NCBI GenBank assembly: GCA_021234155.1
Contig: JAJEKV010000064.1
Location: 6,388,001 to 6,452,000 of the forward strand
Direction: 5' to 3'
Origin: Isoetes taiwanensis
Taxonomy: Eukaryota; Streptophyta; Lycopodiopsida; Isoetales; Isoetaceae
Length of the DNA stretch: 64,000 nt
The notes below the pieces were generated by a model. It did no database searches. It was given only the letters and a program-made list of their open reading frames with translations, and was not told the DNA's origin. Made by a program: the position numbers and the translations under genes. The stretch's first letter is position 1, and every line of letters starts with the position of its first letter. This document shows, in pieces, positions 1 to 64,000 of the stretch.

Positions 1-94
1 ACTCTTCTAGACTACTAACATAGATTATATTGGCATGTTGTATAATCTCAATTAGAAAAAAAACAGATGATATCTTCTAAGAACTACTGTGCAG

Positions 95-1909
95 GTCAAT
101 CCAGATTAATACAGTATTTGGCATGGCGAGCACATCAACAAAAGTAATCTGCCCTCTACATGAACTAGTTAAGGTTCGTGTGACAGCAAAGACACCTCTA
201 AGATCTTATAATAACATTCATGGCCAGGGAAATGTCTTCAGTGTTGAACTTATCGATGAACATGTAACATATTTCCTCTTTGCTAACCAGATTTTCTATC
301 TTTGACTGTATTACTTACACATGACACTTGCAGGGAACAGAAATGCAAGCAACAATGTTCAAGGAAGCAGCACAAATGTTTTACGACAAGCTGGAAATTA
401 ACAAGGTAATATTCAAAAACAATCAGCACACGTACGATTTCAACAATTTCTTTTTTTTTCCTAATACACAGATGTACTACATTTCGAGAGCGACCCTGCG
501 CCACGCAAACAAACAGTACACGTCTATAAACAACGATTACCAACTCATACTGAATACACGCTCAATCGTTGAGGAAATTCCAGATGAAACTACATCTCAA
601 ATACCAATTCCCAAAGCATCCCAATCTTTCACTGAAATCAGCAAACTGCCACAATACATCAACAGTAAAATTTTGCTCGGTAAGTTTAAATACTTTTTCT
701 TCCTTTAAACAACTCTATTTCTACGTCTATATATACCTAATCTTTGTTTTATATTCAACAGATGTTATCGGCGTTGTTTCTCATGTCTCTTCAACAATGC
801 ATGTGCGAAGAAAACTAGACAATCAATTAATTCCAAGAAAGATTATCACGCTTCTAGACCAAAGGTATTCCAGCATTTTAAATTATCGAATAGATATTCA
901 ATTCAATATATACATATCTTAATGTAGAGTTTTGTGAAAAAAAAATCGCAGCCAAACCAAAGTCACTGTCACACTTTGGAATGAACTCGCTTTAAACGAC
1001 GGAAATCGATTGCTACAAATAATCGACCAAGCACCAATAGTAACAATCAGTCATCTCCGAATCAACACCTTCCAAGGTTTACAAATTGACTGATTTACGT
1101 ATCTCATTCTTATCCTTTCCATATATAACTTTTGCTAATCATTGAATCTTCTTTTCAACAGGTATTACCTTATCAACAACAAATACCAGCACTATACAAA
1201 TAAATCCAGATATTCCTGCTGTTGTTCATGGTTATTTCTTATCCTCTTTTCACGTCTTTTGTGACTTACACATTCTTTCTTTCATTAACTCACTTCTACT
1301 ATAGGTACAACGCTCATGGAAAAAATGCAAAATACATGGATACAGAGGCGGCTTTACTCCATACGAACAGAAATGAACCTACGACCCTGTTTGCACTCAA
1401 CGTACATTCATAGCAAACATGATACAACCAACAATCGATAAAAATAAGGTATTTTAATCATGACCACTTCATTTCCTTGATTATTTCAGATCTAATTACC
1501 CTTATTACAGCCTGCGTACTTCAACATTAAATGCTACATTAGCTTCATCGATCCAGAGCAACCCATGTGGTACCAGGTATGCATGACATGCAACAAAAAG
1601 ATAGCGAACGACGACAATAATTCCTGGTGCAATGACTGTCATAAAAATACAGATAGCTGCAACATTTCACCTATATCATCCGCAAACACAATAATAACGT
1701 CGTCCCTTTCTTTCCAGATATATATTATCATGTAGTCTAATAGATACAACTGCAGAAATAAGAGCTACTGCATTTGATCAAGAAGCGCAACAAATCCTTG
1801 GACATACTGCTGAAGAACTATCCAGGATGGAAAACCAGGTTAGTCCTCCTGCACAATGTCGGACAAAACAATCGTGTATGATAGTATTAACTATTTCTAT
1901 TTACAGTAA
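95..1909 (+). pseudogene. RPA1-like single-strand DNA-binding gene, left copy
   Basis: A multi-exon gene related to the large subunit of replication protein A, as carried by plant Helitrons, where it probably coats the single-stranded transposition intermediate. Exons joined by GT-AG borders give the OB-fold core (ICPLHEL, KVRVTAKTPLRSYNN, VFSVELIDEH, then GTEMQATMFKEAAQMFYDKL, MYYISRATLRHANKQY and a block with VTVTLWNELALNDG). The C-terminal zinc-binding domain has a CX2C pair (CMTCNKK and CNDCHKN) and ends with LIDTTAEIRATAFDQEAQQ and LGHTAEELSRMENQ. TAA at 1907-1909 directly follows the last acceptor. Compared with the right copy it lacks 24 bp (residues TPYETNWI) and has about 15 extra bases at the start. 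A stop also interrupts the block near 1370. It is probably not functional. The family is clear; exact exon ends are my reading. Confidence 0.8.
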
Positions 1910-2379
1910 TGCTCACAACAAACATACCGCGCAGAATTGACCCAGACTATTCCGCATTAGTGTCCTCCAAGTCGACTTCAATTATGACAAAAAAACAAAA
2001 GGTGGTTATTCGCCAAGTCACTCCGATAGATTGGAGCACCGAATGTATGTATATATTACGTCAAATAGACTCTCTTCACTCTTAAACTCTCACATCACTT
2101 TTGCTGTCCATATATTGTACCATCGTCCCAAAATCAATCTTAGAAAAACACTTTCTCAATACTAGCATAATTTAGCATGCAATCAATTGATTTTTTCTGC
2201 CAATAATTTCTAACTACACACAAGTCCTCTTTTTCAGGCTTATATTTGAATTTCAAGGCCGCGCTTTTTTGTGCTAATGATTTCTAAATACCCACAAATG
2301 CTCTTTTTCCAAAGCTACTTTTTCTTTATCTTCAACATAATATTCAGCCATAATATTGTCGTCACATGACTTTCTTATT

Positions 2380-2860
2380 CATAAAAACAAGGGCCTACGT
2401 TGCTCTTTAAATGACCTATGTTACTCTTGATTAACATGCAAATTGAAAATTTCTGTTATGTAATAATCTGAACTTAAAAATTCATTCTCCATGTTTACTC
2501 CATTCGATTAAATCGACAAGTACAACAGTAATATAAGTCCATCTCTTGATTAACATGCAAATTGAAAATTTCTGTTATATGTAATAATCTGAACTTTAAA
2601 ATTCATCCCCCGCGTTTACTCCAAATTGAAAATTTATGTTATGTAATAATCTGAACTTTAAACTCATCCTCCATGTTTACTCCATTCGATTAAATCGACA
2701 AGTACAACAGTAATATAAGTCCATCTCTTGATTAACATGCAAATTGAAAATTTCTGTTATATGTAATAATCTGAACTTTAAAATTCATCCCCCATGTTTA
2801 CTCCATCCGATTAAATCGACAAATACAACAGTAATATAAGCCCATTAAACCGTAACAATA
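2380..2860. repeat. AT-rich tandem repeat, about four units
   Basis: Repeated units each hold a run beginning TTAACATGCAAATTGAAAAT and then TAATAATCTGAACTT, a Cs-rich word, GTTTACTCCATTCGATTAAA and ACAACAGTAATATAAG. Units start near 2427, 2550, 2625 (partial) and 2738. The same array in reverse complement lies at about 11780-12110. It separates the convergent RPA and recombinase genes. Confidence 0.8.
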
Positions 2861-2929
2861 TTGAAACCTAATCTATCAAAATCATTTAGCATTTAACTAA
2901 TGCGGCGGCAACGCCGCCGCATGCCTGTC

Positions 2930-3335
2930 TTGTATATACAGTAAAATGTGTGTGCTGCGTTTTGTTTTTATAAATTGCAAACGTTGGTCCGAAAGGTGAC
3001 GTGGCGAGATCTGGGTCGTCGAGGGCGGAGGACAGCCGGCAGCTCGGATACACAGAGCTTTTGTTTGGAGATGAAAATGTAGCATTTAAATGCCTGCATG
3101 CATCGACACACCACCTCCTTTTCTAAAATTAGCGCAGTAAAATGTGTGTACTGTGTTTTGTTTTTAAAAATTGCAAAGGTTGGTCCGAAAGGTGCGTGGC
3201 GAGATCTGGGTCGTCGAGGGCGGAGGACGGCCGGCAGCTCGGATACACAGAGCTTTTGTTCGGAGATGAAAATGTAGCATTTAAATGCCCTCATGCATCG
3301 ACGCACCACCTCCTTTTCTAAAATTAGCGATCCTC
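2930..3335. repeat. Two tandem GC-rich units of about 195 bp
   Basis: Two direct copies, each with TTGGTCCGAAAGGTG, GGCGAGATCTGGGTCGTCGA, GGAGATGAAAATGTAGCATT and ACCACCTCCTTTTCTAAAAT. The pair is repeated in mirror order at about 11310-11720 in the right arm. I see no gene here; the open frames in it are by-products of high GC content. Confidence 0.8.
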
Positions 3336-3474
3336 CTCATCACGGGACCTTAAAAATTGAAACGGAAAATCAAACACCAGGAAAACAAATTACCCCTTCA
3401 TTTCCGCAATCCACACTTGCCCTTGATTACTGTCAAATTTGCTTAAAATTATAACGTGTAATCCTTCCTCCACC

Positions 3475-3720
3475 ATGCATAATTCTTTCTCCACTATAAA
3501 TTTTGCATTAACAATTCCATTACACAATTCCATTATACAATTTCACAAAGTTTCACAGTTTCACAATTTCACACAGTTTCCATTACAAGAGTTTCAGTAC
3601 AGTTCACAATTTTACAATTTCACACAGTTTCCATTACAAGAGTTTCCATTACACTTTCATTCCATAATTCCATTACAACAGTTTCATTACACAAAAACTT
3701 GGTTATCCCCAAAAAACTTC
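3475..3720. repeat. Minisatellite of TTCCATTACAAGAGTTTC-like units
   Basis: Short degenerate units built from TTTCACAGTTTCACAA and TTCCATTACAAGAGTTTC run through this segment. The reverse complement occurs at about 10946-11150. The left arm reads through from here to TTACACAAAAACTTGGTTAT without interruption. It is therefore the empty site for the two mobile elements inserted in the right arm. Confidence 0.75.
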
Positions 3721-5658
3721 ACAGATAAAACTTCATAAATAACACGGTCTTTAAGACCATTATCACCGAAAGTTCAAAACAGAAAACCAGAAAGTTGGTC
3801 GCAGATAAACCAGAAAACTTGGTCGCAGATAAAACCAGAAAGTTCAAACAGAAGAAACCTTGTACCAATGTAGTTCATGAAGAACCAGAACCTCGCCCCA
3901 GTGAAGAGACTATCACACCGAACAATGCTGCACCATCGACACCAAAATTGAACGTGCAATTACTGAAAGAACCCTAATTGCTGATTCTTGGCGCCATATA
4001 CTTTCCAATCGCTCTAGCGCTATCTGGATAGGTTTTACTCAATTCAGAATAGAAGTCATCGTCATAATCATCATCCTCCTTCTGTATTACTACCCTTGAT
4101 TGCTTCTTGACCAACTGTCGATGATTAAACACTTCAGAATCATTACTAGAAGAATCATTACCAGCAGGAACAACCACAGTAGGAACAACCACAGGACTAA
4201 CAATCACAGGAGGAACAACCGCAGGAGGAACGACCGCAGGAGACATCACAACACTATTTTCAATCGTTCATCGTGCTGCTACTTGCCTTACCATCAGAAA
4301 AATCAGAAACACGCAAAACTTTTGAAGCAATATTGCTCGAAATCTCGCCAAGGCATTTCGTAGACTCTTCATCTCTAGCAATTTGATCTGCAAAAAAATA
4401 ATGTCAGAAAATAAATAACAATTAAACAAAAACATTAAAAGAAACCAACAAACTTACCAGATAAAACTTTGGAAAAATCTCGACAATCAGGCTGTGAAAT
4501 GATATCCATACATGCTTTAATCTTGGATTCACGAGTGCGATCATATCTATAAAAAACTTGAACATTCACTAAAACAAGAATCAGACATTAATAACAAAAT
4601 AAAAGTTTTACTTTTCATATGATGATGTAGATTTATGGCCTGTAATCCTCATTCCATCAACCGCAGGAGTATCAGCAGCAGCAAGCCGAGAAATCAATGA
4701 CACTCTGCCACTTTTGTTACAAATCGATATTTTTGTTGACACAACAGAGGCCATGGTATTTAACCACTTGCCAAGATTATTAACACCAATTGGAGTAACA
4801 GAATACCATGCCTAATGAACAAACAAAAAGTAGTTAATACAACGTATAATGAACTAAATTAATTAAACATCTTACTTAACTAAAAATCAGAAATCAGACA
4901 CTTACCATTCCACGCGGCTTCGAGATAGGCTGAAGAAAAAACAGACGGGGCTCACTATCTTTCTCCTTTGCAGGCAAATGTCGCACGTATTGTTTAAATG
5001 TCAAGACAAAATCTCTCTCATAGGTCCAAATTGGCTGACGGAAGTCATGCTCATCAAACTTTGTTGCTGTAGGATTGCAGTTCTTGCTGATCCGCTCGCC
5101 ATACTTTACAAGCTCACCTCCATCATCTTTCTCTAATACTACATCACAGTCCTTAACTGAATGCAATTCCCTTACACCTCTAATGCCAAACCTCATAAGC
5201 ATAAAATAGACAAGTCTTTTTATGCAGCCATATGGGTTATCTGGTGATCAATATCAGCCAGAATCTCGCTCTCAACACCAAAAGAAATCGCAGGCGCCTT
5301 CTTCTTTGGCCTACCATAGTTTTCGCTCACCCTCGTCGTCTTTATCATTCCAATAAACGCCTCTTTACTCTGAGCAAAAATAGGATCCGTAAGAATATCA
5401 AAGGGAGGCTCATGAATCCCAGTTTGCCCTATCCTTTTCTCTTGCTCCCTTCTTAGAATTCTGCCATAAGCTCTATAAAGAGCACTTAACCTAGCAAAAG
5501 AAAGTAATAGTTAGCAAATAAACATTAACAAGCATAAAAAGTTTAAAAAATAACTAATATTACTTACGGCGATGGCGGATATAACTTTTTATCCTTCTTC
5601 TTCTTGACCTGACCGAAGCATAAACATCATGTAAAACCTAAAATACATTAAAACCTAA

Positions 5659-6785
5659 ATTCTGGGAAAGGACTCGCGAGAGACACAAAAACCGGCCGAC
5701 TACCAAAGGACTTCCTTCACTATAAACCCAAGCGCCGCGAAACCTCCAAGTGTTGAGTAGGATCGCGAAGCACATAGCGAGAATGAGAAGACGAGGAGCG
5801 CCAACGACCGTGAGTGCGCGCAGCATCATGTGGAACGCCCCGAGCGGCAGCTGCTGAAGCCCCTCCGCGACGAGCCGAATGAGTACCATAGCGGGATGGA
5901 TCCAAGCCGATAGCAAGAAGACACTCCCGCCACCACCCCCGAGCAGTCGGATAAGACAAAGGACGCAAAGAAGAAGGAGATGAACGAAAAAGGGGGCCGC
6001 CGGATGGAGGATCAAGGAGATGATAAGAACCGGTAGAAATCAAGCGCTGAAGGATAGAAACAGGGCATGCGAACGAAGGCAAGCGGGCTAAAGAAATCGT
6101 ATGACCGCGGGCAAGTTGGTCACGCTTGGAATGGCGAATAAGAAGATCCACATGCGATAAGGAAAAAGAAAGATCACGCCAATTGAGGGCAAGGGCCAAA
6201 CAACCGCGAAACCCCATGGAACAACGAGAATGAGGAATGTAAAACACCAGGACCCCAAAAGCTGGTGGAAGATAGCAAAATCCTGCAATACACAAAAAAC
6301 TCCAAAAAGAACACCCGTAAAGAGTTAGAGAAACAAGCCCATCCATAAAAAGAATCTGCATCAAGAAGCCGGAAAATATAAGGCATAAAAATAGACAGAA
6401 AAAGAGCATATAGCGTCACCGAGAAGGTGGAAAAAGCATCACCCAGCGGGTGGAAAACATAAGATATAAAGATGCATCACCCTCGAGGTGGAAATAAACA
6501 GCCCCATCCGCAAGCGGAGAAAAACACAGAAAAATGCCAAGGAAATAGCAACAATAAAAAAGGACGCCCATAAGTGAAAAACAACAAAAAGAGCCAGAAC
6601 CAATATCAATACAAATGAAAAAAGACATACACGCCCCAGCAGCAGGGCGGGAAGGGAGGGAAGCCACGAGAATGAAGAAAATGCTGCTGTGAGAAGACGC
6701 CGATAACCGGTCTGCGAATGGAACTAGCCTAATATAGGGGCTCGTCCTTTCCCAGAATGGCGATCCGATGGCTCGGATCGATGGG
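5659..6785 (-). mobile_element. Tyrosine-recombinase mobile element, coding copy (C)
   Basis: On the minus strand the element starts after AAT with CCC and a hairpin (CGATCCGA, four bases, TCGGATCG). It then has ATTCTGGGAAAGGAC and ends with its exact reverse complement GTCCTTTCCCAGAAT, so AAT borders both sides. Copies A and B in the right arm start with the same hairpin segment. Copy A also shares the subterminal AAGGAAGTCCTTTGGTA and a CGG-rich word near its 3' end. The element sits in intron 1 of the DUF3504-type recombinase gene, in the same orientation. Its GC content is well above the AT-rich intron around it. Length is 1127 bp. Its only recognisable coding part is the recombinase catalytic domain. 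Confidence 0.75.
5720..6284 (-). CDS. Tyrosine recombinase catalytic domain of element C
   Basis: The exon follows a good acceptor (T-rich tract then GCAG at about 6285) and runs open to the stop at 5720. About 188 residues hold the complete catalytic set: Arg in MGFRGCLALALNWRDL, Lys in LIRHSKRDQ, His-x-x-Arg in GTHSARRGGASAAAARG, Trp in THGRWRSSS and Tyr in HSRYVLRD. This pattern (THSxRRGGAS, GRWRS) is typical of tyrosine recombinases of the kind found in DIRS-like and related eukaryotic elements, and it is clearly different from the DUF3504-type gene around it. The enzyme would cut and rejoin DNA through a covalent 3'-phosphotyrosine. No N-terminal core-binding domain is visible. An upstream short exon (about 6667-6610, ending at a GTATGT donor) may supply the start. 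No frameshift or stop interrupts the domain. Confidence 0.8.
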
Positions 6786-7202
6786 ATTAAAAATCTAAAA
6801 CCTTAACCTAAGTTATTACAGACCTAAATTTATTACAGACCTGAACCTAAATATAAGACATTAACTAATAAAAATCACACATGAAAGCAAATTACCTGGA
6901 TAATAAACTTTGTCAGCATCTCGTTCAACTCCCTATGAGGTATCCTTTCAATAGAAATACTTGTATCACAATTGAAAGCTTTTCTCCACTCATCAAATCG
7001 CCTACGAGCCCAAGCATTAACGCTCTTCATCACTACTTCCATTAGTCTGCTCCATTTCAACAAGGATGGCTGCTCTCTCCTCAGCAGTTGGTGCTGCCTC
7101 ATCATTATCAGATGCAGAAACCCCTCCATCAGGAACACTAGATAGGAGCTCGACATCTTGAGAAAATAAGGTGAAAGAAGGTTCTGCCATCATCCCAGAA
7201 CA

Positions 7203-7335
7203 ACCCAAGGAATGCAGCTGCAGTGATTGTTTTCGGTCTACAACCGCACGCAACACAAAAACCACGAAAAGCAACCCAAGGAATGCTGCTACAGTGATTT
7301 TTTTCGGTCTACAACCGCATGCAAGCAGCAAACAC
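7203..7335. repeat. Tandem duplication, about 68-bp unit
   Basis: Two units share CAACCCAAGGAATGC, then CAGTGATT, a short T-rich word, TTCGGTCTACAACCGCA and GCAA. The repeat lies just upstream of the DUF3504-type recombinase start on the minus strand. Confidence 0.7.
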
Positions 7336-7340
7336 GACAT

Positions 7341-9082
7341 TCTTTTAGCTTATTGTCAATCTTACACAATAAGAATAGAGAATGTTGAAGATCTTAACCG
7401 CAAGAACTCGAAGCAAACGACCCTGTAAGCAGATTAGAAAAGATAAATTAGATTTATAAGATCAAAGCTCGGAAAAACAAGAACGATATCAGAAATCGTC
7501 ATTATCTTCAAATATTTGAAGCAGAAACAGTAAAAAGCTGACGATTTTTAAAGCAAAATGAGTAAGAAACCAACAATATCCCAACAACAGAAATATTTGA
7601 TGCAGAAACAACAAAGCCGAGGATCTTCGAAGCAGACGACCCTGCAAACATGATAGCATCAAAAACTTCGCATATTTACAAGAATACAACAACTGATGAA
7701 GATATTTACAAGATTTAAGAAAAATTCCTTTAAATCCTTTCTGAGCGCCGGGCCCTGAGTATTATCCATGCAACAGAACCACCTACAATCTGGCGCCTAC
7801 AAGCGCCTTGCCGACAACATCCCAACAACAGAAATATTTGATGCAGAAACAACAAAAAGCCGAGGATCTTCGAAGCAGACGACCCTGCAAACTTGTTTAC
7901 GGCTTGGCCAAGAAGTGGCTTTGGACTAAGAAACCAATTCCCAAAAGCAGAATGTAGATTGTAGGCCAAGTCAATGTCGATTGCTGGATAGGTAGACATG
8001 TTATCAATCACCCCATCATAATTGTACATTAACCCAGTACTTGTTGCCTGCCTTCTAGTAGAAAAAAAAATGGATAAAGGCATATCAAAATAAAAGCTCC
8101 CAAAATCCAAGCCTGCATGCCACGATTTGCCCGAGCCTGCGTCTCCCTTGCCCAAAAAAAAAAAAAACGCAATTTATCCAGCCAAAATACAAACCGTACA
8201 AACATGCCCCAATTTTGGCTCCCAAATACCCAATAGTAACCTTTAAAAAAACCCACAAATAACAACTTCCAAACCCATACAGTTTGCAAACCAGATGGTT
8301 TTGTCTATTCTATTCTATTCTATTCTTATGGGCAGTTTTATTGAAAGAATGCATTTGTTTAGATCGAGGAGTGACAAGAATAAGATTAATAGCATCGAGT
8401 CTTTTGTATATATCGAAGGCATGAAGGGTTTAAAAACTACGTATCTCTACGGGGGGGAGGGAGGGGTACGTTCACGTAGGGGCTCTCGGCGGCTCCGCCG
8501 GCCGCCCGCCTCGAGCCCCTAAGGGGCGTAACCCCCTCCCTCTCCCTCCCCTCCTGTGATTACGGGGACGTAATCCACACTTTGCCCTTGATTATGAACT
8601 TGGACGGACTGGAGGAGCTTGTAGGCGCCAGGGTGGTCCGCTTGCGTGCATAAGTTAGGTGGGAGTGGTGGTGTCCAGATGCACCGCTTAAATGCAAAGA
8701 TGGCGAGAGGAAGAAAGGTATAGAGACTGTTGGACAAAGAGATGGAAGAGAAACCCTATTGAAGGGGATGATTGGGTTGAGTTAGATACTATTTTATTTT
8801 CATGGACTCTAAAGGTCATCCCAGGCAAGACTGCTAGGGTTACAATACCCGTGGAAGTGAGGAAGAAAGCTATGATATCTCTAGGGGTCACTTCTGAGAA
8901 GTAATTGGCAATATGTAACTCGACATGCATATGTAAAATATTTTTAATTTTTAATGCAATCATATTGTGCTGTTATAAAAAAAAGTCACATTCTCGATGC
9001 AAATTTACTAACCCGGGAAAACGTTGCAGTGCCAAAATGGTCCAAAATCCTGACATAAATCCAATTTAAATGAATGATGGTT
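7341..9082. other. Non-duplicated spacer between the inverted arms, no supported gene
   Basis: It holds a roughly 75-bp direct repeat (about 7566-7650 and 7822-7895, with CAACAACAGAAATATTTGAT and CGAAGCAGACGACCCTGCAA), a TATTC microsatellite at about 8305-8325 and a GC-rich palindrome at 8450-8562. A 70-codon open frame at 8692-8904 (+) has motifs such as WVELDTILFSWTLKVIPG but I do not recognise it, and I would not call it a gene. Another minus-strand frame near 8040-7870 is also unrecognised. Confidence 0.6.
8450..8562. repeat. GC-rich palindrome with G-runs
   Basis: A left arm with GGGGGGGAGGGAGGGGTACG and ACGTAGGGGCTC faces a right arm with GAGCCCCTAAGGGGCGTA and CCCCCTCCCTCTCCCTCCCC. 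The centre is GC-only (CGGCGGCTCCGCCGGCCG). The G-runs could form a G-quadruplex. It may be the end of an unidentified element. Confidence 0.7.
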
Positions 9083-9690
9083 TATGGATATCATTTCACA
9101 GTCTGATTGTCGAGATTTTTCAAAGTTTTATCTGGTAAGTTTGTTGGTTTTTTTTAATGTTTTTGTTTAATTGTTATTTATTTTCTGACATTATTTATTT
9201 GCAGATCAAATTGCTAGAGATGAAGAGTCTAGGAAATGCCTTGGCGAGATTTCGAGCAATATTGCTTCAAAAGTTTTGCGTGTTTCTGATTTTTCTGATG
9301 GTAAGGCAAGTAGCAGCACGATGAACGATAAAGAAAATGGTGCTGTGATGTCTCCTGCGGTCGTTCCTCCTGCTATTGTTCCTCCTGTGGTTGTTCATCC
9401 TGCGATTGTTACTTCTGTGGTTGTTCCTCCTGTGGTTGTTCCTGCTGGTAATGATTCTCCTAGTAATAATTCTGAACTGTTTGATCATCGATAGTTGGTC
9501 AAGAAGCAATCAGAGGTAGTAATACAGAAGGAGGATGATGATTATGACGATGACTTCTATTCTGAATTGAGTAAAACCTATCCAGATAGTGCTAGAGCGA
9601 TTGGAAAGTATATGGTGCCAACAATCATCAATCAGGGTTCTTTCAGTAATTGCACGTTCAATTTTGGTGTCGATGGTGCATCATTGTTTT
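9083..9690 (+). pseudogene. 3' end of the DUF3504-type recombinase gene, right copy
   Basis: Only the last exons survive. The exon ending at TTATCTG before GTAAG matches the left-copy exon with MDIISQ and DCRDFSKVLSG. After an intron, an exon from about 9205 codes for QIARDEE, CLGEISSNIASKVLRVSDFS, then the VVPP-repeat tail and the acidic EDDDYDDDFYSELSKTYPDS block. The frame is better preserved than on the left (no 2-bp loss after ATGAACGAT), but TAG interrupts it near 9492 where the left copy has CAG. All catalytic exons are missing, because the arm stops at 9083. Confidence 0.75.
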
Positions 9691-9934
9691 GGTGTGATAG
9701 TCTCTGCACTGGGACGAGGTTTTGGTTCTTCATGAACTACATTGGTACGAGGTTTCTTCTGTTTGAACTTTCTGGTTTTATCTGCGACCAAGTTTTCTGG
9801 TTTTCTGGTTTATCTGCGACCAACTTTCTGGTTTTCTGTTTTGAACTTTCGGTGATAATGGTCTTAAAGACAAAGTGTTATCTGTGAAGGTTTATCTGTG
9901 ATGTTTTTTGGGGATAACCAAGTTTTTGTGTAAT

Positions 9935-10295
9935 CCCATCGATCCGAGACATCGGATCGCCATTCTAGAATGGGACGAGCATGCATGTTTTGCATGCATG
10001 CGGGCGGCGCATGCCCATTCTGGTTGGGAGTTCGCTATTTTAGGCGCGATTCTGCAGCAACATCTCATCGGCGCTTCCTCTTCTCTCTCAGCAGTACCTT
10101 ATTCTCTGTGATTTGTTTCCCAGGCAGGGGAGGGGCTTCTCCCTGCTTGGTTTGGCCAATTTGGCGTTTCTTTCTTGCTGTCATTTTCCGGCCTTTAGCC
10201 TTCGTCTTGTGACCTTCGTCCTCGATCCTAGTTTGTAAGGAAGTCCTTTGGTATTCGGGCGGTTTGTTGGTTTCATGCGAGTCCCATTCTAGAAT
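9935..10295 (+). mobile_element. Short non-coding member (A) of the tyrosine-recombinase element family
   Basis: It starts after AAT with the CGATCCGA/TCGGATCG hairpin, continues with ATTCTAGAATGGGAC and ends GTCCCATTCTAGAAT, the exact reverse complement. Near the 3' end it shares AAGGAAGTCCTTTGGTA with the coding copy C. No recombinase coding is present, so it would depend on an enzyme made elsewhere. The left arm has GTGTAAT joined directly to GAAACTG, so the flanks of A and B are a filled site. Length is 361 bp. Confidence 0.75.
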
Positions 10296-10945
10296 CCCAT
10301 CGATCCGAGACATCGGATCGCCATTCTAGAATGGGACGAGCATGCATGTTTTGCAATGCATGCGGGCGGCGCATGCCCATTCTGGTTGGGAGTTCGCTAT
10401 TTTAGGCGCGATTCTGTAGCAACATCTCATCGGCGCTTCCTCATCTCTCTCAGCAGTACCTTATTCTCTGTGAACCCACCCTCCCCCCCTTCTTTGTTTT
10501 TGTATTTTTATCGCGTGGCACGCGCGTAATCAGCCCCTCCACTCTGGGAGGTTTGTTTTGTCTTGTTGTTTTGTTGGTGATGTGCAGGTACAGGTGAGCG
10601 AGCGGCGTCTGTTTCGACTTTTCCATTCGTGGGTTTTGAGAGCGTTTTTTATGCCTTGCGTTTGTCCAAGCCCCTTGCCGAAGGCTTATCACTAGGGTTT
10701 TTCCTCGAAAACCTGAAAGGGCGGGGTTTTTTAATCCCGGTGATAAGCTTTCGGCAGGTACACTAGCCCAATCTCTATTAGCATTTTGTTGGGGTCCAAA
10801 TGATATAATTGGATTTTCCCTTTATTTTTGTGGGTAGTTCGCATGTGTGCGGCTACTCACTATCCACCATTGTAGAAAAATCTGCTGAGATGAATGAGAA
10901 GCAAGTCGGCGGTTTGTTGGTTTCATGCGAGTCCCATTCTAGAAT
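10296..10945 (+). mobile_element. Second non-coding member (B), joined head to tail to A
   Basis: B repeats the first roughly 190 bp of A, with a few differences (GTTTTGCAATGC for GTTTTGCATGC), then diverges. It ends with the same GCGAGTCCCATTCTAGAAT as A. The A-B joint is AGAAT followed directly by CCCATCGATCC, with a single shared AAT. B carries a hairpin with a conserved T- and G-rich loop (10672-10760) that recurs at about 36700-36800. I see no convincing coding sequence. Confidence 0.75.
10672..10760 (+). other. Structured hairpin with a conserved loop
   Basis: CTTGCCGAAGGCTTATCAC faces GTGATAAGCTTTCGGCAGG. The loop holds GGTTTTTCC, TCGAAAACC and GGGCGGGGTTTTTTAATCC. A second copy at about 36700-36800 has the same loop words but different stem bases that still pair. 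Confidence 0.6.
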
Positions 10946-12599
10946 GAAACTGTTGTAATGGAATTATGGAATGAAACTATAATGGAAACTCTTGTAATGG
11001 AAACTCTTGTAATGGAAACTGTGTGAAATTGTAAAATTGTAAACTGTACTGAAACTCTTGTAATGGAAACATTGTGAAATAGTGAAACTGTGAAACTTTG
11101 TGAAATTGTGTAATGGAATTGTTAATGCAAAATTTATGGTGGAGAAAGAATTCTGAATGGTGGAGGAAGGATTACACGTTATAATTTTAAGCAAATTTGA
11201 CAGTAATCAAGGGCAAGTGTGGATTACGGAAATGAAGGGGTAATTTTTTTTCCTGGTGTTTGATTTTCCGTTTCAATTTTGAAGTTCACGTGATGAGGAG
11301 GATCGCTAATTTTAGAAAAGGAGGTGGTGTGTCGATGCATGAGGGCGTTTAAATGCTACATTTTCATCTCCGAACAAAAGCTCTGTGTATCCGAGCTGCC
11401 GGCCGTCCTCCGCCCTCGACGGCCCAGATCTCACCATGTTACCTTTCGGACCAACTTTTGCAATTTATAAAAACAAAATGCAGCACATACATTTTACTGC
11501 GCTAATTTTAGAAAGGAGGTGGTGTGTCGATGCATGAGGGCGTTTAAATGCTACATTTTCATCTCCGAACAAAAGCTCTGTGTATCCGAGCTGCCGGCCG
11601 TCCTCCGTCCTCGACGACCCAGATCTCGCCACGTCACCTTTCGGACCAACCTTTGCAATTTATAAAAACAAAACGCAGCACACACATTTTACTGTATATA
11701 CAAGACAGGCATGCGGTGGCGTTGCCGCCACATTAGTTAAATGCTAAATGATTTTGATAGATTAGTTTTCAATATTGTTATGGTTTAATGGGCTTATATT
11801 ACTGTTGTATTTGCCGATTTATTCAGATGGAGTAAACATGGGGGATAAATTTTAAAGTTCAGATTATTACATATAACAGAAATTTTCAATTTGCATGTTA
11901 ATCAAGAGATGGACTTATATTACTATTGTACTTGTCGATTTAATCGAATGGAGTAAACATGGAGGATGAATTTTAAAGTTCAGATTATTAGATAACAGAA
12001 ATTTTCAATTTGGAGTAAACGTGCGGGATGAATTTTAAAGTTCAGATTATTACATAACAGAAATTTTCAATTTGCATGTTAATCAAGAGTAACGTAGGTC
12101 ATTTAAAGAGCAACATAGGCCCTGTTTTTATGAATAAGAAAGTCATGTGACGACAATATTGAAGATAAAGAAAAAGTAGCTAAAGAGCATTTGTGGGTAT
12201 TTAGAAATCATTAGCACAAAAAAGCGCGGCCCCTTGAAATTCAAATATAAGCCTGAAAAAGAGGACTTGTGTGTAGTTAGAAATCATTGGCAGAAAAAAT
12301 CGATTGATTGCATGCTAAATTATGCTAGTATTGAGAAAGTATTTTTCTAAGATTGATTTTGGGACGATGGTACAACATATGGACAGCGAAAGTGATGTGA
12401 GAGTTTACGAGTGAAGAGAGTCTATTTGACGTAATATATACATACATTCGGTGCTCCAATCTATCGGAGCGACTTGGCGAATAACCACCTTTTGTTTTTT
12501 GTTATAATTGAAGTCGACTTGGAGGACACTAATGCGCAATAGTCTCGGTATCCATGTTGCTTTTTTCAATTCTGCGCGGTATGTTTGTTGTGAGCATTC

Positions 12600-13920
12600 C
12601 TATAAATAGAAATAGTTAATACTATCATATACAATTGTTTTGTTCTACATTGTGCAGGAGGACTAACCTGGTTTTTCATCCTGGATAGTTCTTTAGCAGT
12701 ATGTCGAAGGATTTGTTGCGCTTCTTGATCAAATGCAGTAGCTCTTATTTCTGCAGTTGTGTCTATTAGACTACATGATACTATATATCTGGAAAGAAAG
12801 GGACGACGTTATTATTGTGTTTGCGGATGATATAGGTGAAATGAAAAGTATCTTTTGCAGCTATCTGTATTTTTATGACAGTCATTGCACCAGGAATTAT
12901 TGTCGTCGTTCACTACCTTTTTGTTGCATGTCATGCATGCCTGATACCACATGGGTTGTTCTGGATCGATGAAGCTAATGTAGCATTTAATGTTACTATT
13001 GGTGCTTGGTCGATTATTTGTAGCAATCGATTTCCGTCGTTTAAAGCGAGTTCATTCCAAAGTGTGACAGTGACTTTGGTTTGGCTGCGATTACCCTACA
13101 TTAAGATATGTATATATTGAATTGAATATCTATTCGATAGTTTAAAATGCTAGAATACCTTTGGTCTAGAAGCGTGATATCCTTTCTTGGAATTAATTGA
13201 TTGTCTAGTTTTCTTCGCACAGGCATTGTTGAAGAGACATGAGAAACAACGCCGATAACATCTGTTGAATATAAAACAAAGATTAGGTATATATAGATAT
13301 AGAAATAGGGTTGTTTAAAGGAAGAAAAAGTATTTAAACTTACCGAGCAAAATTTTACTGTTGATGTATTGTGGCAGTTTGTTGATTTCAGTGAAAGATT
13401 AGGATGCTTTGGGAATTGGTGTTTGAGATGTAGTTTCATCTGGAATTTCCTCAATGATTGAGCGTGTATTCAGTATGAGTTGGTAATCGTTGTTTATAGA
13501 CATGTACTGTTTGTTTGCGTGGCGCAAGGTCACTCTCGAAATGTACTAGATCTGTTGAAATTGTATGTGTATGCTAATTGTTTTTGAATATTACCTTGTT
13601 AATTTCCAGCTTGTCGTAAAACATTTGTGCTGCTTCCTTGAACATTGTTGCTTGCATTTCTGTTCCATGCAAGTGTCATGTGTAAGTAATACAGTCAAAG
13701 ATAGAAAATTTGGTTAGCAACCAAGAAATATGTTACATGTTCATCGATAAGTTCCACACTGAAGACATTTTCCTGGCCATGAATGTTATTATAAGATCTT
13801 AGAGGTGTCTTTGCTATCCCACGAACCTTAACTATCCAATTAGTTTCATATGGAGTTAGTTCATGTAGAGGGCGGATTACTTTTGTTGATGTGCTCGCTA
13901 TTAATCTGGATTGACCTGCA
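12600..13920 (-). CDS. RPA1-like gene, right copy
   Basis: Same gene as at 95-1909, here downstream of the Helitron helicase on the same strand. The first block reads PLHELTPYETNWIVKVRGIA, then KTPLRSYNN and VFSVELIDEH. This copy retains the eight residues missing on the left and matches the usual RPA70/Helitron-RPA pattern more closely. Later exons (with KLDNQLIPRK, VTVTLWNELAL) and the C-terminal zinc region are present in order. An acceptor follows the helicase end (TGTGCAG before GTCAATCC), so transcription may be shared with the helicase. No ATG lies directly at the first OB-fold block, and the end near 12600 differs from the left copy. Integrity is uncertain. Confidence 0.7.
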
Positions 13921-13985
13921 CAGTAGTTCTTAGAAGATATCATCTGTTTTTTTCTAATTGAGATTATACAACATACCAATATAAT

Positions 13986-16201
13986 CTATGTTAGTAGTCT
14001 AGAAGAGTAAAAAATATGGGTTGTGCTTACCTGATTATTGGAGCAGTTCTTCGTAAACGATGTTCGTTGTTGTAAGTAATGTATTTTTTCGTCTAACAGA
14101 ATAAGTACATCTTCCATCCTTCTTATGTGTGTTAATGCCGTATATAACTGTCCATGCGCAAATACATTGTCTCTTAAATTCAATACCATTTTATCTAGCG
14201 TAAGACCTTGGCAGCTATTGAATGCTGTAGAGTACGCAAGTCTAAGAGGGAGTTGATGTCTATGAATTGTCCAAGATCTATTGTCTGGTTGATAAAAGAA
14301 ATCAACCCGATATATTGCGTGGCGTGTATTAGCTGATTTCGCAGTGTTTCCGATAATGGAGTTCTTCGATTACAACCCTTGCATTCTTGACCAGCCCCTT
14401 TTCCCTATCTAATGATTTCATTATATGGCAAATGGAACCAACTTTAAGAGATAATTCATGCTCTGGTATTCCTGGGTGCTTAAAATGCATTAGAAAATCT
14501 GGGTTCGCATATGGATGATCGTCTACACGCTGATCATCTTCGGTGATATGGTCCAAACTGTAATATTTGTTTTCCTCTGCCTCCAACAGTGTAAGTAGAT
14601 GTTTATTGAAATCATCAACATTGCGGTCAAGCACAGATAGGAATGCACGTTTTTCGCATTGCGATGAGTCGTTTAGTATTGCCGGTGGGTAGAGAAACTT
14701 AATTGCATCATCAAGACTCGTAGTTGTTGCAAATAGCTTTATAGAAACAGTTGGATTTTTGAAATCCTCTCCTATTTGATCTACATAATCTATTAGCTCT
14801 TTGTCTTCTGCATTACGGACTGGTTCATGTAATCAAAATGATTCCATAAGCTGCACGACTTTATTGAGGCATTGATATCTGCGGTTTTTCCTGCTCCTCG
14901 AACGATGGGAGCTACTTGCCTAAAATCACCAGCCGTTATAATGCATTTCCCACCAAATGGTTCCTTGTTTTCGCATAAATCCTGAAGTAGATTATTTACT
15001 GCCAAAATTACAACTTTGTTTGCCATCGGGAACTCATCCCATATTATCACGGTACTTTTCATAAGAAGCTCTGCATATCCAGATTTCTTGGACATTAAAG
15101 AATGGACAGTTACATTGTTCTCCACTACGGGTATCTGGAATATTGAATGAGCTGTTCTTCCACTGGGATAAAGTAATGCAGCAAGTGCCGTCGTTCCACA
15201 TGGCAATGTTATGAGCTTGGATGCTCTTGTATATAAGCATAGTGCGTTAAGCAAATATGTCTTACCTGTGCCTGCCTTTCCATCGATGAAAATTAGTTTG
15301 GCTGGGTTGTTTTTGTCTATCATAGAGCGTATAACATCAAATACTTGCCGGTGATTCTTATTGAAGGAAGTTAACATCTGATTAAAGGTCGTCTTGTATG
15401 CATCTAAATCTGCAAATTGGGAAAGCTCGTTGAGGATTTCTCTACTCATATATGTTCTTATTGGCAATCCAAAGGCAGCGACACTTGTAGAGTGTTGAAG
15501 CGATGTCTCGTTTATCAAATGCAAGCATTCATTGTAAGCTAATTCTTCATTATCTATATATCTGTAACCATGTCTTTTGACGTTATATTTCTGTATTTAT
15601 TCCATACATCTGTTGCAGGTGCTTCATCCATTAATAACAATGCAAATAGAAATCCAAGTTGGCTAGGCGTTAATGCCAAAGCCACAGCTTCTTGCATGAC
15701 CAAATCAGATTCATTCTTTGCGTCTGTCAAGCTAAATGCTTCTGCTGCTTTCTGATATGTTGGATATTCCACGCTGTCTACTATTTTCACATCAGTCCAA
15801 GACCTGCATGGTTTGTGTAAAAGCAGTTGTCGCAAATAGAACACTTCTCCTGCGCGTGGAAGCAATAATCGAATTCGGCATACCAGAGTTTTTTTTCCAC
15901 GTTTTCTAACGATGTTAACTGGAGTATGTCAATTATGTATCTCAACATCATCCTGTACTGTTCTTAGATGTAGTTTATCAGGAAGCAACATATACTTTTC
16001 GTAACATTCTAAATATATTATGTTGTCTAATTCCGGATTAGCTGGTCGTAGAAAGTATCTATCCAGTAATGATAATGACAACGGTGACTTTCCTTTTCTA
16101 TTGAATTGTTGTTTATTTTCACCTGGTAAATGTAATGGAAGACACTTAACAGCTGGTGTCTTTTTAGTAATATTGTAACCCAATATCCGCCAAGCTGCCA
16201 A
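13986..16201 (-). pseudogene. Helitron helicase (Pif1-like), 5'-truncated
   Basis: Helicase half of a Helitron Rep-helicase protein, which unwinds DNA during rolling-circle transposition. Read 16201 to 13986, it has the inter-domain segment AAWRILGYNITKKTPAVKCL and LPRAGEVFYLRQLLLHKP. The Walker A motif is DGKAGTGKTYLLNALC, the Walker B region IIWDEFPM, then CIITAGDFRQVAPIV, GIPEHELSLKVGS and AYSTAFNSCQGLTL. The last motif is GQLYTALTHIRR. The frame shifts near 14820 (between NHFDYMNQSV and HEPVRNAEDKEL) and changes again near 14330, the latter possibly an intron. The HUH Rep nuclease part is absent: sequence above 16201 is unrelated. This copy cannot start transposition alone. Confidence 0.85.
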
Positions 16202-16675
16202 GTGAGCAAGCCATCAACTGTAAAGGACAGTTAGGGGGGCGTTCTGCCATCAACCAGAATCTGCATCCCAAGTGAGCAAGCCATCACTCCGGTTGAAACC
16301 CATTCCAGATTCGGCAGGGTTCTGCGAGGGTTGCGATGGAAGGGGAAGAATTCAAGGTGGTGATGGAAGGGGAAGAATTCAAGGTGGTCTGGGCTGGGTT
16401 GGTGGCCCATCAAAGTAAACCGACCTTATCTGGGTTGAAGCAGGAGGAAAGCATAAACGCCAAGGTGCGAGCTTCCAAGAGCTTGCTACTGGCTGCGAAG
16501 CTAATGCGGATTTCACATGCCCAAAGATTCTGAGAGGTAATTATATTATTGATTGACTGATTTGAGTTTGGGTTTCTGGAAATCTGGCATTTATTAAAAT
16601 TGAATCATTTGATTTGTACTTTTTGTGGAATTAAGAGCATTGGAATCTAGTTGGGGTTCGATTCCCCAAGCTCCG
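16202..16675. other. Breakpoint region with short repeats and a tRNA-like T-arm
   Basis: AAGTGAGCAAGCCATCA occurs twice (about 16199 and 16270), and a 27-bp unit with GATGGAAGGGGAAGAATTCA twice (16335-16390). At 16651-16670 TTGGGGTTCGATTCCCCAAG is a perfect T-arm-like hairpin that includes a pol III B-box. No matching acceptor or D-arm is visible, so it is a SINE or tRNA scrap at most. Confidence 0.4.
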
Positions 16676-17344
16676 TTATTTTGGTTGGTCATGTTGTATA
16701 TCAGGCTTCTCGAATACTGACATACTGGTATTTTCGTTGTCCATAAAAGCTGGATTACTGTCCAGAGATCGTTGCCAAAGAAAATTTTCATTGGACGTAC
16801 TTCCTTTTAAGCTTCTACGCTTCTGTGCGTCTTCTTCAATGTTCGTCTCAATGTTGTTACTTTGTTTCTTACGTCCCTTTTTCTTCATTTCATAATTCAA
16901 AGACTCGTGTCTACTATCTTCAACACTCATATCTTCTAATCCAGAACATACACCATGGTTTTCTAACCTTTTGTTATCTTCAACTTCTTTTATCAAGCAG
17001 CCTTTATCAGGAGTATTAGTCCTAGCTCCAATACTCCCTAATAGTAGGCTATTGTTTAAAAGACTGTCCAATCCACAATTATATACCATCTGTTCATGGT
17101 TAATCCCTTTCTTTGGACGACCTTTTTTGCAAATGGTTGGCCTATCTTCAGAGTTTGCAAACACTGGATTATTGTCTAAAGAGCGCTGCCATGTAGACGT
17201 ATTGACTAATGCACCATTCCTTTGCCTTTTAATTGCCTTCCTATCCTGTTCGACATCTTGATCATCCAGACTTTTTCTTTTTGGACGTCCTCTTTTCCCT
17301 GCTCCCTCACTCAAGATCTTGTTACGAATACCACTATAATTCAT
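16676..17344 (-). CDS. Basic protein with AT-hook-like motifs, possibly Helitron-associated
   Basis: An open frame of 222 residues starting at ATG. It has AT-hook-like words GKRGRPKRK (residues about 16-24) and KKGRPKKG (about 74-81), a third basic patch MKKKGRKKQ, and an internal repeat: WQRSLDNNPVFANSEDRP near residue 52 and WQRSLDSNPAFMDNENTS near 191. AT-hooks bind the minor groove of AT-rich DNA. It lies upstream of the truncated helicase on the same strand, with a disrupted 475-bp gap between. It could be the N-terminal exon of the same Helitron protein, with the Rep domain lost, or an unrelated gene piece. I do not recognise a named family. Length and codon order look real rather than accidental. 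Confidence 0.5.
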   Translation of the reverse strand: MNYSGIRNKILSEGAGKRGRPKRKSLDDQDVEQDRKAIKRQRNGALVNTSTWQRSLDNNPVFANSEDRPTICKKGRPKKGINHEQMVYNCGLDSLLNNSLLLGSIGARTNTPDKGCLIKEVEDNKRLENHGVCSGLEDMSVEDSRHESLNYEMKKKGRKKQSNNIETNIEEDAQKRRSLKGSTSNENFLWQRSLDSNPAFMDNENTSMSVFEKPDIQHDQPK

Positions 17345-18873
17345 CGGAATTCCTGGGAACCTATTTCACAATGAGCATGTAGAGGCCTAAAGGCATAAAG
17401 TTTAGCATAAATGCATGTTCCAGCAGTGACACACGGTATTAATCAGTTCAAGAAACAAAATTTTCAAGTTCTGGTGTATTCAAATCTGATTCTAGCCAAT
17501 TCTCTCTACTTATTTCGCCTCTCTGCTTGCAAAAACGAAATGTAGCTACTCCTTACCATACCTTTATCGGCTTACCACACAAAACTAAAAATTCACTCAC
17601 TCCTAGACTAAATAATCTCCTAATTAGTCAGCGATGGTTAGGTTTCGTGTAATTCTAACATGTGGTCGATCAAGTTTGTCGAACTTGAAGATCTTGACGA
17701 GCACTCCATTAATTCTTTCACTGGCCACGCTTGTATATCATCCTATACATATACTAAAACTAGAAAAACTTTAAACTATACAATTTAAACAATCTATATT
17801 TACTAATAGATAGAGATGCACAGACCAGCATATTCTTACCTGGAATCGCTCCCTTCTTCTGCAGCTATCCGTTTACTCTTCTTCTATCTCACACCAAGCT
17901 AACAGTATCCCTACCGTACAAAAATATGCTACCGTGATGTAAGCAAGCCATTCAAACTGAACAACAACAAAAATTCACTCTCCTTATGCTCCTACCTAAA
18001 TCGCTTCTTCCTCCTCCATCCATTCAAGCTCGAATTCCACCCGTTTACCTAAAATTCCTGCTAAAAACAAACATCAGTCATTTCTATTCTTTGATAACCG
18101 CTCCTCCTCTTAAAAAACTTCGCCTTTACCTGGAATTACGTCTCCCTTCCTGAATTCGTCACTCTGTCTCTCTAAGTAGATATGGGTCACTTATTCCTGT
18201 GCATCTGCACACACCAAATAACAACGAAAACCTATTCCGCTTAGGGCCTGGCCGGAACCACTGCACCAAACAGATCTCTTAGAGGCGCCTCATATGAAAA
18301 TTTGTAGGTATTCATATGAACTAAATCTGAGACGGCCGGTTTGACGTCTGAGCCGTTCGTCCCCGAACTGCTGGAGCAGTTTACACCTGAGCGGCTCAAC
18401 GGCTTGACGTCCGGCAAGTCTTTGCCGGTGACATGTGAGGCGTCCCTTACCTCCCATCGCCTCGTCTTTCTCCTGTCGTGTATCCCGACCATGCTTCTGT
18501 CCGCTCCTTCCATTCAGCACTCCCAAAGCCACTTGGATTTTTTCTATACGTCCACCTCACATTTTCTGAGCCACGTCACATACTCCACATGCATTTCTTT
18601 CCTCAGGCCACGTCACATTTTTCCTACTGCTAACATATTTTTACATGAAGGAGATAAAAGAGCAAGAAATAGGTCGTGGATTTATTTTGAAAAAACTCTC
18701 TGCACCTCCTTACACCTTCTGATTCTTGAAAAAGATCCAAATCCCAGACCCACAACACCATCTGCACCTTTGTTTGCCAGATTCATCTGTCTTTTGATCA
18801 TCAGATTATGCATACGATAAGCTTTGTTAGATTCTTTTGGCGATTTTGATTTATTTTGATCGGGGACCGGATT
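17345..18873. other. Upstream region of the ARP1-like gene; no other gene seen
   Basis: AT-rich to about 18240, then a GC-richer stretch with open frames on both strands that I do not recognise (18241-18820). Pyrimidine-rich leader sequence precedes the start codon. The pair of ACGT elements at 18570-18618 lies here. Confidence 0.5.
18570..18618 (+). promoter_or_regulatory. Two ACGT-core (ABRE/G-box-like) elements
   Basis: GCCACGTCACAT occurs exactly twice (18570-18581 and 18607-18618), about 255-300 bp before the ARP1-like start codon. CACGTC-type ACGT cores are bound by plant bZIP factors, including the abscisic-acid-responsive group. Whether they act here is inference. Confidence 0.45.
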
Positions 18874-20221
18874 ATGTCGCTGCAGCATGGCGATGGCGGA
18901 TCACCTGGAGGTATGAATCAATTCGGCGATACTACTTTTACCAAGGTTTTCGTGGGCGGATTGGCATGGGAAACTCATCGCGATACTATGAGGCGATATT
19001 TCGAGCAATTTGGGGACATTTTAGAAGCTGTAGTGATCACGGATAAAAATACTGGCCGATCCAAGGGATATGGATTTGTGAGCCTACAATCTTGTTTGAT
19101 TAGTTTTTCTTTTGTTGCAAGATGATAAATGTCGGATGCTTTAATCTGCAGGTTACTTTTCGCGATCCTGAAGCAGCAAGAAGGGCATGTTTAGACCCGT
19201 CTCCGATTATAGATGGCCGGCGAGCTAATTGCAATCTTGCATCCCTTGGAGCCCGGCCTAGACCGCCTGCTTTTCACGGTAAAAATTAATCTACCTACAT
19301 TCTTTTTAGGAGCATTAGAAGGTATTCTTTCTTATCAATTATGTAAAAGGAGTGGGGAAATTAGAGATCAGTGCTCTGTTTTCTGACATTTAATTTGATT
19401 AAAGATTGGTTGATTAGTTATGCTGTATGCTGCGTAGTACTAAAAGTAACTAGTTAATTTGTAATGTCTGTAACAAACTGTTTATAGCAGCTCGATTCCG
19501 ACCCCTGCATCCAGGTTCTCCAGGTCCTCCAGGAGCTCCGTGTTATCCAGTGCCTCCAAATTTTCAACAGCCAGGACCTTACACTTACCAGCAAGGCTAT
19601 TCTTATGCTCAATATGGGTGAGTAAAGCACCCTTCTAAGACTTTTCAATGCGTTGTCCTCTTCTCAATGCTAATTTTGTTGCTTACTCGCATACTTCTGA
19701 ATCATAGATATCCATATCCTCCTGATTTCGGGTACCAGCAGGTCATTTCTGAACTCAATTGATGACAAAAACCTTGGCAGAAAAACAAACAAATAGAGAA
19801 CTAGAAGGAGCTAAAGGCTTTTTTTTTTTTTGGATGCAGAACTATTACAACCCATATGGGGGGCAATACTCTCCATTTTATGGTGGTCCAGGAGGGACAC
19901 CTTTAGCTGTCTATTCCTATCCAAACTTTGGCCCCCCTGTGCCTGGAGGACCTGCATTTCCTCCTGGATATCAAGGACCACCCATGATGCAATATGGAGG
20001 GGGAATGCCTATCCAAGGTCCAGTACAATCTGGAGGTAAGTGCACTGCAGATTTGGATGTGCTATAGATAATGCCCTACATATGCACACATTTCTTGTTA
20101 TGTTGCAGGCATGTCACCTGCTCATTCAGGTTCTTCTGCAACAGGTCCACCACAGTCTCAGCAATTTTCAGTTCCTGCACCACCACAGCCACAACAGATG
20201 AGCCAAGGGAATAGTTCTTAA
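18874..20221 (+). CDS. ARP1-like: ARP1-like RNA-binding protein with one RRM
   Basis: Six exons with GT-AG borders: 18874-19077, 19152-19278, 19491-19617, 19708-19741, 19840-20035 and 20109-20221. They sum to 801 bp, an open frame of 266 residues plus stop. The RRM spans about residues 20-100: RNP2 is KVFVGGLAW and RNP1 is [10 protein letters not shown], split by intron 1 right after GYGF. AARRAC and [15 protein letters not shown] follow. The C-terminal half is Pro/Gly/Tyr/Gln-rich and disordered ([26 protein letters not shown]) with no second RRM. This is the layout of plant ARP1/RBM24-like proteins, which bind RNA; Arabidopsis ARP1 is abscisic-acid-regulated. An in-frame ATG six codons upstream (18856) is an alternative start. 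Every key aromatic RNP residue is present and no lesion is seen, so it looks functional. Confidence 0.9.
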
Positions 20222-23200
20222 TCCGACTCTAAATGCTCAACTGCTAACATTATTACATAATTGGAGCACAATGTTGGCCTTCATTATTTTGGATTGGGTC
20301 CTTGCGCTTTCCTTGCCATTCTCATGCGGATTGACCTCCCCATATCCACAGTTTTAAGGGCTGGAACTCCGTCAATGCCGTTTACATTCATTCTTTGGGT
20401 AAGTCCATCTGATCTGGTCTGGATTTCCCTCATTTCCGCGAGTTCTGCACATTAATTAATTCCAACCAAATAAAGAGGGTTACAGTACATAGACGCACCT
20501 ATAAACGTTTCCCTTACCGTTTCTCCCTTGTCTTCATTCACGCCCCTTCCATTTCTCAAGTTTTCTCACATTCATTATGTAAGAAGTTGGCAGTGACCAT
20601 TGTTAGGATTAGGTAAAGCTTCCAGGCTTTTTCCTGGAAATTTTGAAGTGCAATGACATGGCTTCAGCATAATTTTGGCGCTGGGCTTCATGAGATTCTT
20701 ATCTTATTAATGCATAACAATTTCATATTCTTGTAAATGGTGATGTGTAAAACTAGAAAGGTGTTTTATTAGTACAGGATACCAGTTCCATCAGGGATGT
20801 CTTAATGATGGAAATCCTTCTACGCACATGGATGCAAGGAAAGGTTAGGGGGATATGTTGGGAGAGTGGGTTGCATTGCTCGAGTTCAATGGCTGTAAGG
20901 AGGAATATATTATCCTCTAGAACATGGTCTGAATTTATCTAATGATATGGATTTGTCATGCCAGGCAATCATGTTGCCTTACAGTAAAGAAAGGTGTACA
21001 AAGGTGTACATTAGATCTATTCTCCCATCCCATGTTTCTCCAGCTGCACTAAACGCCAGAAATAACGCAAGTTTAAACCAAAAAATGGCGGAATTTTTTG
21101 CCTTAAAACGGGGTTTATGTGGCCGTTGAAGATGAATGGTCCATCTGGACCGTTGAACCGTTATCCGTATCGGGCTTGTCTGAATTTCTGATTTATTCCT
21201 TTGCAGATGCACGTGGCCTTTTCCTCCTTTGTTCTTTGTTTCCATTCGCTAGGCTTTACGTTGTGCCTTTGTTTTCAGTGATGTTTTATCAATTTCCTGT
21301 TCTTATTTTTGCACCCTGGCCTCCTCCTCTTGGTTTAATTGTTTTTACACTTGTTGGCATGTGAAGTCTAGTGTTAACATACTAGTCCTAGCTTAAATAT
21401 ACAGTCTCAGTTTAAGGTTGCCCCGAGTCGCATTTAATGTTTCGTGTTGCTGCTCAATGCATCAAGACCCAACACAACAACATTGATGTGGTGTGTGCAT
21501 TATATGTCCAATGTGGCATGAAGATTTTTTTTTTCTCTCTTTATTACTTTCCAATTCAATATTGTTTATTGGGATAGATAGATATTATTTTAACGTCTAC
21601 AGGGACCCTACAACGGTCCACAAGGACCCTACAACGGGCCATGAGACAAGTCTTATATATAGTGCGGCTTTGGACAGTCTTGCACGGGCCATGAGACGAG
21701 TCAGTCTCGCACTCGGGACATACGTGTTCTAGGACTAGTGTGTCACCACTAGACCAAAGAACTTTATTGGTTAAAAAACAAATCACAATAAGGGATATCA
21801 TTTTCTTCATTTTGTTGGTAGGTTTTAAACATGGCGAGTATGGACATGTTTATAAAGGGGTAGAATGTGTAACAACTTGCTTCGGGCAAGTTGGTCCAAC
21901 TTGAATGCATGTGTTCAAATGCCATATAACAAAAAGAATTCAATGACGTACAATTATTGGCAATATGTAAAGGATATATGAGTTGTACATGGACTTTACA
22001 TGGAAGCATGTGATGCGTACATGGTGTTGCTCTGATCTGGCTTCTAGATGCATAATGTTGCAAGGAAGGGGACAAACGAGACTAATGTTGCATAGGTTCT
22101 TTGAAGCCTTTAATTGACTTGGTACTTAAATGCGCGATACATATTATAAAACTATAATGCGTCAGAGGGATAGAACTCTCTCTCTCAGTACATCAAGAAC
22201 CTCATACATTTGGGCATATATAGAAAATAATCATACCAGTGATAGCCTCTAGGAGGACTAATATACATTGGGGGCTACGATATTGTTAGTGGATAGGGAG
22301 TTGTTTAACATAGACCTTTTAAAAGGACAAATACACATTGGCTACGAGATTTTTAGTGCATAGGGAGTCCAAAGTACAACTTCGAGTGGGGTCAGATATC
22401 GGTCTTAAAGGTGCTTTGTTAAAGTGCCAAGAGCTAATCCAAGATTCAAATATTAAAATGTGAGTTTAATATTAAAAAGTTGGTAGATTCTTCAACTAAC
22501 ATACTACTAGATTCCTCGACTAACATACTTCTTCAGGCTTTTGATTGGCAAGATTATAGTTGTACAATCAAATTATATACCTTTTGGAACACCATAGTGT
22601 ACGTGCCCAAGAAGCTCCCTAGGAACTTGACCATGCTCTTGTTGTTCTGTTGTTAATTTTAATCTGCTTTTCTTTTGATCTAGAGTCGGAGTTCTAATTA
22701 TGATTATGTCCTCAACGAGTTCAAAATTATAGGCTGATAGCTAGCAGGTGGACTTTGTGAACCATTGAATATACCAAGGAATTGGAGAAGTTTCTTGATG
22801 CATCTAACCTTCAGCAACTTGGATAAAGATGATTTTGTTCTCTAAGTATGACCAAGATCCAACGAGGCAATGGCTAGGCTATGATGACAGTCTTATCATC
22901 TCATGTGTTAGCGGAGCCTAGAGCATGTGCTGAGAGTACTACGATAATGGATCATTACCCCAAGCATACTACAATGTTATCGTGGCAACTAGAGGTTACT
23001 TATGGGGATTATTGTGTATCATTGTAATTACATTTTTGGTTAAGATCTTGAATCCAATTCTACCTTATATGTACGAACTCTACCCAGAAAACTTAACCAA
23101 ACATGAGCATGTCATACACCATCAGAAAGATCTTGAAGAGGGCGCCAAATCTGCATGGCATGCGCTTTGGTAAAAGGTACCCGAATTGAAACATACAAAA

Positions 23201-23596
23201 AGAAGATATCTATCTTGATAGATCTGGGCCAAATCATATGCCACGGGAAAGCTCTCTATATAAGCTTTCCAACGAGCCAACTCAAGTTATGAGCACAGAA
23301 ACAATTGACATTCTCTCTCTAGCGCTTCTCTCTCTAGTGCTAGAGAGAGGAACATCACAGGATTTAAGTCTATTAGTTCAAAATATATGTTCTAGTTAAA
23401 ATGGCATCCTATATCAAAGTTATTTGTTAATGTGTTTATTTTTATGGAATGGGAACATCTTAGTATATTCTAATATACTTAAGGGCCATCTTTGTAATTT
23501 TGTAAAAAATTGAGGGCATTTAGGTAAATACGCCATAATACAATTGGTATTTTATTGACTTTGGGCATTTAGAAAAATAATTGAAATACAAGGGTT
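20222..23596. other. 3' flank and intergenic DNA, no supported gene
   Basis: The first few hundred bases are probably ARP1 3' UTR. Beyond that I find only short unrelated open frames. A degenerate direct repeat of about 64 bp lies at 22262-22372 (GGCTACGA, TTAGTG, ATAGGGAG). Around 23240-23300 is a retroelement-like stretch (GAAAGCTCTCTATATAAGCT, CTTTCCAACGAG). The latter word recurs in related form near 60330 and 60520. Confidence 0.5.
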
Positions 23597-26492
23597 AGGG
23601 TACATTCGTACCCGCGGTTAAGTTAAGTTAAAATATGGTTTTTAACTAAATTTACATTCGCACCACTAGTTAAGTTAGTATATAGTTAAGAAATATAGTT
23701 CAGAATTTAGTTAATTTTTTTAACCAAAAACACTAAGGGTAATTACACACCCACCGTTACGTTAGGTTAAATATTAAAATTTTAAGATAAATGCATTCAC
23801 ACCTATTTCGTTAACAATTTCCGTTAAAATTTGCAGGGTTAAATTTTAACCCCCTCGGTTATATTAAATTTTCATTTAACATAGATTCACACCCATTTTC
23901 TGTTAGGTTACAAATTAACAGTTTATTAAAACTTTAACAATTGCTGTTGAAATGTTATACCCAAGTCTTGAGCACGGTTAGCGCCGTTAGCATCTGCCGG
24001 AGGGATGCGCCTGAGCAGAGCAAGCTTGGTCCAAGCTATCCAGGGAAGGTCGCCCAGACAGCGCTGAGATAGATATGGTGGTTGTAGGCCGCCTGGGCAG
24101 AGCTGGGCTAGGTAAGGTGGTTTCTTGCCAGTTCTAGTTGTCATTACATAAGAGGGAATAATAAGATATGGTCTTCAGATAAATTTGGAATCAAAGCTAG
24201 TCAGAATGATGCCCACATATTGCAGAACGAAAATATTATCCAACACTGTAATAATCAACAACATGATAGATTGCAGACCAACAAACCTGTTCAAACCAGG
24301 AAGCTTCAGATCTGGTAACTGTTTCGTTGGTCTATGCATAGATAAGGCAGACAACTCCGCTTCCAATTGTTCAGGGGGCTTCCCTTCTGTGCTTGCAACA
24401 AAACTAGATTTTCCCAACGTAGATAATTTCTGGTCTCTGATGATACTTTATCTGAAGTGTCTAATGGTGGCATTGGTTGGTTTTGTTCAGCTAATGTAAC
24501 AGTCGAGGCCATAATCTGAGAATTTTCTACTGTAGGCGTCACTTTCTGTGAACCCTTTACAACTCCAGGTAAGAAATAGCCAAAAAGAATCTCATGCCTC
24601 TTGTTATCCAATTCTGCAAGTTTCTCTCCATAACGGTATTAGATTAGAACTTACGTAAGTGTCCTAACTATATAACGAGCCAAATGTAGATCTTGAGTCT
24701 CACATACCCAATTTATTATAGACTCCGAGCATAAGTAAGGTTTAATTACTTTGTTCGTTTGCTGGATGTATGTAAGGGAATATAATAAATGCAGCTTAAC
24801 AAATGCAGCTATCTTCGTGATGTTGCCAAAAATGAGAACCTGTCAGGGTATTCCCAATGAATCTAGTTCCCAATGCGATTTCAAACTTACGTGAACTCTA
24901 TCATACATGGTGCTTTCAATAAATTCTCTAACTAAAGAGGGAATTAGATTGGCATACTGGAACATCTGTGTTATTTTCCAACTGCTAATCATGCACTAAC
25001 ATCATTGACAACTGAGGAAGCTTACTGCTACTTTGTGGTATTTTGCAAGCCGCCTCGATGGCCTCCGAGTTGTGGACTGTTCTAATGATATATGTAGCAT
25101 GGACAAGGGGATCTCCCTGCAAGATGCAATGATCACTCTCAACACTACTGATGAAAGTTTCATTCCAGAGCCAAATACATGGACACCCACACGTCCCACA
25201 ATGTATTGCATTGGACAAAGGGACAAAGAATGACCACGGATCATCATTCTGCCATTTCAGTTGCATGCTTGGCAGCATCATGTAGGACTTGTGTGCCCAA
25301 ACTACGCAGTGACAAGTGTGACAATCCTCGTGCGTTGGATATTATTATTGTCCTTATTGGCTACTGGTTTTATCCACCCGCTATTGAAAGCATGTGAATG
25401 AATCTTTTAGCATTCATAAGCCCTTAGCAAGATAATAGCTGAAATATTTGCAAGTTAAGTCAAAACAGCTCAAATCAAGAAAATCACACAACACTATTTG
25501 CGTGTTAAGTCAACTCTACTCGAATCATCAAAAAAGAGTTGAACTATTTGCGTTTAAGTCTTATGGACTTATTGTAGCTTTCATTGAGGCTGGAGACGCC
25601 ATTCTCTACAATTAAGGAGGTCGACAAAATATACCGATAAGCCGATAGGCATAATATGTAACGAACAAAAGGTTTTGGACTTTCTCCGAGATTAACAATT
25701 TGAAGACATTATTATGTAATACAAAGGGTGCATCCATGGAAGACATTTTCTTTGTTTTTATATTAACATAACGAAAAAACGAAAAGCCTAACAGCTATAT
25801 TATAGCAAAAGTTAACATCACGAAACTGCCATGTTCATGCAATTTTTCTCAATTATGTTATATTGAATGTTAATGTAACAGATTGGCTAAAAACTAAGTG
25901 CGAATGCATTTTTAACAGATTCTATTATGTTAATGTTTAACATAACTGATTGCCTAAAAATTAAGTGCGAATGCGTTTTTAACGAATTCCGTTATGTTAA
26001 TGTGTAACATAACGGTATATGTGCAAGACCTATTAAATTAGCATTAATGTAGTATAATTGAGGTGGATAAATTTTTTATATTTAATCTAATATAATTGTG
26101 GGTGTGTAAGTGCCCTAACTAAACTTGTCTTCGCACATTGTTCAGTTAAGTTAGTAAAATTAACTAAAAGTTAACTAAATTAAAAACTAGCACTAAAAGT
26201 TAAATGACCTCATAGAGGTCACTTTAAGTTTAGTTAAATGTGCTTATAATTTTTTATGCCTTTGGCAAACTTAACTAGACATGTTCGAAAGCATTTAGTT
26301 AGCTAGTTAAGTTATTTTTTAACCAAATTTTTTTAACTAAACGAGTGTGAAATGGTTTTCCGTTAAGTTAGCCTAAGTAAACTTTTTAACTAGCTTTGGT
26401 GTGAAGGCAATCACCCAGTTAGTGTTAACTTAACTTAACTGTACGGTAAAAGTTAACTTAACTAAACTTAACCATGGGTGCGAATAGACCCT
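23597..26492. mobile_element. Inverted-repeat element with TTAAC-rich ends
   Basis: The left end reads AGGGTACATTCGTACCCGCG followed by GTTAAGTTAAGTTAA. The right end, reverse complemented, reads AGGGTCTATTCGCACCCATG followed by GTTAAGTTTAGTTAAG. Both sides continue for several hundred bases with degenerate TTAAC/GTTAAC words and CATTCGCACC-like phrases. No clear target duplication is visible. Coding debris fills the middle. It may be a foldback or Mutator-like element with captured gene pieces; the class is uncertain. Confidence 0.55.
23926..25281 (-). pseudogene. Unrecognised gene fragments inside the inverted-repeat element
   Basis: Minus-strand blocks look codon-like. 25281-24985 holds LKWQNDDPWSFFVPLSNAIH and CGTCGCPCIWLW. 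24611-24306 holds NKRHEILFGYFLPGVVKG and MASTVTLAEQNQPMPPL. An overlapping frame at 24417 holds KPPEQLEAELSALSMHRP and KLPGLNRFVG. I do not recognise the family. Frame changes and gaps suggest exons of a captured host gene in decay, or introns I cannot place. Confidence 0.35.
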
Positions 26493-27909
26493 TATTTTGG
26501 TAAAATACGCAAATTATGGGGGCATTTAGGTAATTATCCCTTTATAAATTTGCAAGAATAGTTTTTTTTTTTCAAAGAAAACTTCTTATAGTCGAGTCAT
26601 TAATGGTAGGATGGCTAAAAACAGAGAAAGTAATAAAACGTCATGTAAGATACCAGGGACAAAATGATCGATTTCCTTCCTCCATATGAATATATTGGAA
26701 CAAGGCAAACACAAACTGGTGAGATAGACTATAGATGGATCCATTGGTCTTGTAGAAAGAGGTCAAGGTGTGGACAACCAACATTGGAATCGATTTGTGG
26801 AGGGAATTAGAGAGCTGAAAATTAGAGGAAAGAAATGGAATTAGGGAAAAAGGAACCAACTCTGTCTAGAAAAAGTGAACTTGGAGAGCAGATTTGGACA
26901 ACATATTTATATAAAAAAATGCACAACCTTTAAAATCCATCACGTTATGCTAGTTCAGAACATGGAATCACGTTGTGGATTGAGAAAGAACGAGAATGCC
27001 TGCCCAACATACAGCCACATAAGGTGTAAATATGAGAGAAGAGATTGTCAAGAGAAGGTGCACAAAGGAATAAGGAACACAAAGGTAGCAGGATAAACAA
27101 CAAAACTCTTATTGGAGCCAACTCTATGAGATCTGGAACGGGTATACATGTATAAGAAAAATAAAAATTTCATAAGATAACGGCTTTTTTTTTTCATCCC
27201 GATCCCTATAGCTATGGCTAGCATATACCCAATTGAAAGAAACAATGTTGGATATTTTTACATTCAAGTTGTGCTCACATCGCGAACTATGTACTATCGT
27301 AGGGCCCTTTGGAACAAATGATAATAAAATATATCTCTACTTACAAAGAAATTTAAGGTCCCATGGCCATTAAATCATAAAGTCATCAAAGTACATCAGA
27401 AGATCCTGAAATATGATTTGTAAAAAAAAAATGAAATGAACATACCGAAGCCTATCCTATGCCTAACACCCCACACTTAAGAATACAAAGCGGAAACACG
27501 GCAAAAAATGAAGCCCTAGCTACCTAACATGAAACAACCAATCTTTGTCGTGAATAAACTATCGAAACATGTAAACCAAGAAATGTGCTAATAGAATATG
27601 CAATATGCATTGAAACCGAGACAAGAATAGCACCTAAAAAAGGAAACAATGATATAGAGCAAGATTTACAGGTAAAAGAGTACATGTCGTCAAACCAAAA
27701 TCCACACCAAAACGAATAATGAGACACTAAATCTAAGAAAGCAATACACTGAGGGAACACAAGCACCGAAAGGGTCAAGACAACCATATCATCAAATCAA
27801 AGCAAAGCAATATGAATCCTCCTATATACGTATAACATGTGAAACGTGCTATCATGGAGCAACCCGCAAATCATGGTTACAAACGAGAGGTTCAGATCCA
27901 ACAATACAA

Positions 27910-28120
27910 GAAACTATGCTCTGAATGGTTGTGCTCAAAGAGAAACCATGCAACTCGGATTTAAAGAATCAGAGCTTTACATGCATCTCAGTGCCCAAAA
28001 GGAAAAACATGCCATTCGTGCTTTACATGTATCTTGTGCTCAAAGAGAAACTACGCAACTCGTGCTTATACATGTGTCTTTATGCCCAAAGGGAAAAACA
28101 TGCCAACTTATGCTTAAAGG
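27910..28120. repeat. Imperfect tandem repeat, about 105-bp unit
   Basis: GTGCTCAAAGAGAAAC, a CAACTCG word, CTTTACATG and TGCCCAAAAGGAAAAACATG recur twice in order, each unit itself made of two related halves. Confidence 0.6.
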
Positions 28121-28335
28121 AATGCAGAAGAAAAGACTCCAACCTTGATCAAGAACCACCTTACCAACAAGCCCGCATGATAGAATCGAAGAAATCAAAT
28201 ATTATAAATTGGCAAATGGTTGTGATGTAATAACAACGAAGGTTAATGCAAACTGCGAAAACCCAAGAAAAAGTGGTAGAAAATTCAATGTTTTTGATAT
28301 TCGGCTGCATTCATCATAAACTACATACATAATCG

Positions 28336-28592
28336 ACCCTGCCTAGACTAAATGGTAAAGTAAATTTGAAGCATCATAAAAAATAGAAGCTATTTAGTCC
28401 TGTATTAAGGTAGCACCTTCTTGAATCAATCAGAGACTAGCCAGAAACAACTGATACCATATACGTAATGACCCTGCCTGGACCAAGAGGTAAACTAATT
28501 TTGAAGCATCATAAAAAGTAGAAGCTATTTATCGTATATTGAGGTAACACTTTTTAGAACCATACAGTAACTACTCAGAAACAAACCAATCT
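28336..28592. repeat. Tandem duplication, about 130-bp unit
   Basis: Both units contain GACCCTGCCT, TTTGAAGCATCATAAAAA, TAGAAGCTATTTA and CAGAAACAA, in the same order with scattered differences. Confidence 0.7.
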
Positions 28593-29817
28593 TAAGTCGG
28601 CAAAAATGAAACACAAACAACGAAATACCTGGTGCGATTCTCTACTTCATCTCTACTTTCGAAGTACCTGTTTATTTTTGCCATGACAGCTTCGGGACCA
28701 GCCTTTGTGTGTGCTATACAATGTGAGTGAACTAAGCCTGAGGTGCCTCCCTCGTCAACAGCGCTGTTTGCAAGGAAATGGGCCAACAATAGGATGTGCA
28801 CAGATGGAACCAAAAGAGAAAACCGACTGGGTGTGGCACTCAAGGGGCAGAATCCAAATAGGATGTGCAGTCGACACAGATGGGAACCAGAAAAGAAAAT
28901 AAGCTGGGATTCGGCACTACATGGGCAGAGTCTATACAGACAAGACCAAATACAAGGAGATGAAACCGACTAGTAAATAGAATCACGCTAGCCCCAAATA
29001 TGCAAAAAAGCTTGAATCAATCCAACAAATAGAAAGAAAAGATGATTAATTAACTCACCAGAACAACTCCATGAAACAGATTGAAACTCTTAATCAGGAA
29101 GTGAAGAAGTAGCAGAAAGCTTACACTTATGTGCATAGGGGAAGGTGCCCATGAAGCGCCCACTTAAGTAAACAAATGTTATTATGATGGACTAATTTTC
29201 GGTTTAACTCCTCCTTTTAACATAGGGGAGGGTGCCCACTATCAAAGCAGTGCCCAGCTACTGCGCGGCTCAATTCCGCACTCTTGCCCACTGATCCCGC
29301 AGCCCTATCCCCCTGTATTGCGCATACCTTGCCTTTCAATTGTGTGTAACTTTCTCCACCAATGTCGGATTGACACGTGGAATGGTGCATCTGAAAGCCC
29401 TCTTCAAGAGCTTTCTTTTATGCGTTGGCACTGCAATCTCCTCAGGAATCCTCAAAAACAATTGATGGCTACTTGGTGCACAGTGGATGGGCAATTGGTG
29501 CGGGGAGATGGGCAGGGAACCTACCCTAATTTCAAGGCCCGTAACTTCTTCTCAGAAACTCCAAATCTGAATTTTTTTTCAGCAATAGATAGGGGAGCTC
29601 GTCCTCTTTCGAATGATGTCTCATTTGTCCAAAATTGATGCAGGAATCTAGAGTTATTAAGGTTCTAAGACTAACTGCGGCATATATGGGCAGCCTCCCC
29701 GACCATAATGAAGATTAGGTCTTTAGCTTTCAATCGATCCCACATATCAGAGTTTTTGAGAAATTTGGAGTCCGCTACGAAAGTCTTAAATCAGGAGGCT
29801 AATTTAACCTTAACAGA

Positions 29818-29925
29818 CTACATGTGCCCTTCAATGGATCATTAAGTGCCCTTCAATGGACCACCAAGTACCCTTCAATGGACCACTTAGGACCATCAAT
29901 GGACCACATGGGACCTTTAATAGCC
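29818..29925. repeat. Minisatellite with CCCTTCAATGGA units
   Basis: About five units of 18-25 bp built on CCCTTCAATGGACCAC with degenerate spacers. Confidence 0.7.
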
Positions 29926-32900
29926 AACATCTTACTTGCGAGGTAACAATTGTAATACATCAATTTTTTTTATAGATTTATGTCATTATTCTAGAGGCCT
30001 GGCATGGCCCGAAATCGCCACCATAACTGTATGGAGTTTGACCTTCATGGTCTAACAACAATCTATAAACCATCCAGACAACACATCTTGTTCCAAAACC
30101 AAAACATGACCGAAATGTTTATGAATGTGAGAAATAATCTACTAAAGTATTGGCACGAAGATGCGACTCTTTTACTTCTCAAACAACAAATGAGGAACAA
30201 TGTATTTCAATATTTTTACAGTGGAATCTTATTCAGAATAGATCAATATACATCAAAAAATAATTTTAGTGCTTGCCTGAACTGGGCTGAACTTAATATA
30301 TCAGTGAAACATCAAAATTTCAAATGTGTCAAGTTTAGAAACACAACAACCACTGAAGCAAAATTTGTGAACCAACCTCAGAAGCAGACTTTATAACGAT
30401 GAATGTTCTCTGCAACATGTTCAATGATATACTGTCTTCTACCCTGTTCAGTGATTTACTGTCTTTGGGATGTTTGAAAATGTAAACTTGTCTGCATTCA
30501 GGCCCTCTAATTTCATTCTAACTATACATGCTCTCATGGTGCCAGAATTTCTCGTGTAAGCTTAGGGTCTTCAACACCAAACAGTAGAATTTTCAAAACC
30601 CTATCTATCTTAAACAGGCCAGCCAGCTTCTACAAGGTGTCACATAATGACTTCTTGTCCCACCATTGCCACAGCGCAAAGAGCTAATTTAGAAATTGAC
30701 CACTAAATTTTTTTCTAACAAGTTGATTGCATTCAATGCAGTATGAGAAGAAGTCTGTCTAATATGAGAGAAGAATTTTACCATGTTCTCTGGATGAAGG
30801 AAATCTGCAGATACGACAGACATGATTATAAATTTGTGCTGGATTGGCTAATAATATCTGTATTATTTAAAAAATCAACTGAAACTGCACCTGTGCTACT
30901 TCTACTTCCCTGTCTGCTAAGCTCTTCCCATGCAAGGTCTATGTTCGTCTTGTTTTTTTGCCCTTAGGGCTCAAAGGAGAAGAATCTAATTCTGTATTCC
31001 CTGGACACTGCAGCCATCACTCAATGGGTTAGCATCACAATTTCTGCCATTTTATAAGTAGAATAGAATTGGACGTAACTTAGCTCATCACCATATTCAT
31101 CAACTCAAAATTCACTTTTCTCTACCTAGCAAGGTTTATGATGTTGGTACAGGCATAGTCTGTGTTTTACATGTTTCTTTGTCCTTGAAGGACAAAACAC
31201 AAGCATTTAACGAGTTATTTGTGTGTCAAATTTGCTCAATATCCTCATTGCAATATCCTCATTGTACTTGTATTTGGCCACTAAGATGTAATCAGATTAT
31301 GTTAGAAACCATTTGCAACACCAGCAAATTTGATTATGTTTCTTTGTGTTTCCTATCAAAAAGACCAGCGTCTCTACTTGTATATACAGTTTGCTCCAAT
31401 GCCATGTCTTCGTCCTCACTGCATTAAGATGCATCCCTATCTGGTGGACACTGATATCTGCTTGATCTCAATGTTAGCAAAATTCCTTGAGCAATCTAGT
31501 TGGGCAAGCTGCCTACAAAGATTTTCTTTTCTATATATGAATGTATGTACTACTCAAAGAAAGAGGCACCCAAAAGTATGCAGGCATCTGAGATGAAAAG
31601 AATGACAACGTAAATGCTATGGCTTAGTTTTCTAATTTACTGCAGATAACATAAGGGGACAACTAACAAGTTTGCACTTCCAAGCTGCTCATCAGTCATA
31701 ACAAATGGGGTATTTTTGAGCCTTAATCAAGCAGGATGTTGAATGAGCAATTGGACAAATGTGGGCCATCATAAATAATCACATTGGGCCTCAGTGGTTT
31801 TGGTATTTGGTCCATTAGCTTCTATTCAGAAAACTCTAGCTGCCTTTAACAAACAACAGATAAATCCCATAACACAATGCATGGGGTGAATCAGTTTATA
31901 TTTCAAAGCATACATCTAAATCCCATTACTTCAAAGAGTATAAATAAAAATGATGATTTTTGATGCGCTTTTTCTTTCTATTGACAGAATTTGATGCTGT
32001 GGTAGTGTCCAGCTACCAACAGATCAGTGCCAAGTTAGAAAAACAGTGTAAGTGATAAACCCTGGCTCAAGCTTTCATGACTGCAGAATTGAAAACACAG
32101 AGAAAAGCCTAAATTATCTGTTTTCTTAAGGTGAAGCAGCTCAAATCACTAAGGAAAAAGCAAAGGAAGGTCACAATACTTGTTTTGGATGACTAAGCTG
32201 AGCAGCCCTCGATGAAGCCGCCTCCTTTTATCGATGCCGCATCTAGAGCTTCTCGCAAGCGTCGGACGAAGGGAAACTGGTGGTCGAATGAAGATCCACT
32301 AGTGGGCGAAAAGGAGGAAAGATATTGGCGGATAACGGGTATTAAAGAGTCCAAGAATGGTAATCCAACGGAGGAGGGTCACCCTCCCCTACACCAAATA
32401 ATGATTGGAAACGCATGAAAATCCCTTACGACACAAAAATACCAAGAGTTGAATGAATGCGAAAAGACTAGAGTCGCAGCATCCATCCATCCCTGCAAAA
32501 AACTAGAAGCGACAAATCCAAGACTACAAAAAGTAGAAGCGACAAATCCAAGACTATAAAACCAAGACTACAGGAAGATGACCGAACATCAGTCCGACTC
32601 CATTGGTCGATGTCACAACCATCATATCCGAAGGCCAGAAGCAAGAAATCCAAATCCAATACTATGAAAGCAATGATTTATGTGGGTATGCATACCAAAT
32701 TCAAATGCTAGAGCGATAAGGCAGAAAGGAGAACGAGGGTAGACAAAGCATAGTGGGATGAATACAACCAAAACTGGTATGACAGAGAAGAAACAGAAAA
32801 CTGGATGACTGAAAAATGAAAAGAGGCTGAATAAATAGGGAGTGCGAAAAGAGGCGTCCCCATCCAAGAAATGTCGGTTCTGTTGCTATCGCAAGAGAAC

Positions 32901-33363
32901 CGTGGCAGTAGCAACATGATTTAAAATGCTTGGAAGAATCGTATACGCGATCCTTCCGGGCAGCATTTGCTAAATTACTAGTATACATAAAATAATAGTG
33001 CAATCATCTAATGTGAATATAACAGCTTAGAAGGATCCCGATTGCGATCCGTCTAAGATGGAACCCTAACTACAAGTCGTACCTCTGGCATGCATTTTTT
33101 GACGTACCAGAATGATGTCCTACTACTGCAATGGATTGAAAGGCTCAGGCAGCACTTTGGCTTGAAATTAGAGGACCTTCTCGTGTTTGAAGTTGTCCCC
33201 ACAACTATATCATCAAACAACCAATGCAACAACAAACAAAAGCTAATTATAAGAGTGCAATCTAATGTGTATGCAGCTAGAGCACCTAGGAACGCAGAGC
33301 AAAATCGACACTCCCAGGAAGAGCAAATCCCCGCAAGACAATTTTAACCAAGAAATATATTCC

Positions 33364-34129
33364 AAGAATTCGAGGCACCAACCCCAGAAGAAGAGATATC
33401 CCAGATGAGATCGGATATCCAAAAGATAAGAGCTTTACTGGCAGGAAGGGCAGCAATTGCACCAGACCAGAACCACCAGCTACCTCAAACACCTGCTGAC
33501 AGAACACACAAGGCAAGGAAGAGAAACTAGAGAAGGAGATTCCCCAGCACGGATTCCTCCAACGCCCATTCTGACTTTGACTCGGAATTGGAAGAGCATG
33601 ATAACGATCAGAAGGACCGCCGGGAAGGTCCAAACTGTGATAAAGGCAGAAATGGGGCCGACTATCAGAAGAAAGTCGACTCCGCACTGAGCAATATGTG
33701 GAAAGCCAGGAAGTTAGAACAGTTCTCAGGAGATAACAAGTCATGGATGGAAGCCGAGGCTTGGTTAGACGAGATGAGAGAGTATGGGAATGCTTATGGC
33801 ATGAAAGATAAGGACAAGGGCCGAGTAGCAACAACCAACCTCAAAGGGAGCGGCCAGAATTTGGTGGAAAGGCTATGCCAAGACCCATGGGTTAAGCATG
33901 GATAGCTGCAGATTCAAGAAGTCCTCCAAGGCATTTAAGCGTCACTACGTGCCGAGGGAACACAAGTGCCATATGATGCAGCAGTTTTAAAAATTGGAGC
34001 AGGGCACTAAGAGGTGCAGAAATACACTGAAGAATTTATGAGGCTGAGGCTCTATATGCTAAAGTTGAGCGAAAAGCATGTAGTAGAGGGGTATATTGAG
34101 GGCTTGGAGATCAAAAAGCTTGTGAGAGC
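33364..34129 (+). pseudogene. Old LTR-retrotransposon gag fragment, split by a later insertion
   Basis: A decayed gag reading frame. Around 33660-33900 it codes ALSNMWKARKLEQFSGDN, WMEAEAWLDEMREYG and TTNLKGSGQNLVERL. From 34014 it codes KYTEEFMRLRLYMLKLSEKH and VEGYIEGLEIKKLVRA. The gypsy composite begins at 34130 and the frame resumes after its target duplication at 45459 (RASTVQGRELTRNRSP). Several stops and frame changes separate the blocks. The motif style (capsid-like, then GYIEGLE) is that of plant Ty3/gypsy gag. Confidence 0.6.
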
Positions 34130-36031
34130 TGTTGGGCCTTACAGCCCAACATATCAGATCATCGTGGATCCCATTTCCGTTAGTATTTTCCTTTTCAACC
34201 CCTTCATTTTTTTATACCACTCTTGTTTTATTTTCCTTAGTTGCACTAGCCTATATCCCATAGCTTTTGTGTACCTTGTCTCTTTCTTTCCCATTAGCCA
34301 ACAAAAAGCATAGACCTACTGCACTTCTGGAGCATCAGGAGGAAGAACCAACATAATATCCTCTTGAATTTATTACTGACCTTTAATATTTATTATTTTG
34401 GGCAATTTCTTTACTGCAGCCGAATGCCCCATTGAAGACCTTGGAGAAGACCCCTTATGGAGAAACATCACCTAGGAATTGCTGAAGATCCATCATGGAC
34501 GAGTTCACTGTGTGACGTACACTTGTAGAAGACCATTATCGAAGACCCCACCATGCAATAAGATCGTAGACCATTATCGAAGACCCCACCATGGGATAAG
34601 TTCGTGACCACATTTGTAGAAGACTCTAACATGGAGGATAATCTGTACAAGACCCATTTGGACGTTAACTTATAAAAGACCTCGTATTGAGGAAAAGCAC
34701 ACAAAGACATCACAAAGTGCTAGTATTTATCCTGGCAATTTGCAGGCAAGGCATATGACCTCGGCACATTTACTGTATTAAGCAGACAAAGTTATAGAAA
34801 TATGGCAGCATTTTACTATTTTGAGCAGGCAAATATATGGCAGCATTTTAATGGTTTTTGAGCAAACGAATTTGTAAGGATATGGCAACGTTCTACTATC
34901 TTGAGCAAGCAGGTTTTTAGATGTGGGAGTTGGGGCAGATTGGCAACGAAATTGCAGAGTATTCAAGATTACAGGGAAAGCAAGTGAGCTGGTAGTCTAC
35001 ATGTATTGACATGCAACCTTATCACGTTCTATTATTTTGCAAACATGGTTGCAGAACATATAGCTCTGGGCTTTGACATACACAAGATATTTATAATGAT
35101 AAAGCACCCATTGTCTCTCTCGACTCATATTTGGTCAAATTTTGACAATATTGGTTGACAAAACCAATTGTTGCTGTTTTTGTCTAACCTAAAACCAACG
35201 TGAGCTCTTCTTCGGTGCATGGAATGGATCGTGGAGGCAGGAATAGAAGCTACAAATCTTATGCAGCTGATTGCGGCATGCCAAGGGAAGGGTGGAGAAA
35301 AGATAGGAGGATTCGGGAAGCGGCACAGGGAGGCAACAAAACAGGTTCGTGGGCATTCATTTCAGCAATTTTTTGGGGTTCAAAGCAGGGCGAAACTATC
35401 CCAGTTACAGAGGGAACAGAAGGAATTGTGGCCTTGTGTTGAATGTAGCTGGATAGATTTTGCAAGTATATCAGCATATTCAATTTCGAAATTGGTGAAG
35501 GAGGAAGCATACCCAGTTGCAGAGGGAACATGAGAATTTGAGACCTTGTGTTGAATGGAATTGGGTAAGTGCGGACTCCAACTGATCCAAAAACGAAATT
35601 GGTGTAGATGCCATTTTATGTTGCAGATCTCATTTGGAGCTTTATTCTGAAGAAGTTCCATTCATTTTATTGAAGGTCACATTCAGTTGCTGAGGATATA
35701 TATCAGAGATACTGTTCTATCATTTTTCAGGGAAATAACATTGTACTGCTTAAGTTCTGGAACATTGCATTATGTGCTGTATTTTTTAATACAAAAGGGT
35801 CTATGCTTTGTTGGTTTTATTATCATATTATCTTTTCTATTGCTTCTTTTAGTACTAAACCATTTTTGCCTGAACCATTCTCTTGACTCTTTCTTCCTAT
35901 GATTATTTCCACCTTGCCTTTCCCAACTTCTATCTATCCATCCCACCATCTCATAGTCCTTGAAACTGCTTACCTTTAGAAATATTTTTCAAATGATTAG
36001 CATGATGATTCCCCGCTCCAAGCTATCATCA
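34130..36031 (+). repeat. 5' LTR, 1902 bp
   Basis: It starts TGTTGGGCCTTACAGCCCAA (an inverted repeat GTTGGGC/GCCCAAC) and ends CTATCATCA. It is nearly identical to 41824-43757 along its length. GAAGACCCCACCATG is repeated in its first third, with three copies in the middle LTR. Open frames inside it are not genes. Confidence 0.9.
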
Positions 36032-36035
36032 TGAA

Positions 36036-36053
36036 TGGAGGTCCTACCGGGAT
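36036..36053 (+). promoter_or_regulatory. Primer binding site, tRNA-Gln-like
   Basis: TGGAGGTCCTACCGGGAT starts four bases after the LTR. It begins TGG and its complement ends AGGACCTCCA, which from memory matches the 3' end of plant tRNA-Gln. Confidence 0.6.
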
Positions 36054-36134
36054 ACACCATTGGAGCAAATCATTCTCCAGTTAAGGCAATTTTTCAGCTT
36101 GTGCTCTGAATATTGACAGCAGATCTGATACATC

Positions 36135-37740
36135 ATGGCTCATACAAGTTCTCCAGCATTGCGCAGCCCTCACGAAGAAGATTCAGAGGGATCTGTTCAT
36201 TATGCACCACCAACATATGCTTCCAGACGTGGTACTTCAGAAAATCCACTTGAAGATTTGAGTGCATTATTAGCACCACCTCCTCCAATGTACAATGGCA
36301 CGAGCAATCCAGAAGATTTTCTCAAAGTGTTCAAAACATATTATGAAAACTACGGACATCGGAAAGGAGATATTGTATCTGTTTTCAGCAAAAGCATGGA
36401 AGGAGAAGCGGAATCTTGGTTCGATTTCTTCATTACATACAAAAGCCAAGCATGGGAAGATCTAGCCAAAGGCTTGGTGGAGAGATTTGGAATATTACTT
36501 GATGAAGGGAATTTGCTACAAAACTTAATGTCCTTTTCCCTTAACACACCGTCAGTACGTGCCCTGGGGTCATACATCCAGGAGGTACTGGACCTGCGAG
36601 GTCACCTTTGCCCCCGCCTGGCTGTCCGCTGACTAGGCACTACGGGGGTGGTGCATGACTGTATATATTGGGATGTTTCTGCATTTTATATGATTAGCAC
36701 AGTTTGTCAGCAGGCTGATTGCTGCCACGGTTTTTCCCTCGAAAACCCTTCGGGGCGGGGGTTTTTTAATCCGGGCAGTAATCCGCTTGCTGCATTTTTG
36801 TATATAGACCGATTGGTCTCCGTGGACGATAAAAGTACCTTCCTTCCTTCCTTCCTTCCTTCCTTAGACGAGGAGAAAGCGTGAAGTCTTATGTTGAGAG
36901 ATTTTCCAAATGCATCAAAGCTTGTAAGGATAGCAAGGTGGAGACTTCTAACCTGCAATTAATTTACTGTTTTGTGCAAGGTTTGCAGCCAATGCCTTCA
37001 TTGTACCAAAAGTTATGCAAGTTACAATCTCGAGGCCAGCTTTGTTCTATAGTACAGGCATTCTCAACTGCTGAAAATTACTGTAAAGGTTATGGATGGT
37101 GTCTCACAGATACATCATCTCATGCATCCCCAAGTTATTGGGAAAAGGAGAATATGGGAAATGCCAATGGACATGCTCCAGTTTATGTTGTTAAATCAGA
37201 GAAATTTGAGAAGAAAGAACTTGCAGATATAAAGGCTGAATTTGAAAAAGCAAGAGAGGAGATGCAGCATAAGGAAAAGATGCAGGCTGAGATGTTGCAG
37301 CAAACTCAGCTACAAATGAAACAGATGATGGATGACGTGACAAAACAATTTAAGGAGATAGCCACAAACAAGGAGAGCAAATATCCTCCCAAGTTGTGCA
37401 CTATTTGCAAAAAACAAGGGCATTCTGAGAGTTCTTGTTGGTCCAAAGAATGTGAAAAGTGTCATCAAGTGCGTGCACATTATGCTAAGCCATGCCCATG
37501 GTGTACTATATGTTCATCATGGGGACACGATGAAGAGCATTGCCATGTACGTGCCTATATGGCCAAGATGAAGGACAGTAACAAAGTGCCATCAGAATCT
37601 ACAAGTTTCCTTATTGGTTGCAACCATGGAGAGGGACCTGTGATGGCTGTCACTACTAGGCAGCAGGAAAAAGCACAAGCCAAAGAAAAAATATTGGAAA
37701 AACATGTAACATTTGATGAACCTGCTCGGAGAAATGATAT
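36135..37740 (+). pseudogene. gag: gag of the gypsy element, interrupted by an insertion
   Basis: It starts MAHTSSPALRSPHEE. The capsid part has PPPPMYNGTSNPEDFLKVF, GEAESWFDFF and WEDLAKGLVERFG. After the insertion at 36538-36865 it resumes with RRGESVKSYVERFSKCIKAC and VQGLQPMPSLYQKLC. Next comes a coiled-coil-like Lys/Glu/Gln stretch (about 37200-37370). Two CCHC zinc knuckles follow: CTICKKQGHSESSC and CTICSSWGHDEEHC (each CX2CX4HX4C), with a Cys/His-rich link between. Gag packages the element RNA in cytoplasmic particles. Joining MSL to RRGES restores a continuous frame, so the insertion is the only large break here. The frame continues without a stop into protease. Confidence 0.8.
36538..36865 (+). 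mobile_element. SINE-like insertion in gag with (CCTT)n tail
   Basis: About 328 bp between TTAATGTCCTT and AGACGAGG of gag. It carries the hairpin with the conserved GGTTTTTCCC, TCGAAAACCC and GGGTTTTTTAATCC loop (about 36700-36800). It ends in a CCTT repeat at about 36838-36866, which merges with a TCCTT target word. No coding sequence. Tail and size suggest a SINE, but I cannot place clear A and B boxes. Confidence 0.55.
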
Positions 37741-38419
37741 TAGCATCTTGCCTGGTCAGCAACCAACCTTACATGCTCACGATCACCATGTGCAAGCACT
37801 TCTAAGGAGCGCCAAGGTGAATTTAGATTTGTTCACTTTATTTAGCATTGCTCCATCGTACAGGGATAGTCTCTTTAAGTTGCTAAGACCAGCTGATAAG
37901 AATGTTTCAGAATCAACCACCTACATGCTCAATGATGTGAGATGTGACGATCCAGGCGTATTTTCTTGTGCCGCCAACATTGGAGAGTTCCATGTAAGGA
38001 GAATAGTTCTGGATGGTGGTTCAGGACTTAATATTATGCCATATGAGGTGATGCTGAAGTTAGGCTTAAAAATATCAAAGCCCTCAAATTTAACACTGAG
38101 ATCCTTTACACAAGAAAGAGTGAGTCCCTTAGGTGAAATTGATGAGGTTAACGTGGAGGTTGAAGGAGTAAAAATGAGCCTTCCTTTCGTTGTGATTTCC
38201 TTTAGGGAGCAGAGCAATAGCGACTATGATTTGTTGCTTGGAAGAACTTGGCTCTTCGCTGTTGACGCGAGACCCATTTGGAGGCAAGGTATATGTTCTA
38301 TCACAGATGGCAAGGGCCGTACCGCATATGTTTATAATAAGAAGGGACGAGACACATATAGTGTAGGCCTCATTTGTGCAACCCATATCCCAAGGCCATT
38401 ATATCATGCATATTCCTGA
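37741..38419 (+). CDS. Retropepsin-like protease region of the gypsy polyprotein
   Basis: Downstream of gag in the same open frame. The aspartic protease signature is IVLDGGSGLNIMPYEV, with Asp-Gly-Gly-Ser-Gly in place of the common DSGS/DTGA. The second-half motif is YDLLLGRTWLFAVDARP. The enzyme cuts Gag-Pol into mature parts inside the virus-like particle. An inverted near copy of its first half lies at about 43765-44140. The frame stays open to TGA at 38417-38419, after which decoding shifts into the RNase H-like block. Confidence 0.75.
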
Positions 38420-38459
38420 AGTACTTGAAAGTATTGAGGTGGGTTCCATGCTGGTTGAT

Positions 38460-38890
38460 AGTACACCAGCAAATATGCGCAAAGCTGCTAGGCTTTGGTT
38501 TGATGGGGGTTACTCAGCCAAGTTTCCACTTGCTGCCACGGGATTTGTGCCGAAAGACAATGAAGGCAGACTAATAGAAAAAGCTGGAGCAGTCATTCCT
38601 CAATGCACTTCAAATGAAATGCCGCAGAATACTATGCACTTTTTGAAGGTATTCAAATTGCACTTGTCCATAATGTTACAGATTTAAATGTATATGGAGA
38701 CTTCTTCTTGGTGTGCCAACAGGTTAGTGGCGAATTTAGAACAAAAAATGCTTTTTGAATGGAACTTAAAATGAAAATACTAGACCTGGTGAATAAATTC
38801 AAAAGTTTTTCTATTGAGCATATTCCACGCAGCCAAAATTCAGAAGCTGACGCACTTTGCAGGGAAGCACTTTGGAAAGAAATATGTGAG
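38460..38890 (+). pseudogene. Extra RNase H domain located between protease and reverse transcriptase
   Basis: Frame-corrected reading gives a full RNase H fold: ARLWFDGGYSAKFPLAATGF (first Asp), then NAAEYYALFEGIQIALVHNV (Glu), DLNVYGDFFLVCQQVSGEF (second Asp), and SFSIEHIPRSQNSEADALC (final Asp). All four acidic positions are present. Two one-base shifts (about 38618 and 38755) break it in this copy. It resembles the extra archaeal-type RNase H of plant Tat-lineage elements. There, as I recall, it follows the gypsy RNase H rather than preceding RT. The usual gypsy RNase H is also present downstream. The fold call is strong; the lineage call is inference. Confidence 0.75.
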
Positions 38891-38939
38891 GGAGTTATTT
38901 TAGAAGAGAAATCGCCTCTAGACTTTGACAAGCATTTTC

Positions 38940-39775
38940 AGGAAATTCTCGTGATTGATACAAAATTGGAGACGGATGTAAAAGATGTAGATGTCTTTAA
39001 GAATGGGCATAATAGGACCTTGTCTATTGGGAAGTTGGCTAACTGTGCTGAAACAGAGGGGTTACAGCAACTATTTCAGTCTTATAGCGATTGCTTTGCA
39101 TGGGAGTACAAGGAGTTGAAAGGTATACCATCTGATGTTTGCCAGTTAGAGATCAACTTGAAGCCTGGGTCAAAACCTGTGAAACAAAAGCTAAGAAGAA
39201 TCAACCCCATGTTATTATCTTTGGTGCAAGAGGAGATTCAAAAGCTCTTAGATGTTGGGTTTATTTATGCAATTGACAATCCCTCGTGGGTGAGTTGCAT
39301 TGTGCCCGTTTTAAAGAAGAATGGGAAGCTTCGTATATGCATTGATTATCAAGAGCTTAATAAAGCCACACTAAAGGATTGTTATCCTCTACCATTTCAA
39401 GAGGAGGTCTTATATAAAGTAGCAGGTCAGGAAATCTTTTCCTTTATGGACGGGTTCTCGGGCTTTAACCAAATTTCCATTCGCCTTGAAGATCAGCCAA
39501 AGACAGCGTTTATAACTCCATGGGGTACTTATGCTATGCGGGCCATGCCGTTTGGCCTTATGAATGCACAGGCCACATTTCAAAAAGCAATGGTAAAAGC
39601 ATTTCAGCCGTTGGGAGAAAAAGGACCGGGTATATTCTTGGATGATTTATGCTATGCTACTGCTCGTTTTGATCATGCATCGGGATTGCAGGCTATATTT
39701 GAACAATGTAGGCAATTTAAGATATGTTTAAATCCATCCACGTGCAAGTTTTTGTTGAGGAAGGTACTTTATTAG
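38940..39775 (+). CDS. Reverse transcriptase region of the gypsy polyprotein
   Basis: It starts with the linker LQQLFQSYSDCFAWEYKELK. RT motifs run in order: LRRINPMLLSLVQEEIQKLL, PSWVSCIVPVLKKNGKLRIC, DYQELNKATLKDCYPLP, FSFMDGFSGFNQISI, KTAFITPWGTYAMRAMPFGL, NAQATFQKAM and FLDDLC. The catalytic box is FLDD rather than the usual YIDD or YVDD. Both Asp residues of the box and the Asp of FMDG remain. A stop at 39773-39775 after LLRKVLY shifts the frame into the next domain (shared sequence around 39724). The enzyme would copy element RNA into DNA. Confidence 0.8.
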
Positions 39776-40450
39776 GGCATAAGGTGTCAAAGCAGGGAGT
39801 GCAGATTGATCAAACAAAGGTGGAGCTTATTGAGCACTTGCCGCAGCCTTCCACACTCAAGCATGTGAAAAAGCTCATTGGGCAGTGCTCTTTTTTGCGC
39901 ATTCATGTTCCTAATTTTTCACATATAATCAGCCCAATCACGAAGTTAACGAGAATGGGACATGTGCCTAAGGGAAAGAGTCATACAGTGCAGATTTATT
40001 GGTCTAAGGAATGCCAAAAGGCATTCGAGACTCTTGTCCAGGTTATGAAAGCGCCATCTACAATCGTAGCTCCAAATTTTGATGTGCCATTTATAGCATT
40101 TGTTTCAGTCACTCAGTGGGCAGTCGGGATAGCTTTGTGTCAGCAAACTGCTCCCAAAGTTAGACAAGTGGTTTGTTATTCTGGTAAACAGTGGTCTAGA
40201 GCAGAAGAACGATATCCGGAGCTGGAAAAGTATGCTGCAGGACTTGTATGTTTGTTTGAAAAGCACGGGCATTATTTGTTGCAGCAATACACAACGGTCA
40301 TCATGAAGCAGAATCCATTGCCCATGCTTATGGGGAAAACTTTCAAGAAAGCAAAATTTCAGCGATGGATTGTCTACTTGAGCCAGTTCTCCTTTAAAGT
40401 GCAGGTGTTACAAGGTAAATCGTGTCCAAGCTCTTATCTTCCTTATGCTT
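39776..40450 (+). CDS. Gypsy-type RNase H region, degenerate
   Basis: It continues from the RT thumb (LGHKVSKQGVQIDQTKVELI, LIGQCSFLRIHVPNFSHII). WSKECQKAFETLVQVMKAPS and FDVPFIAFVSVTQWAVGIAL follow, then YPELEKYAAGLVCLFEKHGH. The position normally holding the first catalytic Asp (VTDAS-like) reads VSVTQ, so activity is doubtful. Loss here beside an intact-looking extra RNase H would fit a hand-over of function. No third RNase H lies between this and the integrase. Confidence 0.7.
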
Positions 40451-40559
40451 TTCCAAAATTTTGTGGAGGAGAATGTGGTGATGTAGATGATATTAAGCCT
40501 GCCAAAGAATCTATTGCATTTTTGCTGGATGCTGATTTCTCATGGATGTACCCTATCAA

Positions 40560-41790
40560 ACAATATCTAGGATCACAAACCTTACCGCATGGTATGTCTG
40601 CGAAGGAGCTTGCCAAGTTTAAACATGCATGTTTGTCATACGTCCTTGTGGGAGATATTTTATGCAGGAAGGGTCAGGATGGTGTCCTATTGAGATGCAT
40701 TGGTGAGGCTGGAAAGGGGAGGGCATACTTATAGAATGCCATGCTTGGTGCATGTGGAGGACACTTTGGAGGTGATGCCACTGCCAAAAAGTCCTTCGCA
40801 AGCAGTTATTACCGGCCTTCCCTATTTAGAGATTGTTATGAATTTTCCAAAAGTTGTCGAACTTGCCGTATGTGCTCAGAAATTTTGCAGCCGCGATACA
40901 TTAGGTTCTAGCGAGTCCTTTGGTCCCTTTATGAAGTGGGGACTTGATTTTGTGGGCCCAATTGATCCGCCATCATCTGCACACCATTGTTATGTGATAG
41001 TAGCCACTTGCTATTTTACTAAATGGGCAGAGGCAATGCCAACTAAAACAAACAACCCAAGAGGTTACCGCTTCATTTCTCTATCATCAAGTAGTGACAA
41101 GGTTTGGAGTACCCGTATATATTGTGTCGATAGGGAAAAACATTTTGTTAATGGTGTCATACAGATCTTCTAAGAATTTTGGGCACGAAACATCTCAAGA
41201 GTTCAGCCTATTACCCACGGGGTAATGGCCAGTAAAGCACAAATAAGTCCCTTATGGGCATTATAAAGAAGGAGGTTGTATCTTCCAATAAGCGTGACGG
41301 CATAGCAAGTTATCACCGCTCTTTGGGCCTATAGGACAAGCGAAAAAGTTGCAAACACAAGATACCCCATTCAAGCTCGTTTATGGGTTGGAGGTCATTT
41401 TGCCTATTGAACTTAAAGTGCCTTCTCTTCGCATAGCTATTGCAGGTTGCACAAATGATGTTGATACGCTGCAAACTCGCTTAGATATGCTGTAAGCTTT
41501 GGATGAACACAGGTACAAATCAGATTTGAATATTCAAATGAAAAAAAAGCAGAGATCAAGCTCTATTCCGTAGGAACAATCAGTTGAAAGGAGAATTTCA
41601 AATTGGTGAACTTGTTTGGAAATGGAATAAAGCTCGAGAGAACCATTCGACAAAGTTTGAAGTGCTGTGGCAGGGTCCTTATATTATTATAGGAGTTGCA
41701 GGCCAGAATTCATACAGTCTTCAAGATTTTGATGGACATGATTTGCCTAATCCCATCAATGGCTATTTGCTGAAATCATTCAGAGCATAG
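40560..41790 (+). pseudogene. Integrase region, first copy, frameshifted
   Basis: ELAKFKHACLSYVLVGDILC leads in. A one-base insertion near 40745 breaks the HHCC zinc region, which is intact in the second copy. The core reads KWGLDFVGPIDPPSSAHHCY and CYFTKWAEAMPTK, then shifts. Later blocks are TPFKLVYGLEVILPIELKVP and, at the C-terminus, GELVWKWNKARENHSTKFEV, WQGPYIIIGV and PINGYLLKSFRA (GPY/F-type module). The stop is 36 bp before the middle LTR. Several stops between 41170 and 41580 make it non-functional. Confidence 0.75.
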
Positions 41791-41823
41791 GCTGAGAGAC
41801 CAGCCTCTTATTTTGGGCATTCA

Positions 41824-43757
41824 TGTTGGGCCTTACAGCCCAACATATCAGATCATCGTGGATCCCATTTCCGTTAGTATTTTCCTTTTCAACCCCTTCA
41901 TTTTTTTATCCCACTCTTGTTTTATTTTCCTTAGTTGCACTAGCCTATATCCCATAGCTTTTCTGTACCTTGTCTCTTTCTTTCCCATTAGCCAACAAAA
42001 AGCATAGACCTACTGCACTTCTGGAGCATCAGGAGGAAGAACAAGCATAATATCCTCTTGAATTTATTACTGACCTTTAATATTTATTATTTTGGGCAAT
42101 TTCTTTACTGCAGCCGAATGCCCCATTGAAGACCTTGGAGAAGACCCCTTATGGAGAAACATCACCTAGGAATTGCTGAAGATCCATCATGGACGAGTTC
42201 AGCAGACGACACTTGTAGAAGACCATTATCGAAGACCCCACCATGCAATAAGATCGTAGACCATTATCGAAGACCCCACCATGGAATAAGTTCGTAGACC
42301 ATTATCGAAGACCCCACCATGGGATAAGTTCGTGACCACATTTGTAGAAGACTCTAACATGGAGGATAATCTGTACAAGACCCATTTGGACGTTAACTTA
42401 TAGAAGACCTCGTATTGAGGAAAAGCACACAAAGACATCACAAAGTGCTAGTATTTATCCTGGCAATTTGCAGGCAAGGCATATGACCTCGGCACATTTA
42501 CTGTATTAAGCAGACAAAGTTATAGAAATATGGCAGCATTTTACTATTTTGAGCGGGCAAATATATGGCAAAGATTTTAATGGTTTTGAGCAAACGAATT
42601 TGTAAGGATATGGCAACGTTCTACTATCTTGAGCAAGGTGTTTTTAGATGTGAGAGTTGGGGCAGATTGGCAAACGAAATTGCGTAGTATTCAAGATTAC
42701 AGGGAAAGCAAGTGAGTCGGTAGTCTACATGTATTGACATGCAACCTTATCACGTTCTATTATTTTGCAAACATGGTTGCGAGAACATATAGCTCGGGCT
42801 TTGACATACACAAGATATTTATAATGATAAAGCACCCATTGTCTCTCTCGACTCATATTTGGTCAAATTTTGACAATATTGGTTGACAAAACCAATTGTT
42901 GCTGTTTTTGTCTAACCTAAAACCAACGTGAGCTCTTCTTCGGTGCATGGAATGGATCGTGGAGGCAGGAATAGAAGCTACAAATCTTATGCAGCTGATT
43001 GCGGCATGCCAAGGGAACGGTGGAGAAAAGATAGGAGGATTCGGAAAACGGCACAGGGAGGCAACAAAACAGGTTCGTGGGCATTCATTTCAAAGCAATT
43101 TTTGGGGTTCAAAGCGGTATGGAACTATCCCAGATTCTGAAAATGTATGAATTGTGGCCTTGTGTTGAATGTAGCTGGATAGATTTTGCAAGTATATCAG
43201 CATATTCAATTTCGAAATTGGTGAAGGAGGAAGCATACCCAGTTGCAGAGGGAACATGAGAATTTGAGACCTTGTGTTGAATGGAATTGGGTAAGTGCGG
43301 ACTCCAACTGATCCAAAAACGAAATTGGTGTAGATGCCATTTTATGTTGCAGATCTCATTTGGAGCTTTATTCTAAAGAAGTTCCATTCATTTTATTGAA
43401 GGTCACATTCAGTTGCTGAGGATATATATCAGAGATACTGTTCTATCATTTTTCAGGGAAATAACATTGTACTGCTTAAGTTCTGGAACATTCCATTATG
43501 TGCTGTATTTTTTAATACAAAAGGGTCTATGCTTTGTTGGTTTTATTATCATATTATCTTTTCTATTGCTTCTTTTAGTACTAAACCATTTTTGCCTGAA
43601 CCATTCTCTTGACTCTTTCTTCTTATGATTATTTCCACCTTGCCTTTCCCAACTTCTATCTATCCATCCCACCATCTCATAGTCCTTGAAACTGCTTACC
43701 TTTAGAAATATTTTTCAAATGATTAGCATGATGATTCCCCGCTCCAAGCTATCATCA
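41824..43757 (+). repeat. Middle LTR, 1934 bp
   Basis: Direct repeat of 34130-36031, with one extra GAAGACCCCACCATGGAATA unit and small differences near 43110. Its end is followed by TGAATGG, as at the 5' LTR, and then by unrelated inverted sequence. Confidence 0.9.
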
Positions 43758-43764
43758 TGAATGG

Positions 43765-44140
43765 CACTCTCGGTGGGACTCACTCTTTCTTGTGTAAAGG
43801 ATCTCAGTGTTAAATTTGAGGGCTTTGATATTTTTAAGCCTAACTTCAGCATCACCTCATATGGCATAATATTAAGTCCTGAACCACCATCCAGAACTAC
43901 TCTCCTTACATGGAACTCTCCAATGTTGGCGGCACAAGAAAATACGCCTGGATCATCACATCTCACATCATTGAGCATGTAGGTGGTTGATTCTGAAACA
44001 TTCTTATCAGCTGGTCTTAGCAACTTAAAGAGACTATCCCTGTACGATGGAGCAATGCTAAATAAAGTGAACAAATCTAAATTCACCTTGGCGCTCATTA
44101 GAAGTGCTTGCACATGGTGATCGTGAGCATGTAAGGTTGG
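43765..44140 (-). pseudogene. Inverted protease fragment
   Basis: The reverse complement matches about 37780-38130: KVNLDLFTLFSIAPSYRDSL, VLDGGSGLNIMPYEVMLKL. It differs at one residue (RRVVLDG for RRIVLDG). It joins integrase sequence at about 44141 without a visible repeat. Confidence 0.85.
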
Positions 44141-44946
44141 TTGCTACAAGGTAAATCGTGTCCAAGCTCTTATCTTCCTTATGCTTTTCCAGAATTTTGT
44201 GGAGGAGAATGTGGTGATGTAGATGATATTAAGCCTGCCAAAGAATCTATTGCATTTTTGCTGGATGCTGATTTCTCATGGATGTACCCTATCAAACAAT
44301 ATCTAGGATCACAAACCTTACCGCATGGTATGTCTGCGAAGGAGCTTGCCAAGTTTAAACATGCATGTTTGTCATACGTCCTTGTGGGAGATATTTTATG
44401 CAGGAAGGGTCAGGATGGTGTCCTATTGAGATGCATTGATGAGGCTGAGCAGGAGGGCATACTTATAGAATGCCATGCTGGTGCATGTGGAGGACACTTT
44501 GGAGGTGATGCCACTGCCAAAAAGGTCCTTCGCGCAGGTTATTACTGGCCTTCCCTATTTAGAGATTGTTATGAATTTTCCAAAAGTTGTCGAACTTGCC
44601 AGGTATGTGCTCCGAGAATTTTGCAGCCGCATACATTAGGTTCTAGCGAGTCTTTTGGTCCCTTTACGAAGTGGAGACTTGATTTTGTGGGCCCAATTGA
44701 TCCGCCATCATCTGCACACCATTGTTATGTGATAGTAGCCACTTGCTATTTTACTAAATGGGCAGAGGCACTGCCAACTAAAACAGCAACCCAAGAGGTT
44801 ACTGCCTCATTTCTCTATCATCAAGTAGTGACAAGGTTTGGAGTACCCAGGTATATTGTGTCAGATAGGGGAAAACATTTTGTTAATGGTGTCATACAGG
44901 ATCTTCTAAGAATTTTGGGCACGAAACATCTCAAGAGTTCAGCCTA
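44141..44946 (+). pseudogene. Integrase fragment, second copy
   Basis: Open from the end of the RNase H region through the zinc-binding domain (ECHAGACGGHFGGDATAKKV, SKSCRTCQVCA) and into the catalytic core (LDFVGPI, then YIVSDRGKHFVNGVIQDL). The two core Asp residues are there. The Glu is lost because the copy ends at HLKSSAYP, where TATCCCAGTTACAGA of the LTR interior takes over. Here the HHCC region is intact, unlike in the first copy. Confidence 0.85.
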
Positions 44947-45458
44947 TCCCAGTTACAGAAGGAACAGAAGGAATTGTGGCCTTGTGTTGAATGTAGCTGG
45001 ATAGATTTTGCAAGTATATCAGCATATTCAATTTCGAAATTGGTGAAGGAGGAAGCATACCCAGTTGCAGAGGGAACATGAGAATTTGAGACCATTCATT
45101 TTATTGAAGGTCACATTCAGTTGCTGAGGATATATATCAGAGATACTGTTCTATCATTTTTCAGGGAAATAACATTGTACTGCTTAAGTTCTGGAACATT
45201 CCATTATGTGCTGTATTTTTTAATACAAAAGGGTCTATGCTTTGTTGGTTTTATTATCATATTATCTTTTCTATTGCTTCTTTTAGTACTAAACCATTTT
45301 TGCCTGAACCATTCTCTTTCTTCTTATGATTATTTCCACTTTGCCTTTCCCAACTTCTATCTATCCATCCCACCATCTCATAGTCCTTGAAACTGCTTAC
45401 CTTTAGAAATATTTTTCAAATGATTAGCATGATGATTCCCCGCTCCAAGCTATCATCA
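44946..45458 (+). repeat. Truncated 3' LTR
   Basis: It matches the 5' LTR from about 35395 to its end, missing about 100 bp near 45093 (35545-35650 of the 5' LTR). It ends CTATCATCA and is followed by the AGAGC duplication. Confidence 0.9.
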
Positions 45459-45899
45459 AGAGCTTCAACCGTCCAAGGCCGTGAGCTTACAAGGAACAGG
45501 TCCCCAAAGTAGTGGACAAAAGCAGCAGTACTATCAGGACACTCAGGAAATTTTGTTTGGGAGTTCAACTAGGGAAAAGCGGTATATTTTTTATTTCATA
45601 GGAAAGCTTGGCCAATATAAGCTTATACACTTAAGAAAAGCTTAGTGAATATAAGCTTACGTAATAACAATACACTTCAATAAAACACGGTGTACTAATA
45701 GATAACTAGCATGTCGAATTTTATTTTCCTAAGTTTTGCCTTGTTCTTTGGCCTTTTGAAGGCTAGCATTTGTCACATATAGATGAGAGGAAAAGCACGC
45801 GCAAGAAGCACGGGCCCTTCAAACACAAGGCATGTAACGCCCACGTAGCAGTGAGTCGTACACGGCCAGACTACTAAAAAAACAACTGACCACAAAAAA

Positions 45900-46730
45900 G
45901 CAGCGTGTTTCCAGCATGGAGACTCGCATCCAATAGTTAGAGGACGGCATTCGCCTAGTATACCTTGAAGGGTAGCAAGATAGAGCGCGACTTATGGATC
46001 TCCAGACCACCCTAAAAATCCTGTCTGCAAGAATGGATGTCATAGCTCAAGACAGGAAATATTTTGAGCAGGAGACTCGGACAGCTCTATCGCTACTCTA
46101 CACAGAAGCAGACCTGGCACGGCAAGACAGGCTCCAGCAAGAGCCCAGGTCTCAACTGCAGGGGGAAGGCCCAGGTCTCAGCTGCAGTGGCTGCTCCAGC
46201 TCATGTAGATGCCTCCCTCCCCAATGGCAACCATGGGCTTAGCACAATCAGCAAGCAGCTCCCAACAGGCAGCCAACAACAGGTGCAAGGATAGGGAACA
46301 TTGCCTCGCGGCTCAACGAGCAACATGAGCAGAGTCGCAGAAGACACAATGTGGTGGTTCGAGGCCTCCCGGTTGGGCGGGGCGGGGACGGGGAGGCATC
46401 TCATTGAGCGGCTCCACACAATGGTCCTGTCACACATAAGGTTCCATGCCCCCGTGCACATTGCCAGGGCTAGTCATCATGGTGTTCAGCACCCAGACCA
46501 CCCATGCAATATCAAATTTATAGTTGTCAATGCACTAGTAAGAGTCATTATACTGCGACAGAGGGATGAAACTGAAGGGCACCTGAATGTATGTCAATCA
46601 AGGACTCACCTTCAGCAACAGGAGCAATATAGAAGAAAGCTAGCCCGTGTACAAGAGCAACATCGAAGGCGGAACGACACTAGTCCAAAGCAAAGCACGA
46701 GCATTCAGACCAGCCAATGCTAAGGAGTAG
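45900..46730 (+). pseudogene. Gag-like retroelement fragment
   Basis: An open stretch with LMDLQTTLKILSARMDVIAQ, FEQETRTALSLLYTEADLA and RLQQEPRSQ looks like the N-terminal coiled-coil part of a plant retroelement gag. A Gln/Arg-rich frame follows to 46723. It lies downstream of the older gag piece that resumes at 45459, so it may belong to the same old element. No zinc knuckle or pol motif is visible. Confidence 0.35.
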
Positions 46731-46753
46731 ATAACGCCAGGCCGAGGGTAGCC

Positions 46754-46846
46754 ATCAAAAAATTTGAGGGCCATCAAAATGGCGAGGGTGTGCGCCAGAA
46801 GCATACGCCCAGAGCCATTTTGATGGCCCGGTAAATTTTTTGAAGT
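46754..46846. repeat. Hairpin (small inverted repeat)
   Basis: TCAAAAAATTTGAGGGCCAT continuing CAAAATGGC faces GCCATTTTGATGGCCCGGTA continuing AATTTTTTGA, with about 30 bp between. It may be a MITE-type remnant. ACACACCG-like and GTGTTA words flank it. Confidence 0.7.
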
Positions 46847-47129
46847 AACACCCGAGGGCCGTATGCTATCGCCTCTTTAACACACCGCCTCGAGTTTTGG
46901 GCCATCCGATCATTATCAAAATCGATCTGGATCCGTTCATTTCATAACATCCTAGGGTGTTATGGAGTAGCAGTGTGTTATAGCTCCAGTAACACACTGA
47001 TCAAGATTGATCTGAACCGTTGGATCACTATAAACTTGAGGGGCAGTGTGTTAAGGTTGGGGATGTAATTCATAGAGCTGCTAAAACCCCTCGGGGTGCT
47101 GCTGTCATGACTTACTAGGGCTCCCAGAG

Positions 47130-47620
47130 CCATTGCTATGCCATTGCTATGCTGATGCTACCGCGCCACTTCTACTCAGCATGCAACCGCCGCTTCTCCC
47201 GCTTCGCCAATTGCATGTCTTGACAACCCTCGGTGTGCTGCTGCTATTTCTGCTACTTTTGTTGCTCTTGCACAACATTGATGATGCCTCCCTTACTGAT
47301 GCTGCTAACCCGACCATTAAAGAGGGACAATGCTTGCATATGATTTCCTGGAACTGTAGGATATTCCCTTGGCAGAAGAAAGATAGTTTCAACTCCATCG
47401 CTGCAGATGTGGATCTCATCTTCCTTATGGAAACCTGGGAATCCATTAGACACAAAAGATACCTCACACACTGGCCCGGACTACGAAGGCTCCATAAATC
47501 CATGCATTCCATCATGACGATTGAGCATGATTGTATGCAAATAGATTCAAACCATGTGATCTTGCAAAGGAATTCATCTAACAAACAATTTGATACCAGA
47601 TCGGTAAGGAAAGAATGCTA
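47130..47620 (+). pseudogene. LINE endonuclease N-terminal fragment
   Basis: Within a 162-codon open frame, MISWNCRIFPWQKKDSFNSI and DVDLIFLMETWESI match the start of an APE-type (EEP) endonuclease: ISWNCRG near the start, then DIIFLxETW. Catalytic Asn (WNC) and Glu (MET) positions are present. No later endonuclease or RT motifs follow, so this is a scrap. The Leu-rich N-terminal part (about 47160-47280) could be read as a signal peptide, but is more likely chance. Confidence 0.45.
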
Positions 47621-49210
47621 ATAAAAAGTCTAAGCAATTTAGGGTTGTGGCCAATTTTCTTATGTTTCTGCAATTGCCATAATTTGGCTTGGTAACATAG
47701 TAAAGCAAGGGACAACATGGGTTGCCTATAAGGACCAACAAGTGTACAAGAAATTGAAGCTAAGTCTTCAAAGAAAGAGAGACAACCAACTTAATATCTT
47801 TGAATGCTATGATAATAACAAACTCATCAAAACTTACGATTGCAATTAGGACTTTGGAACTTCTTTTTTGATGTTTTAACGTGGCCATAGATCCAACTAA
47901 ATTTCTATTCATTGTTTGTTGATTGTCGGAACTTTATTTTTATTTTCCAAGAAATATCCTCTTAGACCTGTCCAGCAATTATCTATACTCAAACAATTCT
48001 ACATCTAGCTTACATATTTTTGCATTAGCACTTTGGAACTCCTTTGTCTCATGTCTTAAATATGTCTCACATTGGCTAGGTCCAGCTAAATTTCTTATCA
48101 GCTTGTTCCATCTCTGTTTGATCGCCAACTCTGTTACCAAGAAATGTCCTGTTTAGACCTGTCCAGCAATCATCTGTGCTCATACCATGTGAAATATAAT
48201 GTGCACAGGAATGTGAAATATAATGTGCTTTTTTGGGCTAAATTAAAGCAATTGTGGACTAATTAATTATAATCCAAAAACAATAGGACAAGTGTTCGAA
48301 GCAATTTGGCCTGACAAGCATCTCACAACGGTTTAATTCTTCGTGCCTTTGCTGATGCAAAAAATATCAAACAATCTAAGACCTAGACCAAGTTATATAT
48401 CAGGCATTTATCTACATTCGTATATGTGGCCCCAATATCAAACAATCTAAGACCTAGACCAAGTTATATGTCAAGCATTTATCTACATTTGTATATATGG
48501 CCACAGGGCTTAGACATTCTCGGTACGACTTGTTGTCTAACTGCAGGTAGAACTAGAAATCAAGAGGCATTTCATTTTGCTGGTCTAGAACGAACATACA
48601 CTGGCATATATCCACGAGTGCGTGCCCAATGTACTTTAGAGCCATAGAATCAAATGCAGAATGCCAAAAGCGCTATGATGGATGCCCTGCTCTTGAGCTC
48701 TTCTTCATATTTGGGTATAGTCATTGTATGCTTCCACTTGTAATAAGATTTCACATTCTCGATGATCATTCCCCACCCCCCAACCATAAACAAGGATAGG
48801 AAGTCCACAACCATCCCTAAAATTATTTTGGAGAGCACTTCTTTAATGTACCAGTTTACATAAACGATGGCTGAAGATCAACAAATGTCCCACACTACAA
48901 CATATGGACATATTGCGCCATGGATTCAGATTATGTGTTGACTAAAAGGTTAGCAAGCAGATGCTCATGGACATATATGAAAGTCCAGATTAGACTTGAG
49001 TTCTATCCTCCAAATTCAATAGATTATTTAGGGAGTCAGCCAAATGATTGGCCGAATATCTGAAGACACCAGATACATAACTGCGTGATTGTCACAGAAT
49101 AGGCAGCTCTTTGCCATGTACAGACTGCAGATTACAGCATAACCTTGGGCTATATTGAGGCGCTTGCCTATGCCATGGTAGACCACCTTGAACATTCCAA
49201 ACAAAATTGT
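47621..49210. other. Intergenic DNA with direct repeats, no supported gene
   Basis: A 66-bp tandem duplication at 48364-48497 (CCAATATCAAACAATCTAAG, CCTAGACCAAGTTATAT). Two related stretches at 47930-48000 and 48120-48185 share GACCTGTCCAGCAAT. Nothing coding is recognised. Confidence 0.55.
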
Positions 49211-49270
49211 GACCTTACTATATTGAGCTCTTGCCTGTTAAATCATGCAAGAGCTCAATATAGTAAGGTC
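49211..49270. repeat. Perfect 24-bp inverted repeat with 12-nt loop
   Basis: 49211-49234 (GACCTTACTATATTGAGCTC then TTGC) is the exact reverse complement of 49247-49270. The loop is CTGTTAAATCAT. Pairing stops sharply at both outer ends. It lies about 93 bp beyond the PPR stop codon, so probably in that gene's 3' UTR. Confidence 0.9.
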
Positions 49271-49362
49271 AAAGTGAGCGTGGCAGTATTGTTATTCCAC
49301 ACATTTCGGCAGAATAAATAATCTTGTTCCAGTTGAAAACCCTTGCCTCATTCCTCAATGTG

Positions 49363-51264
49363 TCAAAAGTAATCCCCACAAGAACAGACTCCATTCTGGA
49401 AGCGATGTATGCGGTATGCATCCCGTATTATAATCTCTCGATGTTCGATCTGCGAGATCACCTTACCTGCATTATGACAGTCAGTGCACACTCTAAGGTT
49501 CTTTGAGACTCGAATAGTTGTACCAGGGGATGTGCTAATAAGGCCAAAAACTATGGCAAGCTTCTCACAGTGTCCACACAATGCATCTTCTTTCTCTTCG
49601 TCAGACATTTCCTGGAAAACTGAGCTGATTCTTGGTGCATACCCTACCTCTTTCATATGACTCTTTAATTTCCTGAGTGTTGCATAAATTTCTCCACTTT
49701 GAGGGTGGCTTTTATCTCCAACAACAAACTCATGTACCTTATTATTAACCTCAATCCATGCCTTTGCCGGTTTCTTCCAAGCACCTGCATGGTGCCTAAG
49801 GTCTTCTATGTTTGCAGCATCCTTCGACATGCCGGCATCAGAATATATGCCTGTCATAAGAACATGTCCGCCCCCACACTGGGGATCTAACTGGGTAACC
49901 TGATCAAAGCATTGTCTTCCTAGCTCCACATTGCCATATATTTTGCAGGCAGCAAGCAGAGATGTCCATGCAATAATATCCGGTTCAATCATTTGGAGAA
50001 AGTTCTCTGCTTCATTTAAATGTCCTGCACGGCCAAGCAAATCCACCATGCAATGGTAGTGGCGAGCATCTGGGATAATGTTATGGTGCTCCCTCATGGA
50101 CAAAAAGTAATTCCGACCCTCATCAACAAGGCCTGCTTGACCACATGCAGAAAGAATAGTGGTAAATGTCACGTCATTTGGCTTGATGCCTTCTCGACAC
50201 ATGTTTTTAAAACACTGAATGGCAAGTTCAAAGTTGCCACACTGTGCATAGCTTGCAATCATTGAGCTCCATATAATGCAATCTTTGTCTAACACTTTTT
50301 CAAAAACACTGCATGCCTCATTCAAGCTTCCACATTTTGCATACATATCCACCAGGGCACTTCCAATGATGGCATCTGAGTGAATCCTACAGGCAACAAT
50401 CTGCTTATGGATGAGCCTGCCTTGATCGATAGCCCCAATGCTGCCACATGCTTTCAACGCACTTGAGAATGTGACTCTATCTGACTTCATGCCTGCATTT
50501 TGCATTTTTTCAAAGCATTCAAAAGCAGAAAATGGTTCATTATTCTGGATATAACCTACAACCATAGCTGTCCATGAAACCAAATCTCGATTTGGCAGTA
50601 TGTTGAAAAGATTGCATGCCTCGTCCATGTTCCCACATTTTACATATCCAGATATCATAGCATTCCATAAGACAACATTGTCCTTTTGCAAAGTATCAAA
50701 CACTTTACGTGCCTCATCCAAGCTGCCACATTTGGAATACATGTCAATTAGAGTACTTCCGACGAATTCATCCAGCTGAAGACCATGCTTCATGATTTCA
50801 TTATGGATGCATCTTCCTTGGTTCACATCTAAGGAGCCAATACATGCTTTCAAACCAGCAAGATAGACATGTTTGTCACTCTTCACACCTGACATTACCA
50901 TTCTCTCAAATAAGTGTAAAACTGTCTCATGTGTACCAGAAAGGACATGGGCTCCTAAAATTGCACTCCAGGTAAAACGACTTGGTTTAGGAACCTTGCT
51001 AAATGCTTCATTCGATTCCATCAAGCTCCCACAAGAGGCAAACTGGCGAATCAGATGGTCATTCAAAATGGCCACCGATTCCCCTCCACTGTGACCCACC
51101 AAGGACTGCAATCTCCTACAGCATCCCAGATCTTGTTGTGTTCCAAATCCTTGCAGCAGAAAATAAACATGTTTTCTAGGCATGGGTATGCCCTGCTGTC
51201 CCATAACTTCTGCACATCTGAGTGCATCGTCTAAGTTTTGATTTGGCAAAGACCTGAAGACCAA
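49363..51264 (-). CDS. Pentatricopeptide repeat protein, PLS class with E and DYW domains
   Basis: An organelle RNA-editing type PPR protein, about 633 residues in one large exon. Tandem PPR motifs fill residues about 25-440 (FVGSTLIDMYSKCGSLDEAR, VVLWNAMISGYVKCGNMDEA, IIGSALVDMYAKCGSLNEAC). The E region follows (AWTSLLAACKIYGNVELGR, KAWIEVNNKVHEFVVGDKSH). The DYW deaminase has HCEKLAIVFGL (His-x-Glu; usually HSEK), CTDCHNAGKVIS (CX2C) and the end CSCGDYF. DYW domains convert C to U. The final Trp is replaced by Phe. The first codon of this frame (51264) is TTG, just after an acceptor-like TTGGTAG and an in-frame TAG. The true start is either Met at 51204 or in an upstream exon. No lesions are seen. 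A targeting peptide would have to come from the missing exon. Confidence 0.9.
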   Translation of the reverse strand: MVFRSLPNQNLDDALRCAEVMGQQGIPMPRKHVYFLLQGFGTQQDLGCCRRLQSLVGHSGGESVAILNDHLIRQFASCGSLMESNEAFSKVPKPSRFTWSAILGAHVLSGTHETVLHLFERMVMSGVKSDKHVYLAGLKACIGSLDVNQGRCIHNEIMKHGLQLDEFVGSTLIDMYSKCGSLDEARKVFDTLQKDNVVLWNAMISGYVKCGNMDEACNLFNILPNRDLVSWTAMVVGYIQNNEPFSAFECFEKMQNAGMKSDRVTFSSALKACGSIGAIDQGRLIHKQIVACRIHSDAIIGSALVDMYAKCGSLNEACSVFEKVLDKDCIIWSSMIASYAQCGNFELAIQCFKNMCREGIKPNDVTFTTILSACGQAGLVDEGRNYFLSMREHHNIIPDARHYHCMVDLLGRAGHLNEAENFLQMIEPDIIAWTSLLAACKIYGNVELGRQCFDQVTQLDPQCGGGHVLMTGIYSDAGMSKDAANIEDLRHHAGAWKKPAKAWIEVNNKVHEFVVGDKSHPQSGEIYATLRKLKSHMKEVGYAPRISSVFQEMSDEEKEDALCGHCEKLAIVFGLISTSPGTTIRVSKNLRVCTDCHNAGKVISQIEHREIIIRDAYRIHRFQNGVCSCGDYF

Positions 51265-51539
51265 AACAGCCTCAACCTACCAAGCAAGGAGAATTACATT
51301 AAAGAAAAGACACTGATATATAAATTCTTACCTCACTGACAACTGAGCCAAAACATTTTGTCCTGAAAGGTATCTTCGAGCTGTCTGATGTTTACCACCT
51401 CATATGAATAAAAGTTCACTTGGAAAGAAAAACGACAGAAATCAGAATGTGGTCTTACAGTATGCGGTCCTCTAACAATCATGGTCAGATGCCATGATCT
51501 TCTTCCTTGCCATACGCCTCGCTTGCTCATGGGTCAGGC

Positions 51540-52052
51540 AGAAAAGTATAATTTTGTTGGTTCATTTCCTAGATGGTGATAACTCTGTCTCTGCTGCTGA
51601 TCCGAGAGGGTTGGATTCATCACCCTTACAAAATTATTCAGAGGGATTGTCGACCATGTTTGATAATGAATTAGGGTTTCTACACGACGACAAAAAAAAC
51701 AAAAAGCAAAATTTATCCAAAGCAAAACTTATTCAAACTGTAAGCCTTAGCAATGGATGAAGACCTAATATATTGCAGCTAAATAAGAGCTACGCAATGC
51801 ATTGGGTCACCCACTGGCTACCATTGTGGAAGACATGGTGGGGTGGGAAGTCCCACCAACCTTATTTTCAAAAAAAGGCAACAGGCATTAGAGCAAGCTT
51901 GGAGCTGAGGTGGAAGATGCTTATGATGTTGTGCTCTCTATATTTTTACCCCTTTGAGAGAATGCCATATGGGACTTGGTCGTCTCAATAAGTATGGCAT
52001 TCCTAGTTGTAATTTATATCAGAAGAAGCAACATGGAGAAGATTAAAGTATA
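51540..52052. other. PPR upstream flank, no supported gene
   Basis: It holds the likely 5' region of the PPR gene and short unrelated open frames. It ends at the Helitron border. Confidence 0.45.
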
Positions 52053-52081
52053 CTAGTAATGGTGCCCAGCGTTGCTGGGTG
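52053..52081 (-). mobile_element. Helitron 3' end (minus orientation)
   Basis: On the minus strand: GCACCCAGCAACGCTGGGC (hairpin), ACCATTA, CTAG, then T of the target. A hairpin a few bases before CTRR and insertion between A and T is the standard Helitron 3' end. The body extends to higher coordinates and includes a pyrimidine-rich stretch (52130-52230, plus strand). I could not place the 5' TC end. Confidence 0.75.
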
Positions 52082-55000
52082 CAAGCTGAGAGCTTGTAAA
52101 TGCTTTGAACTGTAGTGAGAAAAGCCCTATCCCTATTCCTTTCTCTTTCCCTTTTGCTTTATCTCGCATTTCACTTTTTTTTATTTTCTCTACACTTTTT
52201 TTTCTTTTCTTTTTTGTCTCGTCAATTACTTACGGATCACATCAACCAATCAAGTTATGGAAAATTCACATGCAACTTTTTAAGGTCCATCTTGAGATTG
52301 CCATTTCTAGTACTGGGAAAGGGCAGAATGATCAAAACATGAGCTAACGATTACGCGAGGAAATTTGCACAGGAAAACCCCCTAAACTTTTTACATAAGT
52401 AGATAAACCACAAAAAGACCATTATGGTAGTTTTATGTGGTTTCATGGAACATTCGCCACCTTTAGTCGTCACAAACATTTTTCCGTACACCACACCATC
52501 ACCTTCACTATCCAATTTCACCATGCAAAGCCCACGTCATATCATGCTTTACGTGCACGATAAATGCACTATCAAATCAAAGAGATGCCAAGCATGAGCC
52601 TGCTAAATTGACTTTGGCCAATTACACTCTTGAACCCATGGAATATTGAACCCATGAAATATTGAAAGCATGGGAATGGTAATTAAGAAACGTGGAATAG
52701 GGTATCAACAAAACCTTTTTGATAAATAAAACAGGAATAACATAAGAGTACTTTGAGAAAATTGGAGCAAATTGTGTTAAAATAGAGATGACATTTCCGA
52801 TTCATATTATGTCAATACACATTATGTCAACTTGTAGATTCCAACTAAGAGACACAGTTCAGATGCAAACATATGGCAAATTGTCTTTCGCACAGTATTG
52901 AAATACTATTGTGATCCCTTGGTTTTATAAATTAAAGCGCATTGCATTCTTTAGTCGCTCTTGTCCATTTTGCAGCTCTTATCCTTGTTTGGCCTGTTCA
53001 ATGATCCCAGGCAGTCCATTATGTGCCGCAATAATTGCTGCTCAGGCTTAATACTGTTCATCAGTATGGCTTTATACTTGCGCCAAGTTCAAATTGGATA
53101 GACTGAAAACACCAACATGTTGAAATGATAATATTTGTATTTGACAAATGATAGGTCAGCTTCTAGGAATGTGAGACCTGCAAGTAGCAAAATAGGCCAT
53201 ACAGTCTGAACCACTGAAATGGCTTTTGGACACTTAATATGACCTACATATCACAACGTACAATCACATACTTCTTCATGTATGTCCAACCAGAAGCGAA
53301 CAGATCTTAACAGCTTCTAAATCAAGACCCAGAACAAACAGAATTTAACTTGAAAGTGTTTCTATTCCTGAAATTCTATCCTATTGCAACTTCAATGCAT
53401 AAATGTAACAGAAGAAAATATAAAAAGAGACGCCATTCTTCTTTAATTCTATAAACATACTACATTTGAGACTGGGGTAGAATATCCTTTTCCATCTCTA
53501 CATCTGCAAAAATGCCAAGCAAATGCAAACAAATGGCAGTTTATAGAAAAAAGCTCCGTATAACTATAAGCTACAAAAAGATTTTAACAAACATGAATAT
53601 GATAAATATACAAACATCATACTACTACGCCATCAGAAACAAAAATACACTTGAGAGAGAACTTTAAGAATCAGATCTTTTACCAGGCTTTGTTTGGTCA
53701 TCAGAAAAACAAAAATACACTTGAGAGAGAACTGTAAGAATCAGGTCTTTTACCAGGCTTTGTTTGGTCTAACAACAAAGATTCCACAAATGAATACCAT
53801 CTTCATAAGAAGAAAGCATTTGTTTGCAAATATGTTGGCATGGGTTATTCTGCATGAAGCACTTTTACATTCTTTCAATCCTACTACAGAGCTTGTCATG
53901 AACTTGCTTTTTATCTTGAAATGCAATTTATGAGATCCCAGATGCATCATGAACAAAAATAAGTACATGCACTTATTTGACACCACAAAATACATAATAA
54001 ACCCATCATAGATAACAGATAATCTATTCTGTTTTCTGCTTTCTCTGACATTTAGAAAGAGTGAAGTCTCATACCTGTATCAGACCCTTATTGAATGCCT
54101 TGGCAGAAAAACATCACGCAAGACTAAAGAGCATGAACCCTGGGTAGCTATTTTCATAGCAGCAAATATTGTCGTGGAAGGAATTGAACATGAAGGGAAT
54201 TGAACCCTGAAAACCATCAAGCAAAAATTGCCTTTGAGGCAAAGGTGCATCAACATTTGGATGCTCTCAAGCAAACCTTTGATTTACAAATGATAATAGC
54301 CACTACACGAAACTGTTAATATGCCCGGTTTGTTTATTTGGTGGGGCAATTTATTTATTTCTTCATTCTTAATGGCCAGAAAACCTCGGCAAAAACCCAT
54401 GACAGTAAGCAAAATCGAGATGCATTCCATGCATGCATAATAAAAAGCAAGGACATTATAGTTCAAGCTTTAATTTGGCAAGAAGCTCTTTAGAAGATCT
54501 AAGGCTCAACCTGCAAATGTGTGCAAATAGTGCGAAATGGGTACCTTTGATATGAACTCTGAAAGGTTCTACAGAAGAGCTCAAATGAGTCTGTTGCAGG
54601 TAGACAATTAGCTATCATAGTTAGCAAATCTACAAAATGCTTGATGGATCAGAGCTCTGAAGCAGTAAGTAACTACTAACATATCTATGTGTATTGCAGA
54701 CACCGAGTTAAATTTTAGACTTTACGCAAGTTGCTGTTGTAAAACTCACCTGTTGTATTGTCATGCAACAGACCTTGATGCAGGTCCTCTACCAATAAAA
54801 TTGTTTAAAACACATGGTAGTAAAAGAATGGTGTCACTATGTTGATGTTGCTGATGCTGTGATCCAATACAATCTGCATGCCATGGGTTGGATCTCGTTG
54901 ATATTCATCTGCTTGTTGAAGCGCCCATGAGTCTCGGACTGCATTAAAAGAGGACATGCTGCAACAAATAAAATAGAGCTTACAAATCTTGTAACAAAGT

Positions 55001-55957
55001 ATCAAATAAAGGAGATATAGAGCAACCTATGATTCTCTATGATCTTTTGCTTTTTTATGATATGCATGCCCAAATTTAAAAGGAAACGAACCGAAAGGAA
55101 GTGCCCAGACACACAAAGGCAAGCTAGGTGCTTCATACCTAGAGCCTTAGGCAATATTATCACAAAAGAAAAAAAAGGTCTGCATCTTGAAGATTTGCCA
55201 CCGCCAATCTTGCAAGATCTAAACCACCTATATGAAATAAGCAGCATAAAAAATGATACAGACAACATAAGGATCTTGAAAAGCTCCAAAACATCCAAAC
55301 TCCAACCACCAAATGCCTATCTAGATAGGATGCAGATGACGTTTTGCAAGATCTGCCTAATCTTAAAACAAAAGAATGCTCTTTAAAACAACGTTTGAAT
55401 GATAAAGATCTTTACCATAACATTAAACCTTCATAGGAAAACAGCAAGTTCGCCCACCTACTTACAGATCAGAGAAAAATATCTCTTCTTTCAATGACCA
55501 CTTAAAATGGTGGCTTACCCTGTCATCCAAGCAGCAAAAAAATAAGTCCAATGCTATTCACAGTTGAGACAAACGTGCTTTGCTTACTGGACTTACGATT
55601 TTCCTTTGAAACGACAGAATGATTTTAGAAAGTTTAAGACATGGCCGAACTCCAGTATCCACCAAAAGAATAGGTAATCTTCTAATATAATCTATCCATC
55701 CATCTCTCCAGGAGCAAAGCAACCAAACAAAGCATAAAGGCTAGAACAAGAAATAGACATAGCCGAACTCCAGTATCCACCGAAAGAATAGGTAACCCAG
55801 AGATTGTTCCAGAAGATGCGTTATGGAGGAGGAGAGCTAGTAGCTCGAAGGTGTTACTGCCGCCCTAGCTCGAAGGTGCTACTGCCGCCCTCGCTAACCC
55901 TAGCAAAAAAAAAAAACCATGTTATTTTAAAGAATCTTACGTGGCATCATCTCTTCC
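52082..55957. other. Helitron body and intergenic DNA, no supported gene
   Basis: Mostly AT-rich. A 65-bp tandem duplication lies at 53634-53767 (ACACTTGAGAGAGAACT, TTTTACCAGGCTTTGTTTGG). A direct repeat with GCCGAACTCCAGTATCCACC occurs near 55644 and 55758. A 28-bp duplication with AGCTCGAAGGTG, CTACTGCCGCCCT lies at 55830-55890. Open frames here have no motif I recognise. Confidence 0.5.
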
Positions 55958-57249
55958 AATATGTAGAATAATAACAGGGGGTTTTCTTTGTGTTTTTATA
56001 TGCTTTTCACAAAGGTTTTCCTAAGATTTCATGGCGTATTCGAATGGATATACTAATGCGTACATCTAGAGTGCACCATTTCTTAGTCGTTGATTTAGTT
56101 TTTTTTTTTTTCAATGGTCCAACATCCAAGGGCTCACAACAAAAGCCCTCTTTTGATTTTAGGGGCTCAACATGCAAGCCTCCTGTGATTTGCATTTTAG
56201 GGCATTTCGCTAAGGCTAAAACCTTACGCTTTTCTGGCTTTGCAAAAAGCTTTGCAAAATCGGCAATAAATTTAAGTTCACATTTGAATTGATTTGCATG
56301 TAGCAAGTAGGGGTAGAGCAACTCGTGCTTGGGGATTGCAAACTTTAGGGCTTTAGGGTTTGTGTAGGATCCAACAGGGTTCGCTTGGGTGGTCTTCCTA
56401 TACTTTCTATTGTTCATAGTGGGCGGAATGGGCATACAGATCACGGAAAGCAAGGCAAGCGTGCAAAAGTTGATTCGAATGACATCCTGTAAAATCGCAT
56501 ACGTAGGTAAAGATATTGCTCGCGATTTCGGCATGAGACGGTGGAATTGCACATAGGTAACTCAGTCAGCTTTGTTGCAATTCGTTTTTGGATTGGTTGT
56601 TTGTATAAGGAATTGGAATTGAAAAGGTCTTTAGATTCCGGAAAAGTTGGATCCGAGCTTCAGCAAACCTGGATACCCTTCCATTCTAAGGTGGGATTTG
56701 GCAAAAGATAGCAAAGGCAGGGACGGATCTTTGCTTACTTGCTGATTTATTGTTGCTAAATCCCTAGAAAGTATCCTGTTGTTCAAGTGCGCGCCATGGC
56801 TTGTCATCCTATGCGACCAACGATTCCTTCAAGTCCAATCTCTTGAATAATGCCTTAAAATCGTTCTTAATCCCTTCTCCGTTGGCTTAGCTTGTTTATT
56901 TTTCTTCCAGGAAGTTATGAATCTGCTATGGCGGCCAAATCCTTTGTTTTCGGATCGGATGGGTTCCAAACCTAGCTTCAATGTCATGCGTGAGTCATAT
57001 CTTAAAATCCGACCTTAAGTTCTGCGATTCCGGCGGTTCCGGCCCTTTCCTGCTAAGATCCGGCCATGTTTGCTTTAATCCACTCGCTTTTCTTGTGACT
57101 AAAAGCCTCTCTTACTCCCCTTTTAAACTATCTATATCGTTCTTTATTTATATTTTGCCATTTATATCGTTCTTCATTTTCGCCAGACTTAGGTCAAGGC
57201 GAGATCCTTCTCTCGCTGTTTATGCTCGGATTGCCTTTGCGGGTGCTTT

Positions 57250-58195
57250 TTAGATATGCTCATACTAGCATCAGTTATCAATCTACTCGGAGATCCGGTT
57301 TTATGGCAGCCTCAAAGCGTGAAAAGGGCATTTGAATGGGCCACCATGTTTGAAGATCTCATGGCAAAATTTTTTCACAATGACCAAAGAGGGTGAAACA
57401 TCTAAGGAAGCCTTTGATCCGGCTCTCTTAGATCTCATGGATGCCACTCCTCACCCTCCGAGATTGCCCGGTTGTCATCTTCCCCTTTCGCCCGAGGCCC
57501 GAAAACTCCTTGTAAGTGCTCTTACCGGTGCATTTGGAATTGGCAATGGACAGCTTGTTCATGTTATTGTGCTAGCCTCACTGGCTACACAAAGAGAGCA
57601 CACGTAGAATGTCCACATGCAAACCAAATGCAGAGCAGGAAGCGGTCTTTTGATGAAATGGAAGACGAAAGGCCAGAGAATCTACCAGCTAGGGTAATGG
57701 TTGATAAATTTGAAGAAGGAATAAAAGGGCAGTTATTCTCCTTGGTAGTGCAACAATTGAAGGATAGATATTCTTGTAAGACATTGGTGGAGTCCCTTAG
57801 TCGGGACTTAGAAATAACTGGAAGTTCTCTTGCCAAATGCGGCACAAGTGTTAAGGATTCTATGGATATTTGGAAGAGATCAGAAAGCTAGCTGGAGACA
57901 AATGCAAAACAAGTTACTTAATTTCTTACATTCTTATCCAGTTTTATCATCACAAAACCAATTGTCACGTTACTTTGATGGATGGTGGGAAATATTTGCT
58001 AGGTCATTTGAGATCAAAAGAGGGTTTGTGCTGGAATTTGCCACCAATCATTGCATCATTTGCTTTGAGACATGGCACATTAGCTGAACATTATATCAGG
58101 GAGATTGAGAAACATGCGATTGAGAAAGAAAGCTCAGGCCTGTGCTCGTGCCACTCATGTTGTAATACCCTATGCTGTAATACCTTATGAATGCT
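57250..58195 (+). pseudogene. Unrecognised multi-exon gene fragment
   Basis: Codon-like blocks occur in order. From 57255: MLILASVINLLGDPVLWQPQ and SVKRAFEWATMFEDLMAKFF. Around 57420-57590: LLDLMDATPHPPRLPGCHLP and LSPEARKLLVSALTGAFGIG. From 57630: RKRSFDEMEDERPENLPARV, KGQLFSLVVQQLKDRYSCKT. From 57870: EEIRKLAGDKCKTSYLISYI and HVTLMDGGKYLLGHLRSKEG. The composition is that of a soluble helical protein, and likely exon junctions or frameshifts separate the blocks. I do not recognise the family. The setting between inverted repeats and Helitron pieces suggests a captured host gene, but a genuine host gene is not excluded. Confidence 0.4.
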
Positions 58196-58315
58196 TTGCG
58201 GAAATAATTTGTTTGTCTTGATGTTATTTGCTTTTTAGTAATTAATATTTAGGCCCATAAAGTTTACCTATGTTTGCTTTAGTTAGGGCCCGAAGGGCCC
58301 AAAATTTTTTTTGAT

Positions 58316-58698
58316 ATAACAATCAACACACAACTACCATTAACATGATTAACACAAACCATTGCATTTAACACATTTAAATTAAAATCCCCCTTAAACC
58401 CCCTTTGGTTTGGGTGCATATTCACACGGGGGGTTACGTAGGGCAGCGAGAGCTTCAAAAATATATTTACAATACATGTACAAAATTAACACCATTAAGT
58501 ACATTCTCTCAAACCTTATAGTATTTTACAAATTTTAATATACAGTATACAAAAACTTGTACATGCATACCCCACAAATGAGGATCGCTATGTACGGTCT
58601 AGATCTTGGAATAAAGGGCAAATATGCCCATCCGACAGCTCTCGGCCGCCCAAATTAGGGCTGGGTCCAACACTTACACAATAACATTATAATATAAG
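58316..58698 (+). mobile_element. Partial Helitron-family copy, plus orientation
   Basis: Shares with the minus-strand Helitron at 59041-59800, in the same order: ATTAAAATCCCCCTTAAACC, TTTGGTTTGGGTGCATATTC, GCATACCCCACAAA, GGGTCCAACAC and AATAACATTATAATATAAGA. It stops exactly there. Where the other copy goes on to its terminal hairpin, this one switches to plastid sequence. Confidence 0.65.
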
Positions 58699-58920
58699 AT
58701 AAGCGGTGATCTCAAATCCAGAGGTTGATCGTACTCTAGCGACTTTCCGTAAAGCGGAGTTTGGTTTCTTTGGGGTCGTAGTGGAAGAGTCGACGGATAA
58801 GTTACCTTTACCGTCACTCCATAAAACCGTACGTGAGATTTTCACCTCATACGGCTCCTCGTTCGATCTCCTGACCATGAAAGTTTTGATTTTCCATTAT
58901 TCAGTACAATGTAAAAAGTG
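58699..58920 (-). pseudogene. rps12: Plastid rps12 fragment in the nucleus (intron 3' end plus exon 2 start)
   Basis: Read 58920 to 58699. A group II intron domain V (GAGCCGTATGAGGTGAAAAT then CTCACGTACGGTT, 58857-58825) and the intron 3' end are followed at 58782 by [20 protein letters not shown] and SGFEITAY. This is the first part of exon 2 of plastid ribosomal protein S12. The intron is the one that is trans-spliced in land plants. The sequence matches plastid, not mitochondrial, rps12. The copy is cut after GCTTAT, so it is a dead nuclear insert. Its exact outer end near 58920 is a guess. Confidence 0.85.
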
Positions 58921-59040
58921 AGTGACAAGAAAGGGAACGAGAAGGCAAAAAATATGCAATTCCTTTTTGTGAGCAAATGGATGATAATATTGCTTCTTAC
59001 ATCCATCTCAAACAACTAAATAGTTGATCTTTATAACATA

Positions 59041-59800
59041 CTAGAAATAGAGCCCAACATTGCTGGGCATAGCTAAAAACTATCTTATATTATAATGTTA
59101 TTGACATTAACAACTAACACATAACTACCATTGACATTAATTAACACAACCATTGGGTTAAAATCCCCCTTAAACCCCCTTTGGTTTGGGTGCATATTCA
59201 CACGGGGGTGACTCCGGGCAACGAGAGCTGTTGGATAGGCATATTCACCCCTTATTCCTTAATCTACACCGTACGTAAAGTTCCTCGTTTGTGGGGTATG
59301 CAAGTACAAAAATTTGCTATCTTTTGTATAATGAGATTCGCAAAAATACTATAAGATTTCAACCTAATACTATACGGTGTTGATTTCAGACGTGCAAAAT
59401 ACAATTATGAGGGCTCTCGCCCCCTACGCCACCCTCGTGGTGAATATGCACCCAAACCAAAGGGGGTTTAAGGGGATTTTAATTTAAATGTGTTTTGTAC
59501 TTGCATACCCCACAAACGAGGAACTTTACGCATTTGTAGATTAAGGAATAAGGGGTGAATATGCCTATCCAACAGCGACTCTCGTTGCTAGAGTCACCCC
59601 TGTGAATATGCACCCAAACCAAAGGGGGTTTAAGGGGATTTTAATTTAAATGTGTTGGACCCAATGGTTGTGTTAATTAATGTCAATGGTAGTTATGTGT
59701 TGGTTGTTAATGTCAATGGTTGTTATGTGTTGGTTGTTATATGTTGGTTGTTATGTGTTGGGGGATTTAATTTTATATGTTGGATGTTAATGGTTTGTGT
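59041..59800 (-). mobile_element. Helitron, minus orientation, with a large internal palindrome
   Basis: The 3' end on the minus strand reads GCCCAGCAATGTTGGGC (one mismatch in the hairpin), TCTATTT, CTAG, then T. Inside, about 59085-59300 and 59470-59700 are inverted copies of each other (AAAGGGGGTTTAAGGGGATT, CACCCAAACC, GTTGTGTTAATTAATGTCAA). The outer part has short GTTATGTGTTGGTTGTTA repeats (59690-59765). No coding sequence. The 5' TC border is not identified, so the upper limit is approximate. Confidence 0.65.
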
Positions 59801-60234
59801 TGCAAAAACGCCACACACCCCCGTAATTCAAACAAAAAAACTAGAATTCATTTGAGGCTTTCATCACCTGTAGCTTTTGAATTTCATCACAATAAAACAA
59901 ATAGAACATAAGTAAAAGTTACCATAAAGATAGAGCAGATTGATCCCATTATTCTGAAACTCATAAAGTTTGCAACACCCATACACAAACATTTTTCAAC
60001 TGGAATTTAACAGCAGCCTTTGGCCTCCATGGATTCTTGTGGTGAGAAACCAAAGTGGTAAACTTTTCTGCTTGTTAGCACAAGGATCTAGAAGCCTTGG
60101 AATTTGCTTAATAACTGCCTCAAAATCTAAAAATGCATGGTAATTTTTTGCAAGCTTTATTCGGAATGAGCCATAAAACAATATCCAATAGCGCAATCCT
60201 ATATTAATCAGCTGGTAGGATGTGAAAGCCTACC

Positions 60235-60600
60235 AAACCCGGCCGAAAAATTGTTGTTTTAGCATAGATAACTTAACCAAACATATCCATATTATACACT
60301 ATCAAAAAGATCTCGGAGAGAGCTTTCCAACGCAATAAAAATCATCTGAAACAGAGCTCTGGATCAAAAGTTATGATAAGAAATGTGTTGCCGGTGGGAA
60401 ACTGCACTACATACGCCCTTCAAGTCCTTCATGTGCCCAACCCGACCGAAAAATTGCTGTTTTAGCATAGATAACTTAACCAAACATATCCACATCATAC
60501 ACTATAAAAAAAGATCTCGGAGAGAGCTTTCCAACGCAATAAAAAATCATCTCAAACAGAGCTCGGATCAAAAGTTATGATAAGAAATGTGTTGCCAAGT
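60235..60600. repeat. Tandem duplication, about 190-bp unit
   Basis: Both units carry GTTTTAGCATAGATAACTTA, GATCTCGGAGAGAGCTTTCC, ATCAAAAGTTATGATAAGAA and ATGTGTTGCC. A short CCTTCAAGYCCTTCATG repeat follows to 60665. Confidence 0.75.
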
Positions 60601-61039
60601 GAAATCGCAGACTACATGCGCCCTTCAAGCCCTTCATGCGCCCTTCAAACCCTTCATGTGCCCATTATGCACCACACACACGAAGAGAGGGCTTTTGTTG
60701 TGAGCCATTGGTTGTTGACCATTATGCACCACATGGACAAAAAAGGGGCTTTTGTTGTGAGCCATTGGTTGTTGACCATTGAAAAAAAAAGGCTAAAATC
60801 AATGGCTCAGAAACGGTGCATTCTAGATGTACGCATTAGTACATCCATTTGAATACATCACGAAATCATAGGAAAACCCTAGTGAAAAGCGTACAAAAAC
60901 ACAAAGAAAACCCCCTGTTATTATGCTACATATTAAGTATTTAATGGACCATGCCCTAATTTGAACGGCTCAGATCATGAGATTCCATTCAAAGGCTGAG
61001 ATTTATCGCACGGCTTCCCATCACTGTGATTGGTCATGT

Positions 61040-61260
61040 TTTGAACTTTTAAGAGTAACGGGAAAAGGAAAAGAGAGGATGGAAGGGGAAAAGTGAAGAG
61101 AAAAAAAGGCACAAGGAAAAGGAGAAGAGGAAAAGGGGAAAATGAAAAAAAGAAAACATATAGGGAAAATAAGAAATGGGAAAAGAAAAAAGGAAGGTGT
61201 GTACAGAAAAGATGAAATACGGGATAGAGCAGAAAGGCAAAGAGAAGGGAAGAGGGTATC
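61040..61260 (+). repeat. Polypurine tract next to a Helitron 3' end
   Basis: About 220 bp almost only A and G (AAGAGAGGATGGAAGGGGAA, AAAAAGGCACAAGGAAAAGG) on the plus strand, ending about 110 bp before the Helitron terminus at 61379. The Helitron at 52053 has a similar tract in the same relative place. Open frames here are composition artefacts. Confidence 0.75.
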
Positions 61261-61351
61261 AAATGCATGACTGACCTTGGTTTCTATTACATTAGATTTA
61301 TGGAAAGGAGTTTGAGTTGAACAATTTCGTCCACATAAGTTCCCAACTTAT

Positions 61352-61379
61352 GCCCAGCAACGTTGGGCACCATTACTAG
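61352..61379 (+). mobile_element. Helitron 3' end (plus orientation)
   Basis: GCCCAGCAACGTTGGGC hairpin (61352-61368), ACCATTA, CTAG ending at 61379, then T. It is nearly identical to the minus-strand end at 52053. The body lies to the left and includes the polypurine tract; the 5' end is not placed. Confidence 0.75.
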
Positions 61380-61439
61380 TAAATAATACATTGGAGCAAT
61401 TGTTAAATGAACTCACATTTCTAAGATTACATAATTAAG

Positions 61440-62135
61440 AGCATTTCACTGCATTTTCAGTTCCCCTTGCCTTTTCCCCTTTCCCTTTGCCTCCCCCCTT
61501 TCCCTTTCCTTTTTTCCCATTCTCCTTTCTCTTTTTTCCCTTTTATTCCATGTTTTCCTTTCCTTTTTACCATTTTTGTTTTCTTTCCTTCTCTTCGCTT
61601 CGCTTTCCTTTGCCTTTTCCTGGTGGCATTTTTCCCTTCCCTTTTTTTCCTCTCCCAACCAATTCTATCTTCTTTTTTACCCTTCCATTTCCCCCTCTCC
61701 CCGCCCTTTTCCTTTTCCCTTTCCCTATGCCTTTTTTCCTTCCCTTTTGTCCACCTTTTTTTCTCTTCTTCTTTTTTCCTTCCTTTTTTGACACTTTTTT
61801 TCCCTTCCCTTTTGCCCACCCTTTTTGCTCTTCTTTTTTTTCTTCCCTTCTTTCCGCCTATAATGGAGCATGGATAGCTTCCAATTGGGCCATGGAATCC
61901 TGAGCCCTTTTTAATTCACCATGGATGGCTAGAATGGTGCTGTGTTTTTCGTGAACTTGTGCTTCCAGGTGAGTTTTCTGAGCGGTGCCCACTTTTTTTC
62001 TCCTCTCTTTTTTCCTTCCATTTTCCCCACCTTTTTTCTCTTCCCATTTTTCCAATCCTTTTTCCCACCCTTTCCCTCTTCCCATTTTCTCCTTGCACGT
62101 TTTCCTTCATTTTCCTCCTTCATTGTTATTCCCCG
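61440..62135. repeat. Polypyrimidine tract of about 700 bp
   Basis: Almost pure C and T on the plus strand, built from TTTCCCTTTTCC, CCTTCCCTTTT and CCACCTTTTTTC words with degenerate repetition. A short mixed insert lies at about 61857-61995. Long open frames on both strands (Pro/Phe-rich or Lys/Arg/Gly-rich) follow from composition and are not genes. Confidence 0.8.
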
Positions 62136-62559
62136 CCCCCCCTTTTTTTTTGAAAGTAAGAGTTGGTTTTGTCATTAATTATAAAGAAGAAGAAGAAGAG
62201 ATTTTAACGTCAAGTACAAAGCAAAATTCATGCTTTTGATATAAAAGCATGCTGGAAAAGATAGAAATTTAAAGCCAGTACAGAGCCTCATAGCATAACA
62301 GAACTATGATCCCTTAATAATATCCAAAAATCGATGAGACATAGAGAAGAAATAAGTTTTGAATCTTGAAAATCTTAAACATCCTGAATCACATCAAAGT
62401 CAGGAAGATCTGAAGCTCGATAGCAGACTGTCACCTTAACTCTGAATTCCTGTCCACAAGTAAACAAGCCAAAATAGTGAAGCTAGACAAAAATTTATAT
62501 AAGAACACAGGAAGGATGATAGTCTGGAGTGGAGGACAGGAGTGCTCAGAAGGGTGAAG

Positions 62560-63660
62560 GTTTAAGATTCAGCAAAGAAAATGGAATTGAAGTAGGCATT
62601 AAAGGCATCAGTTGTTCCAAAAGTGTAGGACTTAGCAGGCCCGCTGTTGCTGTAGAAAAGGAAAAATTTGTCCTTGTCCCTCAAGAGAATCAATAGAGCT
62701 CCATACATATCAGCAAGCTGCTTATGGTTATAATACATGGACCTGTATCCAGATTGTTGCCTTTCAGTAAGGCTGAAGTTGTTGTTCACCAAAAAATTTC
62801 ATAAGCAATGAATTTGTACAACCTCTCTGCAGAAGATAACAACCCACAAGTCTTCACTATCCTTCTGATACTGTAGGTGACATGTTCTCATAAGAAATGA
62901 CTCCATTGATGAAGCCAGATTATTCTGAATTGGATCCTTGAAGACTGGCAGAAAGGAGAATGGTCATCAAATTTGTTCCTTCCTAATCCTCGAAGAAACT
63001 CAAGATACTCTAGGATCATCAGAGAAAAGTTTATTAGAGTCAACTACATTCAAATTTGAAGCAAATAAATGAAAATGACCCTTATACTCTCCATATGCAT
63101 CCCATTTCCTGTCGTAGTTAGTACCATATCTTTTTTTACGAGCAGTAGCAAGAGTTTCAAAGTCAAATTGAAAATGAAGTTTAATCCAAAATATAGAAAG
63201 CCTCTTATTCCCATATAAGACATGATTTCTTGATTTCCGTATATTAACAAATTTGTCATCAGATATCTTGATTATTGGAAATTCCAAACTTACTAGAAAA
63301 GCAAGACAAAAAACCATTTAGCTTATTACAGAAAAAGATATGACTCATAGTTTCATCATTTCCACAAAGCATAGGACAATTTTCCATAATACTAGAGTTT
63401 CTCTATAAGGAATGAAGATTATTCAAACTGCCATTAGCAATGAGCCAAATAAAATAAAAGATCTTGGAAGGTAGGAATTCCAAACATTATGAAATAAGGC
63501 CTTGAGCTGATCAGAATTGATTGACCATTTGTCAAAGATTTACTCTCTCCACCATTAGCAGAAAGAGCTTTATACACATTTTTGACTTTGTACTCCACTT
63601 TGCCATTAATAGACCAGTCTCCTTTCCCTAAATTTGAAGATAGATTACACATGAAGTTTT
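62560..63660 (-). pseudogene. Probable LINE 3' coding remnant
   Basis: Minus-strand pieces with stops between them. 63652 downward has GKVEYKVKNVYKALSANGGE, ISSRPYFIMFGIPTFQDLLF and AHC. 63317 downward has LSIFWIKLHFQFDFETLATA and KWDAYGEYKGHFHLFA. The first resembles the zinc-binding region after the RT of plant LINEs (YxVKxxYxxL, then a W and Cys/His pattern), heavily decayed. The second I do not recognise. Confidence 0.35.
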
Positions 63661-63784
63661 TAATATGAATGAAGATTTTCTTATCAGAGGAAGTTCCCTT
63701 GATGATCTCTTTTAGCTTAGTTCAAGAGATGATCCTATCCCCTAAGAAAAGATCCTTGATATATATGAGACCTGCATATGTGAC

Positions 63785-63860
63785 GAGCCTGCGAGTGGGC
63801 TCGACAGAGTTGGTATCAGAGCAGGGCTCGGGTTCGAGTCTCCATATCGTTGGATGGTAG
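63785..63860 (+). promoter_or_regulatory. LTR-retrotransposon primer-site-like sequence
   Basis: TTGGTATCAGAGC follows GGGCTCGACAGAG. TGGTATCAGAGC is complementary to the 3' end of plant initiator tRNA-Met and is the common primer site of plant LTR elements; the CA before it could be an LTR end. A GGTTCGAGTCTCC B-box-like word follows. If real, an element runs off the right edge of the window. Confidence 0.4.
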
Positions 63861-64000
63861 GTCATGACTTGATCTATGGTATGGCATAGTTCTAGTGGGA
63901 GAGATTGTAACAGACCTATGGGAGACCGCTCGAGTGGATCTTGGTGTCGCATTCCCGAGACACCAGCATAAATGAGTAGAAACGACTACTCATAAACGTC

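Follow-up and report, generated by a model that had tools for sequence, protein, structure and literature searches.

Insertions in the window

The window, which is the whole 64,000-nucleotide stretch of Isoetes taiwanensis DNA that was analysed, carries one insertion at 9932-10945 (+) and another at 5659-6788 (-). The former is a single non-autonomous split-direct-repeat element of 1014 nt, counting the left AAT, with the layout A1-X-B1-A2-Y-B2; the split direct repeats are present and ORFs are absent. The latter is a rearranged fragment of an autonomous DIRS-order family of 6.4-8.3 kb, in which A-Y' is joined to YR'-B, YR being the tyrosine recombinase gene. The features are as follows.

9932-10111 (+): A1 repeat (direct repeats D2 and D6), holding AAT, the hairpin at 9940-9959 and the inner arm at 9962-9976
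10112-10257 (+): X, the unique inner portion of the first half, between repeats
10258-10295 (+): B1 repeat (direct repeat D14), with terminal arm GTCCCATTCTAGAAT
10281-10337 (+): B1-A2 circle-junction site of 57 nt (arm, AAT, spacer with hairpin, inverted arm); 876 genomic copies with <=2 mismatches against 0 for the backwards control
10293-10473 (+): A2 repeat (direct repeats D2 and D6)
10474-10907 (+): Y, the 3' portion linking A2 and B2, between repeats
10908-10945 (+): B2 repeat (direct repeat D14), left border variable among copies
3576-3818 (-): paralogous site that lacks the 9932-10945 insertion, from the empty-site paralogs
5659-6788 (-): rearranged autonomous-family copy, A-Y' plus YR'-B, from comparison with relatives and full copies and from empty-site paralogs
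6196-6788 (-): A and the first part of Y, equal to positions 7398-7991 of the L021 element
5659-6197 (-): 3' portion of the YR gene together with B, equal to positions 6863-7400 of the L021 element
5720-6409 (-): ORF, a chimera of Y and YR

The preliminary description of this DNA had recognised three separate copies of a compact element, a view that was dropped because comparison with relatives and the empty-site paralogs contradict it. Paralogous sites without either half of the 9932-10945 insertion are uninterrupted across one AAT (3/3 aligned), which makes the supposed copies at 9935-10295 and 10296-10945 two halves of one insertion. The empty-site paralogs of the 5659-6788 insertion likewise show a single AAT (3/3 aligned), and for each window insertion the aligned empty sites are consistent with integration at a single AAT with no further target duplication. 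The AAT borders lie where they had been placed, and the end of the minus-strand element, given as 6785, is moved to 6788, where the AAT is included. In the short family to which the 1-kb element belongs, AAT forms the left border in six of eight copies.

The sequence at 5659-6785, formerly taken for a complete coding element, is a fragment by its alignment to a full copy and by its order in relatives, many of which carry its parts as 599-1137 followed by 8-600. Its recombinase was thought to hold Arg, Lys, HxxR, Trp and Tyr, residues that we take to be catalytic. The YR alignment shows that the join deletes FLRISE and with it the first catalytic Arg, and that Lys, HxxR, His/Trp and Tyr are kept.

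The B-A junction and its paired arms

The hairpin CGATCCGA/TCGGATCG and two 15-nt inverted pairs, both exact (ATTCTAGAATGGGAC/GTCCCATTCTAGAAT and ATTCTGGGAAAGGAC/GTCCTTTCCCAGAAT), were all confirmed at their reported positions. The 57-nt junction, composed of an arm, a spacer with the hairpin and a second arm, occurs 876 times in the genome with the short-copy arms and 128 times with the long-copy arms, each at <=2 mismatches. The pattern read backwards has no match in the host genome in either arm search, and the junction counts are far above chance. Junctions with mixed arms were absent from the host genome in both searches (0 and 0). The inverted ends thus change together, as had been proposed, and ends that fail to covary, which would have spoken against the proposal, do not appear in these genome-wide counts. 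In relatives that have a YR, the arms form inverted pairs with one or two mismatches and are not exact.

The paired arms flank the internal circle junction B1-A2, and the suggestion that such a junction is the recombination substrate is supported as likely. The matching of the arms would follow from the symmetry of the recombinase site; templating of one end by the other, which had been offered as an explanation, is unnecessary for inverted arms that lie adjacent to each other in the internal junction. The direct repeats do require copying, with A1 derived from A2 and B2 from B1. The covarying arms mark a likely recombinase site together with its natural variants.

Structure of the full-length family

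Full copies are composed of A1, a 5' intron, gag, RT/RNase H, YR, B1-A2, Y, a tail and B2. In the full copy L021, Pfam models identify a reverse transcriptase (RVT_1, E=1.9e-15, above the cut-off) and the tyrosine recombinase (E=4.3e-8); the RNase H models match below the cut-off (E=0.02-0.053). For a Dam-like methylase domain, which PAT-like elements have after RNase H, the Pfam Dam match in the family is weak (E=0.04; 14 bits, where the cut-off is 28.1). Inspection of the L021, L022 and L024 ORFs by eye revealed a gag zinc finger of the form CX2CX4HX4C (CTFCGRFRHTADNC), and the Pfam gag and zinc-knuckle models gave no match in the ORFs of L021 and L024. Alignment of L021 with further YR ORFs (L044-L056 without L054) shows Arg-Lys-HxxR-His/Trp-Tyr in L021 and 11 of the 12 others, His replacing the first Arg in L056. 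The best relatives of the YR in PDB are the Tre/Cre recombinases, at an E-value too weak for use (0.049), and none was found there for the window ORF.

Self-comparison of four long copies, picked for having B1-A2 and B2, revealed split direct repeats in all four. Their ends show direct A and B repeats and no long inverted termini, by which a DIRS1-like identity was rejected. The left border of B2 is ragged among copies. L026 carries a 5.5-kb insertion, L022 and L024 have internal deletions, and L023 barely aligns internally with L021. Whether differences between A1 and A2 cluster downstream of where the RNA presumably starts was also considered, in eight short and four long copies, and dropped. 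These sequences are best explained as belonging to a PAT-like family of tyrosine-recombinase retrotransposons within the DIRS order.

Permuted copies

In the permuted forms, the flank is followed directly by A-Y-tail, and the tail is joined to the 5' side of the RNA or to a 5'-truncated point, from which the copy runs through YR and B to the other flank. The left of A was compared with the right of Y at 40 Y-end loci, the best-scoring of 1601 first-look candidates. B and B2 are present at 24 of these, B and no B2 at six, the flank and B2 at one, and the flank and no B2 at nine (Fisher p=1.5e-4, for loci that share ancestry and events that are not independent). The 24 include L016, with a degenerate B2, L079, with a changed Y end, and L077, L083 and L015, for which the B arm was taken from the letters at the expected position. 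The window copy, C996 and C1089 stand outside the 40-locus set and this count. AAT is found at the end of the flank in all 10 flank-left loci; the left borders of C996 and C1089 are GAT and AGT.

The joins that follow the tail lie at position 91 (C996), 113 (C1076), 6889 (C1075) and about 7210 (C1049). In L017 and L080 the tail is joined in forward sense to the short family, at 159 and 192 respectively, and tail-to-tail joins with the short family occur at 976 (L063 and C907a) and 970 (L066). C1076 is without the 5' intron, exactly at GT-AG, and has the spliced form CTTTGGAAG followed directly by GTCATTG; L024 keeps the intron, with CTTTGGAAG followed by GTACGC at the donor and CTTTTTCCAG followed by GTCATTG at the acceptor. 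This is the one intron-less copy seen, and the permuted C996 retains the donor site.

The right end, where B meets the flank, was located in just four of the nine loci with a flank and no B2 (C1076, C1049 with its last base changed, C1075 and C1045), and for C996 none was found within 9.3 kb. Other sequence is present at the join in C1045 and C1089. What lies beyond Y could not be explained for L068, L082, C1041 or C1051, and scarcely for L073; the stretch read past Y was 330 nt for L068 and L073 and about 4 kb for C1041 and C1051. L034 has the order flank-A-Y-B2-flank and fits neither the canonical nor the permuted form directly.

Proposed route and alternatives

It is quite probable, judging from these integrated sequences, that the family and its permuted copies derive from cDNAs whose two ends were joined and which then inserted by way of B-A. 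The RNA would run from about A1 position 91 to the Y-end tail GCC(TATC)n, ends that are suggested by the joins and by a TATA-like box read by eye. If the cDNA end shifted during reverse transcription from A1 to the matching sequence in A2, it would copy the beginning of A, and some 20-41 nt of B, a second time, as the ragged left border of B2 suggests. Joining of the cDNA ends, as the joins seen in integrated copies suggest, would then give a presumed circle. The YR would recombine B-A, an inverted-arm site around the hairpin, with a target AAT without further duplication; the borders are seen directly, and the action of the enzyme is presumed. Completion of the shift would yield a canonical split-repeat insert such as the 1-kb element at 9932-10945. 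If the shift were skipped or the cDNA were 5'-truncated, the internal B-A would be the sole one and a permuted insert, A-Y-tail-join-YR-B, would result. The join of the window copy sits within Y (7991) and not at the tail, and we read this copy as a permuted type that may have undergone further internal loss or may have come from a cDNA without its 3' end.

An origin of the permuted copies at the DNA level, by deletion, unequal recombination or nesting in canonical elements and with no end-joined cDNA, is improbable. Nested insertions and deletions do occur in the family, as in the 5.5 kb of L026 and the internal losses of L022 and L024, and the extra sequence at the C1045 and C1089 joins and the stretches beyond Y that could not be explained at several loci would suit such an origin; however, it does not lead one to expect intron loss exact at GT-AG in C1076, joins that start at the Y tail, AAT at the A border of every flank-left locus or the clean empty site of the window copy. 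Shuffling by the YR, with A...B modules excised and re-inserted between B-A sites like cassettes, is very unlikely: exchange at B-A would yield neither tail joins nor intron removal, and the one locus that would favour it, L034, where A-Y-B2 stands as a solo module with AAT-bearing flanks on either side, is the only such case among the 40 loci.

The idea that these are compact DNA transposons of a new class, with a tyrosine recombinase and inverted ends that covary, can scarcely be entertained. Its appeal lies in the covarying arms and in the compactness of a unit whose empty site is clean, but the units align within RT-encoding split-repeat elements, the window YR is truncated and both short units belong to a single insertion. 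The separate family outside DIRS and Crypton that had been envisaged is accordingly replaced by segments internal to a larger DIRS-order element, and the argument that DIRS fits poorly as having split repeats is reversed, since split direct repeats are present here. To our knowledge, Cryptons are without RT; they share a tyrosine recombinase with the full Isoetes family, and the RT of the full element excludes a Crypton identity. A Helitron-like reading of the hairpin and inverted ends is excluded by the YR, RT and split repeats.

With end-joined cDNA as the preferred origin, a broader proposition can be put forward tentatively, with slightly less than even confidence: split direct repeats could be one outcome of a general joining of the ends of linear DIRS-order cDNAs and not a fixed architecture, any product bearing one B-A site then being integrated by the recombinase. 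The join would be non-templated and probably made by the host, with self, 5'-truncated ends and cDNAs of other families as partners, tail-to-tail joins included, and the spectrum of products would be kept in a vascular-plant genome as integrated copies.

Relation to known DIRS elements

PAT-like elements (echinoderm-form Pat1, PMC4157794) share with the Isoetes family the split direct repeats A1-B1-A2-B2 with internal repeats downstream of the YR, RT-RNase H and a gag with a zinc finger. The Isoetes family differs from these in its land-plant host, its permuted integrated copies, the 15-nt inverted arms around a hairpin at B-A and a methylase-like part that is weakly recognised. Ngaro and VIPER have the same A1-[ORFs]-B1-A2-B2 order (PMC8547959, PMC6681497), and SIRE is described as a short A2-B2 derivative of VIPER; SIRE consists of A2-B2 alone, whereas the Isoetes 1-kb element has both halves. 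Ngaro and VIPER are given as without a methylase domain in PMC3266345 and PMC4157794; the Isoetes family has a weak, below cut-off Dam-like match (E=0.04).

A similar route has been proposed for DIRS-1 of Dictyostelium, in which the ends of an incomplete transcript are restored from an internal copy and a self-ligated circular cDNA is integrated by the YR. End restoration and self-ligation to a circle were proposed in 1985; a 2017 review (PMC5633606) reports circular DNA for DIRS-1 and regards the mechanism as still short of full proof. The LTRs of DIRS-1 are inverted and it contains a complementary region internally (PMC5633606), whereas the Isoetes family has split direct repeats and copies that apparently skipped the restoring step are integrated.

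A 2022 review (PMC9033089) places DIRS, among plants, in green algae alone and hence excludes it for land plants, and a 2011 survey (PMC3266345) gives DIRS as undetected in streptophytes. A C-fern repeat table labels 361 elements (45 kb) as DIRS, by which the name is already in use in land-plant annotation. The Isoetes taiwanensis genome holds about a thousand B-A junctions (876 + 128). Among the search listings and passages covered, none was found to describe DIRS elements in Isoetes or integrated DIRS copies of permuted form. What is new here is the permuted copies, which we read as cDNAs that were circularised by end joining and inserted by way of B-A. The integrated copies show apparent joined cDNA ends from truncated, spliced and mixed products, which makes the closure step testable, and the rearranged copies seem to record the closure of cDNA to a circle before insertion.

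The 1-kb split-repeat element

The preliminary description placed two separate short copies at 9935-10295 and 10296-10945. The two halves (9932-10295 and 10296-10945, plus strand) have a common start of approximately 180 nt and a common end of 38 nt, and these direct repeats are ordered A1-X-B1-A2-Y-B2, where A and B are the split repeats and X and Y the unique inner parts. Three empty-site paralogs, aligned after searches with the joined flanks as queries, read ...GTGTAAT/GAAACTG... with a single AAT and neither half; therefore 9932-10945 is a single 1-kb insertion, an element with split direct repeats, and not two copies. One of the unoccupied paralogs lies within the window:

3576-3818, minus strand: paralogous empty site of the 9932-10945 insertion, found with the joined flanks

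Across the host genome assembly (1,658,258,908 bases, 1110 contigs), a second A directly follows the first unit in 39 of 40 scored full copies; in two of these the second A matches over just 53 nt. The first description was right about the features themselves: hairpin, AAT borders and exactly inverted pairs are where it placed them.

The coding unit and its long relatives

The tyrosine recombinase (YR) unit at 5659-6788 (minus strand) had been taken for a complete compact element with all catalytic residues. It aligns as two pieces of a long element encoding both reverse transcriptase (RT) and YR, with A-Y' (element positions 7398-7991 of the long copy L021) joined to YR'-B (6863-7400) at 98-99% identity, and the first catalytic Arg is lost at the join. 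By this alignment, the unit derives from part of a retrotransposon. Three aligned paralogs show a clean empty site for it too, and in many other copies its two parts stand in the opposite order, 599-1137 and then 8-600. In four long copies (L021-L024, 6.4-8.3 kb), which were picked from the genome listing of coding-unit relatives, are unmended and may each be incomplete, an A1 of 126-138 nt recurs as A2 and a B1 of 36-41 nt recurs as B2. L021 encodes RT (E=1.9e-15) as well as a YR of 340 aa (E=4.3e-8), and most of the RT region is missing from L022 and L024. Before B2 of L024, the Y tail has grown to a long (CTAT)n run, which has few units in the other listed loci. The A2 hairpin of another relative, L026, holds a 5.5-kb insertion (1052-6573) that starts with CACAA and has a 3-nt overlap, of the kind a CACTA transposon might leave.

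Permuted copies and intron loss

The sequences left of A and right of Y were scored in 40 Y-end loci, the best 40 of 1601 candidates. The combinations were B and B2 (24), B without B2 (6), flank and B2 (1) and flank without B2 (9), an association with a Fisher p of 1.5e-4 among loci that share ancestry. The left flank ends in AAT in all ten flank-left loci. Y terminates in GCC(TATC)n with variable n, and the sequence that follows differs by locus.

Joins after the Y tail
C996 (outside the 40 loci): element position 91
C1076: element position 113
C1075: element position 6889
C1049: element position about 7210
L017: short family at 159, forward sense
L080: short family at 192, forward sense
L063 and C907a: short-family Y end, reverse, at 976
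L066: short-family Y end, reverse, at 970
L064: inverted Y

The reference sequences used gave no explanation for the post-Y sequence of L068, L082, C1041 and C1051, and one weak match for that of L073. In C1045, other sequence precedes the YR end. A right end of B followed by flank was seen in C1076, C1049 (where its last base is changed), C1075 and C1045, and likewise in C1089 and the window copy, both of which, with C996, are outside the 40 loci. L034 is a solo A-Y-B2 module with flank on either side, and is perhaps a recombinase excision product.

The 5' region of L024 reads CTTTGGAAG/GTACGC ... CTTTTTCCAG/GTCATTGAGCTGATG, and the permuted copy C1076 reads CTTTGGAAG/GTCATTGAGCTGATG. The exact absence of this GT-AG intron indicates, at the sequence level, an RNA intermediate behind C1076. 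The donor site is retained in L021, L022, L024 and the permuted C996.

Covarying arms of the B/A site

The 57-nt B/A site (arm, hairpin, arm) with short arms has 445+431 genome matches at up to two mismatches, and the long-arm site has 63+65; backwards controls of both patterns gave 0 genome matches. The inverted ends do change together as first described, with 876 and 128 matched-arm sites and 0 mixed-arm matches in either order in the host genome. Among 100 listed of the 128 long-arm sites, which are copies from a few families and not independent events, a compensating change (GTCCCTT...GGGAAGGGAC) is on both arms in 32, on the A arm alone in 4 and on the B arm alone in 0.

Behind the YR, a B/A-type site is present in 12 of 13 loci chosen for diverse YR matches and absent from L054. 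The inverted arms differ by one mismatch (two in L049), and arms and hairpin vary jointly between families. Ten loci share one type, or close variants of it: arms CCCATCCTAGGAATG...CATTCCTTGGATGGG with the hairpin GGTTCTATTGC/GCAATAGAACC between them. L052 and L055 each carry a distinct version. Matching arms are expected of a site bound by recombinase on both sides. The proposal that one end templates the other is unneeded for these arms, since the internal B1/A2 junction holds both and a symmetric recombinase site predicts the match.

Surroundings of the insertions

The flanks of both insertions are multi-copy (5540-11070). On six contigs (C1072, C907, C940, C396, C92 and C930), paralogs of one site are found within about 30 kb of paralogs of the other. 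Both insertions seem to lie within one larger repeated unit. Other features of the window are:

14793-15524, minus strand: PIF1-type helicase fragment
36135-45004, plus strand: LTR retrotransposon with Gypsy domain order (weak gag and protease, RT, RNase H, integrase)
49363-51264, minus strand: PPR protein with E, E+ and DYW deaminase domains

PIF1-type helicases occur in Helitrons, and PPR proteins with these three domains are typical of land plants. Matches to the LEAFY SAM domain, together with this PPR-DYW gene, accord with a land-plant host.

Classification and proposed mechanism

Published accounts report DIRS1-like elements as undetected in streptophytes (PMC3266345) or found, among plants, in green algae only (PMC9033089), and complete ALOG-type elements as absent from streptophytes (PMC3537659). 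A C-fern repeat table has 361 annotations as DIRS, and no word beginning DIRS occurs in the main texts of the two Isoetes genome papers. By its sequence features, the Isoetes family fits the PAT-like group as outlined in PMC4157794, the two being alike in split repeats, internal-repeat position, RT and zinc finger. For the methylase feature of that group, the C-terminal pol part of L021 gives a weak match to Dam (E=0.04). L054 and 14 other PF00589 matches are limited to roughly the C-terminal half of that model, with open frames up to 420 aa, and are possibly a second YR gene class in the same genome.

The joins sit where cDNA ends are expected: the tail on one side, and on the other a truncation point or the predicted start of the RNA. 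In an optional strand transfer, the cDNA end may shift from A1 to A2, copying A plus some 20-41 nt of B. A joining activity would then close a circle carrying B'/A1 and B1/A2, and integration through B'/A1, probably by the YR, would give the canonical form, in which B2 has an uneven left border. Such raggedness is observed among the copies compared. Without the shift, B1/A2 would be the sole site, and integration would yield flank/A-Y-tail-join-...-YR-B/flank. Circular DNA has been reported for DIRS-1, and the route proposed for it, as told in PMC5633606, agrees with the mechanism proposed here for the Isoetes family.
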